Source: Anaerococcus sp. (lineage in GTDB: Bacteria > Bacillota > Clostridia > Tissierellales > Peptoniphilaceae). Taken from it: 64,000 bases of DNA. Below, in pieces: positions 1 through 64,000 of this stretch. The DNA lies in the NCBI GenBank assembly GCA_030532385.1, contig JAUNLG010000001.1:174078-238077 (forward strand), in the 5' to 3' direction. The position numbers were made by a program, and so were the translations under genes. Numbering within the stretch: the first letter of the stretch is position 1; each line of letters opens with the position of its first letter. The notes beneath the pieces were generated by a model. That model ran no database searches. It saw nothing but the letters and a program-made list of their open reading frames with translations, and was not told where the DNA came from.

Positions 1-247
1 ATAGACCTGTTTGGTAGACATTTTCATCATTGTCTACCTTAGCCTTGAAGGTATACCTTTGATCATCTCTTGATACTTCTGTTACCTGGTCATTTTCTAT
101 CATATCTACAAACTGGCTGTAGGATACTTCTTTGGCTGCTTCTTCTCCTGCTATAGGGTTTAGGGCAAAGTGAATTATCACAAAGATAAGGATTGCCACT
201 ATCCAATAGTAGAGAAAGGGCTTTTTACCTTGATTTCTCTTATTCAT
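1..247 (-). CDS. ftsH: FtsH membrane-anchored AAA+ zinc protease, N-terminal part (cut by window edge)
   Basis: The reverse strand from an ATG at 247 reads a short basic start (MNKRNQGKKPF), one membrane span (residues about 11-30) and the beginning of the extracytoplasmic FtsH domain, including a VSYSQFVDMI segment typical of FtsH. The frame runs off the window after 82 residues, so the AAA+ ATPase and the HExxH protease parts are not visible. FtsH is a membrane hexamer that degrades misfolded membrane proteins and short-lived regulators. The ATG follows the stop of the MarR gene almost directly and has an AGGAG ribosome site inside the end of that gene, so the two are probably cotranscribed. 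Confidence 0.85.
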   Translation of the reverse strand, partial: MNKRNQGKKPFLYYWIVAILIFVIIHFALNPIAGEEAAKEVSYSQFVDMIENDQVTEVSRDDQRYTFKAKVDNDENVYQTGL

Positions 248-248
248 C

Positions 249-722
249 TTATAAACCGCTCCTAGAAATATACTTATCAAGTAGTAAATCTAGGCTTGTT
301 AGCTCATCTATTATTGTCTTTAAGTTAAGATTTATTGCCTCTTCAGGTAGGTCTGCCCCAAGGTGTTGGAAATAATCATTGACCCTACGGGCTGCATCTA
401 CTCCAGGGCTAGTTAAGATAACATTTACTACTCTCTCGTCTTCTTCACTTCTTATTCTGTTTACAAATCCTTGTTTTTCAAGTCTTTTACAAATATTTGA
501 GATATTACCTCCTGTTATGCCAATAGCCCTACCAAGCTTACCTATGGACATCATCTTATCCTTATTAGCATATAGGGTTATTATCATCTTAAGTTGGAGG
601 GGGGTTATATCCAAATCATTTGCTGTATCTTGTAACAAGAAATCAATTTTATGTGAAATTTCTCTTATCATAGAAAAAATAGAATTGTTAAATTCAAAAA
701 AATCAATATGTCTTTCTGTCAT
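249..722 (-). CDS. MarR-family winged-helix transcriptional regulator
   Basis: A 157-residue protein, the usual size for MarR regulators. Residues about 35-110 form the winged helix: a recognition-helix region around IGITGGNISNICKRL followed by a wing containing SEEDERVVNV, which matches the family's D-x-R signature (DERVV). MarR proteins are dimers that repress nearby genes and leave DNA on binding a small molecule. The gene sits immediately upstream of ftsH on the same strand with essentially no spacer, so it may be autoregulated and may set ftsH expression. The ligand cannot be told from the sequence. An AGGAGG site precedes the ATG. Confidence 0.85.
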   Translation of the reverse strand: MTERHIDFFEFNNSIFSMIREISHKIDFLLQDTANDLDITPLQLKMIITLYANKDKMMSIGKLGRAIGITGGNISNICKRLEKQGFVNRIRSEEDERVVNVILTSPGVDAARRVNDYFQHLGADLPEEAINLNLKTIIDELTSLDLLLDKYISRSGL

Positions 723-862
723 ACTTCCTCCTAGAAATAATTATACTATAATACTATCTTACATATAATTTATTTTTTTTCAATGTAAACTATATATAAT
801 TTAAGTATTAGGCTATTAATCTAGCTGATTAGTATATTCTACTTTTTCTTTAAGAAAATTCA

Positions 863-1747
863 CTATTTTTTATCTTTTTCTTTATTTTCTCTTTGGACCT
901 TGCTTATATACTTACTAGCTTCAAGCCCTGCTATTTGACCCTCACCTACTGCCTTCATTATCTGATATGGCTTTCCTACTATATCACCACAGGCATATAG
1001 ACCCTTGATACTTGTCTGCATCAACCTATCTACTTTTATATGGCCATCTTCTAGTTTTACAGATGGTATGAGTCTTTCAGGCTTTGATGAATCCCTTATT
1101 ATAAAAAATCCATCGGCACTTATTTCTTTTCCTGACTTAAAGACTAGACTTTCTGCCTTCTTTTCTCCCTTAAAGGCTAAGGGGATCTCTCCTTCTATAA
1201 GCTTAATATTTTCATTTAGGTCAAGGTCTTTTTTGTACATATTGACATAGGTTAAAGAACCGACTATTTCTGATGTAAAGTTTGCTTCCTCTACACTTTC
1301 TTCATTATAGCCAATTACAACGACATCCTTTCCCCTATATAAGGCTGCATCACAGGTTGCACAATAGTTTACCCCATTGGCAAAAAACTTATCTTCACCC
1401 TTTAAGCCCTTGCCTAAATCTATTCCACTTGCAACTATGACTGATGTCGCTTCAACCATTGACTTATCCTTAAGTTCTAGGGCAAAGTATGAGCCCATAG
1501 CATATACTGTTTGGATTCTTTCTTTGGAAAATTTGATGTCATAGGAAGTTAAAGATTCTTTAAATTTCTCGTTTAGGTCAGATCCTGACAAGTCTTTAAA
1601 TCCTAGGTAGTTTTTAATTGACTTAGACTTACTTAGGGCTTTTGAATCTTCCCCAAAGATAATTACTGACTTATTTCTAATTTTTGCATTTAAAGCGGCG
1701 CTAAGTCCACCAGGACCAGCGCCGATTATTGCTAGATCATATCTCAT
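863..1747 (-). CDS. trxB: Thioredoxin reductase-like flavoprotein with atypical NADPH-site motifs
   Basis: A 294-residue protein, slightly shorter than classical TrxB (about 310). It has the FAD-binding GAGPGG motif at residues 9-14, the redox pair C129-A-T-C132 in CATCD, and the second FAD motif ACGDIVGKPYQ near the C terminus, so the thiol-disulfide flavoenzyme fold is clear. The NADPH-binding motif GGGDSA is replaced by GYNEES (146-151), and the HRRxxxR motif that holds the NADPH phosphate is absent (YVNMYKKD instead). Clostridial ferredoxin-dependent flavin thioredoxin reductases lack the same motifs, so ferredoxin rather than NADPH may be the electron donor; that is inference. It overlaps trxA by 4 bases, so it reduces that thioredoxin in all likelihood. 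Confidence 0.85.
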   Translation of the reverse strand: MRYDLAIIGAGPGGLSAALNAKIRNKSVIIFGEDSKALSKSKSIKNYLGFKDLSGSDLNEKFKESLTSYDIKFSKERIQTVYAMGSYFALELKDKSMVEATSVIVASGIDLGKGLKGEDKFFANGVNYCATCDAALYRGKDVVVIGYNEESVEEANFTSEIVGSLTYVNMYKKDLDLNENIKLIEGEIPLAFKGEKKAESLVFKSGKEISADGFFIIRDSSKPERLIPSVKLEDGHIKVDRLMQTSIKGLYACGDIVGKPYQIMKAVGEGQIAGLEASKYISKVQRENKEKDKK

Positions 1748-2052
1748 TGGAATTTTTCCACAGCCTCTAGTAAAGCTTCTTTTGAGTGAAATCCTACAAG
1801 GGTTTCTTTTAGGACTCCATCCTTAAAGATCATTAGAGATGGTACTGCATTTACATTGTATTGACCTGCAATGTCAGGTGATTGGTCAACATCTATACCA
1901 AAAATATTAAAGTCTACTTGACTAGATAATTCTTCTAAAATTGGTGCTTGCATTTGGCAAGGTCCACACCAAGTAGCTGAGAAATCTACAAGGCTTAAGC
2001 CTTCTCCGCTTTCTACTTCTTTTCTAAATTCATTTGAGTTTAATTCTTTCAT
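1744..2052 (-). CDS. trxA: Thioredoxin
   Basis: A 102-residue protein of standard thioredoxin length with the active site WCGPC (residues 28-32 region, in SATWCGPCQM), the conserved D of VDFSA, and the cis-proline segment AVPSLMIFKDG. It is a cytoplasmic protein disulfide reductant. The stop codon overlaps the trxB start, so enzyme and substrate are made from one transcript. A promoter candidate lies at 2088-2117 on the minus strand. Confidence 0.95.
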   Translation of the reverse strand: MKELNSNEFRKEVESGEGLSLVDFSATWCGPCQMQAPILEELSSQVDFNIFGIDVDQSPDIAGQYNVNAVPSLMIFKDGVLKETLVGFHSKEALLEAVEKFQ

Positions 2053-2087
2053 ATTCTCTCCTATTCTTTTTACAAATTTCTTTTAAT

Positions 2088-2117
2088 ACTATACCCTATT
2101 TCAAATTATTAAATCAA
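2088..2117 (-). promoter_or_regulatory. Promoter of trxA-trxB
   Basis: On the minus strand, TTGATT (2112-2117) and TATAGT (2088-2093) are separated by 18 bases, about 35 bases before the trxA start. The -10 is preceded by GGG as in the pta promoter candidate. Confidence 0.55.
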
Positions 2118-2156
2118 ATCTTAAATCTTTGATTAAAATTAACTATCTTAGTTAAT

Positions 2157-2215
2157 AAAAGAAGGCTCTTGCAAAGCTCTTCTAAGGATTAACCTTATTT
2201 TTTGCAATAGCCTTC
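2157..2215 (-). terminator. Branched intrinsic terminator after pta
   Basis: On the minus strand, GAAGGCT (2215-2209) pairs with AGCCTTC (2167-2161) and the stem continues through TTGCAA arms; a small inner hairpin (AAGGTTAATCCTT) sits within. It is followed by TTTTATT. It ends pta transcription before the trxA promoter. Confidence 0.8.
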
Positions 2216-2223
2216 AATCTAAT

Positions 2224-3204
2224 TTATAGGGCTTGGGATGCTGTGATTATTGAAATCTCATAAACATCTTGAGCTGAACAACCTCTTGATAGGTCATTTA
2301 CTGGAGCGTTTAATCCTTGAAGGATTGGGCCTAATGCCTTGTATCCACCAAGTCTTTGAGCTATCTTGTAGCCTATATTTCCAGCTTGTAGGTCAGGGAA
2401 GATAAATACATTTGCCTTGCCAGCAACTTCTGAGTTTGGTGCCTTTTGTTTGGCAGTTTCTGGATCTATTGCAGCGTCAAATTGGATTTCTCCTTCAACT
2501 TTTATCTCTGGATCAAGTTCAAGGGCAATCTCTTTTGCTCTAGCTACCTTGGTTGCTAGATCATGCTTAGCTGAACCGTGGGTTGAGAATGATAGTAGGG
2601 CAACATAAGGATCCATTCCAAATGATTTAGCAGATTTTGCAGTCTCTACAGCTACATCAGCTAGTTCATCTGATTGAAGGGTGATATTTACTGCTGTATC
2701 AGCAAATAATAATTGCTTACCTTCTGGGCTTATCATTACCATGATTCCTGATACTCTCTTAACTCCAGGTTTTGTCTTTATAATTTGTAGGGCAGGTCTG
2801 ATAGTATCGCCTGTAGTATGAACTGCACCTGATACCATTCCATCTACAAGACCTGTTTTTACAAGCATTACACCAAAGTAGTTTACATTGGTCTTAAGTA
2901 AAAATTCTGCCTCTTCCTTGCTTGTCTTACCCTTTCTAGCTTCTACAAAGTCTTCAACTAATTTGTCAAATTCTTCATAATATGCTGGATTGATAATTTT
3001 TAGGTCTCCTAGTTTTAGACCATTTTTATCAGCTACCTTTTGGATTTCTCCTTGGTCACCTAGGACAATTGGTGTTAATAATCCTTCTTCCTTATGTCTT
3101 AGAGCAGCTTCTAAGATTCTTGGATCATTTCCTTCTGGTAGGACAATTTTTAATCCCTTACCTGATATCGCTTCTTTTGCATTTTCTAATATACCTTGTG
3201 GCAT
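2224..3204 (-). CDS. pta: Phosphate acetyltransferase
   Basis: This 326-residue protein is a short-form Pta (the catalytic PTA/PTB domain without the N-terminal regulatory part of E. coli Pta). It interconverts acetyl-CoA plus phosphate with acetyl-phosphate plus CoA, which feeds acetate kinase for substrate-level ATP production. Characteristic segments are IVLPEGNDPRILEAA, MVSGAVHTTGDTIRPALQI and the C-terminal NDLSRGCSAQDVYEISIIT. The frame is open further upstream, but I take ATG 3204 because GGAGGATAAA stands just before it and the family's N terminus begins there. No ackA neighbour is in view. Strong hairpin terminator follows. Confidence 0.93.
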   Translation of the reverse strand: MPQGILENAKEAISGKGLKIVLPEGNDPRILEAALRHKEEGLLTPIVLGDQGEIQKVADKNGLKLGDLKIINPAYYEEFDKLVEDFVEARKGKTSKEEAEFLLKTNVNYFGVMLVKTGLVDGMVSGAVHTTGDTIRPALQIIKTKPGVKRVSGIMVMISPEGKQLLFADTAVNITLQSDELADVAVETAKSAKSFGMDPYVALLSFSTHGSAKHDLATKVARAKEIALELDPEIKVEGEIQFDAAIDPETAKQKAPNSEVAGKANVFIFPDLQAGNIGYKIAQRLGGYKALGPILQGLNAPVNDLSRGCSAQDVYEISIITASQAL

Positions 3205-3247
3205 TTTATCCTCCTTGTTGACTTTACTTCTTTTGTATGTCATCTTT

Positions 3248-3275
3248 ACTATACCCAATTAAGATAAAAGGTTAA
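3248..3275 (-). promoter_or_regulatory. Candidate pta promoter
   Basis: On the minus strand, TTAACC (3275-3270), 16 bases, then TATAGT (3253-3248) preceded by GGG. The -35 is weak. It lies about 45 bases ahead of the chosen pta start. Confidence 0.45.
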
Positions 3276-3289
3276 CTTTTGATATTTTT

Positions 3290-3763
3290 TTAACTCTTTG
3301 CTTTATTTAAGACTTCTACTTCACTTGCTGATAGGTCTTTGTCGCTTGATCCATTTATAATCTCTTTTACATAGACGCTTGACCCATCATTGGTAAAAAG
3401 ACTAGTTAAAATAATTCCATTATGGAAATTATCTAATAGGCAAAGGGAGAAAGATAGGCCTGAAGTTTGTCCTTCAAAGGCATCAAAGTGGACTATAGCC
3501 ATATGACTTACTGCTCCCATAGTTGTATCTTTTGCATCCAAGGACCTTTGGTCAACTAACCTAAGGTCCCTATTAGATTGCTCTATCTGATCATTCAGAC
3601 TTAGCAAAAGCTCTTCTAGGTTCAAATCGGGGCTGTTACCCCTTAAGAGATGGTCATACCTTTGTTTTTGCCTTCTAATCCTATCATTCATTGACTTTAT
3701 CAATCCCAACTCTACTATTACAAGTACAGCAAGGATTACTAAAATTATATATACTCCAACCAT
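3290..3763 (-). CDS. DUF4446 family membrane-anchored protein
   Basis: A 157-residue protein: one N-terminal membrane span (residues about 3-22), a basic, partly coiled region (25-70) with LRGNSPDLNLEELL, then a compact domain containing VHFDAFEGQTSGLSFSLCLLD and the ending GIILTSLFTNDGSSVYVKEI. This arrangement is the DUF4446 family, commonly encoded beside chromosome partitioning genes in Firmicutes; its function is not established. The start overlaps the end of the upstream cyclodeaminase-like gene by one base, so both belong to the parAB transcription unit. Confidence 0.8.
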   Translation of the reverse strand: MVGVYIILVILAVLVIVELGLIKSMNDRIRRQKQRYDHLLRGNSPDLNLEELLLSLNDQIEQSNRDLRLVDQRSLDAKDTTMGAVSHMAIVHFDAFEGQTSGLSFSLCLLDNFHNGIILTSLFTNDGSSVYVKEIINGSSDKDLSASEVEVLNKAKS

Positions 3764-4323
3764 TATTTCCTTCCTTCTATTATCTTTTCATTCTCTTCGC
3801 CTAAGGTTTTTGCCAAGGCCAAAACACCCTTATAATCATAAGACCTTTGGGTATTTTTTAAATTTATTTCAATGGTAGGAAGAGCTGACCTAACTGCCTC
3901 CACCATCAAATTATTGGCAATTATCCCATCTGATAGGGTTGTTTTTTTGCCATATTTAAGGATAAATTGGCTAGCCTTTAGGGCATGGGTTAGGATATCT
4001 ACTGCCTTTATTTGGGGACTAGCTGCTTTTATATACAGGTCCTCTTCTATTTTTGCCCCACTTTTATAGGCCACTATTAGGTCCTTAGTCCTTGCTATAT
4101 CTTCTTCTACTAATAGAGCAAGTTCCTCTTCATACCCATCTAATGTTTCACGTGAAACAACAGCCTGATCTTCTAAGGCCTCATAATTTTTCTTATCCAT
4201 CATCCTCAATAGCTTAAGTCCCATAAGACCTACAAGGATGACTAGGGACCCACCACCAGGATTGGCTGTTGGCTTTTTGATCTGGTCAAGTAGGTAGGAG
4301 GTTTTCATATCAAGAATTTTCAT
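3763..4323 (-). CDS. Cyclodeaminase/cyclohydrolase (FTCD-C-like) family protein
   Basis: A 186-residue, mostly helical protein starting with the family's glycine-rich motif TANPGGGSLVILVG (residues 19-32). Family members include the C-terminal domain of formiminotransferase-cyclodeaminase and methenyltetrahydrofolate cyclohydrolases, which act on one-carbon folates; which reaction, if any, is done here is not determined by the sequence. It lies between parB (14-base overlap) and the DUF4446 gene. A perfect parS site is embedded in the coding sequence at 4144-4159. Confidence 0.75.
   Translation of the reverse strand: MKILDMKTSYLLDQIKKPTANPGGGSLVILVGLMGLKLLRMMDKKNYEALEDQAVVSRETLDGYEEELALLVEEDIARTKDLIVAYKSGAKIEEDLYIKAASPQIKAVDILTHALKASQFILKYGKKTTLSDGIIANNLMVEAVRSALPTIEINLKNTQRSYDYKGVLALAKTLGEENEKIIEGRK
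4144..4159. promoter_or_regulatory. parS centromere site 1 (perfect)
   Basis: TGTTTCACGTGAAACA, a perfect 16-base palindrome identical to the Bacillus-type parS consensus, inside the cyclodeaminase-like gene. ParB binds here and spreads. Confidence 0.93.
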
Positions 4324-5194
4324 CTTTTAACCTCCAATAGATATTTTCTATATCCTCTACGGTAAAGCAATCTATAATAAGCTTATAGGTCTTATCTTCC
4401 TTGTCTATAGTAACCTTTGACCCTAACTTTTCCATAAACTTCTCCTCATAATCTTCTAGGAGAATTTTATCTATATCTGACAGGCCAGTTTTCTTGGTTT
4501 TAGGGGATGGTGACTTTTTAGATCCTGATCTTTTTAATTTTTCAGCATCCCTTATGTTCATTTCCTTATTTATAAAACCATCTAGACTTTGGGCTCTTTT
4601 TTCTTCATCCTTTATAGAAAGAAGGGTCCTGGCTTGGGAGGGTGAAATTAGCTTTTCATTAAGGGCCTTTTTTTCCCTATCATTAAGACCCAAAAGCCTT
4701 AGAGTATTTCCTATATATGACCTTGATTTTCCCATGGACTTTGCAATTTCTTCTTGGGTCATAGCAAATTCATCTACTAATTTTTTATAGGCCCTTGCCT
4801 CTTCTAAGGCAGATAGGTCCTCTCTTTGAATATTTTCCATCAAGGATAAGATATCAACATCCTTTTTACTGTAGTCCCTTATTATTGCATCTATTTCTTT
4901 AAGACCCAAAAGCTTGCTTGCCCTAAATCTTCTTTCACCTGCAAGGATTTCGTATGAGTCACTCCCAGGTTTTTTTGTTAAAACAATAGGATTTAATAAG
5001 CCATATTCCTTTATTGATTGGGCTAAGCCTTCTATAGCATTTTTATCGAAGTTTTTCCTAGGTTGGTCATCTCTAGCCTTAATTTTATCAATTTCAATAG
5101 CTTTAACAGTCTCTTTTACCAAATCTTTTTGTCCATTCTTATTTTCAGGTATGAGGGCTTGAAGTCCTCTCCCTAGACTCTTCCTATTTGCCAT
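4310..5194 (-). CDS. parB: ParB/Spo0J chromosome partitioning protein (CTPase)
   Basis: A 294-residue ParB. The N terminus has the ParA-contact segment LGRGLQALIP, then the CTP-binding/clamp motifs GERRFRA and ENIQRE, a helix-turn-helix that reads parS (residues about 125-185, with MTQEEIAKSMGKSRSYI), and a C-terminal dimerisation domain. ParB loads on parS, closes as a sliding clamp and organises the origin region with ParA and SMC. The frame is open upstream into parA, but ATG 5194 follows GGAGG and starts the family's usual MANRKSLGRG, giving an 11-base overlap with parA. Confidence 0.95.
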   Translation of the reverse strand: MANRKSLGRGLQALIPENKNGQKDLVKETVKAIEIDKIKARDDQPRKNFDKNAIEGLAQSIKEYGLLNPIVLTKKPGSDSYEILAGERRFRASKLLGLKEIDAIIRDYSKKDVDILSLMENIQREDLSALEEARAYKKLVDEFAMTQEEIAKSMGKSRSYIGNTLRLLGLNDREKKALNEKLISPSQARTLLSIKDEEKRAQSLDGFINKEMNIRDAEKLKRSGSKKSPSPKTKKTGLSDIDKILLEDYEEKFMEKLGSKVTIDKEDKTYKLIIDCFTVEDIENIYWRLKDENS

Positions 5195-6074
5195 CTGTCT
5201 TTGCCTCCATAAGTTCACTAGCCAGGATCCTATAGGCCCTTGCCCCCTTAGATTTTGCCTCATATTCCAAAATAGACTTGCCATAAGATGGAGCTTCTGC
5301 TAGCTTTACATTCCTTGGTATCATTACCTTGAACACTTTTTCCTTAAAATAAGCCTTGACCTCTTCTACAACCTCATAAGATAGTTTATTTTTCTTATCA
5401 AACATGGTCAATAAGACTCCTTCAATTTCAAGGTCTTTATTAAGCGATTCTTTGACTAAAGAATATGTATTCATTAGCTCACTTACTCCCTCTAAGGCGT
5501 AGTATTCTGTTTGTATAGGGATAATTATAGAATCAGAAGCCACTAGGGCATTAACTGATAATAAGCCCAAGGAAGGTGGACAGTCAATCAGGAGATAATC
5601 ATAGTCCATCTGATCTTTCAATCCCTCCACAATTTTCTTTAAGAGCCTAACCCTGTCCAAGGGATCTAGGCTAACAAGCTCAACTTCAAGCCCTGATAAG
5701 GAACTTTCAGATGGAATTAGGCCAACCCCTGACTTTCCTTCTTTTATATACTTAGAAAAATCTATACTCTTTTCTTCTATTTTTCTTTCTTGACCTTCTT
5801 TAGTTAGTAATTCTTGGTCCTTATCATCTTTTTCTAACGATTCTTCTTTCTTATCTACCAGGTCTCCTACCATACCTTTTTCATAAAAAAGATCATAGAT
5901 AGAAGCACCTACATTATACTTATCAAAGCCAAGACCTGTTGTTGTATTAGATTGAGGATCCATATCAAGGACCAAGACTTTAGATCCTTGACTCTTAAGG
6001 CCAACTGCAAGATTGACAACCGTTGTAGTCTTGCCTACTCCTCCTTTTTGATTAAAAATCGATATTGCTCTCAT
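5184..6074 (-). CDS. parA: ParA/Soj partitioning ATPase with acidic/basic insert
   Basis: A 296-residue deviant Walker ATPase: KGGVGKTT (residues 10-17) is the Walker A, DMDPQSN the switch I region and DCPPSLG the Walker B. ParA binds DNA nonspecifically as an ATP dimer and is released by ParB, moving origins; Soj also controls DnaA. Most Soj proteins have about 255 residues; the extra length is a charged, low-complexity stretch at residues about 72-105 (positions 5760-5861), just before the SGVGLIPS strand. The gene starts inside the end of cinA (23-base overlap). Confidence 0.94.
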   Translation of the reverse strand: MRAISIFNQKGGVGKTTTVVNLAVGLKSQGSKVLVLDMDPQSNTTTGLGFDKYNVGASIYDLFYEKGMVGDLVDKKEESLEKDDKDQELLTKEGQERKIEEKSIDFSKYIKEGKSGVGLIPSESSLSGLEVELVSLDPLDRVRLLKKIVEGLKDQMDYDYLLIDCPPSLGLLSVNALVASDSIIIPIQTEYYALEGVSELMNTYSLVKESLNKDLEIEGVLLTMFDKKNKLSYEVVEEVKAYFKEKVFKVMIPRNVKLAEAPSYGKSILEYEAKSKGARAYRILASELMEAKTDGK

Positions 6075-7269
6075 AATCTCCCCTCATTAGTAAAATCGCT
6101 AGGTCTAGGATGTGGTTTTTGCTAATCCTTCTTACCCTATTCCTATCTCCCTTAATATTTAACTCTTTTATCAAATACTTATCCTTATATAAAACTGCCA
6201 AGAAAACTCTTCCTTGGTGGGCATAGCCTGTAGTAGCTAGGCAAAGATCAGCCCCTGTCAGGTTTCTTAGCCCATCTAGCATTTCCTTGCCAACCTCTTT
6301 GCTTACTACTCCAAAGTTTCGTATTGTTTCATGTGAAACATTTAAATATTTTTCCTTGGCCTCATTAGAATAGGTAACCAAAGATTCTTTTAAAACATCA
6401 CTTGCCCCACTTATATCTATTAAAGATGAAGCTATTAACCCACCGGTAATGGATTCACCGCAGGCAACATATTCTCCTCTTTGTCTTAACATATCAATTA
6501 TAAGTTCATACCTTGACCTGCCGTCAGAAGAAATTATATATTTTCCCAAACTTGATTTAACCTTAACTAAGGCTTGGTTGATTAAGTCATCAGCTTTTTT
6601 TTCATCAGCTGCTTTAGCGCTTATCCTAAGAATTGGTCCATGGTCTGTGACATAAGGACTTATGGTAGGATTAGATGAAGATAAATCAACTCTTTCTGCC
6701 ATGTCCCACTCAGCTAAAAGTGCGGTCCTAACAATTAGGTTCTTAATCACAGCCTTTTTGGGAAGATAGGTTAATACTTTTTTCTCAAACATAGGTATCA
6801 TTTCACTAGGAGGGCCTGGCATAAGAACAAAACTTGTATTCTTTAAGGATCTCATTATAGCCCCAGGCGCAGTTCCTTTTTCATTTTGTAAAACTATAGC
6901 AGATTTGGGAAAAACAGCCTGGCCCTTATTGATTTCAAGGGCTCTTTTATCATTCTTAAAATAAGTTTTTAGATTATCATAGGCATCTTTATCCAATATA
7001 AGGTCTTTCTCTCCTATTAGGTCCATCAAAACTTCTTTGCTAATATCATCTTCTGTAGGTCCAAGACCTCCTGTCATAAAGACATAATCATAGACTCCAT
7101 CAGCTTCTTTAAGGACTGTCGAAAGCCTTGGTAGATTATCTCCTACGCTGATGATTTTATAAAGGTCAATTCCTAGGTCTTTAAGCCTTGTAGCCAGGTA
7201 CTTTGAGTTAGTATCTAGGATATTTCCCAAAAGAATTTCAGTTCCTACTGTTATTATTAAAGCTTGCAT
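6052..7269 (-). CDS. cinA: CinA family nicotinamide-nucleotide amidohydrolase / ADP-ribose pyrophosphatase-like protein
   Basis: A 405-residue two-domain CinA. The N-terminal MoaB-like domain starts ITVGTEILLGNILDTNS and has MTGGLGPTEDDIS; the C-terminal domain has the PncC signature ACGESITGGLIASSLIDISGA (about residue 270). CinA-type enzymes deamidate nicotinamide mononucleotide in the pyridine nucleotide cycle; the name came from induction in competence. It overlaps parA by 23 bases and probably shares its transcript. A perfect parS lies just before its ribosome site and a near-perfect one is inside the gene. Confidence 0.92.
   Translation of the reverse strand: MQALIITVGTEILLGNILDTNSKYLATRLKDLGIDLYKIISVGDNLPRLSTVLKEADGVYDYVFMTGGLGPTEDDISKEVLMDLIGEKDLILDKDAYDNLKTYFKNDKRALEINKGQAVFPKSAIVLQNEKGTAPGAIMRSLKNTSFVLMPGPPSEMIPMFEKKVLTYLPKKAVIKNLIVRTALLAEWDMAERVDLSSSNPTISPYVTDHGPILRISAKAADEKKADDLINQALVKVKSSLGKYIISSDGRSRYELIIDMLRQRGEYVACGESITGGLIASSLIDISGASDVLKESLVTYSNEAKEKYLNVSHETIRNFGVVSKEVGKEMLDGLRNLTGADLCLATTGYAHQGRVFLAVLYKDKYLIKELNIKGDRNRVRRISKNHILDLAILLMRGDYESNIDF
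6325..6340. promoter_or_regulatory. parS-like site 2 (one mismatch)
   Basis: TGTTTCATGTGAAACA differs from the perfect parS palindrome only at the centre (CATGTG for CACGTG). It lies within cinA. Confidence 0.8.
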
Positions 7270-7281
7270 TTAAACTCCTCT

Positions 7282-7297
7282 TGTTTCACGTGAAACA
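7282..7297. promoter_or_regulatory. parS site 3 (perfect), in the cinA leader
   Basis: TGTTTCACGTGAAACA stands 13 bases upstream of the cinA start, between it and the presumed promoter. ParB bound here could repress cinA-parA-parB transcription as well as mark the origin. Confidence 0.92.
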
Positions 7298-7364
7298 CAA
7301 CTTAGTCTTATATAGTATACTAGTATTTTATGATTTATGGAAGTTTTATAAGGATCTATATATT

Positions 7365-7395
7365 AAAAAAAGACCCCCTAGTAAGTAAGGGGATC
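7365..7395 (-). terminator. Intrinsic terminator after the CPBP protease gene
   Basis: On the minus strand GATCCCC pairs with GGGGGTC around a TTACTTACTA loop and is followed by seven T. The stem overlaps the last codons of the protease gene. Confidence 0.8.
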
Positions 7396-8148
7396 TCTTC
7401 TCATTGCTATAAGATACTTTATTGCCAGAACCATTGATATAAAACTTATTATAAGGATAAAAGTTCCTATAAAATTTCCTAAATCTCCTGAGAAAGCTAC
7501 CAGGTTATTGGCTATATGGACTAGGATTGCTTCCTTGATACTCCTCCTATAATAATATACATAGGCAAGGCCTAGGCCTAAAAAGAAAGCGTTGATACCT
7601 TGCACAAGGTTAAGATGAATAAGTGCAAAGGTAAAGGCAGTTAGAAAAATACTTGCTCTTATAGATAAGTATCTTTTAACCTCTCCAAAATATATACCTC
7701 TCAGGGTAAATTCCTCTATAATCGGGCCTACCAATACTGCCGCTATAAATAAAAAGATTTGATCTAAAAAACCATTGCTGGCAAAGACCCCTTCTATAAA
7801 CTCTATAGAGTCAGTAACCAAGGAACTTTGTCCAAATAAGCTTAAGATTAGATTTATTAAAATTACTCCAAAGCCTGCAAAACCTAAACCTATTATAAAG
7901 GCTTTATAGGAATTTTGATCTAGGGGCCTATTATAAATATAAGCTTTTTCGTGGACTTCTTTATAGGTCTTGGTTCTTTTTTGAATAATTAGGTATAAGA
8001 TTAACGCCTGTAGGGCATACTGGCCTAAAAGTATTAGCCCTATGGACCTAGTTACAAACCTAGTTAGGACTCCTGCTACTAGGAGTTGAAAGAGGCTTAG
8101 GGCTAATATGAATCCTAGGGTAAAAGCTAGTGATTTTATATATTTCAT
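7378..8148 (-). CDS. CPBP family intramembrane metalloprotease (CAAX-like)
   Basis: A 256-residue protein with about seven to eight membrane spans. The CPBP/Abi catalytic motifs are present: EEFTLRG (EExxxR, near residue 145), FALIHL (FxxxH) and the later VHIANNL (HxxxN). The family includes type II CAAX prenyl proteases and many bacterial members linked to bacteriocin self-protection or membrane stress; a specific substrate cannot be inferred. It lies 10 bases after the rsmG stop on the same strand and ends in a terminator, so it is the last gene of the mnmE-mnmG-rsmG unit. Confidence 0.87.
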   Translation of the reverse strand: MKYIKSLAFTLGFILALSLFQLLVAGVLTRFVTRSIGLILLGQYALQALILYLIIQKRTKTYKEVHEKAYIYNRPLDQNSYKAFIIGLGFAGFGVILINLILSLFGQSSLVTDSIEFIEGVFASNGFLDQIFLFIAAVLVGPIIEEFTLRGIYFGEVKRYLSIRASIFLTAFTFALIHLNLVQGINAFFLGLGLAYVYYYRRSIKEAILVHIANNLVAFSGDLGNFIGTFILIISFISMVLAIKYLIAMRRDPLTY

Positions 8149-8157
8149 GGCTTGCTC

Positions 8158-8796
8158 CTAAAGGGGACTTTTCTTGGGAAGATTTTTACCCCTAGGATAA
8201 ATCTTCTTGTTTTTTCTTACCTTTTTTATTACTACATTCACTCTTTTATTGCCATCTAGGTCAAATTCATCAAGTTTTATAAGTTCACCGCCAAGAATCT
8301 TTAGGGCATTTTGAGCCTCTTTTAGTTCCTCTCTTGCCCTAGGCCCCTTAAGGGCTATAAAAACACCCCCAATTTTAAGAAAAGGCAAGGCATATTCAGC
8401 TAGGGTAGCCATATTAGCTACAGCTCTTGAAACTACAAGATCAAAGGCCTCCCTATTATCTTTGGCAAAATCTTCTGCCCTAGTATGGATGGCCCTAGTG
8501 GTCTCTAAGCCAAGCATCTCTATAAGCTCATTCATAAACTTAACTTTTTTATTGACAGAATCAATCAAAGTTAGGTCAAAGTTCTTCTCTATCCTTAAAG
8601 GAAGGCCAGGAAAACCAGGACCTGCCCCTATATCTAGGACCCTATCATTAGGGTTTATATAATCTAGGACACTTAGAGAATCCTCAAAGTGTTTTGTCTT
8701 AATTTCCTCAATATCTGTAATAGCAGTTAGGTTAGTATGGGAATTTACTTCTAGTAAATAATCCATATATATTTTGTACATGTCTTTTTTATCCAT
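8158..8796 (-). CDS. rsmG: 16S rRNA (guanine-527-N7) methyltransferase
   Basis: A 212-residue SAM-dependent methyltransferase (formerly GidB) with the SAM-binding motif [15 protein letters not shown] (about residues 64-78) and the [17 protein letters not shown] stretch of the family. It methylates G527 of 16S rRNA in the 530 loop; loss gives low-level streptomycin resistance in many bacteria. I choose ATG 8796 over the in-frame TTG at 8799; an AGGAG site lies 7 bases upstream. It overlaps the mnmG end by 8 bases, the classic gid gene pair. Confidence 0.94.
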
Positions 8797-10690
8797 CAAG
8801 CTCTCCTGTCTTTAACCTTATTAAAAGGACATTTATATCCGCTGGTGAAACTCCTGAAATTCTTGAAGCTTGACCTACTGATTCAGGTTTTATTTCATTT
8901 AGCTTTTCAACAGATTCTTTTTTCAGTCCCAAAATCTTACTATAATCATAATTTTTAGGTAATTTATGCTCTTCTAGCTTCTTAAACTTGTCTATATCAG
9001 CCATTTGTTTTCTGATATAGCCCTCATACTTGATTTCAGTTTGAACTTGAATTTGTTGAAATCTTGGTAGGTCTGGCCTATTTTCATCAAAGATCCTAAG
9101 ACTTTCATAGGTCAGCTCAGGTCTTTTTATAAGGTCATAGAGGCTTAGGGCATTTTTTAATGGACTTGTTCCAAGCTCTTCTAGGACCTTGTTGGTTTCA
9201 TCCTTTGGAGTTAGAATTATATTCTTTAGCCTTTGGATTTCATTTTCTATAGCCTCTTTTTTGCCAAGCGTTTTTTCATATCTTTCCTTGCTTACAAGCC
9301 CTACCCTATAGCCTTTTTCTGTAAGTCTAAGGTCAGCATTATCTTGACGCATGGTAAGCCTATACTCACACCTTGAAGTCATCATCCTGTAAGGTTCCTT
9401 AGTTCCCTTGGTAGTTAGGTCATCTATTAGGACTCCTATATAGGCATCTGACCTATCAAGGATTAATGGATCTTCTCCCTTAATCTTAAGGCCAGCATTG
9501 ATACCTGCAATAAGACCTTGGCCGGCAGCTTCCTCATAGCCTGATGATCCATTTATTTGTCCTGCAAAATATAAACCTTCATAGTCCTTAGACTCTAGGG
9601 TCCTATATAACTTTCTTGTATCTATCATGTCATATTCAATAGCATAGGCAGGTCTTATAATCTTTACATCTTCAAGGCCTAGAATTGTCTTATAAAAGTC
9701 CATTTGTACTTCTTGAGGTAGGGATGAAGAAACTCCTTGGACATACATTTCATCGGTACTTAGACTCTCAGGCTCTATAAATACTTGGTGGATGTCCCTA
9801 TCAGGAAACCTAACCATCTTATCTTCAATAGATGGGCAATACCTTGGACCAACTCCTTTGATAAAGCCTCCATAGATAGGTGACCTATCTAGGTTGTCCA
9901 TTATTATTTCCTTAGTCTTTTCACTAGTATAGGTTAGATAGCAATTTTCTTGCTTGATATGGGAAAAATCTTCCCCTTCATTTAGGAAAGAGAAAGGAAT
10001 CACTTCCCTATCTCCTTTTTGAACCTCGGTTTTATCAAAGTGGACAGATTTCCTATCAATCCTTGCTGGAGTTCCTGTCTTAAAGCGTCTTAATTTAAAG
10101 CCCATCTCCTCTAAACTATCAGATAGGTAGGTTGCAGCTTGTAGACCGTGAGGGCCTGAAGTTTTTTCAAATTCTCCTATAAGGATCTTTCCATTAAGGT
10201 AGGTTCCAGTAGCAATGATTAGGGCCTTGGTATCAAAAATTGCTCCTTGGATTGTTTCACATGAAACAATTTTTCCATCCTTGTAATTTATCTTATCAAC
10301 TTCTTGTTCAAAAAGGTCAAGATTTTCCTGGTCTTCTAGGGTCTTTTTCATAACTTGGTGGTATTTGACCTTGTCAGCCTGTACACGAAGTGAGTGAACT
10401 GCAGGCCCCTTTGATGTATTTAGCATTCTTGACTGGATGAAGGTCTTATCTATATTGATAGCCATTTGTCCACCTAGGGCATCAACTTCTCTTACTATAT
10501 GGCCCTTGCCTGTCCCTCCTATATTAGGATTGCAAGGCATATCAGCTACTGATTCCATAGATGTAGTTAGGATCAAAGTCTTAAGGCCCATCCTTGCTGA
10601 GGCTAGACCTGCTTCACACCCTGCATGGCCTGCTCCTACTACTACTACATCATAGGAACCTGCCTTATACTTATAATTATTTTCCAACAC
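8789..10690 (-). CDS. mnmG: tRNA uridine-34 5-carboxymethylaminomethyl modification enzyme MnmG (GidA)
   Basis: A 633-residue FAD/NADH flavoprotein of normal length. The FAD-binding motif [16 protein letters not shown] is at residues 15-30, and the conserved GxxARIDRKS and [14 protein letters not shown] segments follow. The C-terminal helical domain (YEGYIRKQ) contacts MnmE and tRNA. With MnmE it makes cmnm5U34 in tRNAs reading purine-ending codons. The start is GTG (or the adjacent TTG), inside the end of mnmE with a 14-base overlap and an AAGGAG site, giving tight translational coupling. A parS-like site sits within the gene at 10253-10268. Confidence 0.96.
10253..10268. promoter_or_regulatory. 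parS-like site 4 (one mismatch)
   Basis: TGTTTCACATGAAACA differs at one central base from the perfect parS palindrome. It lies inside mnmG and is the parS copy closest to oriC on the left arm. Confidence 0.8.
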
Positions 10691-12047
10691 AAAACTCCTT
10701 AAATACTTTATCCATTATTTCATCTGATACTGCTTGACCAATTATTAATCCTAAGTCTTCATAGGCTCCCCTAAGGTCTACCTCTAGGGCATCTATTGGA
10801 ATACCTCTTTTTATATCTTTTATAGCAGAGGCTAGCTTAGCCTTAGCTGTTGATAAGAGCCTTTCATGGCGGGTATTGGTTATCAAAACTGACTCTCTTT
10901 TTAGGTCTTTGGTATTAAACATATGGGTTATAATTCTTTCAAGCTCATCAATCCCCTCTTCTTTGACCATAGATGTTTTTATTATAGGAAAGTTTCCATC
11001 AAAGAAACTTTCATCAAACTTAGGGTCAAGGTCAGTCTTATTTAGGATTATGATTGCGTTTTTACCCCTTATTAAGTCTAGGATCTTCCTGTCTTCATCT
11101 GAAAAATCTCTAGACTGGTCAAAGATTCCTATAATCAAATCTGACTGGTCTATTAGGCTAATTGACTTGTCAACTCCAATTTTTTCTACTAGGTCATCTG
11201 TATCCCTAATACCTGCTGTATCATTGATCTTTAGGGTGAAGTCTCCGAAAGAAATATACTCTGTTATCAAGTCCCTGGTAGTGCCTGGTATATCAGTTAC
11301 TATGGCACGGTTTTCATCTAAAAGGATATTTAATAAGGATGACTTACCAACATTAGGCTTACCGATAATACTTGTATTAATCCCATCCTTTAGGATCTTT
11401 CCCTTATTAGAAGTAGTAAGGAGCTTATCGATCATCTCTTTTGCTTGGTCCATGAAAAATAAGATATCTTCATTGGATAGGTCCTCCCCATCTTCTGTAA
11501 AGTTTATAGAATATTCAAGCCTTGATAAGGCTTCTAGTAGGCTATTTCTTATCTCCCCTATCTTTCTTTTTAAGGAACCCTTAAGTTGGTTGACCCCTTC
11601 TTGCTGGCTTAGGTCATTACTAGCATTGATTATATCAAGGACTGCCTCAGCTTGAGATAGGTCAATTCTTCCATTTAGGAAGGCTCTTTTTGTAAATTCT
11701 CCTCTTTCTGCAAGGTCACATCCCTTATCTAAAAGAAGGTTCAAAATTTTTTTAACTGAGATAAAAGACCCATGGCAATTTATCTCACAGATATCTTCCC
11801 TAGTATAGGTATAAGGACCTTTCATAAAGTTTACCATAACTTCATCAATTACAGCCCCATCATCTCCTATAATATTGCCATAGCGCATCCTCCTATTATC
11901 CCTATCCTTGTCTATAGAAGGGGATCCTTTTAGGGGATTAAAAATTTGGTTAATAATTTCAAGTGATCTAGATCCACTCATCCTAACTATGGATATACCA
12001 CCAGTCCCGGATGGAGTTGAGATCGCTGCTATTGTTCTTTCTTCCAT
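10677..12047 (-). CDS. mnmE: tRNA modification GTPase MnmE (TrmE)
   Basis: A 456-residue protein with an N-terminal tetrahydrofolate-binding domain (residues 1-118), a helical domain, and an inserted potassium-dependent G domain: GKPNVGKSS (G1), DTAG (G3, in [10 protein letters not shown]) and NKTD (G4). It ends in the conserved FCVGK, whose cysteine is family-typical. It partners MnmG in wobble-uridine modification. ATG 12047 follows AAGGAG. A strong promoter is at 12110-12137. In many Firmicutes jag lies directly upstream; here a head-on transporter separates them. Confidence 0.96.
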
Positions 12048-12109
12048 TTTTACTCCTTAGTATGATATTAAAATATCCACTACTTTGACTAGTGGTTTGT
12101 AACATAGAA

Positions 12110-12137
12110 ATTATAATAGAAAATCGCAATTTGTCAA
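12110..12137 (-). promoter_or_regulatory. Promoter of mnmE-mnmG-rsmG
   Basis: On the minus strand TTGACA (12137-12132), 16 bases, TATAAT (12115-12110). The untranslated leader then contains a small hairpin, CCACTA/TAGTGG, at 12077-12095. Confidence 0.75.
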
Positions 12138-12252
12138 TCTTTATCCTTATTTTACCCCAAGGATATTAAAAAACTTTAACAAAACTGCTTTTACCAGACA
12201 TTGATATATGATATATTAGTACTATATGTAATCATACAAATATGGAGGGATT

Positions 12253-13926
12253 ATGCAATTACAATCATTAAGCTCTCTACAATGGAACCTTATAGCAGGA
12301 GGCCTTGCAATCTTCTTGTTTGGTATCTCTCTTATGGGAAATGCCCTAACAAATTTTGCAGGTCCAAAGTTAAGAGGCTATGTAGAGAAGTACACTTCCA
12401 ATCCTTTGATGGGAGTTTTAGTTGGTATAGTAATAACCGGTCTAATCCAATCATCATCAGCAACTACTGTTATAACCATAAGCTTTGTAAGAGCTGGAGT
12501 TATGAGTCTTGAACAGGCCATAGGGGTTATACTAGGTGCTAATATTGGTACGACTGTAACATCTATACTTATAGGTTTCAACCTAGAGTACTTATCTTAT
12601 TTTATTACACTTATTGGAGTTATACTCTTTACCTTCTCTTCTAGGAGAAAAAATAAGTATTTTGGTGAAATCTTAATCGGTTTCGGTTTACTTTTTATAG
12701 GACTTGAGATGATGGGAGGAAGCTTATCTGAACTTAAAAATATAGAAAGTTTTGATAACTTTGTAGCATCTATGGCAAGAAACCCAATCCTTGCTGTAAT
12801 AACAGGAGCAATACTTACAGCCCTTATCCAATCATCATCTGCTTTTATAGGAATAACCCAATCCTTGTTTGCTTCAGGGGCCATAGACCTAAATGTAGCC
12901 TTAGGATTAATGTTTGGTGCCAATATAGGAACCTGTATAACAGCCTTATTAGCATCTGTTGGAGGAAGTCTATCTGCAAAAAGAGCTTCACTCTTTCATA
13001 TCCTATTTAACCTATCAGTATCGGTAGTATTTTTAATCTTCCTAAACCCTTATGAAAGTCTAATTTCTTATCTAGCAGATAGCCTATCTGCAAATAAGTT
13101 AATGACTATAGCTATAGGTCACTTTATCTATAACTTCCTAGGAATGATAATCTTTCTACCATTTAATAAGCTATCAGCAAGGATTCTTAGAAAGATCATA
13201 CCTGGCAGAGATTCAATCTTTACCGACTTACCTGATATAGAACTTGATGAAAAACTAATAGAAGCCTTTCCTGCAGCAGCCCTAGATCAAATTAAGGATG
13301 CTATCCTAAAAGAATCTAAGGTAGCTCTTGAGACAATAAAACAAGCAAAATTATACCTAATGAATAAGGATAAAAAGGCCTTAGAAAATTCTAACCAGGC
13401 TGAGGCTATAGTAAACGAGATGGACACAAAGATCCAGGCCTACTTATTAGAGATTGCCAAAAATTCCAATTCGGCAGATCTTGAAGGAGAAGTTCAAAAC
13501 TACCTACAAATCCAAATAAATGTAGAAAGAATTTCAGACCTTGCCCAAAACCTAGGTGAGTATTTTGAAGAAATTTATGAATCAGAATCATCCTACACAG
13601 GAGAAGCCCTATCAGATCTTGAAGATATGTTTGATATGGTAATAAATAACTTTATAAGAAGTGTGGAAGTCTTTGACAAACACGATCAAATAGAATTTAG
13701 AAAACTTGGAGAAGACGAGGGAGCCCTTGACCTTATGGAGTCTAGCCTAAGAAAGTCCCACTATAAGAGACTACAAGATGGGGTAGACATGACATCTATG
13801 GCATCTTATGTCTTCAATGATATAATATCAACAATGGAAAGAATGGGAGACCATGCCTACAATATAGCAAGGCTTACAACAGATCCTATAAAAATCCATA
13901 CAGAACCCCATGGTAAATTTGACTAA
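12253..13926 (+). CDS. Na+/phosphate cotransporter family protein (NptA-like) with PhoU-like tail
   Basis: A 557-residue protein. The membrane half carries the two inverted-repeat signatures of the Na/Pi-II family, GLIQSSSATTVITIS (about residue 60) and ALIQSSSAFIGITQ (about 195), each with the QSSSA motif, and GANIGTT/GANIGTC after each. Residues about 340-550 form a soluble helical PhoU-like domain. It probably imports phosphate with sodium, or exports phosphate as some members do. It is the only plus-strand gene left of oriC, so it is transcribed head-on to replication. A weak promoter candidate is TTGATA (12201)-N16-TATATG. GGAGGG precedes the ATG. Confidence 0.88.
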   Translation: MQLQSLSSLQWNLIAGGLAIFLFGISLMGNALTNFAGPKLRGYVEKYTSNPLMGVLVGIVITGLIQSSSATTVITISFVRAGVMSLEQAIGVILGANIGTTVTSILIGFNLEYLSYFITLIGVILFTFSSRRKNKYFGEILIGFGLLFIGLEMMGGSLSELKNIESFDNFVASMARNPILAVITGAILTALIQSSSAFIGITQSLFASGAIDLNVALGLMFGANIGTCITALLASVGGSLSAKRASLFHILFNLSVSVVFLIFLNPYESLISYLADSLSANKLMTIAIGHFIYNFLGMIIFLPFNKLSARILRKIIPGRDSIFTDLPDIELDEKLIEAFPAAALDQIKDAILKESKVALETIKQAKLYLMNKDKKALENSNQAEAIVNEMDTKIQAYLLEIAKNSNSADLEGEVQNYLQIQINVERISDLAQNLGEYFEEIYESESSYTGEALSDLEDMFDMVINNFIRSVEVFDKHDQIEFRKLGEDEGALDLMESSLRKSHYKRLQDGVDMTSMASYVFNDIISTMERMGDHAYNIARLTTDPIKIHTEPHGKFD

Positions 13927-13927
13927 G

Positions 13928-13968
13928 AAAAAACCGGCAAGTGGTAAAAATCCACTTAGCCGGTTTTA
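13928..13968. terminator. Bidirectional terminator between nptA-like gene and jag
   Basis: AAAACCGGC and AAGTGG arms pair with CCACTT and GCCGGTTTT around a seven-base loop. A-run and T-run on both sides let it end the two convergent genes. Confidence 0.9.
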
Positions 13969-13969
13969 T

Positions 13970-14833
13970 TTAATCTTCTACATAATCAACAACAACATAC
14001 CTTCTAGGCTCCATGCCCTCAGAATGACTAGTAACATTCTTATGCTTAGCAATTTCCTCATGGGCTAACCTTCTCTCATAGGAATTCATATACCTTAAGT
14101 TCCAAGATTTTTTACTCTTATAAACCTTTCTTGCAGTATCCCTAGCAAGGTCTACTATTTTTTCATCCCTACGTTTTTTATATGAGTTGATATCTATATT
14201 AACCCTAAGCCTACTTCTTCTAGAATCAATGGCCTTTCTAATAATAAGCTCTATAGCTTCAAGAGTAGATCCACCCTTGCCTATAGCAATACCTGTATCA
14301 TTTTCATCAACCTTAGCCTCTAATTTGATTATATTATCTTCAAGGTTTCCAATAACTGAAACATTGTCAAAATGCATGGCCTTAAGGATATTTTCAAAAA
14401 ACTCCTTGGCCTCATAATACTTATCTATATCTGACCTTTGCTTATCCTTAATAGCTTGTTTCTTATCATCAACAGGCTTATCAATAGGTTTATCATCCAA
14501 AGGCTCAGCCTCTTTTACAACTTCTTCTCTAGGCTCCTTTTTAGCCTTATCTTGCCTAATAGGTTCTTGGTCTATTTTTTCATCTAAAGAATCTGAAGTA
14601 AAGGAAGGAGTATTTCTAACCTCATTTTCAAGGTCTTCTAGGGCTTGTTTAATATCTTCTTCATAACTTACCCTAACAACTGCATCTTTAGAGCCTATAA
14701 GGCCAAAAAACCCTTGAGATTCTTCTTCCAAAACCTCTATTGTAACTTCATCTTTACTCTTTCCAATCTCTTCTAGGGCTAATTTTATTGCTTGATCTTT
14801 AGTTTTTGCTGTCTTTATAATTGACTTTTTCAT
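13970..14833 (-). CDS. jag: Jag/KhpB RNA-binding protein (Jag-N, KH, R3H)
   Basis: A 287-residue protein with three domains in order: Jag-N (residues 1-55, ending ESQGFFGLIGSKDAVV), an acidic/basic linker (60-140), a type II KH domain with GIAIGKGGSTLEAIELI (about 182-198), and an R3H domain (RDTARKV to RRYVVVDY at the C terminus). The family (SpoIIIJ-associated protein, KhpB, EloR) binds RNA with KhpA and influences cell elongation. Its start lies inside the end of yidC with a 35-base overlap, the conserved rpmH-rnpA-yidD-yidC-jag order. Confidence 0.93.
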   Translation of the reverse strand: MKKSIIKTAKTKDQAIKLALEEIGKSKDEVTIEVLEEESQGFFGLIGSKDAVVRVSYEEDIKQALEDLENEVRNTPSFTSDSLDEKIDQEPIRQDKAKKEPREEVVKEAEPLDDKPIDKPVDDKKQAIKDKQRSDIDKYYEAKEFFENILKAMHFDNVSVIGNLEDNIIKLEAKVDENDTGIAIGKGGSTLEAIELIIRKAIDSRRSRLRVNIDINSYKKRRDEKIVDLARDTARKVYKSKKSWNLRYMNSYERRLAHEEIAKHKNVTSHSEGMEPRRYVVVDYVED

Positions 14834-15551
14834 TCTTTAACTCCGTTTTATTAGATCTCATGTAAAAGTGCATGATTACCATAATTATAAGTCTAAATAC
14901 TGAACTTAGGGTGTAGTAAAGTGGCAAACCTGCTGGCAATCCTCTAAAGACGAAGAAATATATTAGGGGCATAAATAAGAACATGGTATTCATATTACCC
15001 ATGGCCCCACCAGCTTGTTGCATTTGTGGGTTTGTCTTCATTGAGAAAAGTTGAACTGCAAATTGGGATAAACTTGTAAGTAAAGGAAGACCAAACCAAT
15101 AAGGGTCTCTTTCGATTAAGTTAGGAACCCATAGGAAGTTAGTCCTTATATTATCAAGTCCCTCTGGGAAAACGTACTTGGTAGTATCATTCATCATCCT
15201 AAAGAGTCCAAAAAGTACAAGAACTTGAACAATCATAACCAGACAACCTGATAGGCCTGGGGTTACCCCCTCTTCTTTATACAATTCTTGCATCTTTTGT
15301 TGCATAATCTGTTGGTCATAGCCATATTTTTTCTCAATCTCTGCCATCTTTGGCTTAAAGATAGCTGTTCTTTCCGCTTGTTTTTGTTGACTGATGGTCA
15401 TTGGTATTATCATAAGACTTACAAGCAAGGTCATAATGATAATGGAAATAGCATAAAAACTGATATTTGTAGGCTCTGCAAAGCTTTGATTTAAGCTATC
15501 ATAGATAAACCTCATCAGCTTTCCTAAAATACTTGCTAAAAAGTTAAACAT
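14799..15551 (-). CDS. yidC: Membrane protein insertase YidC (OxaA/SpoIIIJ type)
   Basis: A 250-residue short-form YidC with five membrane segments. After the first span (about residues 30-52) comes the cytosolic coiled hairpin QQKQAERTAIFKPKMAEIEK with the basic groove residues, then KEEGVTPGLSGCLVMIVQVL, the typical proline-glycine entry to span 2. It inserts membrane proteins with or without SecYEG. Unlike Bacillus SpoIIIJ I see no clear lipobox cysteine at the N terminus. It is 65 bases downstream of yidD in one operon. Confidence 0.94.
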   Translation of the reverse strand: MFNFLASILGKLMRFIYDSLNQSFAEPTNISFYAISIIIMTLLVSLMIIPMTISQQKQAERTAIFKPKMAEIEKKYGYDQQIMQQKMQELYKEEGVTPGLSGCLVMIVQVLVLFGLFRMMNDTTKYVFPEGLDNIRTNFLWVPNLIERDPYWFGLPLLTSLSQFAVQLFSMKTNPQMQQAGGAMGNMNTMFLFMPLIYFFVFRGLPAGLPLYYTLSSVFRLIIMVIMHFYMRSNKTELKNEKVNYKDSKN

Positions 15552-15616
15552 ATAAACTCCGGTAAATTCTAATATCTCTTATATCTTTGTAATATCTAGG
15601 GTAAAATTAGACTAAA

Positions 15617-15832
15617 CTATTTTACAGGGTCATATCCACCCTTGGAGAATGGATTACATCTTAAAATTCTCCACACCGACATAAAAAAGGCTTTCAAAAA
15701 TCCATGTTTCCTAAAAGCATCTATTGCATAGTGGGAACAAGTTGGATAATACTTGCACTTTGACTGTCCTAATTGTGGAGAAATAAATAATTGATAAAAC
15801 CTAATTATCTTAATGAAAATTTTATTTAACAT
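15617..15832 (-). CDS. yidD: YidD membrane protein insertion efficiency factor
   Basis: A 71-residue protein with the family's hallmark motifs: [22 protein letters not shown] with three cysteines and [23 protein letters not shown]. It has one amphipathic or membrane-associated N-terminal helix and helps YidC at the membrane. The start overlaps rnpA by 11 bases. Confidence 0.95.
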
Positions 15833-16172
15833 AAAAAATCATCTTCTTATTGAATGCTTTGCTTAAAACATGACCCAAAGATTTTTTTAATTTATCATAA
15901 GTAAAATTTTTAGTGTGGCTTTTGGGAATTATAATAATATCTACATTGTTAATATTATAATAATTTAACCTAATAATCTCTCTTAGCTTTCTTTTTAGGG
16001 CGTTTCTCTCATTGGCCTTGCCGACCTTTTTGGAAATTGAAAAACCAAACCTGGGATTGTCATTAGAATTACCCTTGATTAGAATAGTAAAATCCCTATT
16101 ATAGAAAGCCTTGTTTTTTCTATAAACTCTTTGGAAGTCTGTTTTTTTTCTTAAACTAATTCTTTTTTCCAT
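15822..16172 (-). CDS. rnpA: Ribonuclease P protein component
   Basis: A 116-residue basic protein with [16 protein letters not shown] and the RNR-like signature [15 protein letters not shown] (about residues 59-74). It binds the RNase P RNA and pre-tRNA leader. The gene for the RNA subunit is not in this window. It lies about 95 bases after rpmH; the gap contains a large inverted repeat (16200-16287). Confidence 0.95.
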
Positions 16173-16199
16173 TTAATACTTCTTAATAGTCGAAAAGAA

Positions 16200-16287
16200 A
16201 AAAGATTATCTCAAAAGAGCCTTATAAAAAGGCCCTATATCTTAAAGTAAATTCCTAATATTTATCCTTAGGCAGATAATCTTTTTC
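16200..16287 (-). repeat. Long-range inverted repeat between rpmH and rnpA
   Basis: AAAAAGATTATCT near 16200 and AGATAATCTTTTT at 16274-16286 are inverted copies, with an inner GCCTTATAAAAAGGC hairpin (16220-16235). In the rpmH-rnpA transcript this would fold as one stem covering the end of rpmH and the spacer. Confidence 0.6.
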
Positions 16288-16402
16288 TATTTTTTCTTCT
16301 TCTAGCTTTTAGTACTCTTCTACCGCCTGGGCTTGACATTCTTTTTCTAAAGCCATGATCTTTTGATCTTTTTCTTCTGTTTGGTTGATAAGTTCTTTTC
16401 AT
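16268..16402 (-). CDS. rpmH: Ribosomal protein bL34
   Basis: A 44-residue, very basic protein beginning [19 protein letters not shown] and containing [16 protein letters not shown], which is the L34 pattern over its full length. It belongs to the large ribosomal subunit. AGGAGG stands 8 bases before the ATG. It is the first gene of the leftward rpmH-rnpA-yidD-yidC-jag operon, with a consensus promoter at 16437-16465. Confidence 0.97.
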
Positions 16403-16436
16403 GCTTACACCTCCTACTCTTTTTTTGACTCTTAAT

Positions 16437-16465
16437 ATTATATTGAAATAAAGCTAATCTGTCAA
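16437..16465 (-). promoter_or_regulatory. rpmH operon promoter
   Basis: On the minus strand TTGACA (16465-16460), 17 bases, TATAAT (16442-16437), 34 bases before rpmH. A full consensus match. Confidence 0.88.
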
Positions 16466-16559
16466 GAAAAATCCAAGGTCTGATAAAAATTTTATAAGGA
16501 TAAAAGAACCTTTAGAATTTGATCAGATTATTTATTCATATTTTTAGGATTTATAGAAT

Positions 16560-17065
16560 AATATTTCAATGTGGATATCTTGGTGGATTAAAAACTTACC
16601 CACAAGTTTTATACAAGATAATTTTATGAATAATTTTTTACTTATCCGCAAATTATTTTTCATCAAAACCTAAATTATAGGATTTTTAACTAAAAATATA
16701 AGGTCTTCTAAATAAATACACAGACTTATCCACATATCCACCAAGAGTTTTTGTTAGTCCTTAAAAGTTTTCCCATGGATTCTTGAAATCTTGTGGATAA
16801 GTTGCCTAAATCGCTTGGTAGTAGTATAATCACATGTGTAAAAGTATATGTAAAAGTCTATTTTCCTAAAGTTTTCCAGGTGATTTTGTGGATAAAATTA
16901 TTTTTTCTAAGAAAATCTAAAATTTTTCTCCCCAAAACCTCCTAATTCTAAAGGATAGACTTATCAACAGGAAAGTTATCCACAAGTTATCCAATTTTTG
17001 GGGATAAGTCTCCTATAAGCCTAAGAATTTTAATATTTAAAGCTTTTTAGCATGTGGACAACTTT
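16560..17065. other. oriC, upstream DnaA-box cluster (incA/incB-like)
   Basis: This gene-free stretch between rpmH and dnaA holds consensus DnaA boxes TTATCCACA at 16726-16734 and 16976-16984 (plus) and TGTGGATAA at 16792-16800 and 16887-16895 (minus). Near matches lie at 16570-16578, 16596-16604, 16642-16650, 16961-16969, 16999-17007 and 17053-17061. It is AT-rich and marks the strand switch of the two arms. Together with the boxes after dnaA it forms a bipartite origin, as in Bacillus. Confidence 0.9.
16802..16830 (+). promoter_or_regulatory. dnaA promoter
   Basis: TTGCCT (16802-16807), 17 bases, TATAAT (16825-16830). The -35 is immediately downstream of a minus-strand DnaA box, which would allow DnaA autoregulation. 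The leader to dnaA is about 245 bases and contains further boxes. Confidence 0.7.
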
Positions 17066-17082
17066 TAAAGGAAGGTTAAGTG

Positions 17083-18462
17083 ATGACGAATTTAGAATAC
17101 ATTACGAGTGAATTAAAAAATGAAATGAAGATGTATGTAAGTGATGCTAACCAATTTGATACTTGGATTAATATCTTAAAGCCCCTAAACCTCTACAATA
17201 AAACCCTCTATCTTGAAATCCCAAAAAAAGAAACCCTTTTTATCTTTGAAAAGATTTGGACTCCCCAGCTTCAAGCAGCCCTAGATGCCATAAGCGATAA
17301 AATTGGCCAAAAGCTAAAGGTTGAGGTAGTTGCCAAAGATTCTGATAATTATACTCAAATTTTAACCCTGGGTAAAAATTATGACAGTGATGGGCAAATG
17401 AAACTTAAGCAGGTACATTCATACCCTAGACCCCTATTAGAAGACCAAAATATCTTTGAAAATTTTGTAAAGGGTAAGTCCAACCAATATGCCCTAGGGG
17501 TTTCCATGGCAGTTGCAGAAAATATCTCAAATGAAGACCAACAAAGACTTTATAATCCTCTCTTTATCTATGGAGAAAGTGGCTTGGGTAAGACCCACCT
17601 CATGCAAGCTATAGCCCATGAGATCCTAAATAAGAGGGATGATGTCTATGTTATGTACTTATCTAGTGAAAAATTTACCAATGAGATGATCTCATCAATT
17701 GGTAGGTCTAGTAATGCTAAATTTAGAGAAAAATACAGGTCTGTAGATATCCTCCTTATTGATGATATCCAATTTATAGCTGGTAAGGAGGGAACCCAGG
17801 AGGAATTTTTCAATACTTTCAATGAATTATATAATAAGGGTAAGCAAATAGTTATTTCATCAGATAGGCCACCAAAGGAGATCAAAGAGCTTGAAGATAG
17901 GTTGGTTTCAAGGTTTTCTTGGGGAATTATAGTAGATATTGGAAAACCTGATTTTGAAACTAGGGTAGCAATCCTACAAAAAAAGCTTGACCAATTAGGA
18001 GCCTATATAGACAATGACATTCTCTTTTATATAGCAGAAAATATAGATACAAATATAAGGGACCTGGAAGGTGCCCTTTCTACAGCTATAGCCTATGCAA
18101 AATCTGACGGTAGGGACCTAGTAAATATGGAAGATGCCATAAAAGGAGTTGGAACTAGGGCTAAGACTTTTAGAAGAAAGCTTAGTATAGAAGAAATACA
18201 AAAACACGTAGCTGATAAGTATGGGTTAAAACTATCTGAACTTAAGGGAAAAAGCCGCAAAAAAGAAATTGTAAACCCAAGACAAATAGCCATGTTTTTA
18301 TCAAGAGAGCTTTTGGATGATTCCCTAGTTACTATCTCCAATGCTTTTGATAGGGACCATACAACTATAATGCATGGGATAGAAAAAATCTCTAAGCAAA
18401 TAGAAGAAGATAAGGAATTTAAAGAAGAAGTAGAAAACCTCCTTAAGGAGATAAAGGAGTAA
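17083..18462 (+). CDS. dnaA: Chromosomal replication initiator DnaA
   Basis: A 459-residue DnaA: domain I (residues 1-85), short linker, AAA+ domain with Walker A GESGLGKTHL (about 165), Walker B LLIDDIQFIAG, and the C-terminal domain IV with the DnaA-box recognition signature DRDHTTIMHGIEKI. It binds the boxes around it, opens the duplex and loads the helicase. I choose ATG 17083 over the adjacent in-frame GTG at 17080, since AAGGAAGG is best placed for it. Confidence 0.97.
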   Translation: MTNLEYITSELKNEMKMYVSDANQFDTWINILKPLNLYNKTLYLEIPKKETLFIFEKIWTPQLQAALDAISDKIGQKLKVEVVAKDSDNYTQILTLGKNYDSDGQMKLKQVHSYPRPLLEDQNIFENFVKGKSNQYALGVSMAVAENISNEDQQRLYNPLFIYGESGLGKTHLMQAIAHEILNKRDDVYVMYLSSEKFTNEMISSIGRSSNAKFREKYRSVDILLIDDIQFIAGKEGTQEEFFNTFNELYNKGKQIVISSDRPPKEIKELEDRLVSRFSWGIIVDIGKPDFETRVAILQKKLDQLGAYIDNDILFYIAENIDTNIRDLEGALSTAIAYAKSDGRDLVNMEDAIKGVGTRAKTFRRKLSIEEIQKHVADKYGLKLSELKGKSRKKEIVNPRQIAMFLSRELLDDSLVTISNAFDRDHTTIMHGIEKISKQIEEDKEFKEEVENLLKEIKE

Positions 18463-18476
18463 TTTGTTAATAAGCC

Positions 18477-18660
18477 TGTGGATAAGTATGTTTATAAGTC
18501 CTAGCTTAATTTTTAGGAAAAAACCCTTGTGGATAATGTGGAAAACTAGAGACCTTATCCATTTTTTACCCACAAGAAATCAACATGGTCTTTTGGCTAT
18601 TTACTAATATTATCTAAAGTTATCCACATATATACACCCCCTACTACTGCTACTACTAAG
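18477..18660. other. oriC, downstream unwinding module: DnaA boxes plus DnaA-trio
   Basis: Between dnaA and dnaN there are DnaA boxes at 18477-18485 and 18528-18536 (minus) and 18620-18628 (plus). The last is followed by a C-rich stretch (CACCCCC) and CTACTACTGCTACTACTA at 18641-18658. On the complementary strand the latter reads as six 3'-GA(T/C) triplets, the DnaA-trio that guides DnaA onto single strand. The order box, GC-rich spacer, trio, AT-rich tract is the known basal unwinding system of bacterial origins. Confidence 0.88.
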
Positions 18661-18685
18661 TTTATATAAATGTTAAGGAGCAAGC

Positions 18686-19798
18686 ATGAAATTAAAAATA
18701 AACCAACAAGAACTTATGGATGCTATAAACATAGCAAGTAAGGCTGTGTCAAAAAGTACCAATATCCAGATACACGAATTAATATACTTTGAAGCCTACC
18801 AAGACTCCCTTACCCTTAGGGCTTTTGATGGAGAAATATCAATAAAGACAAGCAAAGAAGCCTTGGTAGAAGAAGAAGGTCAAATGGCTGTAAAGGCGAG
18901 TCTTATAGCTAATATAATAAGAAAGTTGCCTAATGAACCTGTTATTATAGAAGTTAAAGAGGGCAAGATCAATATAAGATGTAAATTATCAGACTTTAAC
19001 CTTATAGCCTTTGATTATTTTGAAAAAAATGACCTAAGTATTCCTGACCTTAGACCAATTACCATAGGAAATGATGTTTTAAAAAGGTCAATTAGCCAAA
19101 CAGAATTTGCTACTAGCATGGATGAAACCAAACTTGCCCTTACTGGAATCTTGTTCGAATTAAAAGATTCTAAGCTAAATATGGTAGCCCTTGATGGTTA
19201 TAGGGTTTCACTTAAGAAGATTAACCTTCAATACCCATCAGCCTATGAAGCTAGCGAGTATATAATTCCTAGAAGATCTCTTATAGAATGGTCAAGGATT
19301 ATAGAAGATGATATGAAAACTGACCTTTATAGGAAGGATAATGACCTGGTTTTTGTAAGTGGAGACACTAGTATGCAATGCAAGGTAATAGATAAAAACT
19401 TCATAGACTATAGGAATATAATAAATGATATAGCAGAAACTACTGTTATTGTGGATAAGAAAGACCTGATTAATTCCCTAGACCGTGCCCAAGTTTTGGC
19501 AGATTCTGCCAGGGCTAATCTTATAAAGATAGAAATTGCTGAATCAAAGATGATAATCATGTCAAATTCTGAGATAGGAAATGTCAGGGAAGTTATAGAT
19601 GTTGACCAAAAGGGAGAAGACCTTAAGATTGCCTTTAATGCAAGATACATGCAAGAGGGGGTCAAGGCTAGTGATTCTAGTAAAATCAAGCTTAACTTTA
19701 AGTCATCTCTTAACCCTTGCTTAATTTACCCAGAAGATTCTACCTACGAGGATGAAGATTTTACCTACCTAGTTTTACCGGTAAGGCTTGCCGATTGA
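18686..19798 (+). CDS. dnaN: DNA polymerase III beta sliding clamp
   Basis: A 370-residue protein with three repeated clamp folds; MKLKINQQELMDAINIASKA at the N terminus and the C-terminal YLVLPVRLAD, near the hydrophobic pocket for clamp-binding peptides, are family features. It tethers the replicative polymerase to DNA. It follows the origin unwinding site and is cotranscribed with the S4 protein and recF. GGAG precedes the ATG. Confidence 0.97.
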   Translation: MKLKINQQELMDAINIASKAVSKSTNIQIHELIYFEAYQDSLTLRAFDGEISIKTSKEALVEEEGQMAVKASLIANIIRKLPNEPVIIEVKEGKINIRCKLSDFNLIAFDYFEKNDLSIPDLRPITIGNDVLKRSISQTEFATSMDETKLALTGILFELKDSKLNMVALDGYRVSLKKINLQYPSAYEASEYIIPRRSLIEWSRIIEDDMKTDLYRKDNDLVFVSGDTSMQCKVIDKNFIDYRNIINDIAETTVIVDKKDLINSLDRAQVLADSARANLIKIEIAESKMIIMSNSEIGNVREVIDVDQKGEDLKIAFNARYMQEGVKASDSSKIKLNFKSSLNPCLIYPEDSTYEDEDFTYLVLPVRLAD

Positions 19799-19805
19799 GG
19801 TTATT

Positions 19806-20012
19806 ATGGAAAAAATAGAATTTGAAAGTGAAATGATCAGTGTAAAAGACCTTCTTAAGGCAACCAACATTCTTCCAACAGGAGGGATGGCCAAAAACAT
19901 TGTAAGGGAAGAGGGGGTAATTTTAAATGGAGAAATCTGCCATAGCCCAGGCAAGAAAATGTATAAGGGAGATAGGTTAGACTTTGATGGATTTGAAATT
20001 ACTATCATATAA
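19806..20012 (+). CDS. S4-domain RNA-binding protein YaaA/RlbA type
   Basis: A 68-residue protein that is essentially one S4 RNA-binding domain: SVKDLLKATNILPTGGMAKNIV followed by GVILNGEICHSPGKKMYKGD. Such proteins stand between dnaN and recF in most Firmicutes; a role in ribosome-associated RNA binding has been proposed. ATG 19806 has GAGG (from the dnaN stop region) at a good distance. It overlaps recF by one base (TAATG). Confidence 0.92.
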   Translation: MEKIEFESEMISVKDLLKATNILPTGGMAKNIVREEGVILNGEICHSPGKKMYKGDRLDFDGFEITII

Positions 20013-21091
20013 TGTGGATTAAAGATTTAAAGTTAGTTAATTTTAGGAATTATTTTTACCAGCAAGTTGAATTTAATGAAGATATAAATATTTTTCTGGG
20101 GGATAATGCCCAGGGTAAGACCAACCTACTTGAAAGTGTCTATTACCTGGCCAATGCCAAAAGTTTTAAAAACATTAGGGATAAGGACCTTATAAGGTTT
20201 AACCAATCTTCTATGAGTCTTTCAGGCACAATCAGGAAGGGAAGGTCTTTTAAGCTTGTAAAGATAGATCTTTTGGATAAGGATAAGAGTATTTTTGTAA
20301 ATGGAGTAAAATATGATAGGAACAAGGACCTTAGGTCGCTTTTTAAGATAGTCTTATTTACTCCAGAAGACCTTGCCATAATAAAGGAGGGGCCTAATCT
20401 TAGAAGAGACCTTATAGATAAGATAATCCAAGGAATCGACCCTTCCTATAAGCAAGTGAAAAAAGATTATGGAAAGATCTTATACCAGAGGAACAAGCTT
20501 TTAAAAAGCCAATCATCTTCCTACTTTAAGGACCAATTATCTGCTTTTGATCAAAGCCTTAGCAAGCTTGGCTTTAGAATTTATAAGCAAAGATTAAAGT
20601 TTATTAAATTTATAGGAGACTTTGCCAAAGACTACCATAAGACCCTAAGCGCCAATAGGGAAGAGCTTACTTTAACTTACAAGGCAGATATTAAGGCAAG
20701 GGACCTAGAGGATTATATAAATATTTTTAGGCAAAGTAGAAGTGATGATTTAAAGAGTAAAATAAGTCAAAGAGGAATCCATAAGGATGATATAGAAATA
20801 AGGATTAATGGGAAAGATAGCAAGTCTTTTGCCTCCCAAGGCCAGCAAAGGTCAGCCATTTTAAATATTAGGCTTGCCGAGGTTAAGCTAATTAAGGAAG
20901 TGACAGGCGATAAGGCTGTCATTTTATTTGATGATGTTTTCTCTGAATTAGATGAGAAAAGATCCAGCTTTTTGCTAGAAAACCTTAAAGGTTACCAGAC
21001 TATAATTACAGCAACCAATACCAAAAGTCTGGAGAAGGTTAGTAGGTCTAAGATTTCATATATCAAAAATGGAAGTATTAGAAAGGAATAG
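20012..21091 (+). CDS. recF: DNA replication and repair protein RecF
   Basis: A 359-residue SMC-like ATPase: Walker A GDNAQGKTNLLES (about residues 31-43), signature FASQGQQRS (about 271-279), and Walker B AVILFDDVFSELD. It loads RecA at gaps with RecO and RecR. The order dnaN-S4-recF-gyrB is the standard one. It starts at the overlapping ATG 20012. Confidence 0.96.
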   Translation: MWIKDLKLVNFRNYFYQQVEFNEDINIFLGDNAQGKTNLLESVYYLANAKSFKNIRDKDLIRFNQSSMSLSGTIRKGRSFKLVKIDLLDKDKSIFVNGVKYDRNKDLRSLFKIVLFTPEDLAIIKEGPNLRRDLIDKIIQGIDPSYKQVKKDYGKILYQRNKLLKSQSSSYFKDQLSAFDQSLSKLGFRIYKQRLKFIKFIGDFAKDYHKTLSANREELTLTYKADIKARDLEDYINIFRQSRSDDLKSKISQRGIHKDDIEIRINGKDSKSFASQGQQRSAILNIRLAEVKLIKEVTGDKAVILFDDVFSELDEKRSSFLLENLKGYQTIITATNTKSLEKVSRSKISYIKNGSIRKE

Positions 21092-21092
21092 T

Positions 21093-22994
21093 ATGCAAGA
21101 AAATACGTATGATGCCGGTAATATCAAGGTCTTAGAAGGGCTTGAACCTGTTAGACTAAGACCTGGTATGTATATAGGATCAACTAGTAGCAAGGGACTT
21201 CACCACCTAGTTTATGAAGTGGTAGATAACTCAGTAGATGAGGCCCTTGCTGGTAGGTGTGATTATATAAAGGTTACAGTTTCTAAGGACAATGAAATAA
21301 GGGTAGAAGATGATGGGTCAGGTATTCCTGTAAAAGAGCACCCAACAACCCATAAGTCAACCCTTGAAACAGTACTTACAGTCCTTCATGCAGGGGGTAA
21401 GTTTGATGACTCAGCCTACCAATTTTCAGGAGGACTTCATGGAGTGGGAGTTTCTGTAGTAAATGCCCTAAGCGAGTACCTAGAAGCTGTTGTAAAAAGA
21501 GATGGCCACATATATAGGATGACTTTTTCAAGAGGAAAGGCTACAAGTAAGCTTGAAGTAATTGGAGAAAGTAAGGAAAGCGGAACAATAATAAGCTTTA
21601 AGCCAGATAGGGAAATTTTTGAAACAACTGTCTTTGATAGGAAGGTTTTAGAAAATAGGTTTAGAGAAATGGCCTTCTTAAACAAGGGAGTTGAGATAAT
21701 CCTAGAAGATGAGAGAGAAGATTATAGGGAAAGTTTTAAGTATGAGGGAGGAATCAAAGAATTTGTATCCTACCTTAATAGGAATAAGAACCCTATAATG
21801 GAGCAAGTCCCACACTTTGAAGGCCTACAAGAAGATGTAGAGGTAGAAGTAAGTTTTCAGTATACAGATGGCTATAGTGAAAACATCCTAACCTATGCCA
21901 ATAATATAAGAACTCCTGAGGGAGGAACCCACCTATCAGGTTTTAGGTCAGCCTTAACTAGGAGTGTAAATGATTATGCTAGAAAATTTAACCTTATAAA
22001 AGAAAACGAAGATAACCTTCAAGGAGAGGATATAAGAGAGGGAATAAGTGCGGTAGTTTCTGTAAAGATATCAGACCCACAATTTGAGGGACAAACCAAG
22101 GCTAAGCTTGGTAACTCAGAAGTAAGGGGAGCTGTTGATACCATCTTTTCCCAAAAGTTATCAGCCTTTTTAGAAGAAAATCCTAAGCCTGCCAAGGCTA
22201 TAATAGAAAAAGCCACAGCATCAAGAAGGGCAAGGGAGGCTGCAAGAAAGGCAAGAGACCTTACTAGAAAAAGATCAATCCTAGATTCAACTACCCTTCC
22301 TGGAAAGCTAGCTGACTGCCAATCTACAGATATAAGTGAAAATGAAATCTTTATAGTAGAGGGTAATTCTGCTGGAGGATCTGCCAAGGGAGGTAGGGAT
22401 AATAGGATCCAAGCCATCCTACCTTTACGTGGAAAAATAATGAATGTAGAGAAGGCTAATTTAGATAGGATCCTTAATTCAGAAGAGATCAAGGCTATGA
22501 TTACAGCCTTTGGAACAGGTATTGGCAAGGAGTTTGATATATCAAAACTTCGTTATGGAAAAATAATAATCATGACCGATGCCGATGTTGACGGTGCCCA
22601 TATAAGAACCCTTCTTCTTACCTTCCTCTATAGGTATATGAAGCCATTAATAGATGAGGGCCATGTCTATGTAGCCCAACCACCTTTATATAAGATAAGC
22701 CATGGTAGAAGCCAAAGATATGTTTATACAGATGCTGAAAGAGATAAGGTTCTTAAGGATTTAAAGGGTGAAAATTATAAGATAAATAGGTATAAGGGTC
22801 TAGGTGAGATGAATGCTGACCAACTTTGGGAGACAACCATGGATCCAGATAACAGGGTCCTTTTAAGGGTTGTAGAAGATTTAGATTCAACAAGTACAGA
22901 TGATACCTTCTCCCTACTTATGGGCGAAAAAGTTGAACCAAGACGTAACTTTATCCAAGAAAACGCCAAGTACGTATCAAATATTGACGTATAG
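21093..22994 (+). CDS. gyrB: DNA gyrase subunit B
   Basis: A 633-residue GyrB: GHKL ATPase with [12 protein letters not shown] and [10 protein letters not shown], transducer domain, then the TOPRIM domain with [14 protein letters not shown] and [14 protein letters not shown], and the end of the B subunit ([13 protein letters not shown]). With GyrA it adds negative supercoils. The open frame extends back into recF, but ATG 21093, right after the recF stop and preceded by AGAAAGGA, gives the usual N terminus. Confidence 0.97.
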
Positions 22995-23002
22995 GAGGCA
23001 AA

Positions 23003-25447
23003 ATGACAGAATATAACAATATTATAAATGTAGATTTAGAAGAGAAGATGAAGGATTCCTACCTTGAATACTCAATGAGCGTTATAGTATCAAGGGCTCT
23101 TCCTGATGTAAGAGATGGACTAAAGCCTGTCCATAGGAGGATCCTTTATGGCATGCAAGAATTAGGACTTGACCCTAGCAAGCCAACTAGAAAGTCAGCT
23201 AGGGTTGTAGGTGATGTAATGGGTAAGTACCATCCTCACGGAGACTCAGCCATCTATGATGCCCTAGTAAGATTAGCCCAAGATTTTTCAACAAGGTATC
23301 CTTTAGCCCAAGGCCAAGGTAACTTTGGTTCAATCGATGGGGATGATGCTGCAGCCATGCGTTATACAGAAGTTAGGATGAGTAAGATTGCCAAGGAAAT
23401 GCTAAGGGATATTGGCAAGGATACAGTAGACTTTATCCCAAACTTTGATGAAGAAGAGATGGAACCTTCAGTCCTTCCTTCAAGATTTCCAAACCTTTTG
23501 GTAAATGGGTCAAATGGTATAGCTGTAGGTATGGCTACCAATATGGCTCCCCACAACTTAGCAGAGTCAATCAAGGCTTGTGTTGCCCTAATGAAAAATC
23601 CTTCTATGTCAGTTGATGATTTGATGAAGATCATACCAGGGCCAGATTTTCCTACGGGGGCCAATATCCTTGGAAAGTCAGGAATAAAGGAAGCCTATAG
23701 GACTGGTAGGGGTAAGGTAAAGCTTCGTGCGGTAGCAAGGATTGAACCTTTTAAGAAAAATAGGCAAAGAATAATCATATCAGAGATTCCCTACCAAGTT
23801 AATAAATCAAGACTTATAGAAAAGATTGCAAATCTTGTAAAAGAAAAAAGAATTGATGGCATATCAGATATAAGAGATGAGTCAGATAGGAAGGGAATGA
23901 GGATAGTAATTGAGGTAAAAAGAGACTCTAACCCTAATATCCTCCTTAATAACCTCTATAAGTACACCCAACTTGAAACAACCTTTGGTATTATAAACCT
24001 AGCCTTAGTTGATGGGGTTCCAAAGGTTTTAAACCTAAAAGAAATTTTAGAAAATTATATAGAATTTCAAAAAGAGGTAGTTACAAGAAGGACTAACTTT
24101 GACCTATCCAAGGCCCGTGCTAGAAAGCACATAGTTGAAGGCTTAATAATTGCCATAGACCATATAGATGAGATCATAAAAATAATCAGAAGCTCTTATG
24201 ATAATGATGAGATTAAGAAGATATTTTATGAAAGATTTTCTCTAAGTGACAAGCAATCTCAAGCCATCTTAGATATGCAACTTAAAAGACTATCAGGCCT
24301 TGAAATTGACAAATTAAATGCTGAAAATATAGAACTTGAAGAAAAAATATCCTACCTTCAACAAATTCTTGATTCAGAAGCTAGTCTAATAGACCTAATA
24401 ATCGAAGAATTAGAAGAGATTAAAGAAAAATACCAAGATGATAGAAGAACAAAGATAATCCCAGATGAGGGAGACTTTGATATAGAAGAGCTTATAGAAA
24501 AAGAAGATGTTCTTCTTACCCTAACCAATGATGGTTATATAAAAAGGCTACCTATAGATACCTATAAGGTTCAAAATAGGGGAGGCAAGGGGATTGCAGC
24601 AGGCAATACCAAGGAAGGGGACTTTATCAAAAAGATAAAGACAACCAACACCCACGAGGACCTACTCTTCTTTACCTCTTTAGGAAAAGTTTACTCCCTA
24701 AAAGGCTATGAGATTCCTGAAGGAAGCCGCCAATCTAGGGGAGTTGCTATAATAAATATCCTAAAACTTGATTCAGGAGAAAGAATAACAGAGATGATGG
24801 CCCTATCTGACCTAAAGAAGGATAGCCAAATTGTCCTTGAAACAAGAAATGGAAGAATCAAAAAAACTGATGCAGAAAATTTCACTAATATTAGGAAAAA
24901 TGGAATAATAGCCATATCCTTAAAGGATGAGGATAGGTTGATATCTGTAAGGCAAATAGATAAGGATGAAGAGATAATAATATCCACCCAAAACGGAATG
25001 ACCATCCAATTTAACACCGAGGACATAAGGTCTATGGGAAGAGTTGCCCAAGGAGTTAAGGCTATAAAACTAGATAAGGGTGACCAAGTAGTATCCATGA
25101 ATATCAAGGGAGAAGAAACCTACCTACTAGTTGTTACAGAAAATGGCTATGGCAAAAAGACCTCCTTTAACAATTTCAAAAATCAAAATAGGGGAGGCAA
25201 GGGAGTCAAGTGCCATAAGGTTACAGAAAAGACTGGAAAAGTAGTCGATACTTTACCAGTAGACCTAGATAATGATATAATGATGGTATCATTATCAGGT
25301 GATATGATAAGGTTAAATGTTCGTGATATATCTACAACAGGTAGAAACACAGTCGGAGTTAAACTAAAGAACCTATCAAGTGATAAGGATAGGATTGTAT
25401 CAGTTACTAAGTATAGCAACTTAGGAGAAGAGGAAGAAGATGTTTAA
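23003..25447 (+). CDS. gyrA: DNA gyrase subunit A
   Basis: An 814-residue GyrA: quinolone-region sequence [15 protein letters not shown], catalytic tyrosine in [12 protein letters not shown] (about residue 122), coiled coil, then a six-blade C-terminal domain with two GyrA-box-like segments, [11 protein letters not shown] and QNRGGKGVK. The serine of GDSAIYD is the quinolone-sensitive state. The acidic tail GEEEEDV overlaps the next gene by 8 bases, linking the gyrase operon to a sigma-factor module. Confidence 0.97.
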
Positions 25448-25760
25448 AGCTAATGTGGAAGAGAAAGATAATCAAATATTAGTAAACCTTCAAGGAGACC
25501 TTGATGTTTACTCAGAAGATGAATTTAGAGACTTCATTGAAGAGAACCTTACTAGCAAACAAAAGGATGTTCTTATAGACCTTAAAGACCTAGACTACCT
25601 AGATTCGACAGGACTTGGTATGTTTATGAAGATCTATAATGATAAGAAAAAGGCTGATAAGTCTGTAAGAATTATAAATCCTAAGGATAATATCCTAAAA
25701 CTTTTTAAGATAACAGACCTAACAGGTCTATTTAAGATGGTGGAAGATGGAAAAAATTAG
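25440..25760 (+). CDS. STAS-domain anti-sigma factor antagonist (RsbV/SpoIIAA-like)
   Basis: A 106-residue single STAS domain. [14 protein letters not shown] (about residues 55-68) includes the phosphorylatable serine of the D-S-x-G loop. Such proteins, when unphosphorylated, bind the partner kinase/anti-sigma factor and free the sigma factor. The start codon is inside the gyrA end, and its own end overlaps the next gene by 14 bases, followed by a sigma gene; this is the order spoIIAA-spoIIAB-sigF / rsbV-rsbW-sigB. Confidence 0.9.
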
Positions 25761-26082
25761 TATACAAATACCAGCAAATTCAATCTATATCAAGTCAATA
25801 AGGCTGTTTTCAGCCTCCCTAGCATCAGACTTAGGTTTTGATATAGAAAAGGTTGAAGATGCCAGGGTGGTAATATCAGAAGCCTTAAACTATAAGCTGG
25901 GTGGAGAAGATATAAAAATAAATTTTTATGTAGGAGAAAAAGAACTCAGGATAGAAGTTATAGGAAAGGATAGGGACCTTGACAAAAGGGCCCTACAAAT
26001 GAGGGATTTAATCCTAGAAGAATTAAGTGATAAGTGTCAAATATCAGATGATAAGATAGACCTAAGCCTAAGGACTAAGTAA
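25747..26082 (+). CDS. Degenerate RsbW/SpoIIAB-like anti-sigma protein
   Basis: A 111-residue protein placed exactly where an anti-sigma kinase is expected. ARVVISEALNYKL (residues 39-51) resembles the N-box of GHKL kinases (SEAxTNAxxH) but is one residue short, and the G1 box DxGxG and ATP lid are not visible (VIGKDRDLDKRA instead); typical members have about 145 residues. It may still bind the sigma factor without kinase activity, or have a shortened fold. Assignment rests mainly on position plus the weak N-box. Confidence 0.65.
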   Translation: MEKISIQIPANSIYIKSIRLFSASLASDLGFDIEKVEDARVVISEALNYKLGGEDIKINFYVGEKELRIEVIGKDRDLDKRALQMRDLILEELSDKCQISDDKIDLSLRTK

Positions 26083-26849
26083 TGTCTAAGTCAAAAAAAC
26101 AAGAAAAAAATGATCTTATCAAAGAAAAATTCATGGACTATTACAAGACTCGTGATATAAAGCTTAGAGATGAGCTTATTGAAGAGCATATGTATATAGT
26201 CGATATCCTATCAAACAAGTATGTAGGCAAGGGGATAGAAAAAGATGACCTCTACCAAGTGGCAAGCCTTGGTCTAATCTATGCTATAGAAAGATTTGAC
26301 CCAGAAAAAGGCTACGCTTTCTCATCCTTTGCTACCCCAACTATAATGGGTGAGCTAAAAAGATACTTTAGGGATAAAGGCTGGGTAATAAAAGTTCCTA
26401 GAAGGATCCAAAACCTTTATAAAAAGATCAACAATGCCAAAAAGGTCCTACCCCAAGAGCTGCAAAGAACTCCAACAGTAAAGGATATAGCAGATTACTT
26501 AGAAGTAGATGAGGAAAGTATCCTTGAAGCAATGGAGGCATCAAGAGTCTATGCTCCCCAATCCTTGGATATGAAATACCAGGTTCAAAAGGGAGAAAAC
26601 TCCATAGACCTTGCTGATATGATAGGAGAAGAAGATAAAAACTTTGATTCGATAGAGTTAAAAGACCTCATAGATAAGTCAAAAGAGAGATTAAATGACC
26701 TGGAAAAAGAAATCTTAGACTTAAGGTATTATGAGGGAAGAACCCAAGTTGATATAGCAAAAACCCTAGATATAAGCCAAATGACTGTATCTAGAATAGA
26801 AAAAAAGATCCTACAGAAATTTAGCCTAGAATTATCCAAAATGAAATAA
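26082..26849 (+). CDS. SigB/SigF/SigG-family RNA polymerase sigma factor
   Basis: A 255-residue group 3 sigma factor: region 2 with DLYQVASLGLIYAIERFDPEKGYAFSSFA (given in parts: DLYQVASLGLIYAIERFD and the YAFSSFATPTI core), KVPRRIQ before region 3, and a region 4 helix-turn-helix TQVDIAKTLDISQMTVSRIE. These sigma factors run general stress or forespore genes and are held by anti-sigma proteins. Start ATG overlaps the upstream stop by one base. No sporulation genes are seen nearby, so a stress or envelope regulon is more likely; that is inference. Confidence 0.92.
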   Translation: MSKSKKQEKNDLIKEKFMDYYKTRDIKLRDELIEEHMYIVDILSNKYVGKGIEKDDLYQVASLGLIYAIERFDPEKGYAFSSFATPTIMGELKRYFRDKGWVIKVPRRIQNLYKKINNAKKVLPQELQRTPTVKDIADYLEVDEESILEAMEASRVYAPQSLDMKYQVQKGENSIDLADMIGEEDKNFDSIELKDLIDKSKERLNDLEKEILDLRYYEGRTQVDIAKTLDISQMTVSRIEKKILQKFSLELSKMK

Positions 26850-26873
26850 TAGGCTTAGGACATAGGAGGATGT

Positions 26874-27812
26874 ATGAAAAGTAGAAAAATAATAATGGCC
26901 CTTGCCCTAGCACTCAGCCTAGGCGCTTGTGAAAATCAACCTGCTGACCAAAGTAAAATATCTGATCAAACAATCGAAGATGCACTTTCAAAAGAAGAAA
27001 ATTTAGAAGAAGCTAATGAGCCTGTAGAAGAAGAAAAAGAAGCTTCTAGCCAAGAAGAAGATAAGGAAGATTCTAGCCAAGAAGAAGAAGTAGATGAAAC
27101 TCTAGCAAATCTAGACCTTGACTATGAGAAAATCCAAGACTATCTAGTAGAAATTGGAGAATTTGACCCAGCTATCCTAGATTATCTAAGTAAAGAAGAC
27201 TTGGCAGATTATTACCTAAAAGCCCAAAAAGCCAGCCAAGAGACTGGATATTGGGATGTAAAAGACTTTATCTTCCAAGAAATAGCCAAGGCCTATCCTG
27301 ACCTATCCTATAAGTTTCCTCTAGATAGTGTGGAGGCTAAGTATTCATGGCCAGCTAGTGAGAATAAACTTACAGACAAGTACTCATATGAAAGAAAGCT
27401 TCTAACTGACATGGGTTATGTTCGAGAAGAAATAGATAAGGTAGATGATAAGAGCTTAGAAGAAAGCTTTGATAAGGCCTATGAAGAAAATCCTAAAGGC
27501 CTATATAATGATTATATCAAGATGGTAGGCCTAGACCTTTTTGGAGAAGTAAAAGAGCCTGAGTCAAAAGAAGAAGACCTAATAAAATTTGGCCAAAGTC
27601 AACAAGACTACGATAGGTTCAAGAAAGAACTTGTAGAAATCTATGAATTTGACCAAGCAGTAGTAGATACAATACCAAATAAGGATATAGACCTAGCCAA
27701 TACCAGAGCCCATGCGAAACTTGCTGAAACAGGCTTTGGAGATATAGGTCTTGTAATAAATGAGCTTGCAAAAATGTATCCAGGTTCATCAACCATGTAT
27801 CCTGGTAAATAG
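26874..27812 (+). CDS. Lipoprotein with internal repeats
   Basis: A 312-residue protein with a lipoprotein signal (ALALSLGAC, cysteine about residue 19) and a very acidic Ser/Gln/Glu linker (20-80) containing two SSQEEDKE-like copies. Residues about 85-150 and 245-310 are related repeats: YLVEIGEFDPAILDYL to AKAYPDLS, and LVEIYEFDQAVVDTIP to AKMYPGSS, with a more divergent middle copy. I do not recognise the family. It follows the sigma gene by 24 bases with GGAGG, so it may be part of that transcript. A terminator follows. Confidence 0.8.
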   Translation: MKSRKIIMALALALSLGACENQPADQSKISDQTIEDALSKEENLEEANEPVEEEKEASSQEEDKEDSSQEEEVDETLANLDLDYEKIQDYLVEIGEFDPAILDYLSKEDLADYYLKAQKASQETGYWDVKDFIFQEIAKAYPDLSYKFPLDSVEAKYSWPASENKLTDKYSYERKLLTDMGYVREEIDKVDDKSLEESFDKAYEENPKGLYNDYIKMVGLDLFGEVKEPESKEEDLIKFGQSQQDYDRFKKELVEIYEFDQAVVDTIPNKDIDLANTRAHAKLAETGFGDIGLVINELAKMYPGSSTMYPGK

Positions 27813-27820
27813 GAGATAAG

Positions 27821-27851
27821 GAAGTTAGGCTAGGACCTAACTTCTTTTTTT
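27821..27851 (+). terminator. Terminator after the repeat lipoprotein gene
   Basis: GAAGTTAGG and CCTAACTTC pair around a short loop, followed by TTTTTT. Confidence 0.88.
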
Positions 27852-27903
27852 GGCAAAAAATTAAGTAAATTAGAAAAAATTGCAAAAAACTGTAACCTTT
27901 TTG

Positions 27904-27932
27904 TTGCAATTTCTAGGCAAATAGTCTATAAT
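27904..27932 (+). promoter_or_regulatory. Promoter of the secreted amidase gene
   Basis: TTGCAA (27904-27909), 17 bases, TATAAT (27927-27932), 68 bases before the start codon. Confidence 0.75.
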
Positions 27933-27999
27933 AGACTTGAAATATAAAGAATCAGAATGAAATTGTAATTGTATTGTAATTATATCGAAAGAGGAAAGA

Positions 28000-29754
28000 A
28001 TGAAAAAGGTAAACAAGACCCTCCTACTTGCATCAACCCTACTAATATCATCAAGCTTCATAGGAAATGAGGTTTACGCAGACAAGGAAGGGGAAGATGC
28101 AGGTATCAACACAGAAGAAAACCTAGTCAAGGAAGAAGGTTCTACTAGCAAGCTAGAAGACCTATCAACCTACCAAAGTTACTCTCTTGACCAAAAAGCC
28201 CTAGAAGTCGAAGAAGAAGCTTATCCAGAAGAAAAAGCTTTATCAGACAAAGAAGAAGCTTATCCACAAACAATAGACCTAAGCGAAGTTAGAGAAGATA
28301 CAAAGGCTAGTGAAAAACCATCAAGTGATGAAGATCTTAAAGACCAAGTAGAAAAAGACCCTAGTCTTGATGAGAACAAAGACCTAGACAATGAAGAAGA
28401 ACCAGAGAAAACTACAAGGTCAGTAGAAGAAGAGGACCAAGTAGTTTACTATGATACTTATAACCTAGATGAAGAATTTTCAGATGACCTAGAAGAACTT
28501 AAGGAAATGGGAAATCTAGAGGAAAACAAAGTAGAAAATACCCCAAAGCCCCAAGAACTTGTAGTAAATAAAGGCATTACAGAAATAGATGGGACCAAAT
28601 ATCTTTTTGATAACAATGGCAAGCTTCAAACAAATACGAAAATTGTTACAGATGATACCTACTATGAAAGCGATAGTAAGGGCATCTTACACACCAAGAA
28701 AGATTCTTGGGTTAAGGTAGAAGATAAGACCTATAGGACTGACAAAGACGGAAAACTTCTAAAGGGCATAAAAAAGGTTGGAGATGACTATTATAACTTT
28801 GACCAAAAAGGCGCCATCGACCCTAGCCTAAAAGTCATAAAAGAGGATAAACTTCTAATGGCTGATAAGGAAGGTAAGGTAAGTAACCCTAAAAACTTCT
28901 GGTTTGCCATAGGAGGAAAGACCTACAGGACAGGAGCTGAAGGATCAATCCTTAAGGGAATCCAAAATGTAAACAACAACACCTATATCTTTGAAAAAGA
29001 TGGGGTAATGGTTCAAAATAAAAATCTTATGACAGCTGGAAGGTACTATCAAGTAAATAATAAGGGCCTTGCAACAAACCCTAAAAATGCTTGGGTAGAT
29101 TATGAAGGCAAGAAATACCACACCAATGCCAATGGCTACATCCAAGAGGGAATTTGGAATATAGATGGAAAGCTTTATTACTTTACCAAGGATGGGCTAA
29201 CAGGCAATAAACTAGTAAGCCAAAAGGGCATAGACTATAAGGTTGATGCAAATGGCATAGCAAGCCCAATAGTAACTAGCAAGAAGAACCTAGATAAGGT
29301 TATAGAGTGGATGTTTACAGCAAGAAAAGCAGGCTTAACCTATGATATGAGTTGGTCTGGAAGAAATTCTCAAACAGCAGCAGACTGCTCATCAGCTGTA
29401 TATAGGGCCCTAATCTATGGAGGATTTCTAGATAAGGGATCTGCTATAGGAAATACAGAAACCCTCTTTAAACTAGGGGCTGAAGGCCAAGTAATGTATC
29501 AAATAGATGAATCAGACATTAAATACGGGGATATCTTTGTAGCAGGAAATCCAGGAGGATCTCTTGGAGCAGCAGGCCATACAGGATTTATCCTAAATGA
29601 AAAGGAAGATACAATAATCCACATGTCCTATGGTAAAAATGGGGTAGCAGTAACTCCAAGGAAAGGCTACATGGGAGATTCAAGTGGCCTACCAGTAAGG
29701 TATTATAGGCTAGTAGGTGGAGTAAATAATAATATTTATATCAATCAAAAATAA
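28000..29754 (+). CDS. Secreted peptidoglycan amidohydrolase (Amidase_5-like) with cell-wall-binding repeats
   Basis: A 584-residue exported protein: signal peptide (cleavage probably after VYA, residue 27), an acidic low-complexity region (28-185), about ten short aromatic repeats of the choline/glucan-binding type (190-425; for example GKTYRTGAEGSILKGI and GKLYYFTKDG), and a C-terminal NlpC/P60-fold domain resembling phage Amidase_5. Its likely catalytic residues are C463 in AADCSSAVYRAL and H527 in GAAGHTGFIL. It presumably binds wall polymers and cuts muropeptides in division or autolysis, or acts on other bacteria. It is monocistronic with its own promoter and terminator. Confidence 0.88.
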   Translation: MKKVNKTLLLASTLLISSSFIGNEVYADKEGEDAGINTEENLVKEEGSTSKLEDLSTYQSYSLDQKALEVEEEAYPEEKALSDKEEAYPQTIDLSEVREDTKASEKPSSDEDLKDQVEKDPSLDENKDLDNEEEPEKTTRSVEEEDQVVYYDTYNLDEEFSDDLEELKEMGNLEENKVENTPKPQELVVNKGITEIDGTKYLFDNNGKLQTNTKIVTDDTYYESDSKGILHTKKDSWVKVEDKTYRTDKDGKLLKGIKKVGDDYYNFDQKGAIDPSLKVIKEDKLLMADKEGKVSNPKNFWFAIGGKTYRTGAEGSILKGIQNVNNNTYIFEKDGVMVQNKNLMTAGRYYQVNNKGLATNPKNAWVDYEGKKYHTNANGYIQEGIWNIDGKLYYFTKDGLTGNKLVSQKGIDYKVDANGIASPIVTSKKNLDKVIEWMFTARKAGLTYDMSWSGRNSQTAADCSSAVYRALIYGGFLDKGSAIGNTETLFKLGAEGQVMYQIDESDIKYGDIFVAGNPGGSLGAAGHTGFILNEKEDTIIHMSYGKNGVAVTPRKGYMGDSSGLPVRYYRLVGGVNNNIYINQK

Positions 29755-29767
29755 TTTGAAATATTTA

Positions 29768-29797
29768 AGAACTTACCTAGGGTAGGTTCTTTTTTTG
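29768..29797 (+). terminator. Terminator after the amidase gene
   Basis: AGAACTTACC pairs with GGTAGGTTCT around a short loop, then seven T. Confidence 0.88.
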
Positions 29798-29978
29798 TAT
29801 CCGAAAAAAAGGTATAAATGCAAATTGGGAAAGTCATAAGGTTTAGATTCAGCTATTTAATGCTTTACTATAGTATAAATATAAGGAAAAATATACAATT
29901 TCTGATATATAAATCTTAGTAACAAGGGGATAAATTTCATAAAGATTAAGATAAGTGTATAAAAAATATGTTTACCCC

Positions 29979-30007
29979 TTGACAATACCAGTTTAACAGG
30001 ATAAAAT
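29979..30007 (+). promoter_or_regulatory. oppA1 promoter
   Basis: TTGACA (29979-29984), exactly 17 bases, TAAAAT (30002-30007); then a conserved leader ending AGGGGGAAAC before the start. The other 220 bases of this gap hold only the amidase terminator and an AT-rich stretch with a word (TTTAGATTCAGC, 29852) related to sequences before oppA2 and oppA3. Confidence 0.85.
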
Positions 30008-30048
30008 ATATAAATATAAAAGTTACTTAATATTTTAGGGGGAAACTA

Positions 30049-32280
30049 ATGAAAATGAAAAGAATTTTTTCTTCACTAATGGCCCTAGGCCTAGCATCTA
30101 CCTTAGTTGCTTGTGGTGGAGGAGAAGATAGTCAAAATAATGAAAACCAAAATGAAACAAAGCCAGCAGAAAATGACCAAGTAGATGATCAAACAGAAGA
30201 TAGCGCAGAAGAGACTGACGCTAATGAAAAAGATCAAACTGATGATCAAGCAGAAGAAACTGATGATCAAGCGGCAAATGAAGACTTTGATTCTCAAACT
30301 TCAGATGATACCATCGTAGTAGGTACAAGTGAGATGAGTGGAGACTTCTATATGGGTTGGACTAACAACTCTTATGATGTTAAGGTTAGAAGGTTCTTAG
30401 GAACTCAAGATACCAACTCCTACCAAACTCTTGTCCTTGATGAGGCGGGCGAATGGCAAAATAATATGGCTGTTTTAGCTGAAGATCCAACAAGTGAAGA
30501 TAATGAAGATGGATCAAAGACCTTCACCTTTAAGATTAAAGATGACCTAAAATGGTCAGATGGTCAGCCTGTAACAGCAGATGATTACTTATTTAAACCT
30601 CTTCTTGAATCCTTGCCAAATTATATACCATTGACAGGATCAACCAACCCAGGAGCAGACGCAGTTAAGGGCTATGAAGCTTATATAGGCGGAGAAAGTG
30701 ATACCTTTGAAGGCCTTGAAAAGATAGATGATTATTCCTTCAAGGTTACAATCGATTCATCCTTCTTGCCATATTATGAAGAAAGCTATCTTGCAGCGGT
30801 CCTTCCATTCCCAATGCATGCTATATCAGATAACTTGGCTATAGCAGCTGAAGGAAACAAACTTGTTGCAAAAGAAGGTTATGAAATAACTGAAGAAGAT
30901 AAAAATGCCTATATAGAAGGCCTTGATACCCAGATAAACAAACTAAAAGAAGATTTTGAAGCAAACAATCCAGCACCAGCTGATGATGCAAGTGATGAAG
31001 AGAAGGCTTCATATGATGAAGCTAAGGCGGCTCATGAAGCACAAATAAAAGATCTTGAAGACCGTAAGAGCGGGGATGTAGATCCAACCCAACAGCTTAT
31101 AGAAGAAGCCATGTTAAGACAAGTAAACGAATATAGGATCAACCCATCAGTAGTATCTGGTCCATATAAGTTTGATTCTTTTGAAAATAACATGGTAAAA
31201 CTAAGCCTAAATGAATATTATGCTGGAAACTTTAGAGGAGAAAGAGCATCAATTCCAAAGGTTATAGTTCAATATGTAAACTCAAAAATAGCTATAGACC
31301 TACTTGAAAATGGCGATATAGATATATGGGATGAAGAGTCTGAAGGACCATTAATAGATCAAATGAGGGAGGCTGCTGATTCTGGTAAAATTGGAGGTTA
31401 CAACACCTTTGAGAGGAATGGTTATGGTAATATGACCTTTATTACAGACAGAAGTGCAACTCAATATAAGGAAGTAAGGCAAGCAATAGCCCACCTAATG
31501 GATAGGAACACCTTCGTTCAATCCTTTGCAGGAGGTTATGGAGTAGTAACCAATGGTATGTATGGTTCAAGCCAATGGATGTATAAGGAAAGAGGAGCTG
31601 ATCTAGAAAGTAAACTAACCAACTATCAATTAAACCTAGACCAAGCAAATTCCCTACTTGACCAAACTCCATATAAGTTTGAAGCAGATGGATCAACAGC
31701 TTGGGATAAGGCTAAAGCTGATGAATTATTCGAAAAGGATCCAGAAGGATTCGACTACTATAGGTATGATGAAAATGGAAATAAGCTAGTTGTAAACCAA
31801 TTTGGTTCAGATGAATCACCAATAACAACCCTTGTTTCTAACCAAGTACCAAACAATGCTAAGCAAGTTGGTATGGAATATAACGTAACAGCAGGTTCTT
31901 TTGCAACATTACTTGATTACTACTACTATCCAGATGAAAATGCAGAATATACAGTATTCAACATGGGCCTAGGCTTTGAGGCACCATTTGATCCATGGTA
32001 TTCATACGCTTCTGAAGGACCATACAACTACACAAAGACAAATGATCCAAAAGCGGATGAAACAACTGAAAAAATGCGTAGGACAGATCCTGATGATAAG
32101 GAAGGCTACCTAGATGCTTGGGAGGAATTCCAACTTTGGTACAATGACTACCTACCAGAAATCCCACTTTACTCTAACCAATATCACTCAGGTTATACAA
32201 AGAGGGTAAAAGGCTATGACCTAGCTACACCAGTTTGGTCATCAGAATATCAAATAAACGCAATGACCTTAGGAGAATAG
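30049..32280 (+). CDS. oppA: Oligopeptide ABC transporter substrate-binding lipoprotein, paralogue 1
   Basis: A 743-residue SBP of the OppA/DppA family (about 540 is usual). Lipobox STLVAC (C22), a very acidic tether (about 25-85), then the SBP fold: DDLKWSDGQPVTADDYLF, AIAHLMDRNTFVQSF and the C-terminal AMTLGE. Extra length comes from the tether and a helical, Glu/Asp/Lys-rich insert (about 280-362) between PFPMHAIS and VVSGPYKF, where normal OppA has only a short loop. It delivers peptides to the OppBCDF importer encoded downstream. It has its own promoter and terminator and is one of three tandem paralogues. Confidence 0.93.
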   Translation: MKMKRIFSSLMALGLASTLVACGGGEDSQNNENQNETKPAENDQVDDQTEDSAEETDANEKDQTDDQAEETDDQAANEDFDSQTSDDTIVVGTSEMSGDFYMGWTNNSYDVKVRRFLGTQDTNSYQTLVLDEAGEWQNNMAVLAEDPTSEDNEDGSKTFTFKIKDDLKWSDGQPVTADDYLFKPLLESLPNYIPLTGSTNPGADAVKGYEAYIGGESDTFEGLEKIDDYSFKVTIDSSFLPYYEESYLAAVLPFPMHAISDNLAIAAEGNKLVAKEGYEITEEDKNAYIEGLDTQINKLKEDFEANNPAPADDASDEEKASYDEAKAAHEAQIKDLEDRKSGDVDPTQQLIEEAMLRQVNEYRINPSVVSGPYKFDSFENNMVKLSLNEYYAGNFRGERASIPKVIVQYVNSKIAIDLLENGDIDIWDEESEGPLIDQMREAADSGKIGGYNTFERNGYGNMTFITDRSATQYKEVRQAIAHLMDRNTFVQSFAGGYGVVTNGMYGSSQWMYKERGADLESKLTNYQLNLDQANSLLDQTPYKFEADGSTAWDKAKADELFEKDPEGFDYYRYDENGNKLVVNQFGSDESPITTLVSNQVPNNAKQVGMEYNVTAGSFATLLDYYYYPDENAEYTVFNMGLGFEAPFDPWYSYASEGPYNYTKTNDPKADETTEKMRRTDPDDKEGYLDAWEEFQLWYNDYLPEIPLYSNQYHSGYTKRVKGYDLATPVWSSEYQINAMTLGE

Positions 32281-32304
32281 GAAATTAAATAACATTGTAG
32301 GAGG

Positions 32305-32325
32305 GCAGGCTTATGGCCTGCTTTT
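32305..32325 (+). terminator. Terminator after oppA1
   Basis: GCAGGC pairs with GCCTGC around TTATG, followed by TTTTCT. Confidence 0.75.
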
Positions 32326-32543
32326 CTACTTCTTAAGAGTAAAACTTATAAATTTAGTATAAAAGAATAATTTGATACTCATGGTCTTTAGCCTGGCTTT
32401 GAAAACGTTAGAATTTAGCCTAATAGCGTATTACCATGCTTTAAAATAATGGAATAATATACAATAAAAAAACTTATTTCCTATGATAATAGGAAATTTA
32501 AAAATAAAAATACCTATAAGTGAATAATAAAAAAAGATTTTAC

Positions 32544-32572
32544 TTGACAAAAGCAATTTATTAAGTTAAAAT
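32544..32572 (+). promoter_or_regulatory. oppA2 promoter
   Basis: TTGACA (32544-32549), 17 bases, TAAAAT (32567-32572), the same geometry and -10 as oppA1 and oppA3. The 333-base gap otherwise contains the oppA1 terminator and a conserved upstream word (TTTAGCCTAATAGC, 32414). Confidence 0.87.
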
Positions 32573-32613
32573 AAATAAAAATAATGTTACTTAATTTTTT
32601 AGGGGGAAATCTT

Positions 32614-34824
32614 ATGAAAATGAAAAGAGTTTTTTCTTCACTAATGGCCCTAGGCCTAGCATCTACCTTAGTTGCTTGTGGTGGAGGAGAAGATACTAGT
32701 GAAACTAATACTGACCAAGCATCAGATACAAATGCTCAGGAAAACGCAGAAGAAACTACAGAAGATACTGGAGAAGAAGATACACAAACAGAAGATACAG
32801 GCGATGCTACAGAAGAAGGAGAAGAAGAATTTGAATCCCAAGCTTCAGGTGATAGCCTAGTAGTTGGTATTGGAGAATTAAATGGAGACTTCTATGGTGG
32901 ATGGACTAACAATGCAAGTGATGTAAAGGTTAGAAGATTCATGGGTATAGAAGGAAATAACGGTTATTCTACAGTTGTTCAAGATGAAACAGGCCAATGG
33001 GTAAATAACTCTACAGTATTAGCAGAAGATCCAATAAGCGAAGATAATGAAGATGGATCAAAGACCTTTACCTTTAAGATCAAAGATGACCTAAAATGGT
33101 CAGATGGAGAAGGGGTAAATGCTGATGACTACCTATTTGGTATCCTTCTAGAGACACATCCTGACTATATACCATTGACAGGATCAACCAACCCAGGAGC
33201 AGATGCTGTTAAAGGCTATGAAGCTTATATAGGCGGAGAAAGTGATATTTTTGAAGGACTTGAAAAACTAGATGACTATAGCTTTAAGATTACAGTTGAC
33301 TCATCCTTCCTACCTTACTATGAAGAGGCTTCTTTATCAGCAGTAGGTCCTTTCCCAATGCATGCTATTACAGAAAATCTAGCACTTTCGCCTGAAGGAA
33401 ATAAACTTGTGGCAAAAGAAGGCTACGAAATAACTGAAGAAGATAAAAATGCCTATATAGAAGGTCTTGATACACAAATCCAAGCTCTAACAGCTGATTT
33501 TGAAGACAATAACCCAGCTCCAGCAGAAAATGCAAGTGATGAAGAAAAAGCTTACTACGATGAAGCTAAGGCAGAATTTGACGCTCAAATAAAAGATCTT
33601 GAAGATCGTAAAAATGGAGATGTAGACCCTACTCAACAACTTATAGAAGAAGCTATGCTAAGGCAAGTTAATGAGTATAGGTTAAATCCATCAGTAGTAT
33701 CAGGTCCATATAAGTTTGAATCATTCTCAAATAACATGGTAAAACTTAACCTAAACGAAAACTACGCTGGAAACTTTAGAGGTGAAAAAGCTAGCATACC
33801 AAATGTAATACTTCAAACTGTAAACGCTAAGATAGCAGTAGACCTACTTGAAAATGGCGATATAGATATCTGGGATGGAGAAGCTGAGGGTGGTCCAATC
33901 GATCAAATGAGGGCTGCAGCAGAAGCTGGAACAATCGGTGGCTATAACACTTATGATAGAAATGGTTATGGAAACCTAACCTTCCTAACAGATAGGGGAA
34001 CAACCCAATATAAAGAAGTAAGACAAGCCATAGCTAACCTAATGGATAGAAATACTTTCGTTCAATCTTTCGCAGGAGGCTATGGAGTAGTAACCAATGG
34101 TATGTATGGTTCAAGCCAATGGATGTATAAGGAAAGAGGAGCTGATCTAGAAAGTAAACTAACCAACTACCAACTAAACCTAGACCAAGCAAATTCCCTA
34201 CTTGACCAAACTCCATATAAGTTTGAATCAGACGGATCAACACCTTGGGATAAGGCAAAGGCTGAAGAAGAATTTGCGGCAAACCCAGATGGTTATGACT
34301 ACTATAGGTATGATGAAAATGGAAATAAGCTTGTAGTTAACCAATATGGTTCAGATGAATCAGAGATAACAACTCTAATCTCTAACCAAGTACCAAACAA
34401 TGCTAAGCAAGTTGGTATGGAATATAACGTAACAGCAGGATCCTTTGCAACCTTGCTAGACTACTACTATTATCCAGATGAGAATCCAGAGTATACAGCA
34501 TTTAACATGGGATCAAACTTCGGTACACCATTTGATCCATGGTACCAATACAACTCTGAAGCTCCATACAACTACACAAAGACCAATGATCCAACAGCAG
34601 ATGAGATAACAGTAAAACTTCGTAAGACAAATCCAGATGACCAAGAAGGTTACCTAGATACTTGGGAAGAATTCCAAGTATGGTATAACGACTACCTACC
34701 AGAAATCCCATTATATGCTAACCAATACCACTCAGGTTATACAAATAGGGTAAAAGGCTATGACCTAGCTACACCAGTTTGGGAATCTGAATATCAAATC
34801 AATGCAATGAGCCTTGAAGAATAA
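32614..34824 (+). CDS. oppA: Oligopeptide ABC transporter substrate-binding lipoprotein, paralogue 2
   Basis: A 736-residue paralogue with the same layout as its neighbour: lipobox STLVAC, a Thr/Glu-rich acidic tether of different sequence, the SBP core, and the helical insert (TEEDKNAYIEGLDTQIQALT to RQVNEYRL). Large parts of its C-terminal half match paralogue 1 at nearly every base, while the tether does not, pointing to recent gene conversion or selection. I use ATG 32614 (MKMKRVFSSL) after AGGGGGAAATC rather than the upstream in-frame ATG, which has no ribosome site. Confidence 0.93.
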   Translation: MKMKRVFSSLMALGLASTLVACGGGEDTSETNTDQASDTNAQENAEETTEDTGEEDTQTEDTGDATEEGEEEFESQASGDSLVVGIGELNGDFYGGWTNNASDVKVRRFMGIEGNNGYSTVVQDETGQWVNNSTVLAEDPISEDNEDGSKTFTFKIKDDLKWSDGEGVNADDYLFGILLETHPDYIPLTGSTNPGADAVKGYEAYIGGESDIFEGLEKLDDYSFKITVDSSFLPYYEEASLSAVGPFPMHAITENLALSPEGNKLVAKEGYEITEEDKNAYIEGLDTQIQALTADFEDNNPAPAENASDEEKAYYDEAKAEFDAQIKDLEDRKNGDVDPTQQLIEEAMLRQVNEYRLNPSVVSGPYKFESFSNNMVKLNLNENYAGNFRGEKASIPNVILQTVNAKIAVDLLENGDIDIWDGEAEGGPIDQMRAAAEAGTIGGYNTYDRNGYGNLTFLTDRGTTQYKEVRQAIANLMDRNTFVQSFAGGYGVVTNGMYGSSQWMYKERGADLESKLTNYQLNLDQANSLLDQTPYKFESDGSTPWDKAKAEEEFAANPDGYDYYRYDENGNKLVVNQYGSDESEITTLISNQVPNNAKQVGMEYNVTAGSFATLLDYYYYPDENPEYTAFNMGSNFGTPFDPWYQYNSEAPYNYTKTNDPTADEITVKLRKTNPDDQEGYLDTWEEFQVWYNDYLPEIPLYANQYHSGYTNRVKGYDLATPVWESEYQINAMSLEE

Positions 34825-34849
34825 GACTTGGCTTAGTAATAATCAAGAC

Positions 34850-34882
34850 AAAGTAGGTGGATTAATTTCCACCTACTTTTTG
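34850..34882 (+). terminator. Terminator after oppA2
   Basis: AAAGTAGGTGG pairs with CCACCTACTTT around ATTAATTT and is followed by T residues. Confidence 0.88.
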
Positions 34883-35136
34883 CTGGCTAAATCTTAAAAA
34901 AATTAACAAAACCCTATTAAAAATTAAAATTTATTAAAAATAATAATACAATAAAAAATCCAACCAAGAAGGCAAAGGTTTTTCATATCCCTCTTAAATC
35001 CTTATATTTTAGCCTACTAGCACTTTAAGCTATTCCTTTAAATTGGAATAAAATACAAATAAAATATAAAAAACTTTATTTGGTGGGTAAATAAAGAATA
35101 AAAATACTGTATTATGAATAAAAAAGAATAGACACC

Positions 35137-35165
35137 TTGACAAAATTTGTTTATTCAGTTAAAAT
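35137..35165 (+). promoter_or_regulatory. oppA3 promoter
   Basis: TTGACA (35137-35142), 17 bases, TAAAAT (35160-35165). The rest of the 383-base gap holds the oppA2 terminator and the upstream word TTTAGCCTACTAGC (35008), again about 130 bases before the -35. Confidence 0.87.
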
Positions 35166-35207
35166 TAATAAGTATAAATGTTATTTAATTTTTTAAGGGG
35201 GAAACCG

Positions 35208-37403
35208 ATGAAGTTAAAAAGAGTTTTTTCGTCACTAATGGCCCTAGGCCTAGCATCAACCTTAGTTGCATGCGGTTCTGGCGGAGATAGCACTACCAAT
35301 GTTGATGAAAACGCAAATGAAGAACCTTCTACAAATGAAGAGGGTCAAACAGAAGATCAAAATGAGGGTGAAACCACAGAAGAAGGTTCAACCGAAGAAG
35401 TTGATAACTTCGAATCACAAGCTTCAGATGATGCCCTAGTAGTGGGTATAGAAGAGCTAAATGGAGACTTCTATGGTGGATGGACTAACAATGCAAGCGA
35501 TGTAAAGGTTAGAAAATTCATGGGAATAGAAGGAACTAACTCATATATGACAGTTGTCCTTGATGAAAATGGGGAGTGGGTAACCAATCCAACCGTTCTT
35601 AAGGAAGATCCTATAGTAGAAGATAATGAGGATGGATCAAAAACTTTCACTTATAAATTAAAGGAAGACTTAAAATGGTCAGATGGAGAACCTGTAACTG
35701 CAGATGACTACCTATTTGTATCCTTACTTGAAAGTCACCCTGACTATATACCATTGACAGGATCAACCAACACAGGTTCTGATTCTCTAAAGGGCTATGA
35801 TGCTTATTATAGTGGAGAAAGTGATACTTTTGAAGGTCTAGAAAAGATCGATGATTATACATTTAAGATGACAATTGATGCCTCTTTCCTACCTTACTAC
35901 CTAGAAAATTACCTAGGAGCTGCAATTCCATTCCCAATGCATGCTGTTACAGAAAACCTAACAGTTTCACCAGAAGGAAATAAACTAGTTGCAAAAGAAG
36001 GCTATGAAATAACTGAAGAAGATAAAAACGCCTATATAGAAGGCCTTGATACCCAAATCCAAGCTTTGACCGAAGACTTTGAGGAAAATAACCCTGAGCC
36101 AGGTGCAGAGGCAAGTGATGAAGAGAAGGCTTCTTATGAAGAATATAAGGCAGAGTTTGACGCTCAAATCAAAGACCTTGAAGACCGTAAAAATGGCGAA
36201 GTAGACCCGAGCCAACAACTTATAGAAGAAGCTATGTTAAGGCAAGTTAATGAGTATAGGATTGCTCCATCAGTAGTATCTGGTCCATACAAATTTGAAT
36301 CATTCTCAAATAATATGGTGAAACTTAGCCTAAATGAAAACTATGCAGGAAACTTTAAAGGTGAAAAGGCTAGCATACCAAATATTATCCTTCAAACTGT
36401 AAATACAAAAATAGCAGTAGACCTACTTGAAAATGGTGATATAGATATTTGGGATAATGAGGTAGAAGGTGGCCCAATCGATCAAATGAGGGAGGCTGCA
36501 GAAGCTGGAATAATTGGCGGCTACAATACCTATGAGAGAAATGGTTATGGTAATATGACCTTCCTAACAGATAGGGGAACAACCCAATATAAGGAAGTAA
36601 GACAAGCTATAGCCCAACTAATGGATAGGAATACCTTCGTTCAATCTTATGCAGGAGGTTATGGAGTAGTAACCAATGGTATGTATGGTACAAGCCAATG
36701 GATGTATAAGGAAAGAGGAGCAGACCTTGAGGCTAAGTTAAATAACTACCAACTAAACCTTGAAGCTGCAAGTAGCCTACTTGACCAAACTCCATATAAG
36801 TTTGAAGCAGATGGATCAACACCTTGGGATAAGGCAAAGGCTGATGAAGAATTTGCAGCAGATCCAGAAGGCTTTGACTACTATAGGTATGATGAGAATG
36901 GAAATAAGCTTGTAGTTAACCAATACGGTTCAGATGAATCACCAATTACAACCTTAATTTCTAACCAAGTACCAAACAATGCTAAGCAAGTTGGTATGGA
37001 ATATAACGTAACAGCAGGATCCTTTGCAACCCTTCTAGACTACTATTATTTCCCAGATGAGAATCCAGAATATACAGTCTTTAACATGGGTACAGGCCTT
37101 GCTGAAGCCTTCGATCCATGGTACCAATACCACTCTGAAGGACCATTTAACTATACAAAGACAAATGATCCTATAGCAGATGAGACTACAGTGAAGATGC
37201 GTAATACAGATCCTGAAGATAGGGAAGGTTACCTAGATGCTTGGGAAGAATTCCAAGTATGGTATAACGACTACCTACCAGAAATCCCACTTTATTCTAA
37301 CCAATACCACTCAGGATATACCAATAGGGTTAAGGGCTATGACCTTGCTACACCAGTTTGGTCATCAGAATATCAAATCAATGCTATGACCTTAGGTGAA
37401 TAA
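35208..37403 (+). CDS. oppA: Oligopeptide ABC transporter substrate-binding lipoprotein, paralogue 3
   Basis: A 731-residue paralogue, the most diverged of the three. Lipobox STLVAC, a shorter acidic tether, SBP core with DDLF-type motifs (ADDYLFVSLLESHPDYIP) and the same helical insert (TQIQALTEDFEENNPEPG and following). Different residues around the ligand cavity (ALVVGIEELNGDF, AEAFDPWYQYH) would allow another peptide preference; that is inference. Start ATG 35208 after AAGGGGGAAACC. The permease operon begins 343 bases downstream from a separate promoter. Confidence 0.93.
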   Translation: MKLKRVFSSLMALGLASTLVACGSGGDSTTNVDENANEEPSTNEEGQTEDQNEGETTEEGSTEEVDNFESQASDDALVVGIEELNGDFYGGWTNNASDVKVRKFMGIEGTNSYMTVVLDENGEWVTNPTVLKEDPIVEDNEDGSKTFTYKLKEDLKWSDGEPVTADDYLFVSLLESHPDYIPLTGSTNTGSDSLKGYDAYYSGESDTFEGLEKIDDYTFKMTIDASFLPYYLENYLGAAIPFPMHAVTENLTVSPEGNKLVAKEGYEITEEDKNAYIEGLDTQIQALTEDFEENNPEPGAEASDEEKASYEEYKAEFDAQIKDLEDRKNGEVDPSQQLIEEAMLRQVNEYRIAPSVVSGPYKFESFSNNMVKLSLNENYAGNFKGEKASIPNIILQTVNTKIAVDLLENGDIDIWDNEVEGGPIDQMREAAEAGIIGGYNTYERNGYGNMTFLTDRGTTQYKEVRQAIAQLMDRNTFVQSYAGGYGVVTNGMYGTSQWMYKERGADLEAKLNNYQLNLEAASSLLDQTPYKFEADGSTPWDKAKADEEFAADPEGFDYYRYDENGNKLVVNQYGSDESPITTLISNQVPNNAKQVGMEYNVTAGSFATLLDYYYFPDENPEYTVFNMGTGLAEAFDPWYQYHSEGPFNYTKTNDPIADETTVKMRNTDPEDREGYLDAWEEFQVWYNDYLPEIPLYSNQYHSGYTNRVKGYDLATPVWSSEYQINAMTLGE

Positions 37404-37419
37404 GAAATCTTTAAAATTT

Positions 37420-37455
37420 GACCTAAAGGGCTCACGCTAAGTGGGCCTTTTGGTC
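37420..37455 (+). terminator. Hairpin after oppA3 (probable terminator)
   Basis: GACC..AAGGGCTCAC pairs with GTGGGCCTT..GGTC around GCTAA. The T-run behind it is poor (ACTTTCTT), so some read-through into oppB is possible. Confidence 0.55.
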
Positions 37456-37602
37456 ACTTTCTTATCTAGTAAAAGCTTATTCGCTTAGGATTAATAAGAA
37501 ATTGGTTTGAAATTCAATAAGGTATAAATGTATAAATATAAGGTTTGACTTTATAAAAATATCTAGGCCTCTTGCCTAAATTCGGTCGTTGATAAATTAT
37601 AT

Positions 37603-37634
37603 TTGACAAAAACACTTTTGTATATTAATATAAT
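37603..37634 (+). promoter_or_regulatory. oppB operon promoter
   Basis: TTGACA (37603-37608) followed at 18 bases by TAATAT (37627-37632) or at 20 by TATAAT (37629-37634). It drives oppBCDF and the small membrane gene. The rest of the 343-base gap is AT-rich, without another visible element. Confidence 0.65.
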
Positions 37635-37746
37635 ACTAATAAAAATTATTAACTTGGAATTTTATATCTATTTTTTAAAATTAATACATATTATATGATG
37701 GAAATTATAGACCTATAGATTCCCTTGTTAAAATAGGAAGGAATAT

Positions 37747-38709
37747 ATGTTTCGCTATACAGTAAAAAGAATTTTAAATTTAATACCAGTAGCTCTTATT
37801 ATATCCATAATGCTTTTTGCTTTCTCAAAAGCAATGCCTGGAGATCCTATCAAGGCAATGATGCCTACCACAGGTAGGATGACCAAGGCCCAACAAGAGG
37901 AACTTTACCAAACTCTTCAAGCAAGATATGGACTAGATAAGAGTCTACCAGAACAGTATGTAAGATGGCTTGGTAGAACCCTAAAGGGAGACTTGGGAGA
38001 ATCTACAAGAGTTAGAAGACCTGTAAGTGAGTACCTATCTGAGCCATTAAAAAACACCATATTCTTAAATATAGGTGCCACAATCCTATCCTTTGTTCTT
38101 TCGATATTGATAGGAATTAGATCAGCCACGCATAAGGGAGGAATTTTTGATAAGACCTTCCAGACTTTAACCTTGGTTGGTCTATCAATACCAGTATTTT
38201 TTATAGGCTTGATTTTAATCTTTATCTTTGCCTTTAGATTAGGATGGTTTCCTGCAAATGGTATGCCTAGGGAAAATACCTTTACTGAATGGGTAAGGTA
38301 CTTAGTTTTACCTACAGCAACCCTAACTATTGGTTCCCTTGCATCCTTATCAAGGTATGTAAGAAACTCCATGCTTGATGCACTAGATCAAGATTATATT
38401 AGAACTGCAAGAAGTAAGGGATTAAAGGAAAAGACTGTTATTTATTCTCACGCCTTTAGAAATGCCCTAATTCCAGTAGTAACAGCCCTAACCTGGGCAG
38501 TTCTTGGAATGTTTTCAGGTTCTGCTATAACTGAGAGGATCTTCTCATATAGAGGAATAGGAAATGAGCTTATAGCTGCGGTTATGGCCCAAGATTATAA
38601 TGTAATATTAGCTCTATCAATGTTTTATGCAATATTGACCTTGCTTGGAAATTTGATAATGGATCTAGCTTATGCTCTTGTAGATCCTAGAGTTAAGTTG
38701 GAGGCTTAG
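37747..38709 (+). CDS. oppB: Oligopeptide ABC transporter permease OppB
   Basis: A 320-residue permease of normal length with six membrane spans and the EAA-type loop RTARSKGLKEKTVIYSHAFRNALIP (core SKGLKEKTVIYSHAFRN) that meets the ATPase. LDKSLPEQYVRWLGRTLKGDLGES is the typical first loop. It pairs with OppC to form the channel. Two bases separate it from oppC. GGAAGG precedes the start. Confidence 0.95.
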   Translation: MFRYTVKRILNLIPVALIISIMLFAFSKAMPGDPIKAMMPTTGRMTKAQQEELYQTLQARYGLDKSLPEQYVRWLGRTLKGDLGESTRVRRPVSEYLSEPLKNTIFLNIGATILSFVLSILIGIRSATHKGGIFDKTFQTLTLVGLSIPVFFIGLILIFIFAFRLGWFPANGMPRENTFTEWVRYLVLPTATLTIGSLASLSRYVRNSMLDALDQDYIRTARSKGLKEKTVIYSHAFRNALIPVVTALTWAVLGMFSGSAITERIFSYRGIGNELIAAVMAQDYNVILALSMFYAILTLLGNLIMDLAYALVDPRVKLEA

Positions 38710-38710
38710 G

Positions 38711-40687
38711 ATGAATCAGACTTTTAAAAAATCTTTACAATCATATGGTAACTTTTTGAAATCATTTCTCTTAAGAGCCTTTACTTTTTCCAAGGGATAT
38801 GAATTTGAAGAAAACAACCTAAATACAAATAATGATCAACCTATCAATGAAGATGAATTGATCAATAAGAATAAGCAAAATGTAGATATGGGTCCATCAA
38901 AGGATGATGAAAATGATAAGCTAAAAGAAGAAGCTATCATGAGTCCAGGTAGGGTTGCCCTAAGAAATTACTTTAGGAATCCTCTAGGAATAATAGGACT
39001 AATACTTTTTGTAGCTATAGTTTTGGTAATATTTGTAGGCTCAAGAGTCCTACCTTTTGACCAATACTACTCCCAAGGTAACCTAACCAATGTAGCCCCA
39101 GGTGGAGCCTACATGAATTATCCAAAAGAGTTTGAAGATGAGGGAGTTAGTAAGATTTCTATAGGAAATACTTTCTCAGTAGGTCTAGGTAAGGAAAATA
39201 ACCTTTATGTCTGGGGATCAGACAATGAAGATAATGTCCTAAATATACCAAATGAAATCAAAAAAAATCTAAATGAAAAAGAAATCATAGATGTTGCAGC
39301 AGGAGATAGGCATATCATAGTTGCAACAAGTGATAATGAAATCTATGGTTGGGGAAATAACTCCTTTAACCAAGCAGACTCTCCAGCAATGGAGGAAGCT
39401 AAAATAAAAGAAGAAGGAATAGCAAAATTAGGCGGCGGTGTCCAATATTCAGTAGTATTGACCAAGGCTAATAACCTAGTAGTATGGGGATCAACCCTTG
39501 CTTCAAGGCTAAACCTCCTTCCTTCTGACATAAATGGAAATGTAGTAGACTTTGCTACAAATCCAATTAATATCTTAGCCATCCAAAAAGATGGATCCAT
39601 TAGGCTTCTTGGTGTAATGGGATCAGAGCTTGATACCCAAATGCCAGAAGAGCTTAAGGATGGATCTGTTAAAGTAAAAAAAGTAGCTTTAACTTCATCA
39701 TCAGGTGCAGCCCTAAGTGAAGATGGCAAACTTTACGTATGGGGACCATCTAGGGATAACCTAGCTGGGGAAAATATACCAGAATTTGAAGCTGACCTTG
39801 TTGATATAGCAGCAAGTGACACAGTTCTTACAGCCCTTGATGCCAATGGTAAAATCTACCAATGGGGTAAGGATAACTATGGAGAATTATCAACACCAGA
39901 GGGTGAATTTGAACAAATTTATTCATCATATTTTAACAACTATGCTGTTAGAAATGAAAGTGGAGAGATTGAAACTTGGGGCCTAAATGGCTTTAGGTTT
40001 GGTTCAGATGATCAAGGTCGTGATATATTCACAAGACTTATCCACGGTGGTAAAATGACTATGATAATCTCTCTAATCTCAACTGTAATCCAAATAGTCC
40101 TAGGTGTACTAATTGGTATGGTTTCAGGATTTGTGGGCGGAAAAGTAGACAATGTCTTAATGAGATTTTCAGAAATTGTTGCCTCCTTCCCATTCTATCC
40201 AATGCTAATATCCCTATCAGCCCTCCTACCTCCAGGCGCAAGCCAAGAAGAGAGAATTACCATGGTAATGATCCTTCTAGGATTACTAGGTTGGACAGGT
40301 CTTGCTCGTCTAGTCCGTGGACAAATATTAGCAGAAAGAGAAAGAGATTATATAACAGCTGCTAGGGCCTTGGGTGTAAAAAACTGGTCAATAATGATTA
40401 AGCACATCCTACCAAATATCCTATCAATAGTAATAGTAAATGCTACTATAGGCTATGCTGGAAACCTACTAACAGAATCTGGTTTATCCTTCCTAGGATT
40501 TGGTGTCCAAGAGCCAACACCTTCATGGGGTAATATGCTAACAGCAGCTCAATCATCAGATGTATTAAATACCTACTGGTGGAGATGGGTATTCCCAGCA
40601 CTTGCAGTATTTTTAACATCATTTTCAGTAAACCTTATTGGTGATGCACTAAGAGATGCAATAGATCCAAGAGCAAATGAGAGATAG
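38711..40687 (+). CDS. oppC: Oligopeptide ABC transporter permease OppC with inserted seven-blade RCC1-like propeller
   Basis: A 658-residue protein, about double the usual OppC (about 300). Residues 1-78 are a polar cytosolic extension, 79-110 the OppC N-terminal region with membrane span 1. Then, in the first extracytoplasmic loop, residues about 147-424 form seven repeats of the RCC1 pattern (for example LYVWGSDNEDN, IYGWGNNSFNQ, LVVWGS, LYVWGP, IYQWGKDNYGE, IETWGLNG). The chain then returns to the normal OppC motif FGSDDQGRDIFTRLIHGGKM (429-448), five more spans and the EAA loop TAARALGVKNWSIMIKHILP. The propeller would face OppA and the cell surface. Frame and codon use are continuous, so this is not a misread fusion. 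Confidence 0.93.
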   Translation: MNQTFKKSLQSYGNFLKSFLLRAFTFSKGYEFEENNLNTNNDQPINEDELINKNKQNVDMGPSKDDENDKLKEEAIMSPGRVALRNYFRNPLGIIGLILFVAIVLVIFVGSRVLPFDQYYSQGNLTNVAPGGAYMNYPKEFEDEGVSKISIGNTFSVGLGKENNLYVWGSDNEDNVLNIPNEIKKNLNEKEIIDVAAGDRHIIVATSDNEIYGWGNNSFNQADSPAMEEAKIKEEGIAKLGGGVQYSVVLTKANNLVVWGSTLASRLNLLPSDINGNVVDFATNPINILAIQKDGSIRLLGVMGSELDTQMPEELKDGSVKVKKVALTSSSGAALSEDGKLYVWGPSRDNLAGENIPEFEADLVDIAASDTVLTALDANGKIYQWGKDNYGELSTPEGEFEQIYSSYFNNYAVRNESGEIETWGLNGFRFGSDDQGRDIFTRLIHGGKMTMIISLISTVIQIVLGVLIGMVSGFVGGKVDNVLMRFSEIVASFPFYPMLISLSALLPPGASQEERITMVMILLGLLGWTGLARLVRGQILAERERDYITAARALGVKNWSIMIKHILPNILSIVIVNATIGYAGNLLTESGLSFLGFGVQEPTPSWGNMLTAAQSSDVLNTYWWRWVFPALAVFLTSFSVNLIGDALRDAIDPRANER

Positions 40688-40696
40688 GTGAAAATA

Positions 40697-41698
40697 ATGA
40701 GTTTATTAGAAATAAAGAATCTGCACACCTACTTTGAAACAAGACGTGGTCTAATCAAGGCTGTAAATGATGTATCATTTACCATTGATGCAGGAAAGAC
40801 CCTAGGTCTTGTTGGAGAAAGTGGATCAGGAAAAAGCCAAACAGCTATGAGTGTCCTTCAACTGTTTGAAAAAAACCAAAAGATCTATGGTGGAGAGATA
40901 ATCTTTGATGGAGAAAAAATCTCTGAATATAATACAAGCCAAATGGATGAAATAAGAGGTAACAATATCTCTATGATCTTCCAAGAGCCAATGAGTTCCC
41001 TAAACCCAGTATTTACTGTAGAAAAACAAATATCAGAAGTACTCATGCTTCATAGGGGGATGAATAAAAAAGAAGCTGCCAAAAGATGCGAAGAGCTTCT
41101 TGCAGCAGTAAAGATTCCAAACCCTCATATAGTAGCCAAACAATATCCTTTTGAACTATCAGGTGGAATGAACCAAAGGGTAATGATAGCCATGGCCCTA
41201 GCCTGCGAACCAAAATTACTAATAGCAGATGAGCCAACCACAGCCCTTGATGTAACAATCCAAGCCCAAATCTTAAAACTTATGAATGAGCTGAAGGAAA
41301 AAGCTGGAACAAGTATCTTATTTATAACCCATGACCTTGGTGTAATAAATCAAATGGCAGATGAAGTAGCAGTTATGTATTGTGGACAAATCGTAGAGCA
41401 ATCTCCTGTAGAATATATCTTCAAACATGATATTACAGACTACAACCACCCATATACAGTAGCCCTCCTAAACTCAATCCCATCAATAACATCAGATAGG
41501 AATGAAAGGCTAGATATAATACCAGGATCAGTTCCTCACCCACTTAACCTACCAAAAGGATGTAAGTTTGCAGATAGGTGTAAGTATGCAACACAAAAAT
41601 GTATAGATCAAATGCCAGAACTTAGACCTATAAATGAAAACCAAATGATTAGGTGTCATTATCCAAATAGAAAGGAGAGGGAGCAAAGTGGAAAATAG
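40697..41698 (+). CDS. oppD: Oligopeptide ABC transporter ATPase OppD
   Basis: A 333-residue ABC ATPase of normal build: Walker A GESGSGKSQ, Q-loop FQEPMSSLNP, signature LSGGMNQR, Walker B LLIADEPTTALD, and the C-terminal oligopeptide extension with the Fe-S-like cysteine set CKFADRCKYATQKC. It energises import with OppF. I choose ATG 40697 (AGGTG upstream) over GTG 40688 directly behind the oppC stop. It overlaps oppF by 11 bases. Confidence 0.94.
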   Translation: MSLLEIKNLHTYFETRRGLIKAVNDVSFTIDAGKTLGLVGESGSGKSQTAMSVLQLFEKNQKIYGGEIIFDGEKISEYNTSQMDEIRGNNISMIFQEPMSSLNPVFTVEKQISEVLMLHRGMNKKEAAKRCEELLAAVKIPNPHIVAKQYPFELSGGMNQRVMIAMALACEPKLLIADEPTTALDVTIQAQILKLMNELKEKAGTSILFITHDLGVINQMADEVAVMYCGQIVEQSPVEYIFKHDITDYNHPYTVALLNSIPSITSDRNERLDIIPGSVPHPLNLPKGCKFADRCKYATQKCIDQMPELRPINENQMIRCHYPNRKEREQSGK

Positions 41699-43307
41699 AG
41701 AAAATAAAAAGGTCCTATTTAAAGTTAGAAACCTAAAAAAATACTTCCCTCTTAAGAAAAAATCTATATTTGATAAGGGAGCCAATGACTATGTCCACGC
41801 CAATGAATCTATAAGCCTAGATATCTACCAAGGTGAGACCCTAGGCCTTGTAGGAGAATCTGGATGTGGTAAGTCAACCTTTGGTAGGACCCTTCTTCAA
41901 ATTTATGATCAAACAGAAGGCACAACATTATATTATGGAAAAACTGTAGATGACATGGCTCCAGAATATATGCTTGAGATGATCAAAAGAATCCCATCAA
42001 AATTCCCTAACTATAATAAGGAATTAGAAGAATTAAATAAGATCTATGAGGACTTAGAAAAGGCAGAAGATGATCAAGCTCGTGCAGAATTAAACGAGAA
42101 GGCCATGTTCAAACGTAGAGAAATAGAAGAAGATTACCTAAATATGGTAAGAATAGCTGGAGGACTACTAGCAAGTGATGACCTAGGCAAGGTATCAACA
42201 ATGCTTAAAGATAAGTATGAAGTCCTAAAGCAAAGGGCAAAAATCTTAAGCTTAATAGAAGAGCTTGAAGATAAGACCCAAATGAGGTCAAGAAGCTGGG
42301 AAGAATACCATAATTTCTTGGACGCTGACCCTAAATATAAGGAATTAGAAGAGAAGAAAGCTTCTCTAAGCAAAAAAATTGAAGAAAAAGATAGGGCCAT
42401 AGAAGAATATAGAAAAACCCTAGAAAATAAAGAAAACTTCAAAGACCTAGAAGATCTAAAAGATGATGGAATAGACCTATCAGAATTAACAAACGAAGAG
42501 ATGAGAAGCCTTCGTAAAGATCTACAAATGATCTTCCAAGACCCTTATGGATCCTTGGATACAAAAATGACAGTAGGAAATATAATAGGAGAGGGAGTCT
42601 TAGGTCATAATCTATTTAAAAATAGGAATGAAAAAGGCTATAACGAATATATAAGAGAAACTATGGAAAAATGCGGCCTTGCCCCATACTTCCTCCATAG
42701 GTACCCTCACCAATTCTCAGGTGGACAAAGGCAAAGAATAGGAATAGCAAGAGCTCTTGCCCTAAAACCAAAGTTTATAGTATGTGATGAGGCAGTATCA
42801 GCCCTTGACGTATCAATCCAATCACAAATTATAAACCTACTCCAAGACCTAAAAGATCAAAACAACCTAACCTACCTTTTCATAACCCACGACTTATCAG
42901 TTGTAAAATATATATCAGATAGGATAGGAGTAATGTATTTAGGTGTTTTAGTAGAACTTTCTGAATCAGAAAGAATCTTTGAAAACCCACTCCACCCTTA
43001 CACAAGAGCCCTCCTACAAGCTATACCAAGGACAGATGTAGACCAAGGTCAAGAATTACAAACCATAGAAGGTGATATACCATCAGCAGTAAAACCACCA
43101 AAGGGATGTAGGTTCCACACTAGGTGTGAATATGCAATGGACATATGTTCACAATTTGAGCCAGAGCTAAAGGCTGTAGAAGATGGACACTTTGTAGCCT
43201 GCCACCTAATGGATGTATCTGAAGAAGAAAAGGCTAAGGCCTATGCAAAAAATAAATCCAAACAAGAAAAAATGGATGAAGAATTAGAGAAGATGAGTGC
43301 CCTATGA
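41688..43307 (+). CDS. oppF: Oligopeptide ABC transporter ATPase OppF with long helical insert
   Basis: A 539-residue protein; typical OppF has about 320. Walker A GESGCGKST (56-64), Q-loop FQDPYGSLD (283-291), signature FSGGQRQR (343-350), Walker B IVCDEAVSALD and the C-terminal cysteine cluster CRFHTRCEYAMDIC are intact. Between Walker A and the Q-loop, residues about 92-267 are an added, mainly helical, charged stretch with coiled-coil character (KELEELNKIYEDLEKAEDD; KKASLSKKIEEKDRAIEEY). Start is GTG with GGAGAGGG upstream, inside the oppD end. It should be active; the insert would project from the nucleotide domain into the cytoplasm. Confidence 0.93.
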   Translation: MENRENKKVLFKVRNLKKYFPLKKKSIFDKGANDYVHANESISLDIYQGETLGLVGESGCGKSTFGRTLLQIYDQTEGTTLYYGKTVDDMAPEYMLEMIKRIPSKFPNYNKELEELNKIYEDLEKAEDDQARAELNEKAMFKRREIEEDYLNMVRIAGGLLASDDLGKVSTMLKDKYEVLKQRAKILSLIEELEDKTQMRSRSWEEYHNFLDADPKYKELEEKKASLSKKIEEKDRAIEEYRKTLENKENFKDLEDLKDDGIDLSELTNEEMRSLRKDLQMIFQDPYGSLDTKMTVGNIIGEGVLGHNLFKNRNEKGYNEYIRETMEKCGLAPYFLHRYPHQFSGGQRQRIGIARALALKPKFIVCDEAVSALDVSIQSQIINLLQDLKDQNNLTYLFITHDLSVVKYISDRIGVMYLGVLVELSESERIFENPLHPYTRALLQAIPRTDVDQGQELQTIEGDIPSAVKPPKGCRFHTRCEYAMDICSQFEPELKAVEDGHFVACHLMDVSEEEKAKAYAKNKSKQEKMDEELEKMSAL

Positions 43308-43492
43308 AAGCACCTATAGATAGGTTTAAGGGCAAAGATAGAAAATACATTTATGAGAAAGAAAGTCTTATAGATAAGGACAGGCTTGAAAGTGGAGATA
43401 GACTCGCCATGTTTTTGGCAGCTATGAAGACCTTCCTGCCATGGGTCCTACTTTTACTATCCCCCCTCTTCCTCTTTGCAATTCTAATATAG
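43304..43492 (+). CDS. Small single-span membrane protein at the end of the opp operon
   Basis: A 62-residue protein whose ATG overlaps the oppF stop (ATGA), so it is translationally coupled. Residues 1-38 are charged (DRFKGKDRKYIYEKES); 40-62 form one hydrophobic span ending the protein (LPWVLLLLSPLFLF). I do not recognise a family. Its coupling suggests a stoichiometric accessory to the transporter. Alternatively it is a tail-anchored protein of unrelated role. Confidence 0.75.
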   Translation: MKAPIDRFKGKDRKYIYEKESLIDKDRLESGDRLAMFLAAMKTFLPWVLLLLSPLFLFAILI

Positions 43493-43576
43493 AAGCATAA
43501 AATTAGAGACTTTTAAAAAAGAAATGTAGAGGCATTTCTTAAAGACCCTATAATAAAAATTACTAGCTTTCTAGTA

Positions 43577-43645
43577 AAAAACCTGAGTATAAGTTAAACT
43601 AAGTAAAGACCTTAGGATAGAACTTATAACTCAGGTTTCTTTTTA
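43577..43645 (+). terminator. Terminator of the opp operon
   Basis: AAACCTGAGT and ATAAGTT arms pair with AACTTAT and ACTCAGGTTT, followed by CTTTTT. A weaker hairpin (AAGAAATG/CATTTCTT, 43519-43540) precedes it. Confidence 0.85.
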
Positions 43646-43662
43646 GGGGCTAATAAAAGGTC

Positions 43663-43691
43663 TTGACAGAAGTTTAATTTTCCTATATACT
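43663..43691 (+). promoter_or_regulatory. Promoter of the FMN riboswitch transcript
   Basis: TTGACA (43663-43668), 17 bases, TATACT (43686-43691), placing the start just before the riboswitch. Confidence 0.8.
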
Positions 43692-43712
43692 TAGGGTGTA
43701 ATAAATATTACA

Positions 43713-43817
43713 ATTCTTCAGGGCGGAGTGAAATTCTCCACCGGCGGTAAAGTCCGCGAGCGCAAGCTGAATCAGTGAAATTCTGGTACCGACAGTATAG
43801 TCTGGATGGAAGAGGAA
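43713..43817 (+). ncRNA. FMN riboswitch (RFN element)
   Basis: The conserved RFN segments are all present in order: CTTCAGGGCGGAGTG, CCACCGGCGGTAAAG, CCGCGAGCGC, AATCAGTGAAATTCTGGTACC, GACAGTATAGTCTGGATG and AGAGG. FMN binding normally shuts off riboflavin synthesis or uptake genes. No such gene follows: the expression platform terminator at 43844-43868 is followed by about 500 bases without a coding region. Confidence 0.95.
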
Positions 43818-43843
43818 ATTGTCTAATTAGATTTAGAAATTTT

Positions 43844-43868
43844 AAGTCCCTGATGAGGGGCTTTTTTT
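43844..43868 (+). terminator. Expression-platform terminator of the FMN riboswitch
   Basis: AGTCCCT pairs with AGGGGCT around GATG, followed by seven T. Confidence 0.85.
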
Positions 43869-44146
43869 ATAAGAAAATTCCCCTAAAGCCTTAAAAAGGC
43901 AAATGAAAATTTAAACTAGGCTAGCATATATCTTTCCTCAAATCATCTGTTAGTAGCCTAGGATAAGCATAAAAGACTCTAAGGAGTCTTTTTTTGTATG
44001 GGCTTATTTAAATGTATATTATAAAAATATGGACAAATTTGTCCCTTGTTAGAAAAAATCTTTTGTATTATCATAGACCTATGTTTATAGAAAAATCAAC
44101 AGACATCGACTTTTAAGAATACTAGAACAAAAAAAGGAGGGTGAAT
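43869..44146 (+). other. Gene-free region after the FMN riboswitch, with a hairpin and terminator
   Basis: No coding frame is supported here. CTAGGCTA (43916-43923) and TAGCCTAG (43954-43961) can pair across a 30-base loop, and AAAAGACTC/GAGTCTTTT with a long T-run (43971-43996) is an intrinsic terminator. The layout looks like a remnant of a deleted gene or a short non-coding transcript. Confidence 0.6.
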
Positions 44147-44197
44147 TTGAAAGATAATATAATTCAAATTAGAAATTTAGAAAATTTGTTATTATAA
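44147..44197 (+). CDS. Possible 16-residue peptide or gene remnant with strong ribosome site
   Basis: AAAAAGGAGG lies six bases before TTG 44147, which opens a frame of 16 codons (MKDNIIQIRNLENLLL). The first twelve residues resemble the start of ABC ATPases, so this may be the remains of a deleted transporter gene. A short signalling or leader peptide upstream of the regulator is the alternative. AATTTGAA/TTCAAATT inverted repeats (44144-44151, 44163-44170) overlap the start. Confidence 0.3.
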   Translation: MKDNIIQIRNLENLLL

Positions 44198-44290
44198 TAA
44201 AGATTTTTAAGCAACTATCTAGCCCTAATATGCTCACATTTTTACAATTTGAGTAAATAAGTTAAGGCTCCTTTATGCTTTTTATTGTAA

Positions 44291-44341
44291 ATGATATTTT
44301 TAATATTAAAAAATATCATAAATCTTAAAATAAAGTATAAT
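44291..44341 (+). promoter_or_regulatory. Inverted repeat and -10 element upstream of the XRE regulator
   Basis: ATGATATTTTT and AAAAATATCAT (44291-44319) form an almost perfect inverted repeat where the -35 region would be, before TATAAT at 44336-44341. It is a likely operator, perhaps for autoregulation. Confidence 0.55.
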
Positions 44342-44369
44342 CCAATAAGAAGAAAAGGAGTTTTGTTGG

Positions 44370-45299
44370 ATGGATAAATTAAAAGAGTTTGGTCAGAAAG
44401 TAAGAGAAATTAGAAAGGCTAGGGGGCTTAGTCAAAGCGATGTGGAAGCCTTATCTTTTATTTCAAAAAAATCGATCTCAAGAATAGAAAATGGCAAACA
44501 AGGCCATCCCTCGATCGATTACTTAGTAGAACTTTCAAAAGTATATGCTTACAACCTTGTAGATCTATTTATAGCAACTATCTATACAAGCCTTCAAGTA
44601 CTTGCTGATATTAAAAAAGACTTAGATGTAAATGCTCATCTTTTAAGTAAAAGGAAATTAGAAGAGATTGATAGGCGCATAGGAATGATTGAGAATGATT
44701 ATGAATTAAGAAATAAGGGCTATGAACTAGAGCTTTTAAAATTATTTATTGATTCGATAAGAAATAAAAATGACTCAAGTTATGATCTTGGAGAGAAATT
44801 TAGATTTATAACAAGGAATCGAATCAATAATAAAAATATTTTAACAAATGTCTATACCCCTATTGAGTTAAGATTACTGTCCGATATTTGTTCCGAGTCG
44901 GAGTCATACTTGGGAGTTTCAAGAGTAAAAATATTGAAGTCTTGTACTTGTCAGGCAAACACACCGACTTTACTTGCAGTATCATCTAATAGCTTGGCTA
45001 CTGCCTACTACGAGCGAAATAATTATCGTAATGCTTTAGAAGCACTCGAGAAAGCGATACGTAACAAAGATAATGCCGTCTCATTAGATGCTTTGGTTTA
45101 CCTAAATTATAATAAATTTTGGAATCTATATAAGAAAAACGACCCAGGATATAAATTATGCTTAAAAAACACACTTATTTTAGCAAGAAATTATAGTAAT
45201 ATTGCTGTATACCAAACAATAAAAGACAAGTTAAAAAAATTTGCCTATAAGTGTAATTACATTAAAGAGATTGAGAAAAAAGTTTTATATTTTAGATAA
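44370..45299 (+). CDS. XRE-type regulator with TPR-like C-terminal domain (RRNPP/Rgg-like)
   Basis: A 309-residue protein. Residues about 8-62 are a Cro/C1 helix-turn-helix (VREIRKARGLSQSDVEALSF, SKKSISRIENGK). The remaining 240 residues are helical, with tetratricopeptide-like pairs such as YYERNNYRNALEALEKAIR. This two-part layout is that of peptide-sensing regulators (Rgg, PlcR, PrgX), although a ligand is not known. TCG, CGA and CGT codons are more frequent than in neighbouring genes, hinting at acquisition. It is just upstream of an ABC module on the same strand. AAAGGAG precedes the ATG. Confidence 0.8.
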   Translation: MDKLKEFGQKVREIRKARGLSQSDVEALSFISKKSISRIENGKQGHPSIDYLVELSKVYAYNLVDLFIATIYTSLQVLADIKKDLDVNAHLLSKRKLEEIDRRIGMIENDYELRNKGYELELLKLFIDSIRNKNDSSYDLGEKFRFITRNRINNKNILTNVYTPIELRLLSDICSESESYLGVSRVKILKSCTCQANTPTLLAVSSNSLATAYYERNNYRNALEALEKAIRNKDNAVSLDALVYLNYNKFWNLYKKNDPGYKLCLKNTLILARNYSNIAVYQTIKDKLKKFAYKCNYIKEIEKKVLYFR

Positions 45300-45322
45300 A
45301 TTTTAGAACAAAGAGGGGATAA

Positions 45323-45769
45323 ATGAAGAAGTCTTTATTGAGAATTGATGAAAAGTTAATCCTGTTTTTTTCTTATTTGCTTTGCTTTGCCTTAAATATT
45401 TTTTTAGATTATTTAAAATCAAAGCCAATGGATTCTTTACTTTTAGAAATTTTTTTAAGCCAATTTCTAGACTATAAGGTCTACATTGTGGGGGTCTTTA
45501 CCATAATCGTCCTTCTTTTTCACTTAAAAGTATTGGATAAGAAGGAAAAAGAGATATATTGTAGGTTCCTTGTGGGCGATTACTTGAAAGCCCTTGGCTT
45601 AAGATATGGGGTGGAGTCTTTTTTTATCCTACTTATATCTCTTTTCCTTGCAGAACTTGTGGCAGGCTTTCTTTCTCTTAGCCTTATTACTAATATATAT
45701 TTGGCCCTTTTTTTATTGATTTATACCCTTGTTAGCTGGTGGAAGGTAAGAAATTATGAAAATTTTTAA
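45323..45769 (+). CDS. Integral membrane protein of the ABC module
   Basis: A 148-residue protein with about four hydrophobic spans (roughly 12-30, 48-66, 95-113, 118-138) and a short positively charged loop (VLDKKEKEIYCRFL). No family is recognised. AGAGGGGAT precedes the ATG. It overlaps the downstream permease by 14 bases, so it is likely a partner of that transporter. Confidence 0.7.
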   Translation: MKKSLLRIDEKLILFFSYLLCFALNIFLDYLKSKPMDSLLLEIFLSQFLDYKVYIVGVFTIIVLLFHLKVLDKKEKEIYCRFLVGDYLKALGLRYGVESFFILLISLFLAELVAGFLSLSLITNIYLALFLLIYTLVSWWKVRNYENF

Positions 45770-46979
45770 ATTTTTTGTAAAAGAAATATTTTTTAAGAGG
45801 ATATTATTTATTATAGGAGTTTTTTTGCTGGCCTTTATGGCAAATTACTTGGTATTTACAGCAACTAGGTCTTCTATTTCAACCCTCCTAGGTTATAAAG
45901 AAGTATCTTATCTTAAAAAGGATAATAGCTTTGTAGCTAACCTTGATCCCTCTAGCCCTTATGATCTAAATGATATAAGTGAAGAAGAAATTAAAGAGGT
46001 CTATGATTATTTAGGGGAAAATTTTACCTATGGCTTTTATACAGATGGTGTTGTTGCAAATCTTGATAATCCTTATGATATGGAAGTTTCTTTCGCCTAC
46101 CTTAATGAAACTTATGATAAGATTAATAGCTTCGATATAGCCAAGGGTGAAAATATAAGCTTTGACTATGATCTTAAGAAAAATGATGAAATTCCAGTTC
46201 TTATAGGCCATGGCCTAAGTGAAAACTATCCAATAGGCTCTAAGATTGACCTATTTGAGTATGGCTTACTTGATGATGTTAGGCTTAGGGTTGTTGGAAT
46301 CTTAAATAAGGATGATTACCGTACCAATATTTATGTCCTTAATTCTAAGCAATACAACAATTTTTCAGTAATTCTTCCTATCAATGATAGTTATATTGAA
46401 AAGGCCAACCTAGCCTTAAAGGCCCAGGGCCTATCTGATTTGATCCTTCTTGATACTAACGAAAAGGAGATTGCTGAGCTTAAGGCCTACATAAAGGATA
46501 AGTTAAATTTTGACTTTAATTTTTTAACACAAGAGGAAATTTCTGCTAATTTTAAGGAATATTACCTTGATGCCCTAAAACTTATTCTTCTTGTAAGTGG
46601 GATTATTGCCTTAATTTTAAGTTTTATTAATATCTACTTATCTATATCAGGCCTTAATATGATGATAAAAGATTTGACCATAAATCTATTTGCTGGCCTA
46701 AGCCTTGAAGGCTTGCGCAAAATATTTTATAAGTTTTTTCTAGGTCTTTTCGCCTTAAACTTACTAGGCCTATATGCCTTTGTTAGTATTTCTAGGTATG
46801 GGTCTTGGTTAAGAAAAGAGATTTTGTCAGCAACCTTTGGCTTTTTATCTCTTACAAGTATTGATTGGATGGCCTTTGGACTGGTGGTCTTGTTTAACCT
46901 AATAATGTGCCTTGTAATTGTTGAAATTTCTATGGCAAGGATCAAAAAAATCCCTATTTCATTAGGAGTCTTACAATGA
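45756..46979 (+). CDS. FtsX/MacB-like ABC transporter permease
   Basis: A 407-residue protein with the FtsX-superfamily layout: one N-terminal span (10-32), a large extracytoplasmic domain (35-265), then three spans (about 272-295, 320-345, 372-395). Families of this shape export peptides or lipoproteins, or transmit signals across the membrane. The next gene encodes the ATPase and overlaps by 4 bases. Substrate unknown; with the regulator upstream a role in peptide export, bacteriocin immunity or antimicrobial-peptide sensing is possible. Confidence 0.8.
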   Translation: MKIFKFFVKEIFFKRILFIIGVFLLAFMANYLVFTATRSSISTLLGYKEVSYLKKDNSFVANLDPSSPYDLNDISEEEIKEVYDYLGENFTYGFYTDGVVANLDNPYDMEVSFAYLNETYDKINSFDIAKGENISFDYDLKKNDEIPVLIGHGLSENYPIGSKIDLFEYGLLDDVRLRVVGILNKDDYRTNIYVLNSKQYNNFSVILPINDSYIEKANLALKAQGLSDLILLDTNEKEIAELKAYIKDKLNFDFNFLTQEEISANFKEYYLDALKLILLVSGIIALILSFINIYLSISGLNMMIKDLTINLFAGLSLEGLRKIFYKFFLGLFALNLLGLYAFVSISRYGSWLRKEILSATFGFLSLTSIDWMAFGLVVLFNLIMCLVIVEISMARIKKIPISLGVLQ

Positions 46980-47641
46980 ATGATATTATAGATTTAAGAA
47001 TAAAAGAAAAAGTTTATAGGAATAAGAAAGAAGTTGTTAGAGTTCTTGAGAATTTTAACCTTAGGGTAAAGAAAGGAGAAATGCTTGCTGTCATAGGAAA
47101 ATCTGGGGCAGGAAAGACCAGTCTTCTTAATATATTGGGTCTTTTGGATAAAGATTTTGAAGGCTCTTATAGGATTTTTGATAGAGAAACTTCTGATATG
47201 AAATCAAAAGATATGGCAAGGTTAAGAAATAGCAAGATCGGCTTTGTCCTTCAAGAATCTGCCCTAATTAATTCTATTAGCATGGAGGATAATATAAAAT
47301 TACCCCTCCTTTATGCCAGTAAGGATTTTACCTTTGATAAAAAAGCTTTTGATAAGATCTTAGAAAGGATCGGGCTTAGACCAATCTTAAAAAAGAAGCC
47401 CCTAGAATGCTCTGGTGGAGAGAAGTCCCGTGCTATTTTTGCAAGAGCTATAATAATGAATCCATCACTTATATTATGTGATGAACCGACAGCATCCCTG
47501 GATCCTTATAATTCTAAGCTTATTATGGACTTATTACTAAAGATGAATAAAGAAAAAAATGTAACGGTAATTACAGTGACTCATGATATGGATATAGCTA
47601 ATAATCATGGGAGAGTAGTTGAGATTTTAAGGAGGTCTTAG
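46976..47641 (+). CDS. ABC transporter ATPase (LolD/MacB type)
   Basis: A 221-residue nucleotide-binding protein: Walker A GKSGAGKTSLLN, Q-loop region VLQESALINSIS, signature CSGGEKSRAIFARA (the usual LSGGE leucine is cysteine), Walker B LILCDEPTASLD and H-loop VTHDMD. This size and its pairing with an FtsX-like permease define a MacB-type exporter or mechanotransducer pair. The start overlaps the permease stop. Confidence 0.93.
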   Translation: MNDIIDLRIKEKVYRNKKEVVRVLENFNLRVKKGEMLAVIGKSGAGKTSLLNILGLLDKDFEGSYRIFDRETSDMKSKDMARLRNSKIGFVLQESALINSISMEDNIKLPLLYASKDFTFDKKAFDKILERIGLRPILKKKPLECSGGEKSRAIFARAIIMNPSLILCDEPTASLDPYNSKLIMDLLLKMNKEKNVTVITVTHDMDIANNHGRVVEILRRS

Positions 47642-47800
47642 GTGGGATTTTTTATAATGTTAGGGTCTTTTCTTGGAGGAATATTTCTTCTAGCCCTTGC
47701 TAGGATAAATTTTAAGGAAAAAGAATTTTTGAAAAATATTATAAGTCTTTTGGGTCTAGGTCTTATTGGATTTGCAATTTATCTTGCTTGGCCTAAATAG
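47642..47800 (+). CDS. Small two-span membrane protein after the ABC ATPase
   Basis: A 52-residue frame starting at GTG 47642 directly after the ATPase stop, with AAGGAGG six bases upstream. It has two hydrophobic segments (residues 3-20 and 32-49) around a KEKEFLK loop. Coupling to the ATPase suggests a small subunit of the module. No family recognised. Confidence 0.65.
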   Translation: MGFFIMLGSFLGGIFLLALARINFKEKEFLKNIISLLGLGLIGFAIYLAWPK

Positions 47801-47802
47801 AT

Positions 47803-47829
47803 TAATAGCCAGGTTCGCCCTGGCTATTA
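47803..47829. terminator. Bidirectional terminator
   Basis: TAATAGCCAGG pairs with CCTGGCTATTA around TTCGC. It separates the ABC module from the convergent DUF1232 gene; the T-runs are short. Confidence 0.75.
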
Positions 47830-47831
47830 GT

Positions 47832-48092
47832 TTAGGAAAGTTCTTTGTTTTCCTTATTATTTATATTTTTAGAATCTATCATTTTACTAGTTACATATAT
47901 TAAAAATGGAAGGACAATGGCATCATCTAGGATTCCTAGGAAGGGAATTATATCTGGAATCATATCGCTTGGTAGGATAGCATAGGCTATTGCTACAAGT
48001 CCTAAGATTTTGGCAGTCACGGGGGTATTTTTATCCCCCATTGCCCTTAAGTAGTTTGGTATAAAATTTTTTATCTTAAGTAATTTATTCAA
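47832..48092 (-). CDS. DUF1232 (YkvA) family membrane protein
   Basis: An 86-residue protein with the family signature YAILPSDMIPDIIPFLGILDDA (core LPSDMIPDIIPFLG, residues about 40-55), flanked by hydrophobic segments. Function is not established. It is transcribed against replication, alone, with GGAGAT upstream of ATG 48092. Confidence 0.9.
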   Translation of the reverse strand: MNKLLKIKNFIPNYLRAMGDKNTPVTAKILGLVAIAYAILPSDMIPDIIPFLGILDDAIVLPFLIYVTSKMIDSKNINNKENKELS

Positions 48093-48269
48093 ATTATCTC
48101 CTCTTTCTTGATTAATTTATATATTAATTATACTTAAAAATACATGAATTTCAATTAACATTATCAATTCAAAAGTTAAGTTTATTGAAGATAGATTTGA
48201 CCTAAAAATATCCATTGACTAAATCTTTTTATCCCTATATTATAGTAGGTGAGAATGTTAGGAGGTTAT

Positions 48270-49364
48270 ATGTTAGAGAGATTAGATTTTAATCCGCCTG
48301 ATTTTTCTTTGGAAAAGTTTAGGCAGGCAAAAAGCGTTACCACAAAGGAAGTTATTAAAGATGGGGTGGCTCCATCAGGTTTTTACCTAACCAGTCACCT
48401 TCCTACCTATTATAAGGTAGCAGGATCTTGGCTTATGCCAAGGACTTCTAGCCAGGATTGCCTAGCTGTTATAGAAAATGGTGGCGTCCACATAAGAGAG
48501 TTTAGAAATCTTAAAAAGGGGGATAGGGTAGTCCTTGGAAGGACCTTTGACGGGACAGATGGGATCTACAGGTATGAAGAAGGTTTTTCTTACCCAGTTC
48601 TTGCTAGGGGAGGAGATTTTGTAGAAAGTTCTAATGCTTCTTCCTATAAGCTTCTTTTTGACCTCCTTAGGGATATAAGAGAAAAAGAAGGAACTATTAC
48701 CTGGGTCTTAGGTCCTGCTGTTGTCTTTGACTATGATACTAGAAAGGCTTTGTCTAGGCTTGCTAAGGCAGGTTTTGTAAATGCCCTTTTGGGTGGCAAT
48801 GCCATGGCAACTCACGACCTTGAAGGTGGCTACCTAAATACAGCCCTAGGTCAAGATATTTACACTCAAGTGTCAGACCCCCTAGGCCACTATAACCACC
48901 TAGATACCCTAAATGCTATAAGAAGGGTTGGGTCTATTGATAAGTTTATAGAAGAAGGCCATGTAGCTGATGGTTTTATCAAAACTTTAAAGAGCCTTGA
49001 TGTTCCTATAGTCCTTGCTGGATCTATAAGAGATGATGGTCCTCTTCCAGAGGTTACAGGATCTTGCTATGAGTCTTTGGATAATGTTAAAGAGATTACT
49101 GAAAAAAGTGACCTTATCATAGGTCTTGCGACCACTCTCCATTCAGTTTCAACTGCAGAAACTGCTCCATCCTATAAGATGGGACCTAAGGGAGAAGTTT
49201 TCCCAGTATTTTTCTTCTCAGTTGATGTTACAGAAAATGCTGTAAGAAAGGTCCTTGCAGCTAGGGATAATGTCGCTGTTAGAGGTCTTGTAACCAATGT
49301 CCAAGATTTTGTAGTCAAGCTAGAAAAAGAGCTTATAGATGAGGAAGGAGCTAAGAATGACTAA
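48270..49364 (+). CDS. LOR/SDH-family protein (ornithine cyclodeaminase-like), first of two tandem paralogues
   Basis: A 364-residue protein of the TIGR00300 / ArgZ-AgrE C-terminal family. The central nucleotide-binding domain has LLGGNAMATHDLEGG (about residues 180-194), the motif of archaeal-type ornithine cyclodeaminases, which turn ornithine into proline and ammonia using NAD. ATG 48270 is chosen because AGGAGG is just upstream. It overlaps the second paralogue by 8 bases and lies upstream of argF, consistent with ornithine use. Confidence 0.75.
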   Translation: MLERLDFNPPDFSLEKFRQAKSVTTKEVIKDGVAPSGFYLTSHLPTYYKVAGSWLMPRTSSQDCLAVIENGGVHIREFRNLKKGDRVVLGRTFDGTDGIYRYEEGFSYPVLARGGDFVESSNASSYKLLFDLLRDIREKEGTITWVLGPAVVFDYDTRKALSRLAKAGFVNALLGGNAMATHDLEGGYLNTALGQDIYTQVSDPLGHYNHLDTLNAIRRVGSIDKFIEEGHVADGFIKTLKSLDVPIVLAGSIRDDGPLPEVTGSCYESLDNVKEITEKSDLIIGLATTLHSVSTAETAPSYKMGPKGEVFPVFFFSVDVTENAVRKVLAARDNVAVRGLVTNVQDFVVKLEKELIDEEGAKND

Positions 49365-50460
49365 TAAATTTCACATGGCTGAATTTATTCCAAAAGATTT
49401 TGATAATGAACTTTTTGACTCCTACCCAAATGCTAGGTTGGTTGAAGTTAAGGAAGACGGGATAAGTCCTGAAGGCTACCATGCCCTATCTGTCTTTCCA
49501 GAATACTTTAAGATAAACGGCAAGTGGATCCTTGCCCTTAACTCAAGGATGGATACAGTGGCTGTTGCTCATGATAAAGAAGGGGAAGAAAGCCTTGATA
49601 TAGTTGAGTTTAGAAATCTTAAAAAAGGAGATAAGGTTGTAGTAGGTAGGAGTGAAGATGGGTCTGAGGGTATCTATATCTACACCCAAGGCTTTAGCCA
49701 AATAGATGATAAGGAAGAAGCTGTCTTTGGCTTTAGGGAAGGAAGGTCTAGGGAGACTGCTTTTTCTAAAGATTACGATGAACTTTATGAGATTTTAAGA
49801 TATGAAAAAGAAAATAAGGGTTTTGTAACTTGGGTTTTAGGAACAGCTACCTCCCTTGATAAGGCTAGCGATAAGGCCCTAGAAAACTTAGTAAACAAGG
49901 GCTATATAAATGCTATCTTTTGTGGAACTGCAGCTATTGCCTATGACCTAGAGCTTGCCTTGTATGGGTCTATTGGTGGTCAAGAAGATTATAGAGAAGA
50001 CCTAAACCAAAGGCAAAATTATTATGAAATTATAAATGGGGTAAATGAGGCAGGGTCTATCAAGGCCTTTGTTGAAGAAAATGACATAAAAAAAGGCTTT
50101 GTTGCAGCAGCTATTAGAGAAAATGTTAAAATAGTAATAGCAGGAACCATAAGGGATAGGCTAACCTTCCCTGACACCTACAATAATGTCTACGAAGCCC
50201 AAGATGCTATGAGGGCTATTGTCAAAAAATCATCTACCCTAATCATGTCATCTGCCATCCTATTTACTATAGCAACAGGAAATATGACCCCATCTTACAA
50301 TATGGTAAATGGAAAGATTAGGCCAATCTTTATCTATACAGTAGACATACAAGAATTTGCAGTAAACAAACTAGCTGATAGGGGAACCCTAACAGCCAAA
50401 AGCCTAGTAACTAATTCACAAGATTTCGTACAAAACATAGACAAGGGTCTAGAGAAATAA
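49357..50460 (+). CDS. LOR/SDH-family protein, second paralogue, with altered motif
   Basis: A 367-residue paralogue with the same length and the same segments (VEFRNLKKGDKVVVGRSEDG, VTWVLGTATSLD, VTNSQDFV) as the previous gene. At the position of the cofactor motif it reads IFCGTAAIAYDLEL instead of GGNAMATHDLE, losing the Asn and His. It may be a regulatory or structural partner of the first protein, or use another substrate. ATG 49357 follows GAAGGAG, within the end of the first gene. Confidence 0.72.
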   Translation: MTNKFHMAEFIPKDFDNELFDSYPNARLVEVKEDGISPEGYHALSVFPEYFKINGKWILALNSRMDTVAVAHDKEGEESLDIVEFRNLKKGDKVVVGRSEDGSEGIYIYTQGFSQIDDKEEAVFGFREGRSRETAFSKDYDELYEILRYEKENKGFVTWVLGTATSLDKASDKALENLVNKGYINAIFCGTAAIAYDLELALYGSIGGQEDYREDLNQRQNYYEIINGVNEAGSIKAFVEENDIKKGFVAAAIRENVKIVIAGTIRDRLTFPDTYNNVYEAQDAMRAIVKKSSTLIMSSAILFTIATGNMTPSYNMVNGKIRPIFIYTVDIQEFAVNKLADRGTLTAKSLVTNSQDFVQNIDKGLEK

Positions 50461-50471
50461 AGGAGATAAAA

Positions 50472-51476
50472 ATGGGAGTAAACCTAAGAGGAAGAAATTT
50501 GTTGGCAATAAAAGATTTCACCCAAGATGAAATTCTTTACCTAATAAGACTATCAGAACAATTTAAAAATTTAAAGCTAAGTGGCAGTCCTCATGATTAT
50601 TTGAGAGGAAAAAACATAGTCCTCCTATTTGAAAAGACTTCAACAAGGACCAGGTGCTCTTTTGAAGTAGCAGGCATGGACCTAGGCATGGGTGTAACCT
50701 ACCTTGATCCAGGATCAAGTCAGATGGGTAAGAAGGAATCCATAGCAGATACAGCCAAGGTTTTGGGAAGGTTTTATGATGGAATCGAATATAGGGGCTT
50801 TAAGCAAGACCTAGTAGAAGAATTAGCAGAAAATGCTGGAGTTCCAGTTTGGAATGGCCTAACAGATAAGTGGCATCCAACCCAAATGATAGCAGATATG
50901 CTTACAATAAAAGAAAATTTTGGTAGATTAAAGGGTCTAAAATTTGTCTACATGGGAGATTGTAGGAACAATATGGGAAATTCCTTAGCTGTAACCTGTG
51001 CTAAGCTAGGCATTGACTTTGTAGGCTGTGGACCTAAATCCCTTTGGCCTGAAGAAGATGTAAGAGAATTAGCCCAAGAATTTGCCAAAGAAAATTCTTC
51101 AAGCGTTGAATTTAGCGAAGATGTGTCCTATGCGACAAAGGATGCTGATGTAATCTATACAGATATTTGGGTATCTATGGGAGAGCCTGAAGAAGTATGG
51201 CAAGAGAGAATAAAACTTCTCCACCCTTACCAAGTTAACAAAAAAGTAATGGCAAATGCCAAGGATAGCGCAATCTTCATGCACTGCCTACCATCCTTCC
51301 ACGACCTAAAGACAAGTATAGGTAAGGAAATCAATGATAAGTTTGGTAAGGACTATGACCTAAATGGTATGGAAGTAAGCGAGGAAGTATTTTCTTCAAG
51401 CCAATCAAAGGTCTTTGATGAAGCAGAAAATAGGATGCACACTATAAAAGCAATCATGTATGCGACATTAAAATAA
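50472..51476 (+). CDS. argF: Ornithine carbamoyltransferase
   Basis: A 334-residue transcarbamylase with EKTSTRTRCSFEVA (carbamoyl-phosphate binding STRTR), HPTQMIADMLT and the ornithine-binding HCLPSFHD (canonical HCLPA(F/R)H). It converts ornithine plus carbamoyl phosphate to citrulline, or runs backward in arginine breakdown. With two ornithine-cyclodeaminase-like genes directly upstream, the cluster probably sets the fate of ornithine. GGAGAT precedes the ATG, and a strong terminator follows. Confidence 0.95.
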   Translation: MGVNLRGRNLLAIKDFTQDEILYLIRLSEQFKNLKLSGSPHDYLRGKNIVLLFEKTSTRTRCSFEVAGMDLGMGVTYLDPGSSQMGKKESIADTAKVLGRFYDGIEYRGFKQDLVEELAENAGVPVWNGLTDKWHPTQMIADMLTIKENFGRLKGLKFVYMGDCRNNMGNSLAVTCAKLGIDFVGCGPKSLWPEEDVRELAQEFAKENSSSVEFSEDVSYATKDADVIYTDIWVSMGEPEEVWQERIKLLHPYQVNKKVMANAKDSAIFMHCLPSFHDLKTSIGKEINDKFGKDYDLNGMEVSEEVFSSSQSKVFDEAENRMHTIKAIMYATLK

Positions 51477-51479
51477 TAA

Positions 51480-51503
51480 GTTGGGCCCTAGGGCCCTTTT
51501 TAT
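51480..51503 (+). terminator. Terminator after argF
   Basis: GGGCCC TA GGGCCC followed by TTTTTATTT. Confidence 0.85.
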
Positions 51504-51520
51504 TTACAAAGGAGGATCTT

Positions 51521-52531
51521 ATGGGAGTAAGATTTAGAAAATCAATCAACCTGGGTAAGGGCTTTAGGATAAATTTAAGCAAGACTGGGCCAGGATTTTC
51601 TTGGGGAGGCAAGGGCTTTAGACTAACAAGGACAGCTGGTGGCAATATAAGAACAACAGCAAGCATCCCAGGAACAGGCCTATCCTACCAAAAGGAATTT
51701 AAAAATCCCCTAAAGAGTAAAAAAACCCAGGATACTTTTAAGAAAGCTATCAAAAATCCAAAAGCAGCCAAAGAAGTTAAGACCTATAAAGAAGATAAGG
51801 TACAAAGATATGACCTAGACCTTACAAATATTAAATCTACTGGACTTATAGATATCCTAGAAGAGCTTGAGGGTAAAAAGCCCTACAAACTACTAGGGTT
51901 AATAATATCTTTGATATCTGTATTTTTAGCTATGAAAAATATTTTATTTATCCTAGGACTTTTGCCAGGAGCCTTTCTTTATTTTTATAGGAAAAAAGAA
52001 GAAGTATTTATAGAATATGACTTTAAAGAAGAGGCGGATAAAGAATATGCCCTTAGCAAAAAACTGCTTGAGGGGATTTTGGAAAGTGATGAAACTTATT
52101 TACTTGAAAGTCTTTCTATAGAAGAAGAAGGCCTATATGTAGTAGATAAAATGACCTTAAAATTAAGCCACGACCTTCCCCAAGGTCTTAGGACCAATGC
52201 TAAAATAGTAAGCCTAGTAGGAGCAGGCCTTAGCCTAAGTTTTTTGCCTGATAGTCTTCTAATAAAGAAAGGATCAGACCTAAGAGCCCTAACCTATCAA
52301 GACCTTGATATGGATCTTTCAGCTGATATCTTTATAGAAGATGAAAATTATCCTAAAGATGCCAAAGAAATATCAAAAACATATAGGCACGCTAACAAGG
52401 ATGGTAGCAAGGATAAAAGATATAAGGATAATCCAGAAGTCTACCTAGTAGAAGAGGGGATCCTATCTATAAAAGGCCAAGGCCTTGATATAATTATAGT
52501 ATTTTCAGATACCTATATAGATGGCATATAA
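51521..52531 (+). CDS. DUF4236 domain-containing protein
   Basis: A 336-residue protein opening with the DUF4236 domain: MGVRFRKSINLGKGFRINLS and WGGKGFRLTRTAGGNIRTT, GTGLSYQ (residues 1-58). A hydrophobic segment (about 125-150) and an acidic C-terminal part follow. DUF4236 proteins are widespread and uncharacterised. AAAGGAGG precedes the ATG. It stands alone between argF and a convergent regulator. Confidence 0.85.
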   Translation: MGVRFRKSINLGKGFRINLSKTGPGFSWGGKGFRLTRTAGGNIRTTASIPGTGLSYQKEFKNPLKSKKTQDTFKKAIKNPKAAKEVKTYKEDKVQRYDLDLTNIKSTGLIDILEELEGKKPYKLLGLIISLISVFLAMKNILFILGLLPGAFLYFYRKKEEVFIEYDFKEEADKEYALSKKLLEGILESDETYLLESLSIEEEGLYVVDKMTLKLSHDLPQGLRTNAKIVSLVGAGLSLSFLPDSLLIKKGSDLRALTYQDLDMDLSADIFIEDENYPKDAKEISKTYRHANKDGSKDKRYKDNPEVYLVEEGILSIKGQGLDIIIVFSDTYIDGI

Positions 52532-52556
52532 AAAAGAACCTAATTAGGTTCTTTTT
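52531..52556. terminator. Bidirectional terminator
   Basis: AAAAGAACCTAATTAGGTTC followed by TTTTT, a near-perfect palindrome lying between the convergent DUF4236 and deoR genes. Confidence 0.85.
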
Positions 52557-53335
52557 GCAATTACAAGATTTATATCCATGGTCTCCAGGTAATCTTTCCA
52601 CTTACTATCTAGGTTTTCATCTGTAATAATAGTATCTATATCTCTAAGGTCAGCAAAATGGACCGATTTTACCTGGCCAAATTTTGATGAGTCTATTAGG
52701 AGGATTACCTCCATGGAATTTTTGATTATAGTTTTCTTTGTAGCAAGCTCATAAGTGTTAGCACAAGTTATACCAAGGTCCTTATGCAGGCCGGCTGCTG
52801 ATAGAAATACCTTGTTGGCCCTTATATTTTCAATCATCCTAAGACTTTCTTGGGATTCAAACATCATAGATTCCTTATGAAAAAGACCTCCAGCAAGTAA
52901 GATCTTAACCTTTTCTTTTTTGGTTAAATTAAAAAAGTTATTTGAAGAAAATACTAGGGCTGTACACTCTTTGTTAGCATCCAGGTGGTAGCTTAGTTTG
53001 TCAGTAGTAGTACCAGTATCTATAATGATCATATCATCTTTTTTGACTAGTCCTGCCGCAAGCCTTCCAATAAGGTCCTTTTGCTTATACATAAGCCCTA
53101 AGTTTTCTTCTAATTTATACTCATCATTGGTGGCTGTTGGGTTAGTTGGAGATGGATTGTAGACAACCGACCCATGAAAGACTTCTATTATATTATTCTC
53201 CTCTAGAATCTTTATATCTCTTCTTATAGTCATCTCAGAAACTGACAGCTCCTTGGCCAAGTCCTTAATTGATGATCCGTTCCTAGATTTTATTATATTG
53301 GTTAATTTATTTATTCTTTGTTTTTTATTTGCCAT
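52544..53335 (-). CDS. deoR: DeoR-family transcriptional regulator (of the deo operon)
   Basis: A 263-residue repressor: N-terminal helix-turn-helix (SIKDLAKELSVSEMTIRRDI), then a sugar-phosphate-sensing domain with DTGTTTDKLSYHL and the AAGLHKDLGITCANTYE motif. It is divergent from deoC, and an inverted repeat overlaps the deo promoter, so it probably represses deoC-deoB-nupC-pdp and is relieved by deoxyribose-5-phosphate. The frame opens further upstream; ATG 53335 has AGGAG at the right distance. Confidence 0.88.
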   Translation of the reverse strand: MANKKQRINKLTNIIKSRNGSSIKDLAKELSVSEMTIRRDIKILEENNIIEVFHGSVVYNPSPTNPTATNDEYKLEENLGLMYKQKDLIGRLAAGLVKKDDMIIIDTGTTTDKLSYHLDANKECTALVFSSNNFFNLTKKEKVKILLAGGLFHKESMMFESQESLRMIENIRANKVFLSAAGLHKDLGITCANTYELATKKTIIKNSMEVILLIDSSKFGQVKSVHFADLRDIDTIITDENLDSKWKDYLETMDINLVIAKRT

Positions 53336-53462
53336 AACAACTCCTAATCCTAAGGTCATTGTACCATAAAAGCGATTTTTTAGGTAAAAAATCCCCAAGT
53401 TTCCCATAAACTTCCAGGGGAAACAAGTTAATTTTCGATAAAATGGTAAAAATATAACACTA

Positions 53463-53496
53463 TTATGTTGACATTATAACATAAATCATGTATTAT
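53463..53496 (+). promoter_or_regulatory. deo operon promoter with inverted-repeat operator
   Basis: TTGACA (53468-53473), 17 bases, TATTAT (53491-53496). TTATGTT (53463-53469) and AACATAA (53478-53484) are perfect inverted copies covering the -35, a probable DeoR site. A related half-site lies upstream (TAACAC, 53455). Confidence 0.78.
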
Positions 53497-53561
53497 GGTC
53501 ATAGATAAAAAATTAACAGCGAATAAATTTTAGGAAAACTTTTACAAACCAAGGAGGAAGT

Positions 53562-54230
53562 ATGAATAAAGAAGAAATATTTAGCCACATCGACCACACC
53601 TTACTTAAGGCCTATGCAAGCTGGGCTGATATAGATAAACTCTGCCAAGAGGCTATTTCTTATAAGACAGCGTCAGTATGCATACCACAAACCTACATAA
53701 AGAGGGTTAAGGAAAAGTATCAGGATGATCTTACAATATGTACTGTTGTAGGTTTTCCTTTAGGTTATAATTCTAGTCAATCAAAATTTATGGAAGTTAA
53801 AAATGCCTTAGAAGATGGGGCTAGTGAGATTGATATGGTAATTAATATATCAGATGTCAAAAATGGCGATTATGATAAGGTAGAAAGAGAGATTAGAGCC
53901 ATAAAGGAAATTGTTGGTGAGAAGATTCTTAAGGTAATTATCGAAACCTTCTATCTAAATGAAGAAGAGAAGATAGCCATGTGTAAGGCTGTTACAAATG
54001 CTAAGGCTGATTATATCAAAACTTCAACTGGTTTTGCCCCAGAGGGTGCAAAAATGGAAGATGTTTTATTGTTTAAAGACCATATAGGAAAGGATGTTAA
54101 AATCAAGGCTGCAGGTGGAGTAAGGAGCAAGGATGACCTAGTAGCTTTCATAAAGGCAGGTTGTGATAGGATTGGGACATCTTCTGCTATCAAGATGCTA
54201 AATGGTCAGATAAAGGAGGGGGAATATTGA
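53562..54230 (+). CDS. deoC: Deoxyribose-phosphate aldolase
   Basis: A 222-residue TIM-barrel class I aldolase: DHTLLKAYAS at the N terminus, the lysine pair in KVIIETFYL and IKTSTGFAPEGA (Schiff-base lysine in IKTSTGF), and AAGGVRS near the end. It splits deoxyribose-5-phosphate into glyceraldehyde-3-phosphate and acetaldehyde. AAGGAGG precedes the ATG. First gene of the deoxynucleoside catabolic operon; the next start overlaps its stop (TGATG). Confidence 0.96.
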   Translation: MNKEEIFSHIDHTLLKAYASWADIDKLCQEAISYKTASVCIPQTYIKRVKEKYQDDLTICTVVGFPLGYNSSQSKFMEVKNALEDGASEIDMVINISDVKNGDYDKVEREIRAIKEIVGEKILKVIIETFYLNEEEKIAMCKAVTNAKADYIKTSTGFAPEGAKMEDVLLFKDHIGKDVKIKAAGGVRSKDDLVAFIKAGCDRIGTSSAIKMLNGQIKEGEY

Positions 54231-55399
54231 TGGGTAAAAGAGTATTTCTAATAGTCTTGGATTCTTTTGGTATAGGAGAAATGCCAGATGCCAAAGACTA
54301 TAAAGATGAGGGAAGTGATACTCTTAAAGCTGTCTATAAGAGCAGGTACTATAATACACCTAATCTTAGAAAATTAGGACTTTTCAATATAGAAGGTGTA
54401 TCTGTCAAAGCTTGTCATAAGGATCCTAAGGGATCTTTTGCAAGGCTTATGGAGGCCAGCAAGGGTAAGGATACTACTACAGGTCATTGGGAGATGGCAG
54501 GAATTATTTCAGAAAAACCATTTCCAACCTTTCCCCAAGGCTTTCCTAAAGAGTTTCTAGATGAGTTTTCTAAAAAGATAGGCAGGGGTCTTATGCTAAA
54601 TAAGGCTTATTCAGGCACTGAGGTCATTAATGATTATGGGAAGGCCCATATGGAAAGTGGAGATTTAATAGTCTATACTTCAGCAGATTCAGTCTTTCAA
54701 ATAGCAGCCCACACTGATGTAGTTAGTCTTGATGAGCTTTATAGGATATGCCAAATAGCAAGGGATATGCTGGTAGGGGATCTTGGAGTAGGCAGGGTCA
54801 TAGCTAGACCTTTTGTTGGAGAAGATGGTAATTTTACAAGGACTAGCGATAGACACGACTTTGCTATCAAACCAAGGTCTAAGACTATAATGGATTATTT
54901 AAAAGAAAATAATCTTTCTAGTATAGGTGTAGGCAAAATCTATGATATTTTTGCTGGAAAGTCTATAGATGGGCCAATAAGGACTATAAATAATACCGAT
55001 GGAATGAATAAGACCTTAGAACTTATGGATAAGGATTTCCAAGGCCTATGTTTTGTAAACTTGGTAGATTTTGATATGGTTTATGGCCATAGGAATGATG
55101 TTGACGGATACGCTAAGGCCCTTAGTGAATTTGACGATCAATTGGGTCTTATGATTGATAAATTAAGAGAAGATGACATTTTAATGATAACAGCTGACCA
55201 TGGCTGTGACCCATCCACCCCATCTACAGACCATTCTAGGGAGTATGTCCCTATGTTAATTTATGGTCATGGAATAAAGCGAGGATATGACCTTAAGACT
55301 AGGTCGACTTTTGCAGATATAGGTAAGTCCATTGGAGATATTTTTGCTATCGCTAATGACCTTCCAGGTCAAAGTTTTTATCAACAAGTAAGAAAGTAG
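54230..55399 (+). CDS. deoB: Phosphopentomutase
   Basis: A 389-residue alkaline-phosphatase-fold mutase: LDSFGIGEMPDAKDY (metal ligand Asp), KGKDTTTGHWEM with the phospho-threonine site, and the C-terminal metal motifs TADHGCDPSTPSTDHSRE. It converts (deoxy)ribose-1-phosphate to the 5-phosphate, linking pdp to deoC. I use ATG 54230, one base into the deoC stop, with AGGAGGGGG upstream, rather than the in-frame TTG at 54227. Confidence 0.96.
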   Translation: MGKRVFLIVLDSFGIGEMPDAKDYKDEGSDTLKAVYKSRYYNTPNLRKLGLFNIEGVSVKACHKDPKGSFARLMEASKGKDTTTGHWEMAGIISEKPFPTFPQGFPKEFLDEFSKKIGRGLMLNKAYSGTEVINDYGKAHMESGDLIVYTSADSVFQIAAHTDVVSLDELYRICQIARDMLVGDLGVGRVIARPFVGEDGNFTRTSDRHDFAIKPRSKTIMDYLKENNLSSIGVGKIYDIFAGKSIDGPIRTINNTDGMNKTLELMDKDFQGLCFVNLVDFDMVYGHRNDVDGYAKALSEFDDQLGLMIDKLREDDILMITADHGCDPSTPSTDHSREYVPMLIYGHGIKRGYDLKTRSTFADIGKSIGDIFAIANDLPGQSFYQQVRK

Positions 55400-55405
55400 G
55401 GACTA

Positions 55406-56608
55406 ATGAAACTTATTTTAAATATTTTGGGTATTTGTCTAGTAATAGGATTTACCTACCTTATATCAATGAATAGGAAGGCGGTTAATTTCAAAAATAC
55501 CCTAAGAGCCCTAGTAGGCCAGTTTATTATAGCAGGTATTTTAGTCAAACTACCCCAAGGAAGATATGTAATCCAAAAGGTAAGCGGGGCGGTTGAAAAG
55601 ATCCTATCCTATGGTAGTGAAGGAATTCAATTTGTTTTTGGATCTTTGGGAGATCCTACAGGTCCAACAGGTTTTATCTTTGCCTTTCAAACCTTGACTA
55701 ATATAATATTTATCTCAGCCCTTGTAGCTGTTTTATTTTATACTGGGGTTTTAGGTTTTGTAGTTTCAAAGATTGGTAAACTTATAGGAAAGATTTTTAA
55801 GACATCAGAGGTTGAAAGTTTTGTTGCAGTTGCAAATATGTTCCTAGGACAAACTGATTCACCAATCCTTGTAGCCAAATACTTAAAAATAATGACAGAT
55901 AGTGAGGTTATGCTTGTGTTAGTATCAGGCATGGGATCAATGTCAGTATCGATTATAGCAGGTTATGTAGCCTTGGGTATTCCTATGGAATCACTCTTAA
56001 TTGCTTCAACCATGGTTCCTGTAGGATCTATCCTTTTATCAAAAATTGTAGCTCCTCAAACGGAGAAAATAAGGGAAGTTGGAGAAGTTAAAATGGATAG
56101 AAAAGGTAATAATGAAAATGTCCTAGATGCCCTAGCTGCGGGAGCCATAGATGGGATGAATATGGCCATGGCTATAGGAGCAAGCCTTATAGCAATTATA
56201 GCTATAGTAGCCTTAGTTAATGGGATCTTATCTGTCCTAGGCTTATCCCTTGAAACAATACTTTCATATCTATTTGCCCCTATAGGATACTTTATGGGTC
56301 TTGAGGGTGGCCAGGTACTTACAGCAGGAGAGCTTTTAGGGTCTAAGTTAGTCCTTAATGAATTTGTTGCCTTTGGTAAACTAGGTCCCCTACTTCCAGC
56401 TATGACAGAACGTACAGGTTTGATCTTGGCTATATCATTGGCAGGCTTTGCGAACCTATCTTCAATTGGTATATGTATATCTGGTATATCTGTTTTATGT
56501 CCAGAAAAAAGACCTACCCTTGCCAAGCTTGCCCTAAGGGCAATGGTATCAGGTTTTTGTGTTAGCTTACTATCAGCTCTAATAGTTGGTATTTGGTTGT
56601 TATTTTAA
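55406..56608 (+). CDS. nupC: NupC-family concentrative nucleoside transporter
   Basis: A 400-residue CNT with about nine spans. Diagnostic segments are FVFGSL..TGFIFAFQTL, FLGQTDSPILVAKYL (nucleoside-binding GQ(S/T)ES-like region), MGSMSVSIIAGYVALG and LNEFVAFGKL near the end. It imports nucleosides with a cation to feed the phosphorylase and mutase beside it. Confidence 0.93.
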   Translation: MKLILNILGICLVIGFTYLISMNRKAVNFKNTLRALVGQFIIAGILVKLPQGRYVIQKVSGAVEKILSYGSEGIQFVFGSLGDPTGPTGFIFAFQTLTNIIFISALVAVLFYTGVLGFVVSKIGKLIGKIFKTSEVESFVAVANMFLGQTDSPILVAKYLKIMTDSEVMLVLVSGMGSMSVSIIAGYVALGIPMESLLIASTMVPVGSILLSKIVAPQTEKIREVGEVKMDRKGNNENVLDALAAGAIDGMNMAMAIGASLIAIIAIVALVNGILSVLGLSLETILSYLFAPIGYFMGLEGGQVLTAGELLGSKLVLNEFVAFGKLGPLLPAMTERTGLILAISLAGFANLSSIGICISGISVLCPEKRPTLAKLALRAMVSGFCVSLLSALIVGIWLLF

Positions 56609-56618
56609 GGAGTAAAAA

Positions 56619-57920
56619 ATGAGATTTTTAGATATTATTGAAAAAAAGAAAAACAAAGAAGTCCTAAGTGATCAAGAGATTCAATTTTTTATAGATGGTG
56701 TAACTGACGAATCAATTCCTGATTATCAAATATCTGCCCTACTTATGGCTATTAGACTAAATGGGATGGATGAGCATGAGACAGCAAAACTTGCTGAGGC
56801 TATGATGCATTCTGGCGATGTTATAGACTTATCAGATATAGAAGGGATCAAATCTGACAAGCATTCAACAGGGGGAGTTGGTGATAAGACCTCCCTTGCC
56901 CTAGGAGCTATGGTTGCTGCTTGTGGCCTTAAGCTTGCTAAGATGAGTGGTAGGGGACTTGGCCATACTGGAGGTACCTTAGATAAGTTAGAATCCATAG
57001 AAGGTTTTAATATTGCCCTAAGTGAAGAAGAATTCAAAAAGCAAGTTTCAGAAATAGGTCTTGCAATTATAGGCCAAACAGGAGATTTAGTTCCAGCTGA
57101 TAAGAAACTTTATGCCCTAAGAGATGTAACAGGAACTGTAGATTCTATTCCTCTTATAGCTTCATCAATCATGTCTAAAAAACTAGCTTCTGGATCAGAT
57201 ACTATTCTTTTGGATGTAAAATATGGAGAAGGTGCCTTTATGCACACTGTAGAAGATGCCAAGAAACTAGCTAGGGCAATGATATCTATAGGAAAAAAAC
57301 TTGGCAAAAATACAATGGCCATGATTACAGATATGAACCAACCTTTGGGTAATACCATAGGCAATGCTCTTGAAGTAAAAGAAGCTATAGAAACAGTAAA
57401 GGGAGAAGGTCCAAAGGACTTTACAGAACTTTGCCTAACTGCAGGAGAAATAATGCTTATGCAAGCTAATAAGGCAAGTAATAAAAAAGAGGCCAGGGCT
57501 ATGTTAGAAGAAGCGATAAAATCTGGCAAAGCCTATGAAAAGTTAGAGAAAATGGTTATCTACCAAGGGGGAAATGTAGAGCAAATTAGAAATACAGACC
57601 TCCTACCCCAAGCTAAGTATAAGACAGACCTAGAGTCTAAGGAAGAAGGCTATATAGAAAATATCCACTCTATGGGATTGGGAATAGCAGCTATGAAACT
57701 TGGAGCTGGAAGAGAGAAGAAGGAAGATGAGATTAACTATGGTGTTGGTCTTAAGATGAATGCCAAAAAGGGAGATTATGTAAAAAAAGGCCACATCCTA
57801 TGTAGGGTCTACCATGATGAGCCTTTAAGTGATGAATGGATAGAAGATTTCTATAAGACCTTTACCTATAAGGATCAGAAGGTGGATCCTATACCAATAG
57901 TTGAAGAGATACTTGATTAA
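56619..57920 (+). CDS. pdp: Pyrimidine-nucleoside (thymidine) phosphorylase
   Basis: A 433-residue enzyme with the phosphate-binding loop KHSTGGVGDKTSLA and MSGRGLGHTGGTLDKLE, and the C-terminal lipoyl-like domain (GVGLKMNAKKGDYV). It cleaves thymidine, deoxyuridine or uridine with phosphate to base plus (deoxy)ribose-1-phosphate. Last gene of the operon, AAGGAG upstream, strong terminator downstream. Confidence 0.94.
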   Translation: MRFLDIIEKKKNKEVLSDQEIQFFIDGVTDESIPDYQISALLMAIRLNGMDEHETAKLAEAMMHSGDVIDLSDIEGIKSDKHSTGGVGDKTSLALGAMVAACGLKLAKMSGRGLGHTGGTLDKLESIEGFNIALSEEEFKKQVSEIGLAIIGQTGDLVPADKKLYALRDVTGTVDSIPLIASSIMSKKLASGSDTILLDVKYGEGAFMHTVEDAKKLARAMISIGKKLGKNTMAMITDMNQPLGNTIGNALEVKEAIETVKGEGPKDFTELCLTAGEIMLMQANKASNKKEARAMLEEAIKSGKAYEKLEKMVIYQGGNVEQIRNTDLLPQAKYKTDLESKEEGYIENIHSMGLGIAAMKLGAGREKKEDEINYGVGLKMNAKKGDYVKKGHILCRVYHDEPLSDEWIEDFYKTFTYKDQKVDPIPIVEEILD

Positions 57921-57922
57921 GA

Positions 57923-57960
57923 AAAAGCCTGCTAGTTTGTATAACAAAATAGCAGGCTTT
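57923..57960. terminator. Bidirectional terminator after pdp
   Basis: AAAGCCTGCTA pairs with TAGCAGGCTTT around a 15-base loop, between the convergent pdp and DMT transporter genes. Confidence 0.88.
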
Positions 57961-57979
57961 TAAAATTTCTTTATTTACT

Positions 57980-58885
57980 TTAGGCCTTAGTCTTATTTAA
58001 ATTTAATAAGAATGAGGCGAAAAGAACTAGGGCCATACCAATACCAAGCCTTAGACCGAAAGGCTCTCCTAAAAATAGGATTGATAAGAGAGAGCCAAAG
58101 ATTGGGATAAATAACTTATATATACCAAATTCATTGGCTGAATGATATTTTAGGACTATGGTCCAAATTGTAAAGGCTGTCGCTGATATAAAGGCAGCGT
58201 AGGCTAGAAGGATTGATGCCTTTAGGTTAAAGTTTAAGGTAAAACCTCCAAGGCTAATTCCAAGCAAGATCATAAATACTGACCCTAGCAAAAATTGAAA
58301 GCCAGTAAGTAGGTAGGGATTTTCTCCCCTTCCATACTTTCTAACAAGGATTGTACATAGGGCATTGATAGTGGTGGAAATTATAATAAATCCTTCACCT
58401 GTAAGGGTAAGTCCTCCTTCTATAGAAGAGCCTGTATTGGTTATAATAATACCAAGACTACCAAGAATTAAGGCTATGATCATCTTGGCATTTATTTTAT
58501 CTTCTGGCAGCAAGAAGGCTGAGAGAATGACTACTATAAGGGAGTTTGAAGCCTGGATAATAGAAGACTTAACTCCTAGGGTATTTGAAAGGCCTATATA
58601 ATAAAAGATATATTGGATGGCTGTTTGAAGTAGTCCTAGGATAAGGACAAATTTCCAATCCAACTTCTTAAAGTCTTTAAAATTTCTATCAAAGATTAGA
58701 AAATATATTAAAGTTATAAGCCCTGCTACAAAGAATCTAATTCCCGCAAGGGCTATCTTTTGACCTGTATCTGCTCCGCCAATACCTAGTTCAAGGTAGG
58801 TGGTCTTTATGGTAGGGATGGCTGATCCCCACAAGAGCATAGCAAGTATAGAAAAGATAACTGCAAATTTCTTATTTTTTAACAA
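57980..58885 (-). CDS. DMT-superfamily (EamA) transporter
   Basis: A 301-residue protein with ten predicted spans in two EamA repeats (about 5-145 and 155-297). FAVIFSILAMLLWGSAIPTI opens the first repeat. Members export amino acids or other metabolites; the substrate is not inferable. The start is TTG 58885 with GGAGG five bases before it; there is no ATG near. Two minus-strand promoters and a Fur-like palindrome precede it. Confidence 0.85.
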   Translation of the reverse strand: MLKNKKFAVIFSILAMLLWGSAIPTIKTTYLELGIGGADTGQKIALAGIRFFVAGLITLIYFLIFDRNFKDFKKLDWKFVLILGLLQTAIQYIFYYIGLSNTLGVKSSIIQASNSLIVVILSAFLLPEDKINAKMIIALILGSLGIIITNTGSSIEGGLTLTGEGFIIISTTINALCTILVRKYGRGENPYLLTGFQFLLGSVFMILLGISLGGFTLNFNLKASILLAYAAFISATAFTIWTIVLKYHSANEFGIYKLFIPIFGSLLSILFLGEPFGLRLGIGMALVLFASFLLNLNKTKA

Positions 58886-58905
58886 ATCTACCTCCTAATT
58901 ATTTC

Positions 58906-58935
58906 ACTATATAGTTTACCGATAATTGTTATCAA
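58906..58935 (-). promoter_or_regulatory. Proximal promoter of the DMT transporter with a Fur-like box
   Basis: On the minus strand TTGATA (58935-58930), 18 bases, TATAGT (58911-58906). CGATAATTGTTATCA (58920-58934) overlaps the -35 and matches the Fur 7-1-7 pattern TGATAATnATTATCA at 13 of 14 defined positions minus one end mismatch (two differences in all). Confidence 0.55.
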
Positions 58936-58943
58936 AAACCAGT

Positions 58944-58970
58944 AAAAAAACCATTACTAAGATGTAATGG
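58944..58970 (-). terminator. Hairpin-T terminator within the DMT transporter leader
   Basis: On the minus strand CCATTAC pairs with GTAATGG around ATCTTA, followed by seven T. A second minus promoter, TTTACA (59063-59058)-N17-TATACT (59040-59035), lies upstream, so this is an attenuator or an insulator. Confidence 0.7.
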
Positions 58971-59172
58971 CCTTAATGGTTGAAATCTTAAGATTTCTTG
59001 AGTTAAACAGTAAAAGTCTTAGACTTTCTAATCTAGTATAACAAGAGAAGGTAAATCTGTAAAGCTCTAAGGATAAATCTGTTAGGAGTTAAAGTTAAGG
59101 TCATCCAAAAAACTTAGATCTTTGCTAATATATTTACATAAATAGGGTATAAATTAAAAACGAGGAGTAACT

Positions 59173-60267
59173 ATGAATATACTAATTGCTATAGATACAA
59201 TAAAAAACTTTGAAGATTCCGTAAAAATTGGAGAGATTTTTAAAAATAGGTTAGACCTTAAGTCCTATCCAATTCCTTTTTTAGATGGAGGAGAGGGGAC
59301 TATAGAGTCGATGAAGTTTATATCAGGTGGTAAGCTTCATTATGTAAATGTCCACAACCCCCTAGGGGAGGCTATTACAGCAAAATACCTACTAAAGGAT
59401 GATTTTGCTACCATAGAGATGGCTGAATCATCAGGTCTTTCCCTAATTTATAAGGATGATTTGGATATAATGAAGGCATCTTCCCTAGGTCTTGGGGAAG
59501 TTTTTGTAGACGCTCTAGACCATGGGGCCAAAAGTTTTTATATAGGAGTAGGTGATTCAGCAGTTAATGACATGGGTATGGGTATGCTCTATGCCCTAGG
59601 AGTAAGATTTTATGATGAAAATGCCAATGACCTAAGTCCTTCAGCTCAAAATCTTGTTAAGATTGATAAGATAGATACTAGGTTTAAGAGGGCAAAGATT
59701 AAACTTGCGACATCAAGTGAGCTAAGTATTTTTGGTAAAAATTCCTTTCTAGAAACCAGGGCCTACAGAAAAGGGGCCAGCGACCTAGATGTGGCTAGGT
59801 TATATAGGGGGAGTGAGAATTTTATAAAGAAAACTTCTAAGCTTTTAGGCAGTGACCAAATAGACTTTCCATCCCTAGGTTCTGGTGGAGGAGTAGCCTG
59901 GGCCTTATATAATTATTTTAATACAAGGATAAGTAGGCCTATGGATTATATACTTAAAGAAATAGGATTTCCAAAGTTGATAGAGGATATGGACTTTATG
60001 ATATTAGGGGAGGACCTGGGTCAGTTTGATGGCATATCTTCTATTAATATTGCCAAGTTAGCTAAAAGATACAATGAAGATATTAAGCTGGTCTTTCTTC
60101 ATGATAAAAACGATAAGAAGAATATAGACCTTAGTCTTTTTGACTATATTTATGAATACGATATAGAAGATGACCTAGATAGGTTTAGCCTTATTGAAAA
60201 AATCGACCAATTAGCCAAGGAAGTTAATGAGGCTGATTTTTTCGAAAGCTTAAAAATAAAGTCCTAA
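59173..60267 (+). CDS. Glycerate kinase family protein (divergent)
   Basis: A 364-residue protein of the GlxK/GarK fold: AIDTIKNFEDSVKIGEI at the N terminus, FLDGGEGTIESMK matching the PDGGEGT loop, GVGDSAVNDMGMGMLYALG where the family has G-I-G-G-S-A-T-N-D-G-G, and GSGGGVAWALY. The later VTGEGxxDxQT motif is changed to LGEDLGQFDGIS. The fold is clear; activity on glycerate is likely but substrate preference could have shifted. GAGGAG precedes the ATG. It heads a run of genes to pepF. Confidence 0.82.
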   Translation: MNILIAIDTIKNFEDSVKIGEIFKNRLDLKSYPIPFLDGGEGTIESMKFISGGKLHYVNVHNPLGEAITAKYLLKDDFATIEMAESSGLSLIYKDDLDIMKASSLGLGEVFVDALDHGAKSFYIGVGDSAVNDMGMGMLYALGVRFYDENANDLSPSAQNLVKIDKIDTRFKRAKIKLATSSELSIFGKNSFLETRAYRKGASDLDVARLYRGSENFIKKTSKLLGSDQIDFPSLGSGGGVAWALYNYFNTRISRPMDYILKEIGFPKLIEDMDFMILGEDLGQFDGISSINIAKLAKRYNEDIKLVFLHDKNDKKNIDLSLFDYIYEYDIEDDLDRFSLIEKIDQLAKEVNEADFFESLKIKS

Positions 60268-60285
60268 TAAGGTATAATCCTAAGT

Positions 60286-60972
60286 ATGAATATGAATTTT
60301 AAAAGATTTGGAGAGTATAAAGTGACAAGCCTACTTTTGATCATTAATATAGGAGTTTTTATAATGATGACCCTAAGTGGGGGAAGTGAGAGTACCTATA
60401 ACCTAATAAGGTTTGGAGCTATGGCTAAGCCTCTAGTCTATGAAGGAGGATGGCGGAGGATATTGACAGCTTCTTTTATCCATATAGGTTTATTTCATCT
60501 ATTATTCAATATGTATTTTTTATATAATATTGGACCAATATTTGAAAGACTTTATGGGCCGGGGAAATTTCTTATAATTTACTTACTGGCAGGCCTTATA
60601 GGTAATCTTTTCACCTATGGTTTTGGATCAAATACCACCATATCAGCTGGGGCTTCTACTAGCCTTTATGGAATTTTTGGTCTTGCCATTGGAATTATGC
60701 TAAATTATAGGGATGATCCTGTACTTAGAGGTATTGGGGCAAGTCTTCTTTCAACAATTGCTATTAATATAATCTATTCTCTAGTGGCTCCAGGTATTGG
60801 TATCCTAGGACACTTGGGAGGTTTTGTTGGAGGGATAATCCTTTCTGGAATTTTTCCTGTAAGGGCAAGGTCCCTATCAAGCATTACTGTTATAATATCA
60901 GTCCTAGCCCTTATAATATTGGCTTATCTTTTTGTAAGGATTGGCAATAGCAGCCTAAAGGTAGGCGTATGA
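60286..60972 (+). CDS. Rhomboid-family intramembrane serine protease
   Basis: A 228-residue protein with six or seven spans. The catalytic serine is in SAGASTSLYGIFG (GxSx) and the histidine in LGHLGGFVGG; FHLLFNMYFLYNIGP carries the conserved HxxxN of span 2. It cuts membrane proteins within the bilayer. The start lies 18 bases after the glycerate kinase stop, and the stop overlaps the lipoprotein start by 4 bases. Confidence 0.93.
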   Translation: MNMNFKRFGEYKVTSLLLIINIGVFIMMTLSGGSESTYNLIRFGAMAKPLVYEGGWRRILTASFIHIGLFHLLFNMYFLYNIGPIFERLYGPGKFLIIYLLAGLIGNLFTYGFGSNTTISAGASTSLYGIFGLAIGIMLNYRDDPVLRGIGASLLSTIAINIIYSLVAPGIGILGHLGGFVGGIILSGIFPVRARSLSSITVIISVLALIILAYLFVRIGNSSLKVGV

Positions 60973-61808
60973 GAAAAATCATTGTAAGTTTAATCTTTCT
61001 TTTAGCCTTAGCATCTTGCTCCTACCAGTCTAGGGAGGATTTTGAAAAGGACCTTAAGAAGGAAGTTAAAGAAGAAGATAGCCTGGCCAAAGAGGTAGAC
61101 CTGGATGGCTTAATATATAAGAGTGAGGGAGACTTGGCTGAAGAGTTTAAGGACTTTAAAAAATCTGACCTTTCTAATAAGAGGGACTTAGATAAGGCAA
61201 GTGGTCTAATAAAAGTCATGGACCTAGAAGGTCTAGGCCTAGGCTTTATCCTTAATAAAGAGGCTAACAGTTTAAATCTAGAATTAGCCTACTTTAAAGA
61301 AAAAGAAGATGGGAGTAAAGAAGAGCTTAGGAAGAATTTTGGAAGTATCAGTAGAGAGGACCTTGTGGAGTCCTTGGTAAATATTTTTACCTATAAGTCA
61401 GATTCAGGTCCTATGCTTATGGTAAATATAATAGGGATTTATGAAAATGAAACAGTAAGTTCCTACTACCTTTACAATAAGTACCTTAGTCAGATGGACT
61501 CTTTTGTAATAAGAAATTATACCAAGGATATAAATCCATCAGTAATGAGGATGGGAGAAGTAGTTGAAGTATCAGATAGTAAAGAAAGTGGCGGTTTGAA
61601 AGATGCCATAAATAAAAGAATAAAGGTAGAAGAAACTAGGCTTAAGGCCATGTTTGAAGCCTACGGACTAGAAAGTCAACCATTAAAGATAAACTTAGAC
61701 CAAGAAGAGATAGAGGCAGGTAAGCTTGCAAGCTGTGATCAAAAGAAAGACTATCTTATTTTAGAAATAAAAAAAGACCAAGAAGGAATATATATTGAGA
61801 AAAAATAG
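60969..61808 (+). CDS. Lipoprotein of unknown function
   Basis: A 279-residue lipoprotein with lipobox LALASC (C about 17), then a lysine/aspartate-rich region and mixed domain (about 70-270) with segments such as LMVNIIGIYENETVSSYYLYN. I do not recognise a family. It overlaps the rhomboid gene by 4 bases and precedes pepF by 9 bases, so all are cotranscribed. Confidence 0.8.
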   Translation: MRKIIVSLIFLLALASCSYQSREDFEKDLKKEVKEEDSLAKEVDLDGLIYKSEGDLAEEFKDFKKSDLSNKRDLDKASGLIKVMDLEGLGLGFILNKEANSLNLELAYFKEKEDGSKEELRKNFGSISREDLVESLVNIFTYKSDSGPMLMVNIIGIYENETVSSYYLYNKYLSQMDSFVIRNYTKDINPSVMRMGEVVEVSDSKESGGLKDAINKRIKVEETRLKAMFEAYGLESQPLKINLDQEEIEAGKLASCDQKKDYLILEIKKDQEGIYIEKK

Positions 61809-61817
61809 GAGGAACAA

Positions 61818-63596
61818 ATGGAAAGAAAAGATATTGACCAAAGATTAACTTGGGATACAAGTCTAATCTATAAGGATGATGAAGAATTTTATAAGGAAAT
61901 AGAAGAAGTAAATGACCTTGTAGACCAATTGAAAAAATATGAAGGATCAATAACCAAGGACCTTGAAAGCTTCAAAAACTTTTTAAAACTTGACCAAAAA
62001 TTTTCAAGAAAACTAGAAAAAGCCTATGTATACGCCCACCTAAGAGGGGATGAAGATACTAGGGTAAGTAAGTACCAAGAAATGAACCAAGTAGCTGAAA
62101 ATACAGCGGTAGCTGCCCAACAAGCTTTATCATTTATAAACCCTGAGCTTCTAGCAAGCGACCAAGACTTGATAAAAGAGTACCTAAAAGACCCTGACAT
62201 AGCTTACCTAGACCACTATTTTGAAGATAAATTAAGGTATAAGGACCATACCCTAGATAGGAAAAGCGAAGAGATTATAGCAAGCTTTGGAAAACTGACC
62301 AACAACCCACAAAATACCTATATGATATTTTCAAATGCAGATATGACCTTCCCTAGTGTAGAAAAGGATGGCAAAGAAATAGAAATAACTGATGCAAACT
62401 TTGTAAGCCTTCAAGAAGATAAGGATAGGGACTTTAGGCGTGAAGTATATGAAAAGTACTATTCAGTATATAGGCAATATTCAAACACCCTAGCATCTAC
62501 CTTAGATGGGGAGTATACAGCCAACAACGTAGAGGCTAAGCTTAGAAATTACTCATCAGCTAGACAAATGAGCTTGTTTAGAAACAACTTACCAGAAGAA
62601 ATCTATGATAACCTCCTAGAAGTTATCCATGACAATGTAGACATCCACAGAGACTATACCAGCCTAAGAAAGAAATTTTTGGGGGTAGACAAACTAGGTT
62701 TCCATGACATCTACATGCCTTTAGTAAAAAACTATGATAGGAAAATAGACTTTGATGAGGCAAAAGAAATAGTCCTAGAAGCTATAAAACCTTTGGGTGA
62801 AGAGTATGTAAAAGTAGCAAAAGAGGGATTTGAATCAAGGTGGTTTGATGTAATGCCAAATAAGGGAAAAAGAAGTGGAGCCTATTCATCAGGATCCTAT
62901 GACACCCAACCATACATCCTTTTAAACCACAACGACTCTATAGATAACCTCTTTACCATAATCCATGAGCTAGGTCACTCCATGCATTCACATTATACAA
63001 GGACCAACCAACCTTATGAATATGGTTCATATTCAATATTTTTAGCAGAAATAGCATCAACAACCAATGAGCTCTTGCTCCTTGACTATATGCTAAAAAA
63101 TTCAAAATCAAAAGAAGAAACAGCCTATCTTCTAAACTATTTTGTAAACCAATTTAAATCAACAGTGTTTAGACAAAGCATGTTTGCAGAATTTGAGCAT
63201 AAGGTAAACAAACTAGTAGAAAACAAAGAGCCAATACCTGCAGCAAGACTTCATGAAATCTATAAAGAATTAAATGAAGACTTATTTGGAGAAGATATAG
63301 AAGTAGACGAATATATATCAGCAGAGTGGGCAAGGATACCACACTTTTATATGTTCTACTATGTATTCCAATATGCTACAGGCTTTATGAGTGCAGTAGC
63401 ATTAAGCCAAAAGATCCTTCATGGAAGTGATGAAGATAGAAAAGCTTATATTGATTACCTAAAGGCGGGAGAAAGCGAGTATCCGCTAGAAGTACTCAAA
63501 AAGGCTGGAGTAGATATGACCAACAAAGATGCGATGAACCAAGCAATGCAAGTGGCAAGAAAAGCCTTAAAAGATTTAACAGATGCAATAATGTAA
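61818..63596 (+). CDS. pepF: Oligoendopeptidase F
   Basis: A 592-residue M3B metallopeptidase of standard length. The zinc site is IIHELGHSMHSHYT (HExxH, about residue 379), with the third ligand Glu in FLAEIASTTNELLLLDYM. It cleaves peptides of about 7-17 residues in the cytoplasm, which fits with the large Opp importer in the same window as a peptide-feeding route. GGAGGA precedes the ATG. Confidence 0.95.
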   Translation: MERKDIDQRLTWDTSLIYKDDEEFYKEIEEVNDLVDQLKKYEGSITKDLESFKNFLKLDQKFSRKLEKAYVYAHLRGDEDTRVSKYQEMNQVAENTAVAAQQALSFINPELLASDQDLIKEYLKDPDIAYLDHYFEDKLRYKDHTLDRKSEEIIASFGKLTNNPQNTYMIFSNADMTFPSVEKDGKEIEITDANFVSLQEDKDRDFRREVYEKYYSVYRQYSNTLASTLDGEYTANNVEAKLRNYSSARQMSLFRNNLPEEIYDNLLEVIHDNVDIHRDYTSLRKKFLGVDKLGFHDIYMPLVKNYDRKIDFDEAKEIVLEAIKPLGEEYVKVAKEGFESRWFDVMPNKGKRSGAYSSGSYDTQPYILLNHNDSIDNLFTIIHELGHSMHSHYTRTNQPYEYGSYSIFLAEIASTTNELLLLDYMLKNSKSKEETAYLLNYFVNQFKSTVFRQSMFAEFEHKVNKLVENKEPIPAARLHEIYKELNEDLFGEDIEVDEYISAEWARIPHFYMFYYVFQYATGFMSAVALSQKILHGSDEDRKAYIDYLKAGESEYPLEVLKKAGVDMTNKDAMNQAMQVARKALKDLTDAIM

Positions 63597-63599
63597 GAA

Positions 63600-63628
63600 A
63601 AGGGCCTTCTAAAGGAAGGTCTTTTTTT
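63600..63628 (+). terminator. Terminator after pepF
   Basis: GGCCTTC pairs with GAAGGTC around a short loop, then seven T. Confidence 0.85.
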
Positions 63629-63642
63629 ATTGAAAAAAATAT

Positions 63643-63671
63643 TTGACAAAACAAAAAAGCCATAGTATTAT
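63643..63671 (+). promoter_or_regulatory. Tandem promoter 1 of a downstream (probably rRNA) operon
   Basis: TTGACA (63643-63648), 17 bases, TATTAT (63666-63671). Confidence 0.8.
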
Positions 63672-63718
63672 GTAAAGGCACGTTACAAAAAGCGAGTTCA
63701 AATTAAAAACAAGAAATA

Positions 63719-63748
63719 TTTGACAAAGCAAAAATTGTAGCGTATACT
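63719..63748 (+). promoter_or_regulatory. Tandem promoter 2
   Basis: TTGACA (63719-63724), 18 bases, TATACT (63743-63748), 76 bases after promoter 1. Preceded by ATATT as the other two. Confidence 0.8.
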
Positions 63749-63815
63749 AATATTAATGCGGCATAGCTAAGAAACCTTGAAAATATAAAAAATCATAAAA
63801 AAATGATAAAAATAT

Positions 63816-63844
63816 TTGACAAGTTAAAAGTTATGTAGTATTAT
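63816..63844 (+). promoter_or_regulatory. Tandem promoter 3 and leader
   Basis: TTGACA (63816-63821), 17 bases, TATTAT (63839-63844). Just after the expected start is a GTCGC/GCGAC hairpin (63851-63869). The remaining 130 bases to the window edge contain no coding frame and look like a stable-RNA leader. Confidence 0.8.
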
Positions 63845-64000
63845 ATAAGAGTCGCAAGATAAAAGCGACGTTGAACCAAGATTAACATCGAAAGATGATA
63901 ATCATAAAATTATATAGAACCAACAGCAAAGTTAATACTTTGAGTACAATGATTCTTAACTATATATAATATAGTAAAGATTTTAAATCACGCATTTAGT

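Follow-up and report, generated by a model that had tools for sequence, protein, structure and literature searches.

A conserved OppC subfamily of Bacillota carries an RCC1-type propeller in its first outer loop, a possible docking platform for OppA

In the common picture, a Type I ABC importer is a plain permease that takes its specificity from a separate binding protein. In the window (the whole 64,000-nucleotide stretch of Anaerococcus sp. DNA analysed here, part of a 1.39 Mb draft genome whose nearest named relatives are Anaerococcus, family Peptoniphilaceae), the oppC gene encodes an oligopeptide permease with a large RCC1-like domain inserted in its chain. What is this domain, how widely is it found, and what could it do for the importer? 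The open frame is intact and encodes 658 aa, laid out as follows:

38711..40687, + strand: OppC permease, 658 aa, carrying the RCC1-type propeller as an insert (open frame, Pfam)
38942..39076, + strand: OppC_N with membrane span 1, residues 78–122, span about 92–110 (Pfam, hydropathy)
39113..39148, + strand: repeat tail, residues 135–146, a proposed velcro closure of blade 7 (shuffle test, alignment)
39149..39985, + strand: seven RCC1-type repeats, residues 147–425 (Pfam RCC1_2/RCC1, PDB profile search, repeat alignment, 78 homologues)
39980..40024, + strand: short GLNGF junction leading to the GSDDQGRD motif, residues 424–438 (alignment)
40103..40675, + strand: BPD_transp_1 permease core, residues 465–655 (Pfam)

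The protein belongs to the Opp/Dpp permease C group, with both OppC_N (residues 78–122, E = 5.9e-8, 32.9 bits against a cut-off of 23.9) and BPD_transp_1 (residues 465–655, E = 6.7e-32, 111.1 bits against a cut-off of 26.4) above their Pfam cut-offs. NCBIfam Opp4C (NF045476) was the best family for the permease, but the score of 308.7 bits fell below the curated cut-off of 350, and the protein was therefore not filed as Opp4C; it also lies in a clade of its own, on a long stem. An insert of about 290 residues of the RCC1/BLIP-II type separates membrane span 1 from the GSDDQGRD motif. The initial annotation had described about 280 extra RCC1-like residues at this place (39149–39982, correctly equated with residues 147–424), and the Pfam profiles agree: RCC1_2 matched in four stretches between OppC_N and BPD_transp_1 (9.4e-27, 92.5 bits, cut-off 22), and RCC1 was likewise over its cut-off (5.7e-6, 27.3 bits, cut-off 21.7); WD40_RLD (“RCC1-like domain”; 2e-32, 113.4 bits) was under its curated cut-off of 150. 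The usual loop length of some 60 residues given for comparison was an overestimate, as the permease half begins at residues 70 and 49 in the two other oppC genes of the same genome (292 and 272 aa), neither of which has the insert. RCC1_2 matched only the propeller-bearing gene in this genome. A split or frameshifted gene was ruled out by a length survey in Peptoniphilaceae, in which all 45 rows of the family search had full-length open frames of 605–670 aa without a stop.

A profile of the loop, built from 19 members and searched against the PDB, found HERC2 (1.2e-40), UVR8, RCC1 and BLIP-II (2.4e-30), matches that exclude a chance resemblance to RCC1. With strands assigned from the known RCC1-type repeat, each unit in residues 147–425 consists of a strand, a short loop, a second strand, a turn and a third strand ending in WG (LG in blade 4). 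The count of seven repeats held up in the repeat alignment, and all seven AB-loop columns are filled in 78 homologues (occupancy 1.00). Since the propeller profile also matched 78 of 78 distinct members (238–399 bits), the blade count seems to be constant. In a set of 196 Clostridia genomes, free RCC1 repeats scored at most 124 bits with this profile and matched only part of it. The repeat motifs first proposed need amendment: the (I/V)xxAxG core is exact in blade 2 only, blades 4–7 of this OppC having no G at that place, and the (L/I)YxWG strand is found in blades 1, 2, 5 and 6, but blade 4 has LLG for WG.

The limits of the domain had also been placed only partly correctly. The repeats do run from residue 147 on, but the domain starts earlier, near residue 135 (39113), with a repeat-like tail of residues 135–146. 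The last repeat has no tail, and the matching one, which includes P138 (98% conserved), precedes the first repeat. By the general definition given in PMC3797127, such a velcro arrangement is the usual closure of propellers. The tails of 26 proteins were scored with a profile built on these proteins' own inner junctions and compared with 200 shuffles per protein. The tail of this OppC beat 200 of 200 shuffles. Among 13 Peptoniphilaceae rows, no shuffle was as good in 11, and one and two shuffles were in the others; the 13 distant rows were mixed, with 0 to 124 of 200 shuffles as good. Overall, 485 of 5200 shuffles reached the true score. N-terminal closure is clear in the Peptoniphilaceae rows and not in many distant rows. 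Seven constant repeats and a tail ahead of blade 1 make a closed seven-blade ring the likely fold.

Where does this domain sit? By hydropathy, span 1 covers residues 92–110; the 15 residues before it include three K/R and no D/E, and those after it one K/R and one D/E, a charge distribution that places the loop outside the cell. The section of PMC12136057 on the E. coli Dpp complex describes the TM1–TM2 regions of DppB and DppC as periplasmic, with DppA capping both. The outer, OppA-docking face proposed in the initial annotation is thus supported by hydropathy, charge and the periplasmic TM1–TM2 region of DppC. GSDDQGRD follows the last strand of blade 7 after only some four residues, and G424 and G427 at this junction are invariant; with so short a link, the propeller probably sits close against the permease.

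The binding protein genes, the partner permease and two ATPases are all present with oppC. On the + strand, three tandem oppA genes are followed by oppB, oppC, oppD and oppF (permease/ATPase genes 37747–43307):

30049..32280, + strand: OppA-like lipoprotein, 743 aa, first of three in tandem (SBP_bac_5 2.7e-38; 77% identical to the third copy)
32584..34824, + strand: OppA-like lipoprotein, 746 aa, second copy (SBP_bac_5 2.3e-34; 80% identical to the third copy)
35178..37403, + strand: OppA-like lipoprotein, 741 aa, third copy, adjoining oppB (SBP_bac_5 2.1e-36)
37423..37453, + strand: terminator-like hairpin in the gap between the last oppA and oppB, 13 pairs
37747..38709, + strand: OppB permease, 320 aa, DppB scoop region kept (BPD_transp_1 1.5e-40)
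40688..41698, + strand: OppD ATPase, 336 aa, ordinary length (sequence families)
41688..43307, + strand: OppF ATPase, 539 aa (sequence families)
41961..42473, + strand: OppF insert, about residues 92–262, before the Q-loop segment (sequence comparison)

The best solved relative of the third OppA copy is the OppA of 9p48 (562 aa), in an alignment that skips query residues 242 to 355 and leaves out an insert of about 95 residues. The OppF insert appears helix-rich by eye, and for the PDB peptide-importer ATPases among the matches listed, the best stretch begins after it (residue 255 or later). The RNA of this gap ahead of oppB gives a better fold than its shuffled versions (z = −3.9); the terminator scan overall gave 10 sites compared to 10.6 in shuffles, and so no excess. 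A riboswitch for the operon was rejected, as the only Rfam match in 30000–46000 is an FMN element that lies downstream.

The permease half of the window OppC resembles that of E. coli DppC/OppC and M. tuberculosis OppC/DppC (8z1v, 8z21, 8j5q, 8wd9) over residues 426–654 (best E = 1.5e-48), and the operon partners are of the same kind. However, the chains in those complexes are 287–302 aa long and have a short first outer loop, and no PDB chain among the matches listed covers both a permease and RCC1 repeats. The insert shares its repeat family with BLIP-II, UVR8, HERC2 and RCC1, of which BLIP-II is likewise bacterial and secreted, according to a passage in PMC9218822. Unlike these propellers, the one in OppC is inserted inside a membrane permease. 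Its resemblance to BLIP-II is one of sequence and is not taken to imply binding of class A beta-lactamases. Among the ATPases, OppD and OppF of Mycoplasma (MMSYN1_0167/0168) are likewise peptide-importer subunits with longer models (561 and 649 positions), but the window OppF scores below the cut-offs of both. In the literature searched, we found no paper naming both OppC and RCC1 and no published characterisation of an Opp transporter of this form, in keeping with the statement of the initial annotation that none was known; Stevens and Paoli 2008, on RCC1-like repeat proteins, may include such permeases. The passages of PMC11466899 consulted contained nothing on such an OppC. A domain network in a figure legend of PMC2950845 includes both RCC1 and IPR000515, a permease domain, but it is one of relatives of family-3 binding proteins, not of OppC. 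The propeller OppC is a conserved and, within the literature searched, apparently unstudied variant of the oligopeptide importer.

The propeller OppC was present in 31 of 31 genomes of the genus, in one of them twice, and in 44 of 130 genomes and 10 of 39 genera of the family, including these 31. In a sample of 291 genomes of the class, 16 had a match to the propeller at 1e-10, which in 11 lay in a frame of OppC size, and two further propeller OppC proteins were found via OppF, giving at least 13 of 291. The sample of the phylum yielded 14 of 398, own genome included. Twenty-five loci were in named genomes, 12 of Peptoniphilaceae and 13 of Oscillospiraceae, Christensenellaceae and other Clostridia MAGs. 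These relatives and the genome surveys rule out a local oddity of the assembly. The propeller OppC is the mark of a conserved Opp subfamily, present throughout the genus sample and scattered in that of the phylum. A search of phages found none, and none of 765 plasmid records with a permease match covered 80% of the protein; with the ordinary base composition of the insert, this led us to reject a mobile origin.

A tree was made of 79 permease halves (76 of them different), 37 from propeller proteins and 42 others. All 37 propeller permeases formed one clade (support 100/100, stem 0.61), within which the 13 Anaerococcus-type rows were sister to the remaining 24. None of the 42 other permeases sampled fell inside the clade, although losses could be missed, since the propeller rows were found by propeller-bearing queries or by a long OppF. 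One genome of the same family (G185) grouped with members of other families, which suggests an old transfer or sorting.

The propeller diverges faster than its host protein: in the operon comparison its mean distance was 0.60 compared to 0.37 for the permease half. Raw pN/pS in two window pairs, in which pS is 0.54–0.64 and thus near saturation, was 0.15–0.16 for the propeller and about 0.02 for the permease half, values that indicate that the propeller is under purifying selection and not decaying. Six close pairs gave 0.05–0.20 and 0–0.04, respectively. The propeller is constrained, yet freer than the channel.

The propeller is nearly always accompanied by an insert in OppF. Of the 78 distinct propeller operons, 74 have an OppF beside them (a 75th match, in L152, is PstB by sequence), and the OppF insert is present in 73 of these 74. 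It has at least 140 residues in 71; the exceptions are L174 (126 residues, in an incomplete frame), L025 (96) and L027 (14–20). Looked at from OppF, 12 of the 291 class genomes encode an OppF whose match to the query starts at residue 9 or before and runs across the insert; that of G185 matches from 226 with an enlarged frame, and its insert, read in L054, has 140 residues. The other OppF proteins among the matches listed for this sample aligned from residue 257 on only. Of 13 genomes with a long OppF, 12 have a propeller OppC, and in the remaining one, G102, the contig stops short of oppC. The clade arose once, and we therefore read the propeller and the OppF insert as one joint history with one loss rather than a series of separate events. 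L027 rules out that the propeller strictly requires the OppF insert, and L025 weakens this idea too. The helical insert of OppA was also considered: it has 68–81 residues in 31 of 31 window-type rows, but at most 27 residues in 35 of 40 other rows (109–129 in the other five), which rules it out as a general partner of the propeller. Large OppA proteins are found alongside other classes of loop as well, in L087 (766 aa), L097 (790 aa, cut) and L102 (663 aa).

The first outer loop of OppC has taken up large domains of more than one kind. Among the same 291 genomes, a search for Opp4C-like permeases found at least 15 further genomes with OppC frames of 525–659 aa in which the insert is not RCC1-like. 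(In G169, the frame of 544 aa is a fusion with an ATPase; the 558-aa frame of G284 lies outside the set whose sequences were read.) This second insert (L087–L098, L101) sits at the same place and has 219–339 aa in the 12 measured, but is unrelated to the propeller (hhalign probability 0.15% against the propeller profile). Three such inserts scanned had no Pfam match over cut-off, with one weak match under it, and a 12-row profile had no PDB match. A fourth large-loop OppC that was scanned, L102, belongs to a class of about 140 residues. The OppF proteins of the second class are of ordinary length (328–407 aa where uncut), ruling out that a big OppC loop in general goes with a big OppF.

We then compared the pairwise distances of seven parts of the importer over 60 operons (mirror-tree), with permutation values that ignore shared ancestry. 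The partial correlation of the propeller was highest with OppA (0.53), followed by OppB (0.28), the OppF insert (0.27) and the OppF core (0.17), with −0.08 for its own permease half and −0.28 for OppD. OppB and the permease half of OppC, a known contact used as a positive control, gave 0.63; OppA and OppD gave 0.49 without a known contact, probably a false positive. The propeller–OppA value was 0.57 in 32 of the operons and 0.09 (p = 0.12) in the remaining 28, which are of Anaerococcus type, where the OppF insert reached 0.32 and the own permease half 0.24. In smaller runs of 28 and 26 operons, OppA came first overall (0.36 and 0.38); outside Peptoniphilaceae it gave 0.50 and 0.42, with the own permease half close (0.42 and 0.39), and within Peptoniphilaceae it gave 0.09 and OppD came first. 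The mirror-tree lends modest support to a contact between propeller and OppA.

Our preferred reading, which we regard as an even call, is that this OppC belongs to a separate and conserved subfamily of Bacillota oligopeptide importers, in which the propeller serves as a docking platform for OppA. A propeller of the RCC1/BLIP-II type would have come to sit in the span 1–2 loop, on the outer face, in the common ancestor, its ring presumably closed by the strand preceding the first repeat. On the OppC side, across from the DppB-type scoop, it may then bind OppA and set its orientation. One translocator could thereby hold and exchange several OppA paralogues, such as the three in tandem here; serving many OppAs would not be general, since most propeller operons have one or two OppA genes in the stretch examined. 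On the cytoplasmic side, this specialised importer would have the OppF insert as its companion. BLIP-II, the secreted bacterial relative, is a protein binder according to the same passage of PMC9218822. In the 78 homologues, the strongly conserved positions of the propeller are largely G, W and P with a structural role, and no catalytic set is apparent, a pattern that fits a binding scaffold. On the other hand, the AB loops are only slightly more conserved than the BC loops, and the CD loops, which we take to share the AB-loop face, are not, so that loop conservation hardly favours one face of the propeller.

The propeller might instead be a second receptor that binds peptides, wall fragments or a molecule of the host or a neighbour, and hands it to the channel or signals occupancy. 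Propellers are widely used as ligand-binding scaffolds (stated in general terms in PMC3797127), and the high rate of evolution is one that receptors often have. Two residues near the AB loops, H201 and Y411, are strongly conserved, but no constant polar pocket is evident, and the AB-loop positions of blades 4–6 are mostly variable, with the exceptions of 328 and 369. Furthermore, every operon examined that is uncut on that side has an OppA, and the usual receptor has therefore not been replaced. We consider this reading doubtful.

A lid or gate, which together with the OppB scoop would seal the outward cavity on the OppC side and prevent the loss of long peptides, is unlikely. In E. coli, the DppB TM1–TM2 scoop enters the DppA cleft and has been proposed to seal the cavity (PMC12136057, in its account of DppB), and with a link of about four residues and two invariant glycines, the propeller can hardly swing away. 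However, the window OppB aligns with DppB over the scoop region, with five extra residues, so that a seal probably exists already, although both may act together. Because the scoop region is kept, the propeller seems to add to the importer on the OppC side and not to replace the scoop. About equally unlikely is a permanent receptor or exchange station, in which the propeller would capture and hold OppA or peptides beside the channel, letting several OppA paralogues use one translocator, and the OppF insert would report or time the process from inside; if true, Type I importers would have a way of delivering substrate that is new for them.

Still less probable is an anchor that ties the importer to a surface partner (a peptidase, the wall or the S-layer) with no role in transport. 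Free RCC1-type repeats among the Clostridia matches listed are in frames of 307 to 29380 aa, taken as mostly surface proteins, and one such protein (L042) is a lipoprotein by eye; but no constant non-Opp neighbour was seen in the frames listed, except a frame starting with MCGIV at several Anaerococcus loci, and the strongest co-varying protein over the 60 operons was OppA. That the insert is merely tolerated, a nearly neutral mark of the lineage, is very improbable: its faster evolution and the second, unrelated insert class, which implies that the loop tolerates large insertions, fit such a reading, but the clade without a propeller-less row, the profile match in all 78 members, the filled AB columns and purifying selection speak against it.

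With the docking platform as the preferred reading, the finding is that a lineage has built a large fold of a protein-binding type into a permease at its docking face. If the propeller does hold OppA, it would offer a handle on how the multi-OppA importers of Gram-positive bacteria capture, exchange and orient their binding proteins.

Besides the propeller OppC, two other components of the window opp operon, OppA and OppF, carry inserts. The features concerned, with those that follow the operon, are:

30049-37403, plus strand: three tandem OppA genes, with one translocator in common
41961-42473, plus strand: OppF insert of ~170 residues, before the Q-loop segment
43710-43821: FMN riboswitch, 111.7 bits
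61818-63596: M3-family oligopeptidase F, ~18 kb downstream

Among the 74 propeller operons with an adjoining OppF, 73 had an OppF insert of at least 96 residues, the exception being the operon at locus L027, with just 14-20 residues at this site. The OppA insert is helical and was present in all three window copies, of which the first two show 77-80% identity to the third. It was common to all 31 OppA rows of the window type, and was absent from 35 of the 40 other OppA rows compared.

Genome G310 has a second propeller OppC, in an oppB-oppC-oppA set (L152); Opp ATPase genes were absent from the 19.5 kb read there, and this importer may borrow OppD and OppF from the first G310 operon. The propeller at L107 (5943-8030, minus strand) has an acidic low-complexity stretch of ~60 residues C-terminal to blade 2.

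A second class of Clostridia OppC (L087-L098 and L101) has a different insert of 219-339 residues (12 measured) in the same loop as the propeller. By eye, it is made up of repeated units resembling F..A....G..F...G..Y. Three of these inserts were scanned against Pfam, with no match above the cut-off, and a PDB search also gave no match. At L067, L068 and L102, the OppC insert is ~140 residues.

Other unusual architectures included an OppD-like ATPase fused onto the C-terminal end of OppC (L066, 1447-3078, plus strand; 543 aa) and a 472-aa OppC with an additional N-terminal block, membrane-spanning in appearance (L059, 1489-2907, minus strand). By length, further candidates are a 558-aa frame in G284 and 474-aa frames, about the length of the L059 OppC, in G201 and G242. 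RCC1-type matches also occur in a giant protein, an open frame of 29380 residues at G048:C4 (L197 and further rows).

In the window, a terminator-like hairpin lies 3' of the FMN riboswitch, and the first ordinary-size gene downstream starts only at 44370; by eye, this frame looks like a helix-turn-helix regulator. The more distant oligopeptidase F is a plausible consumer of imported peptides.
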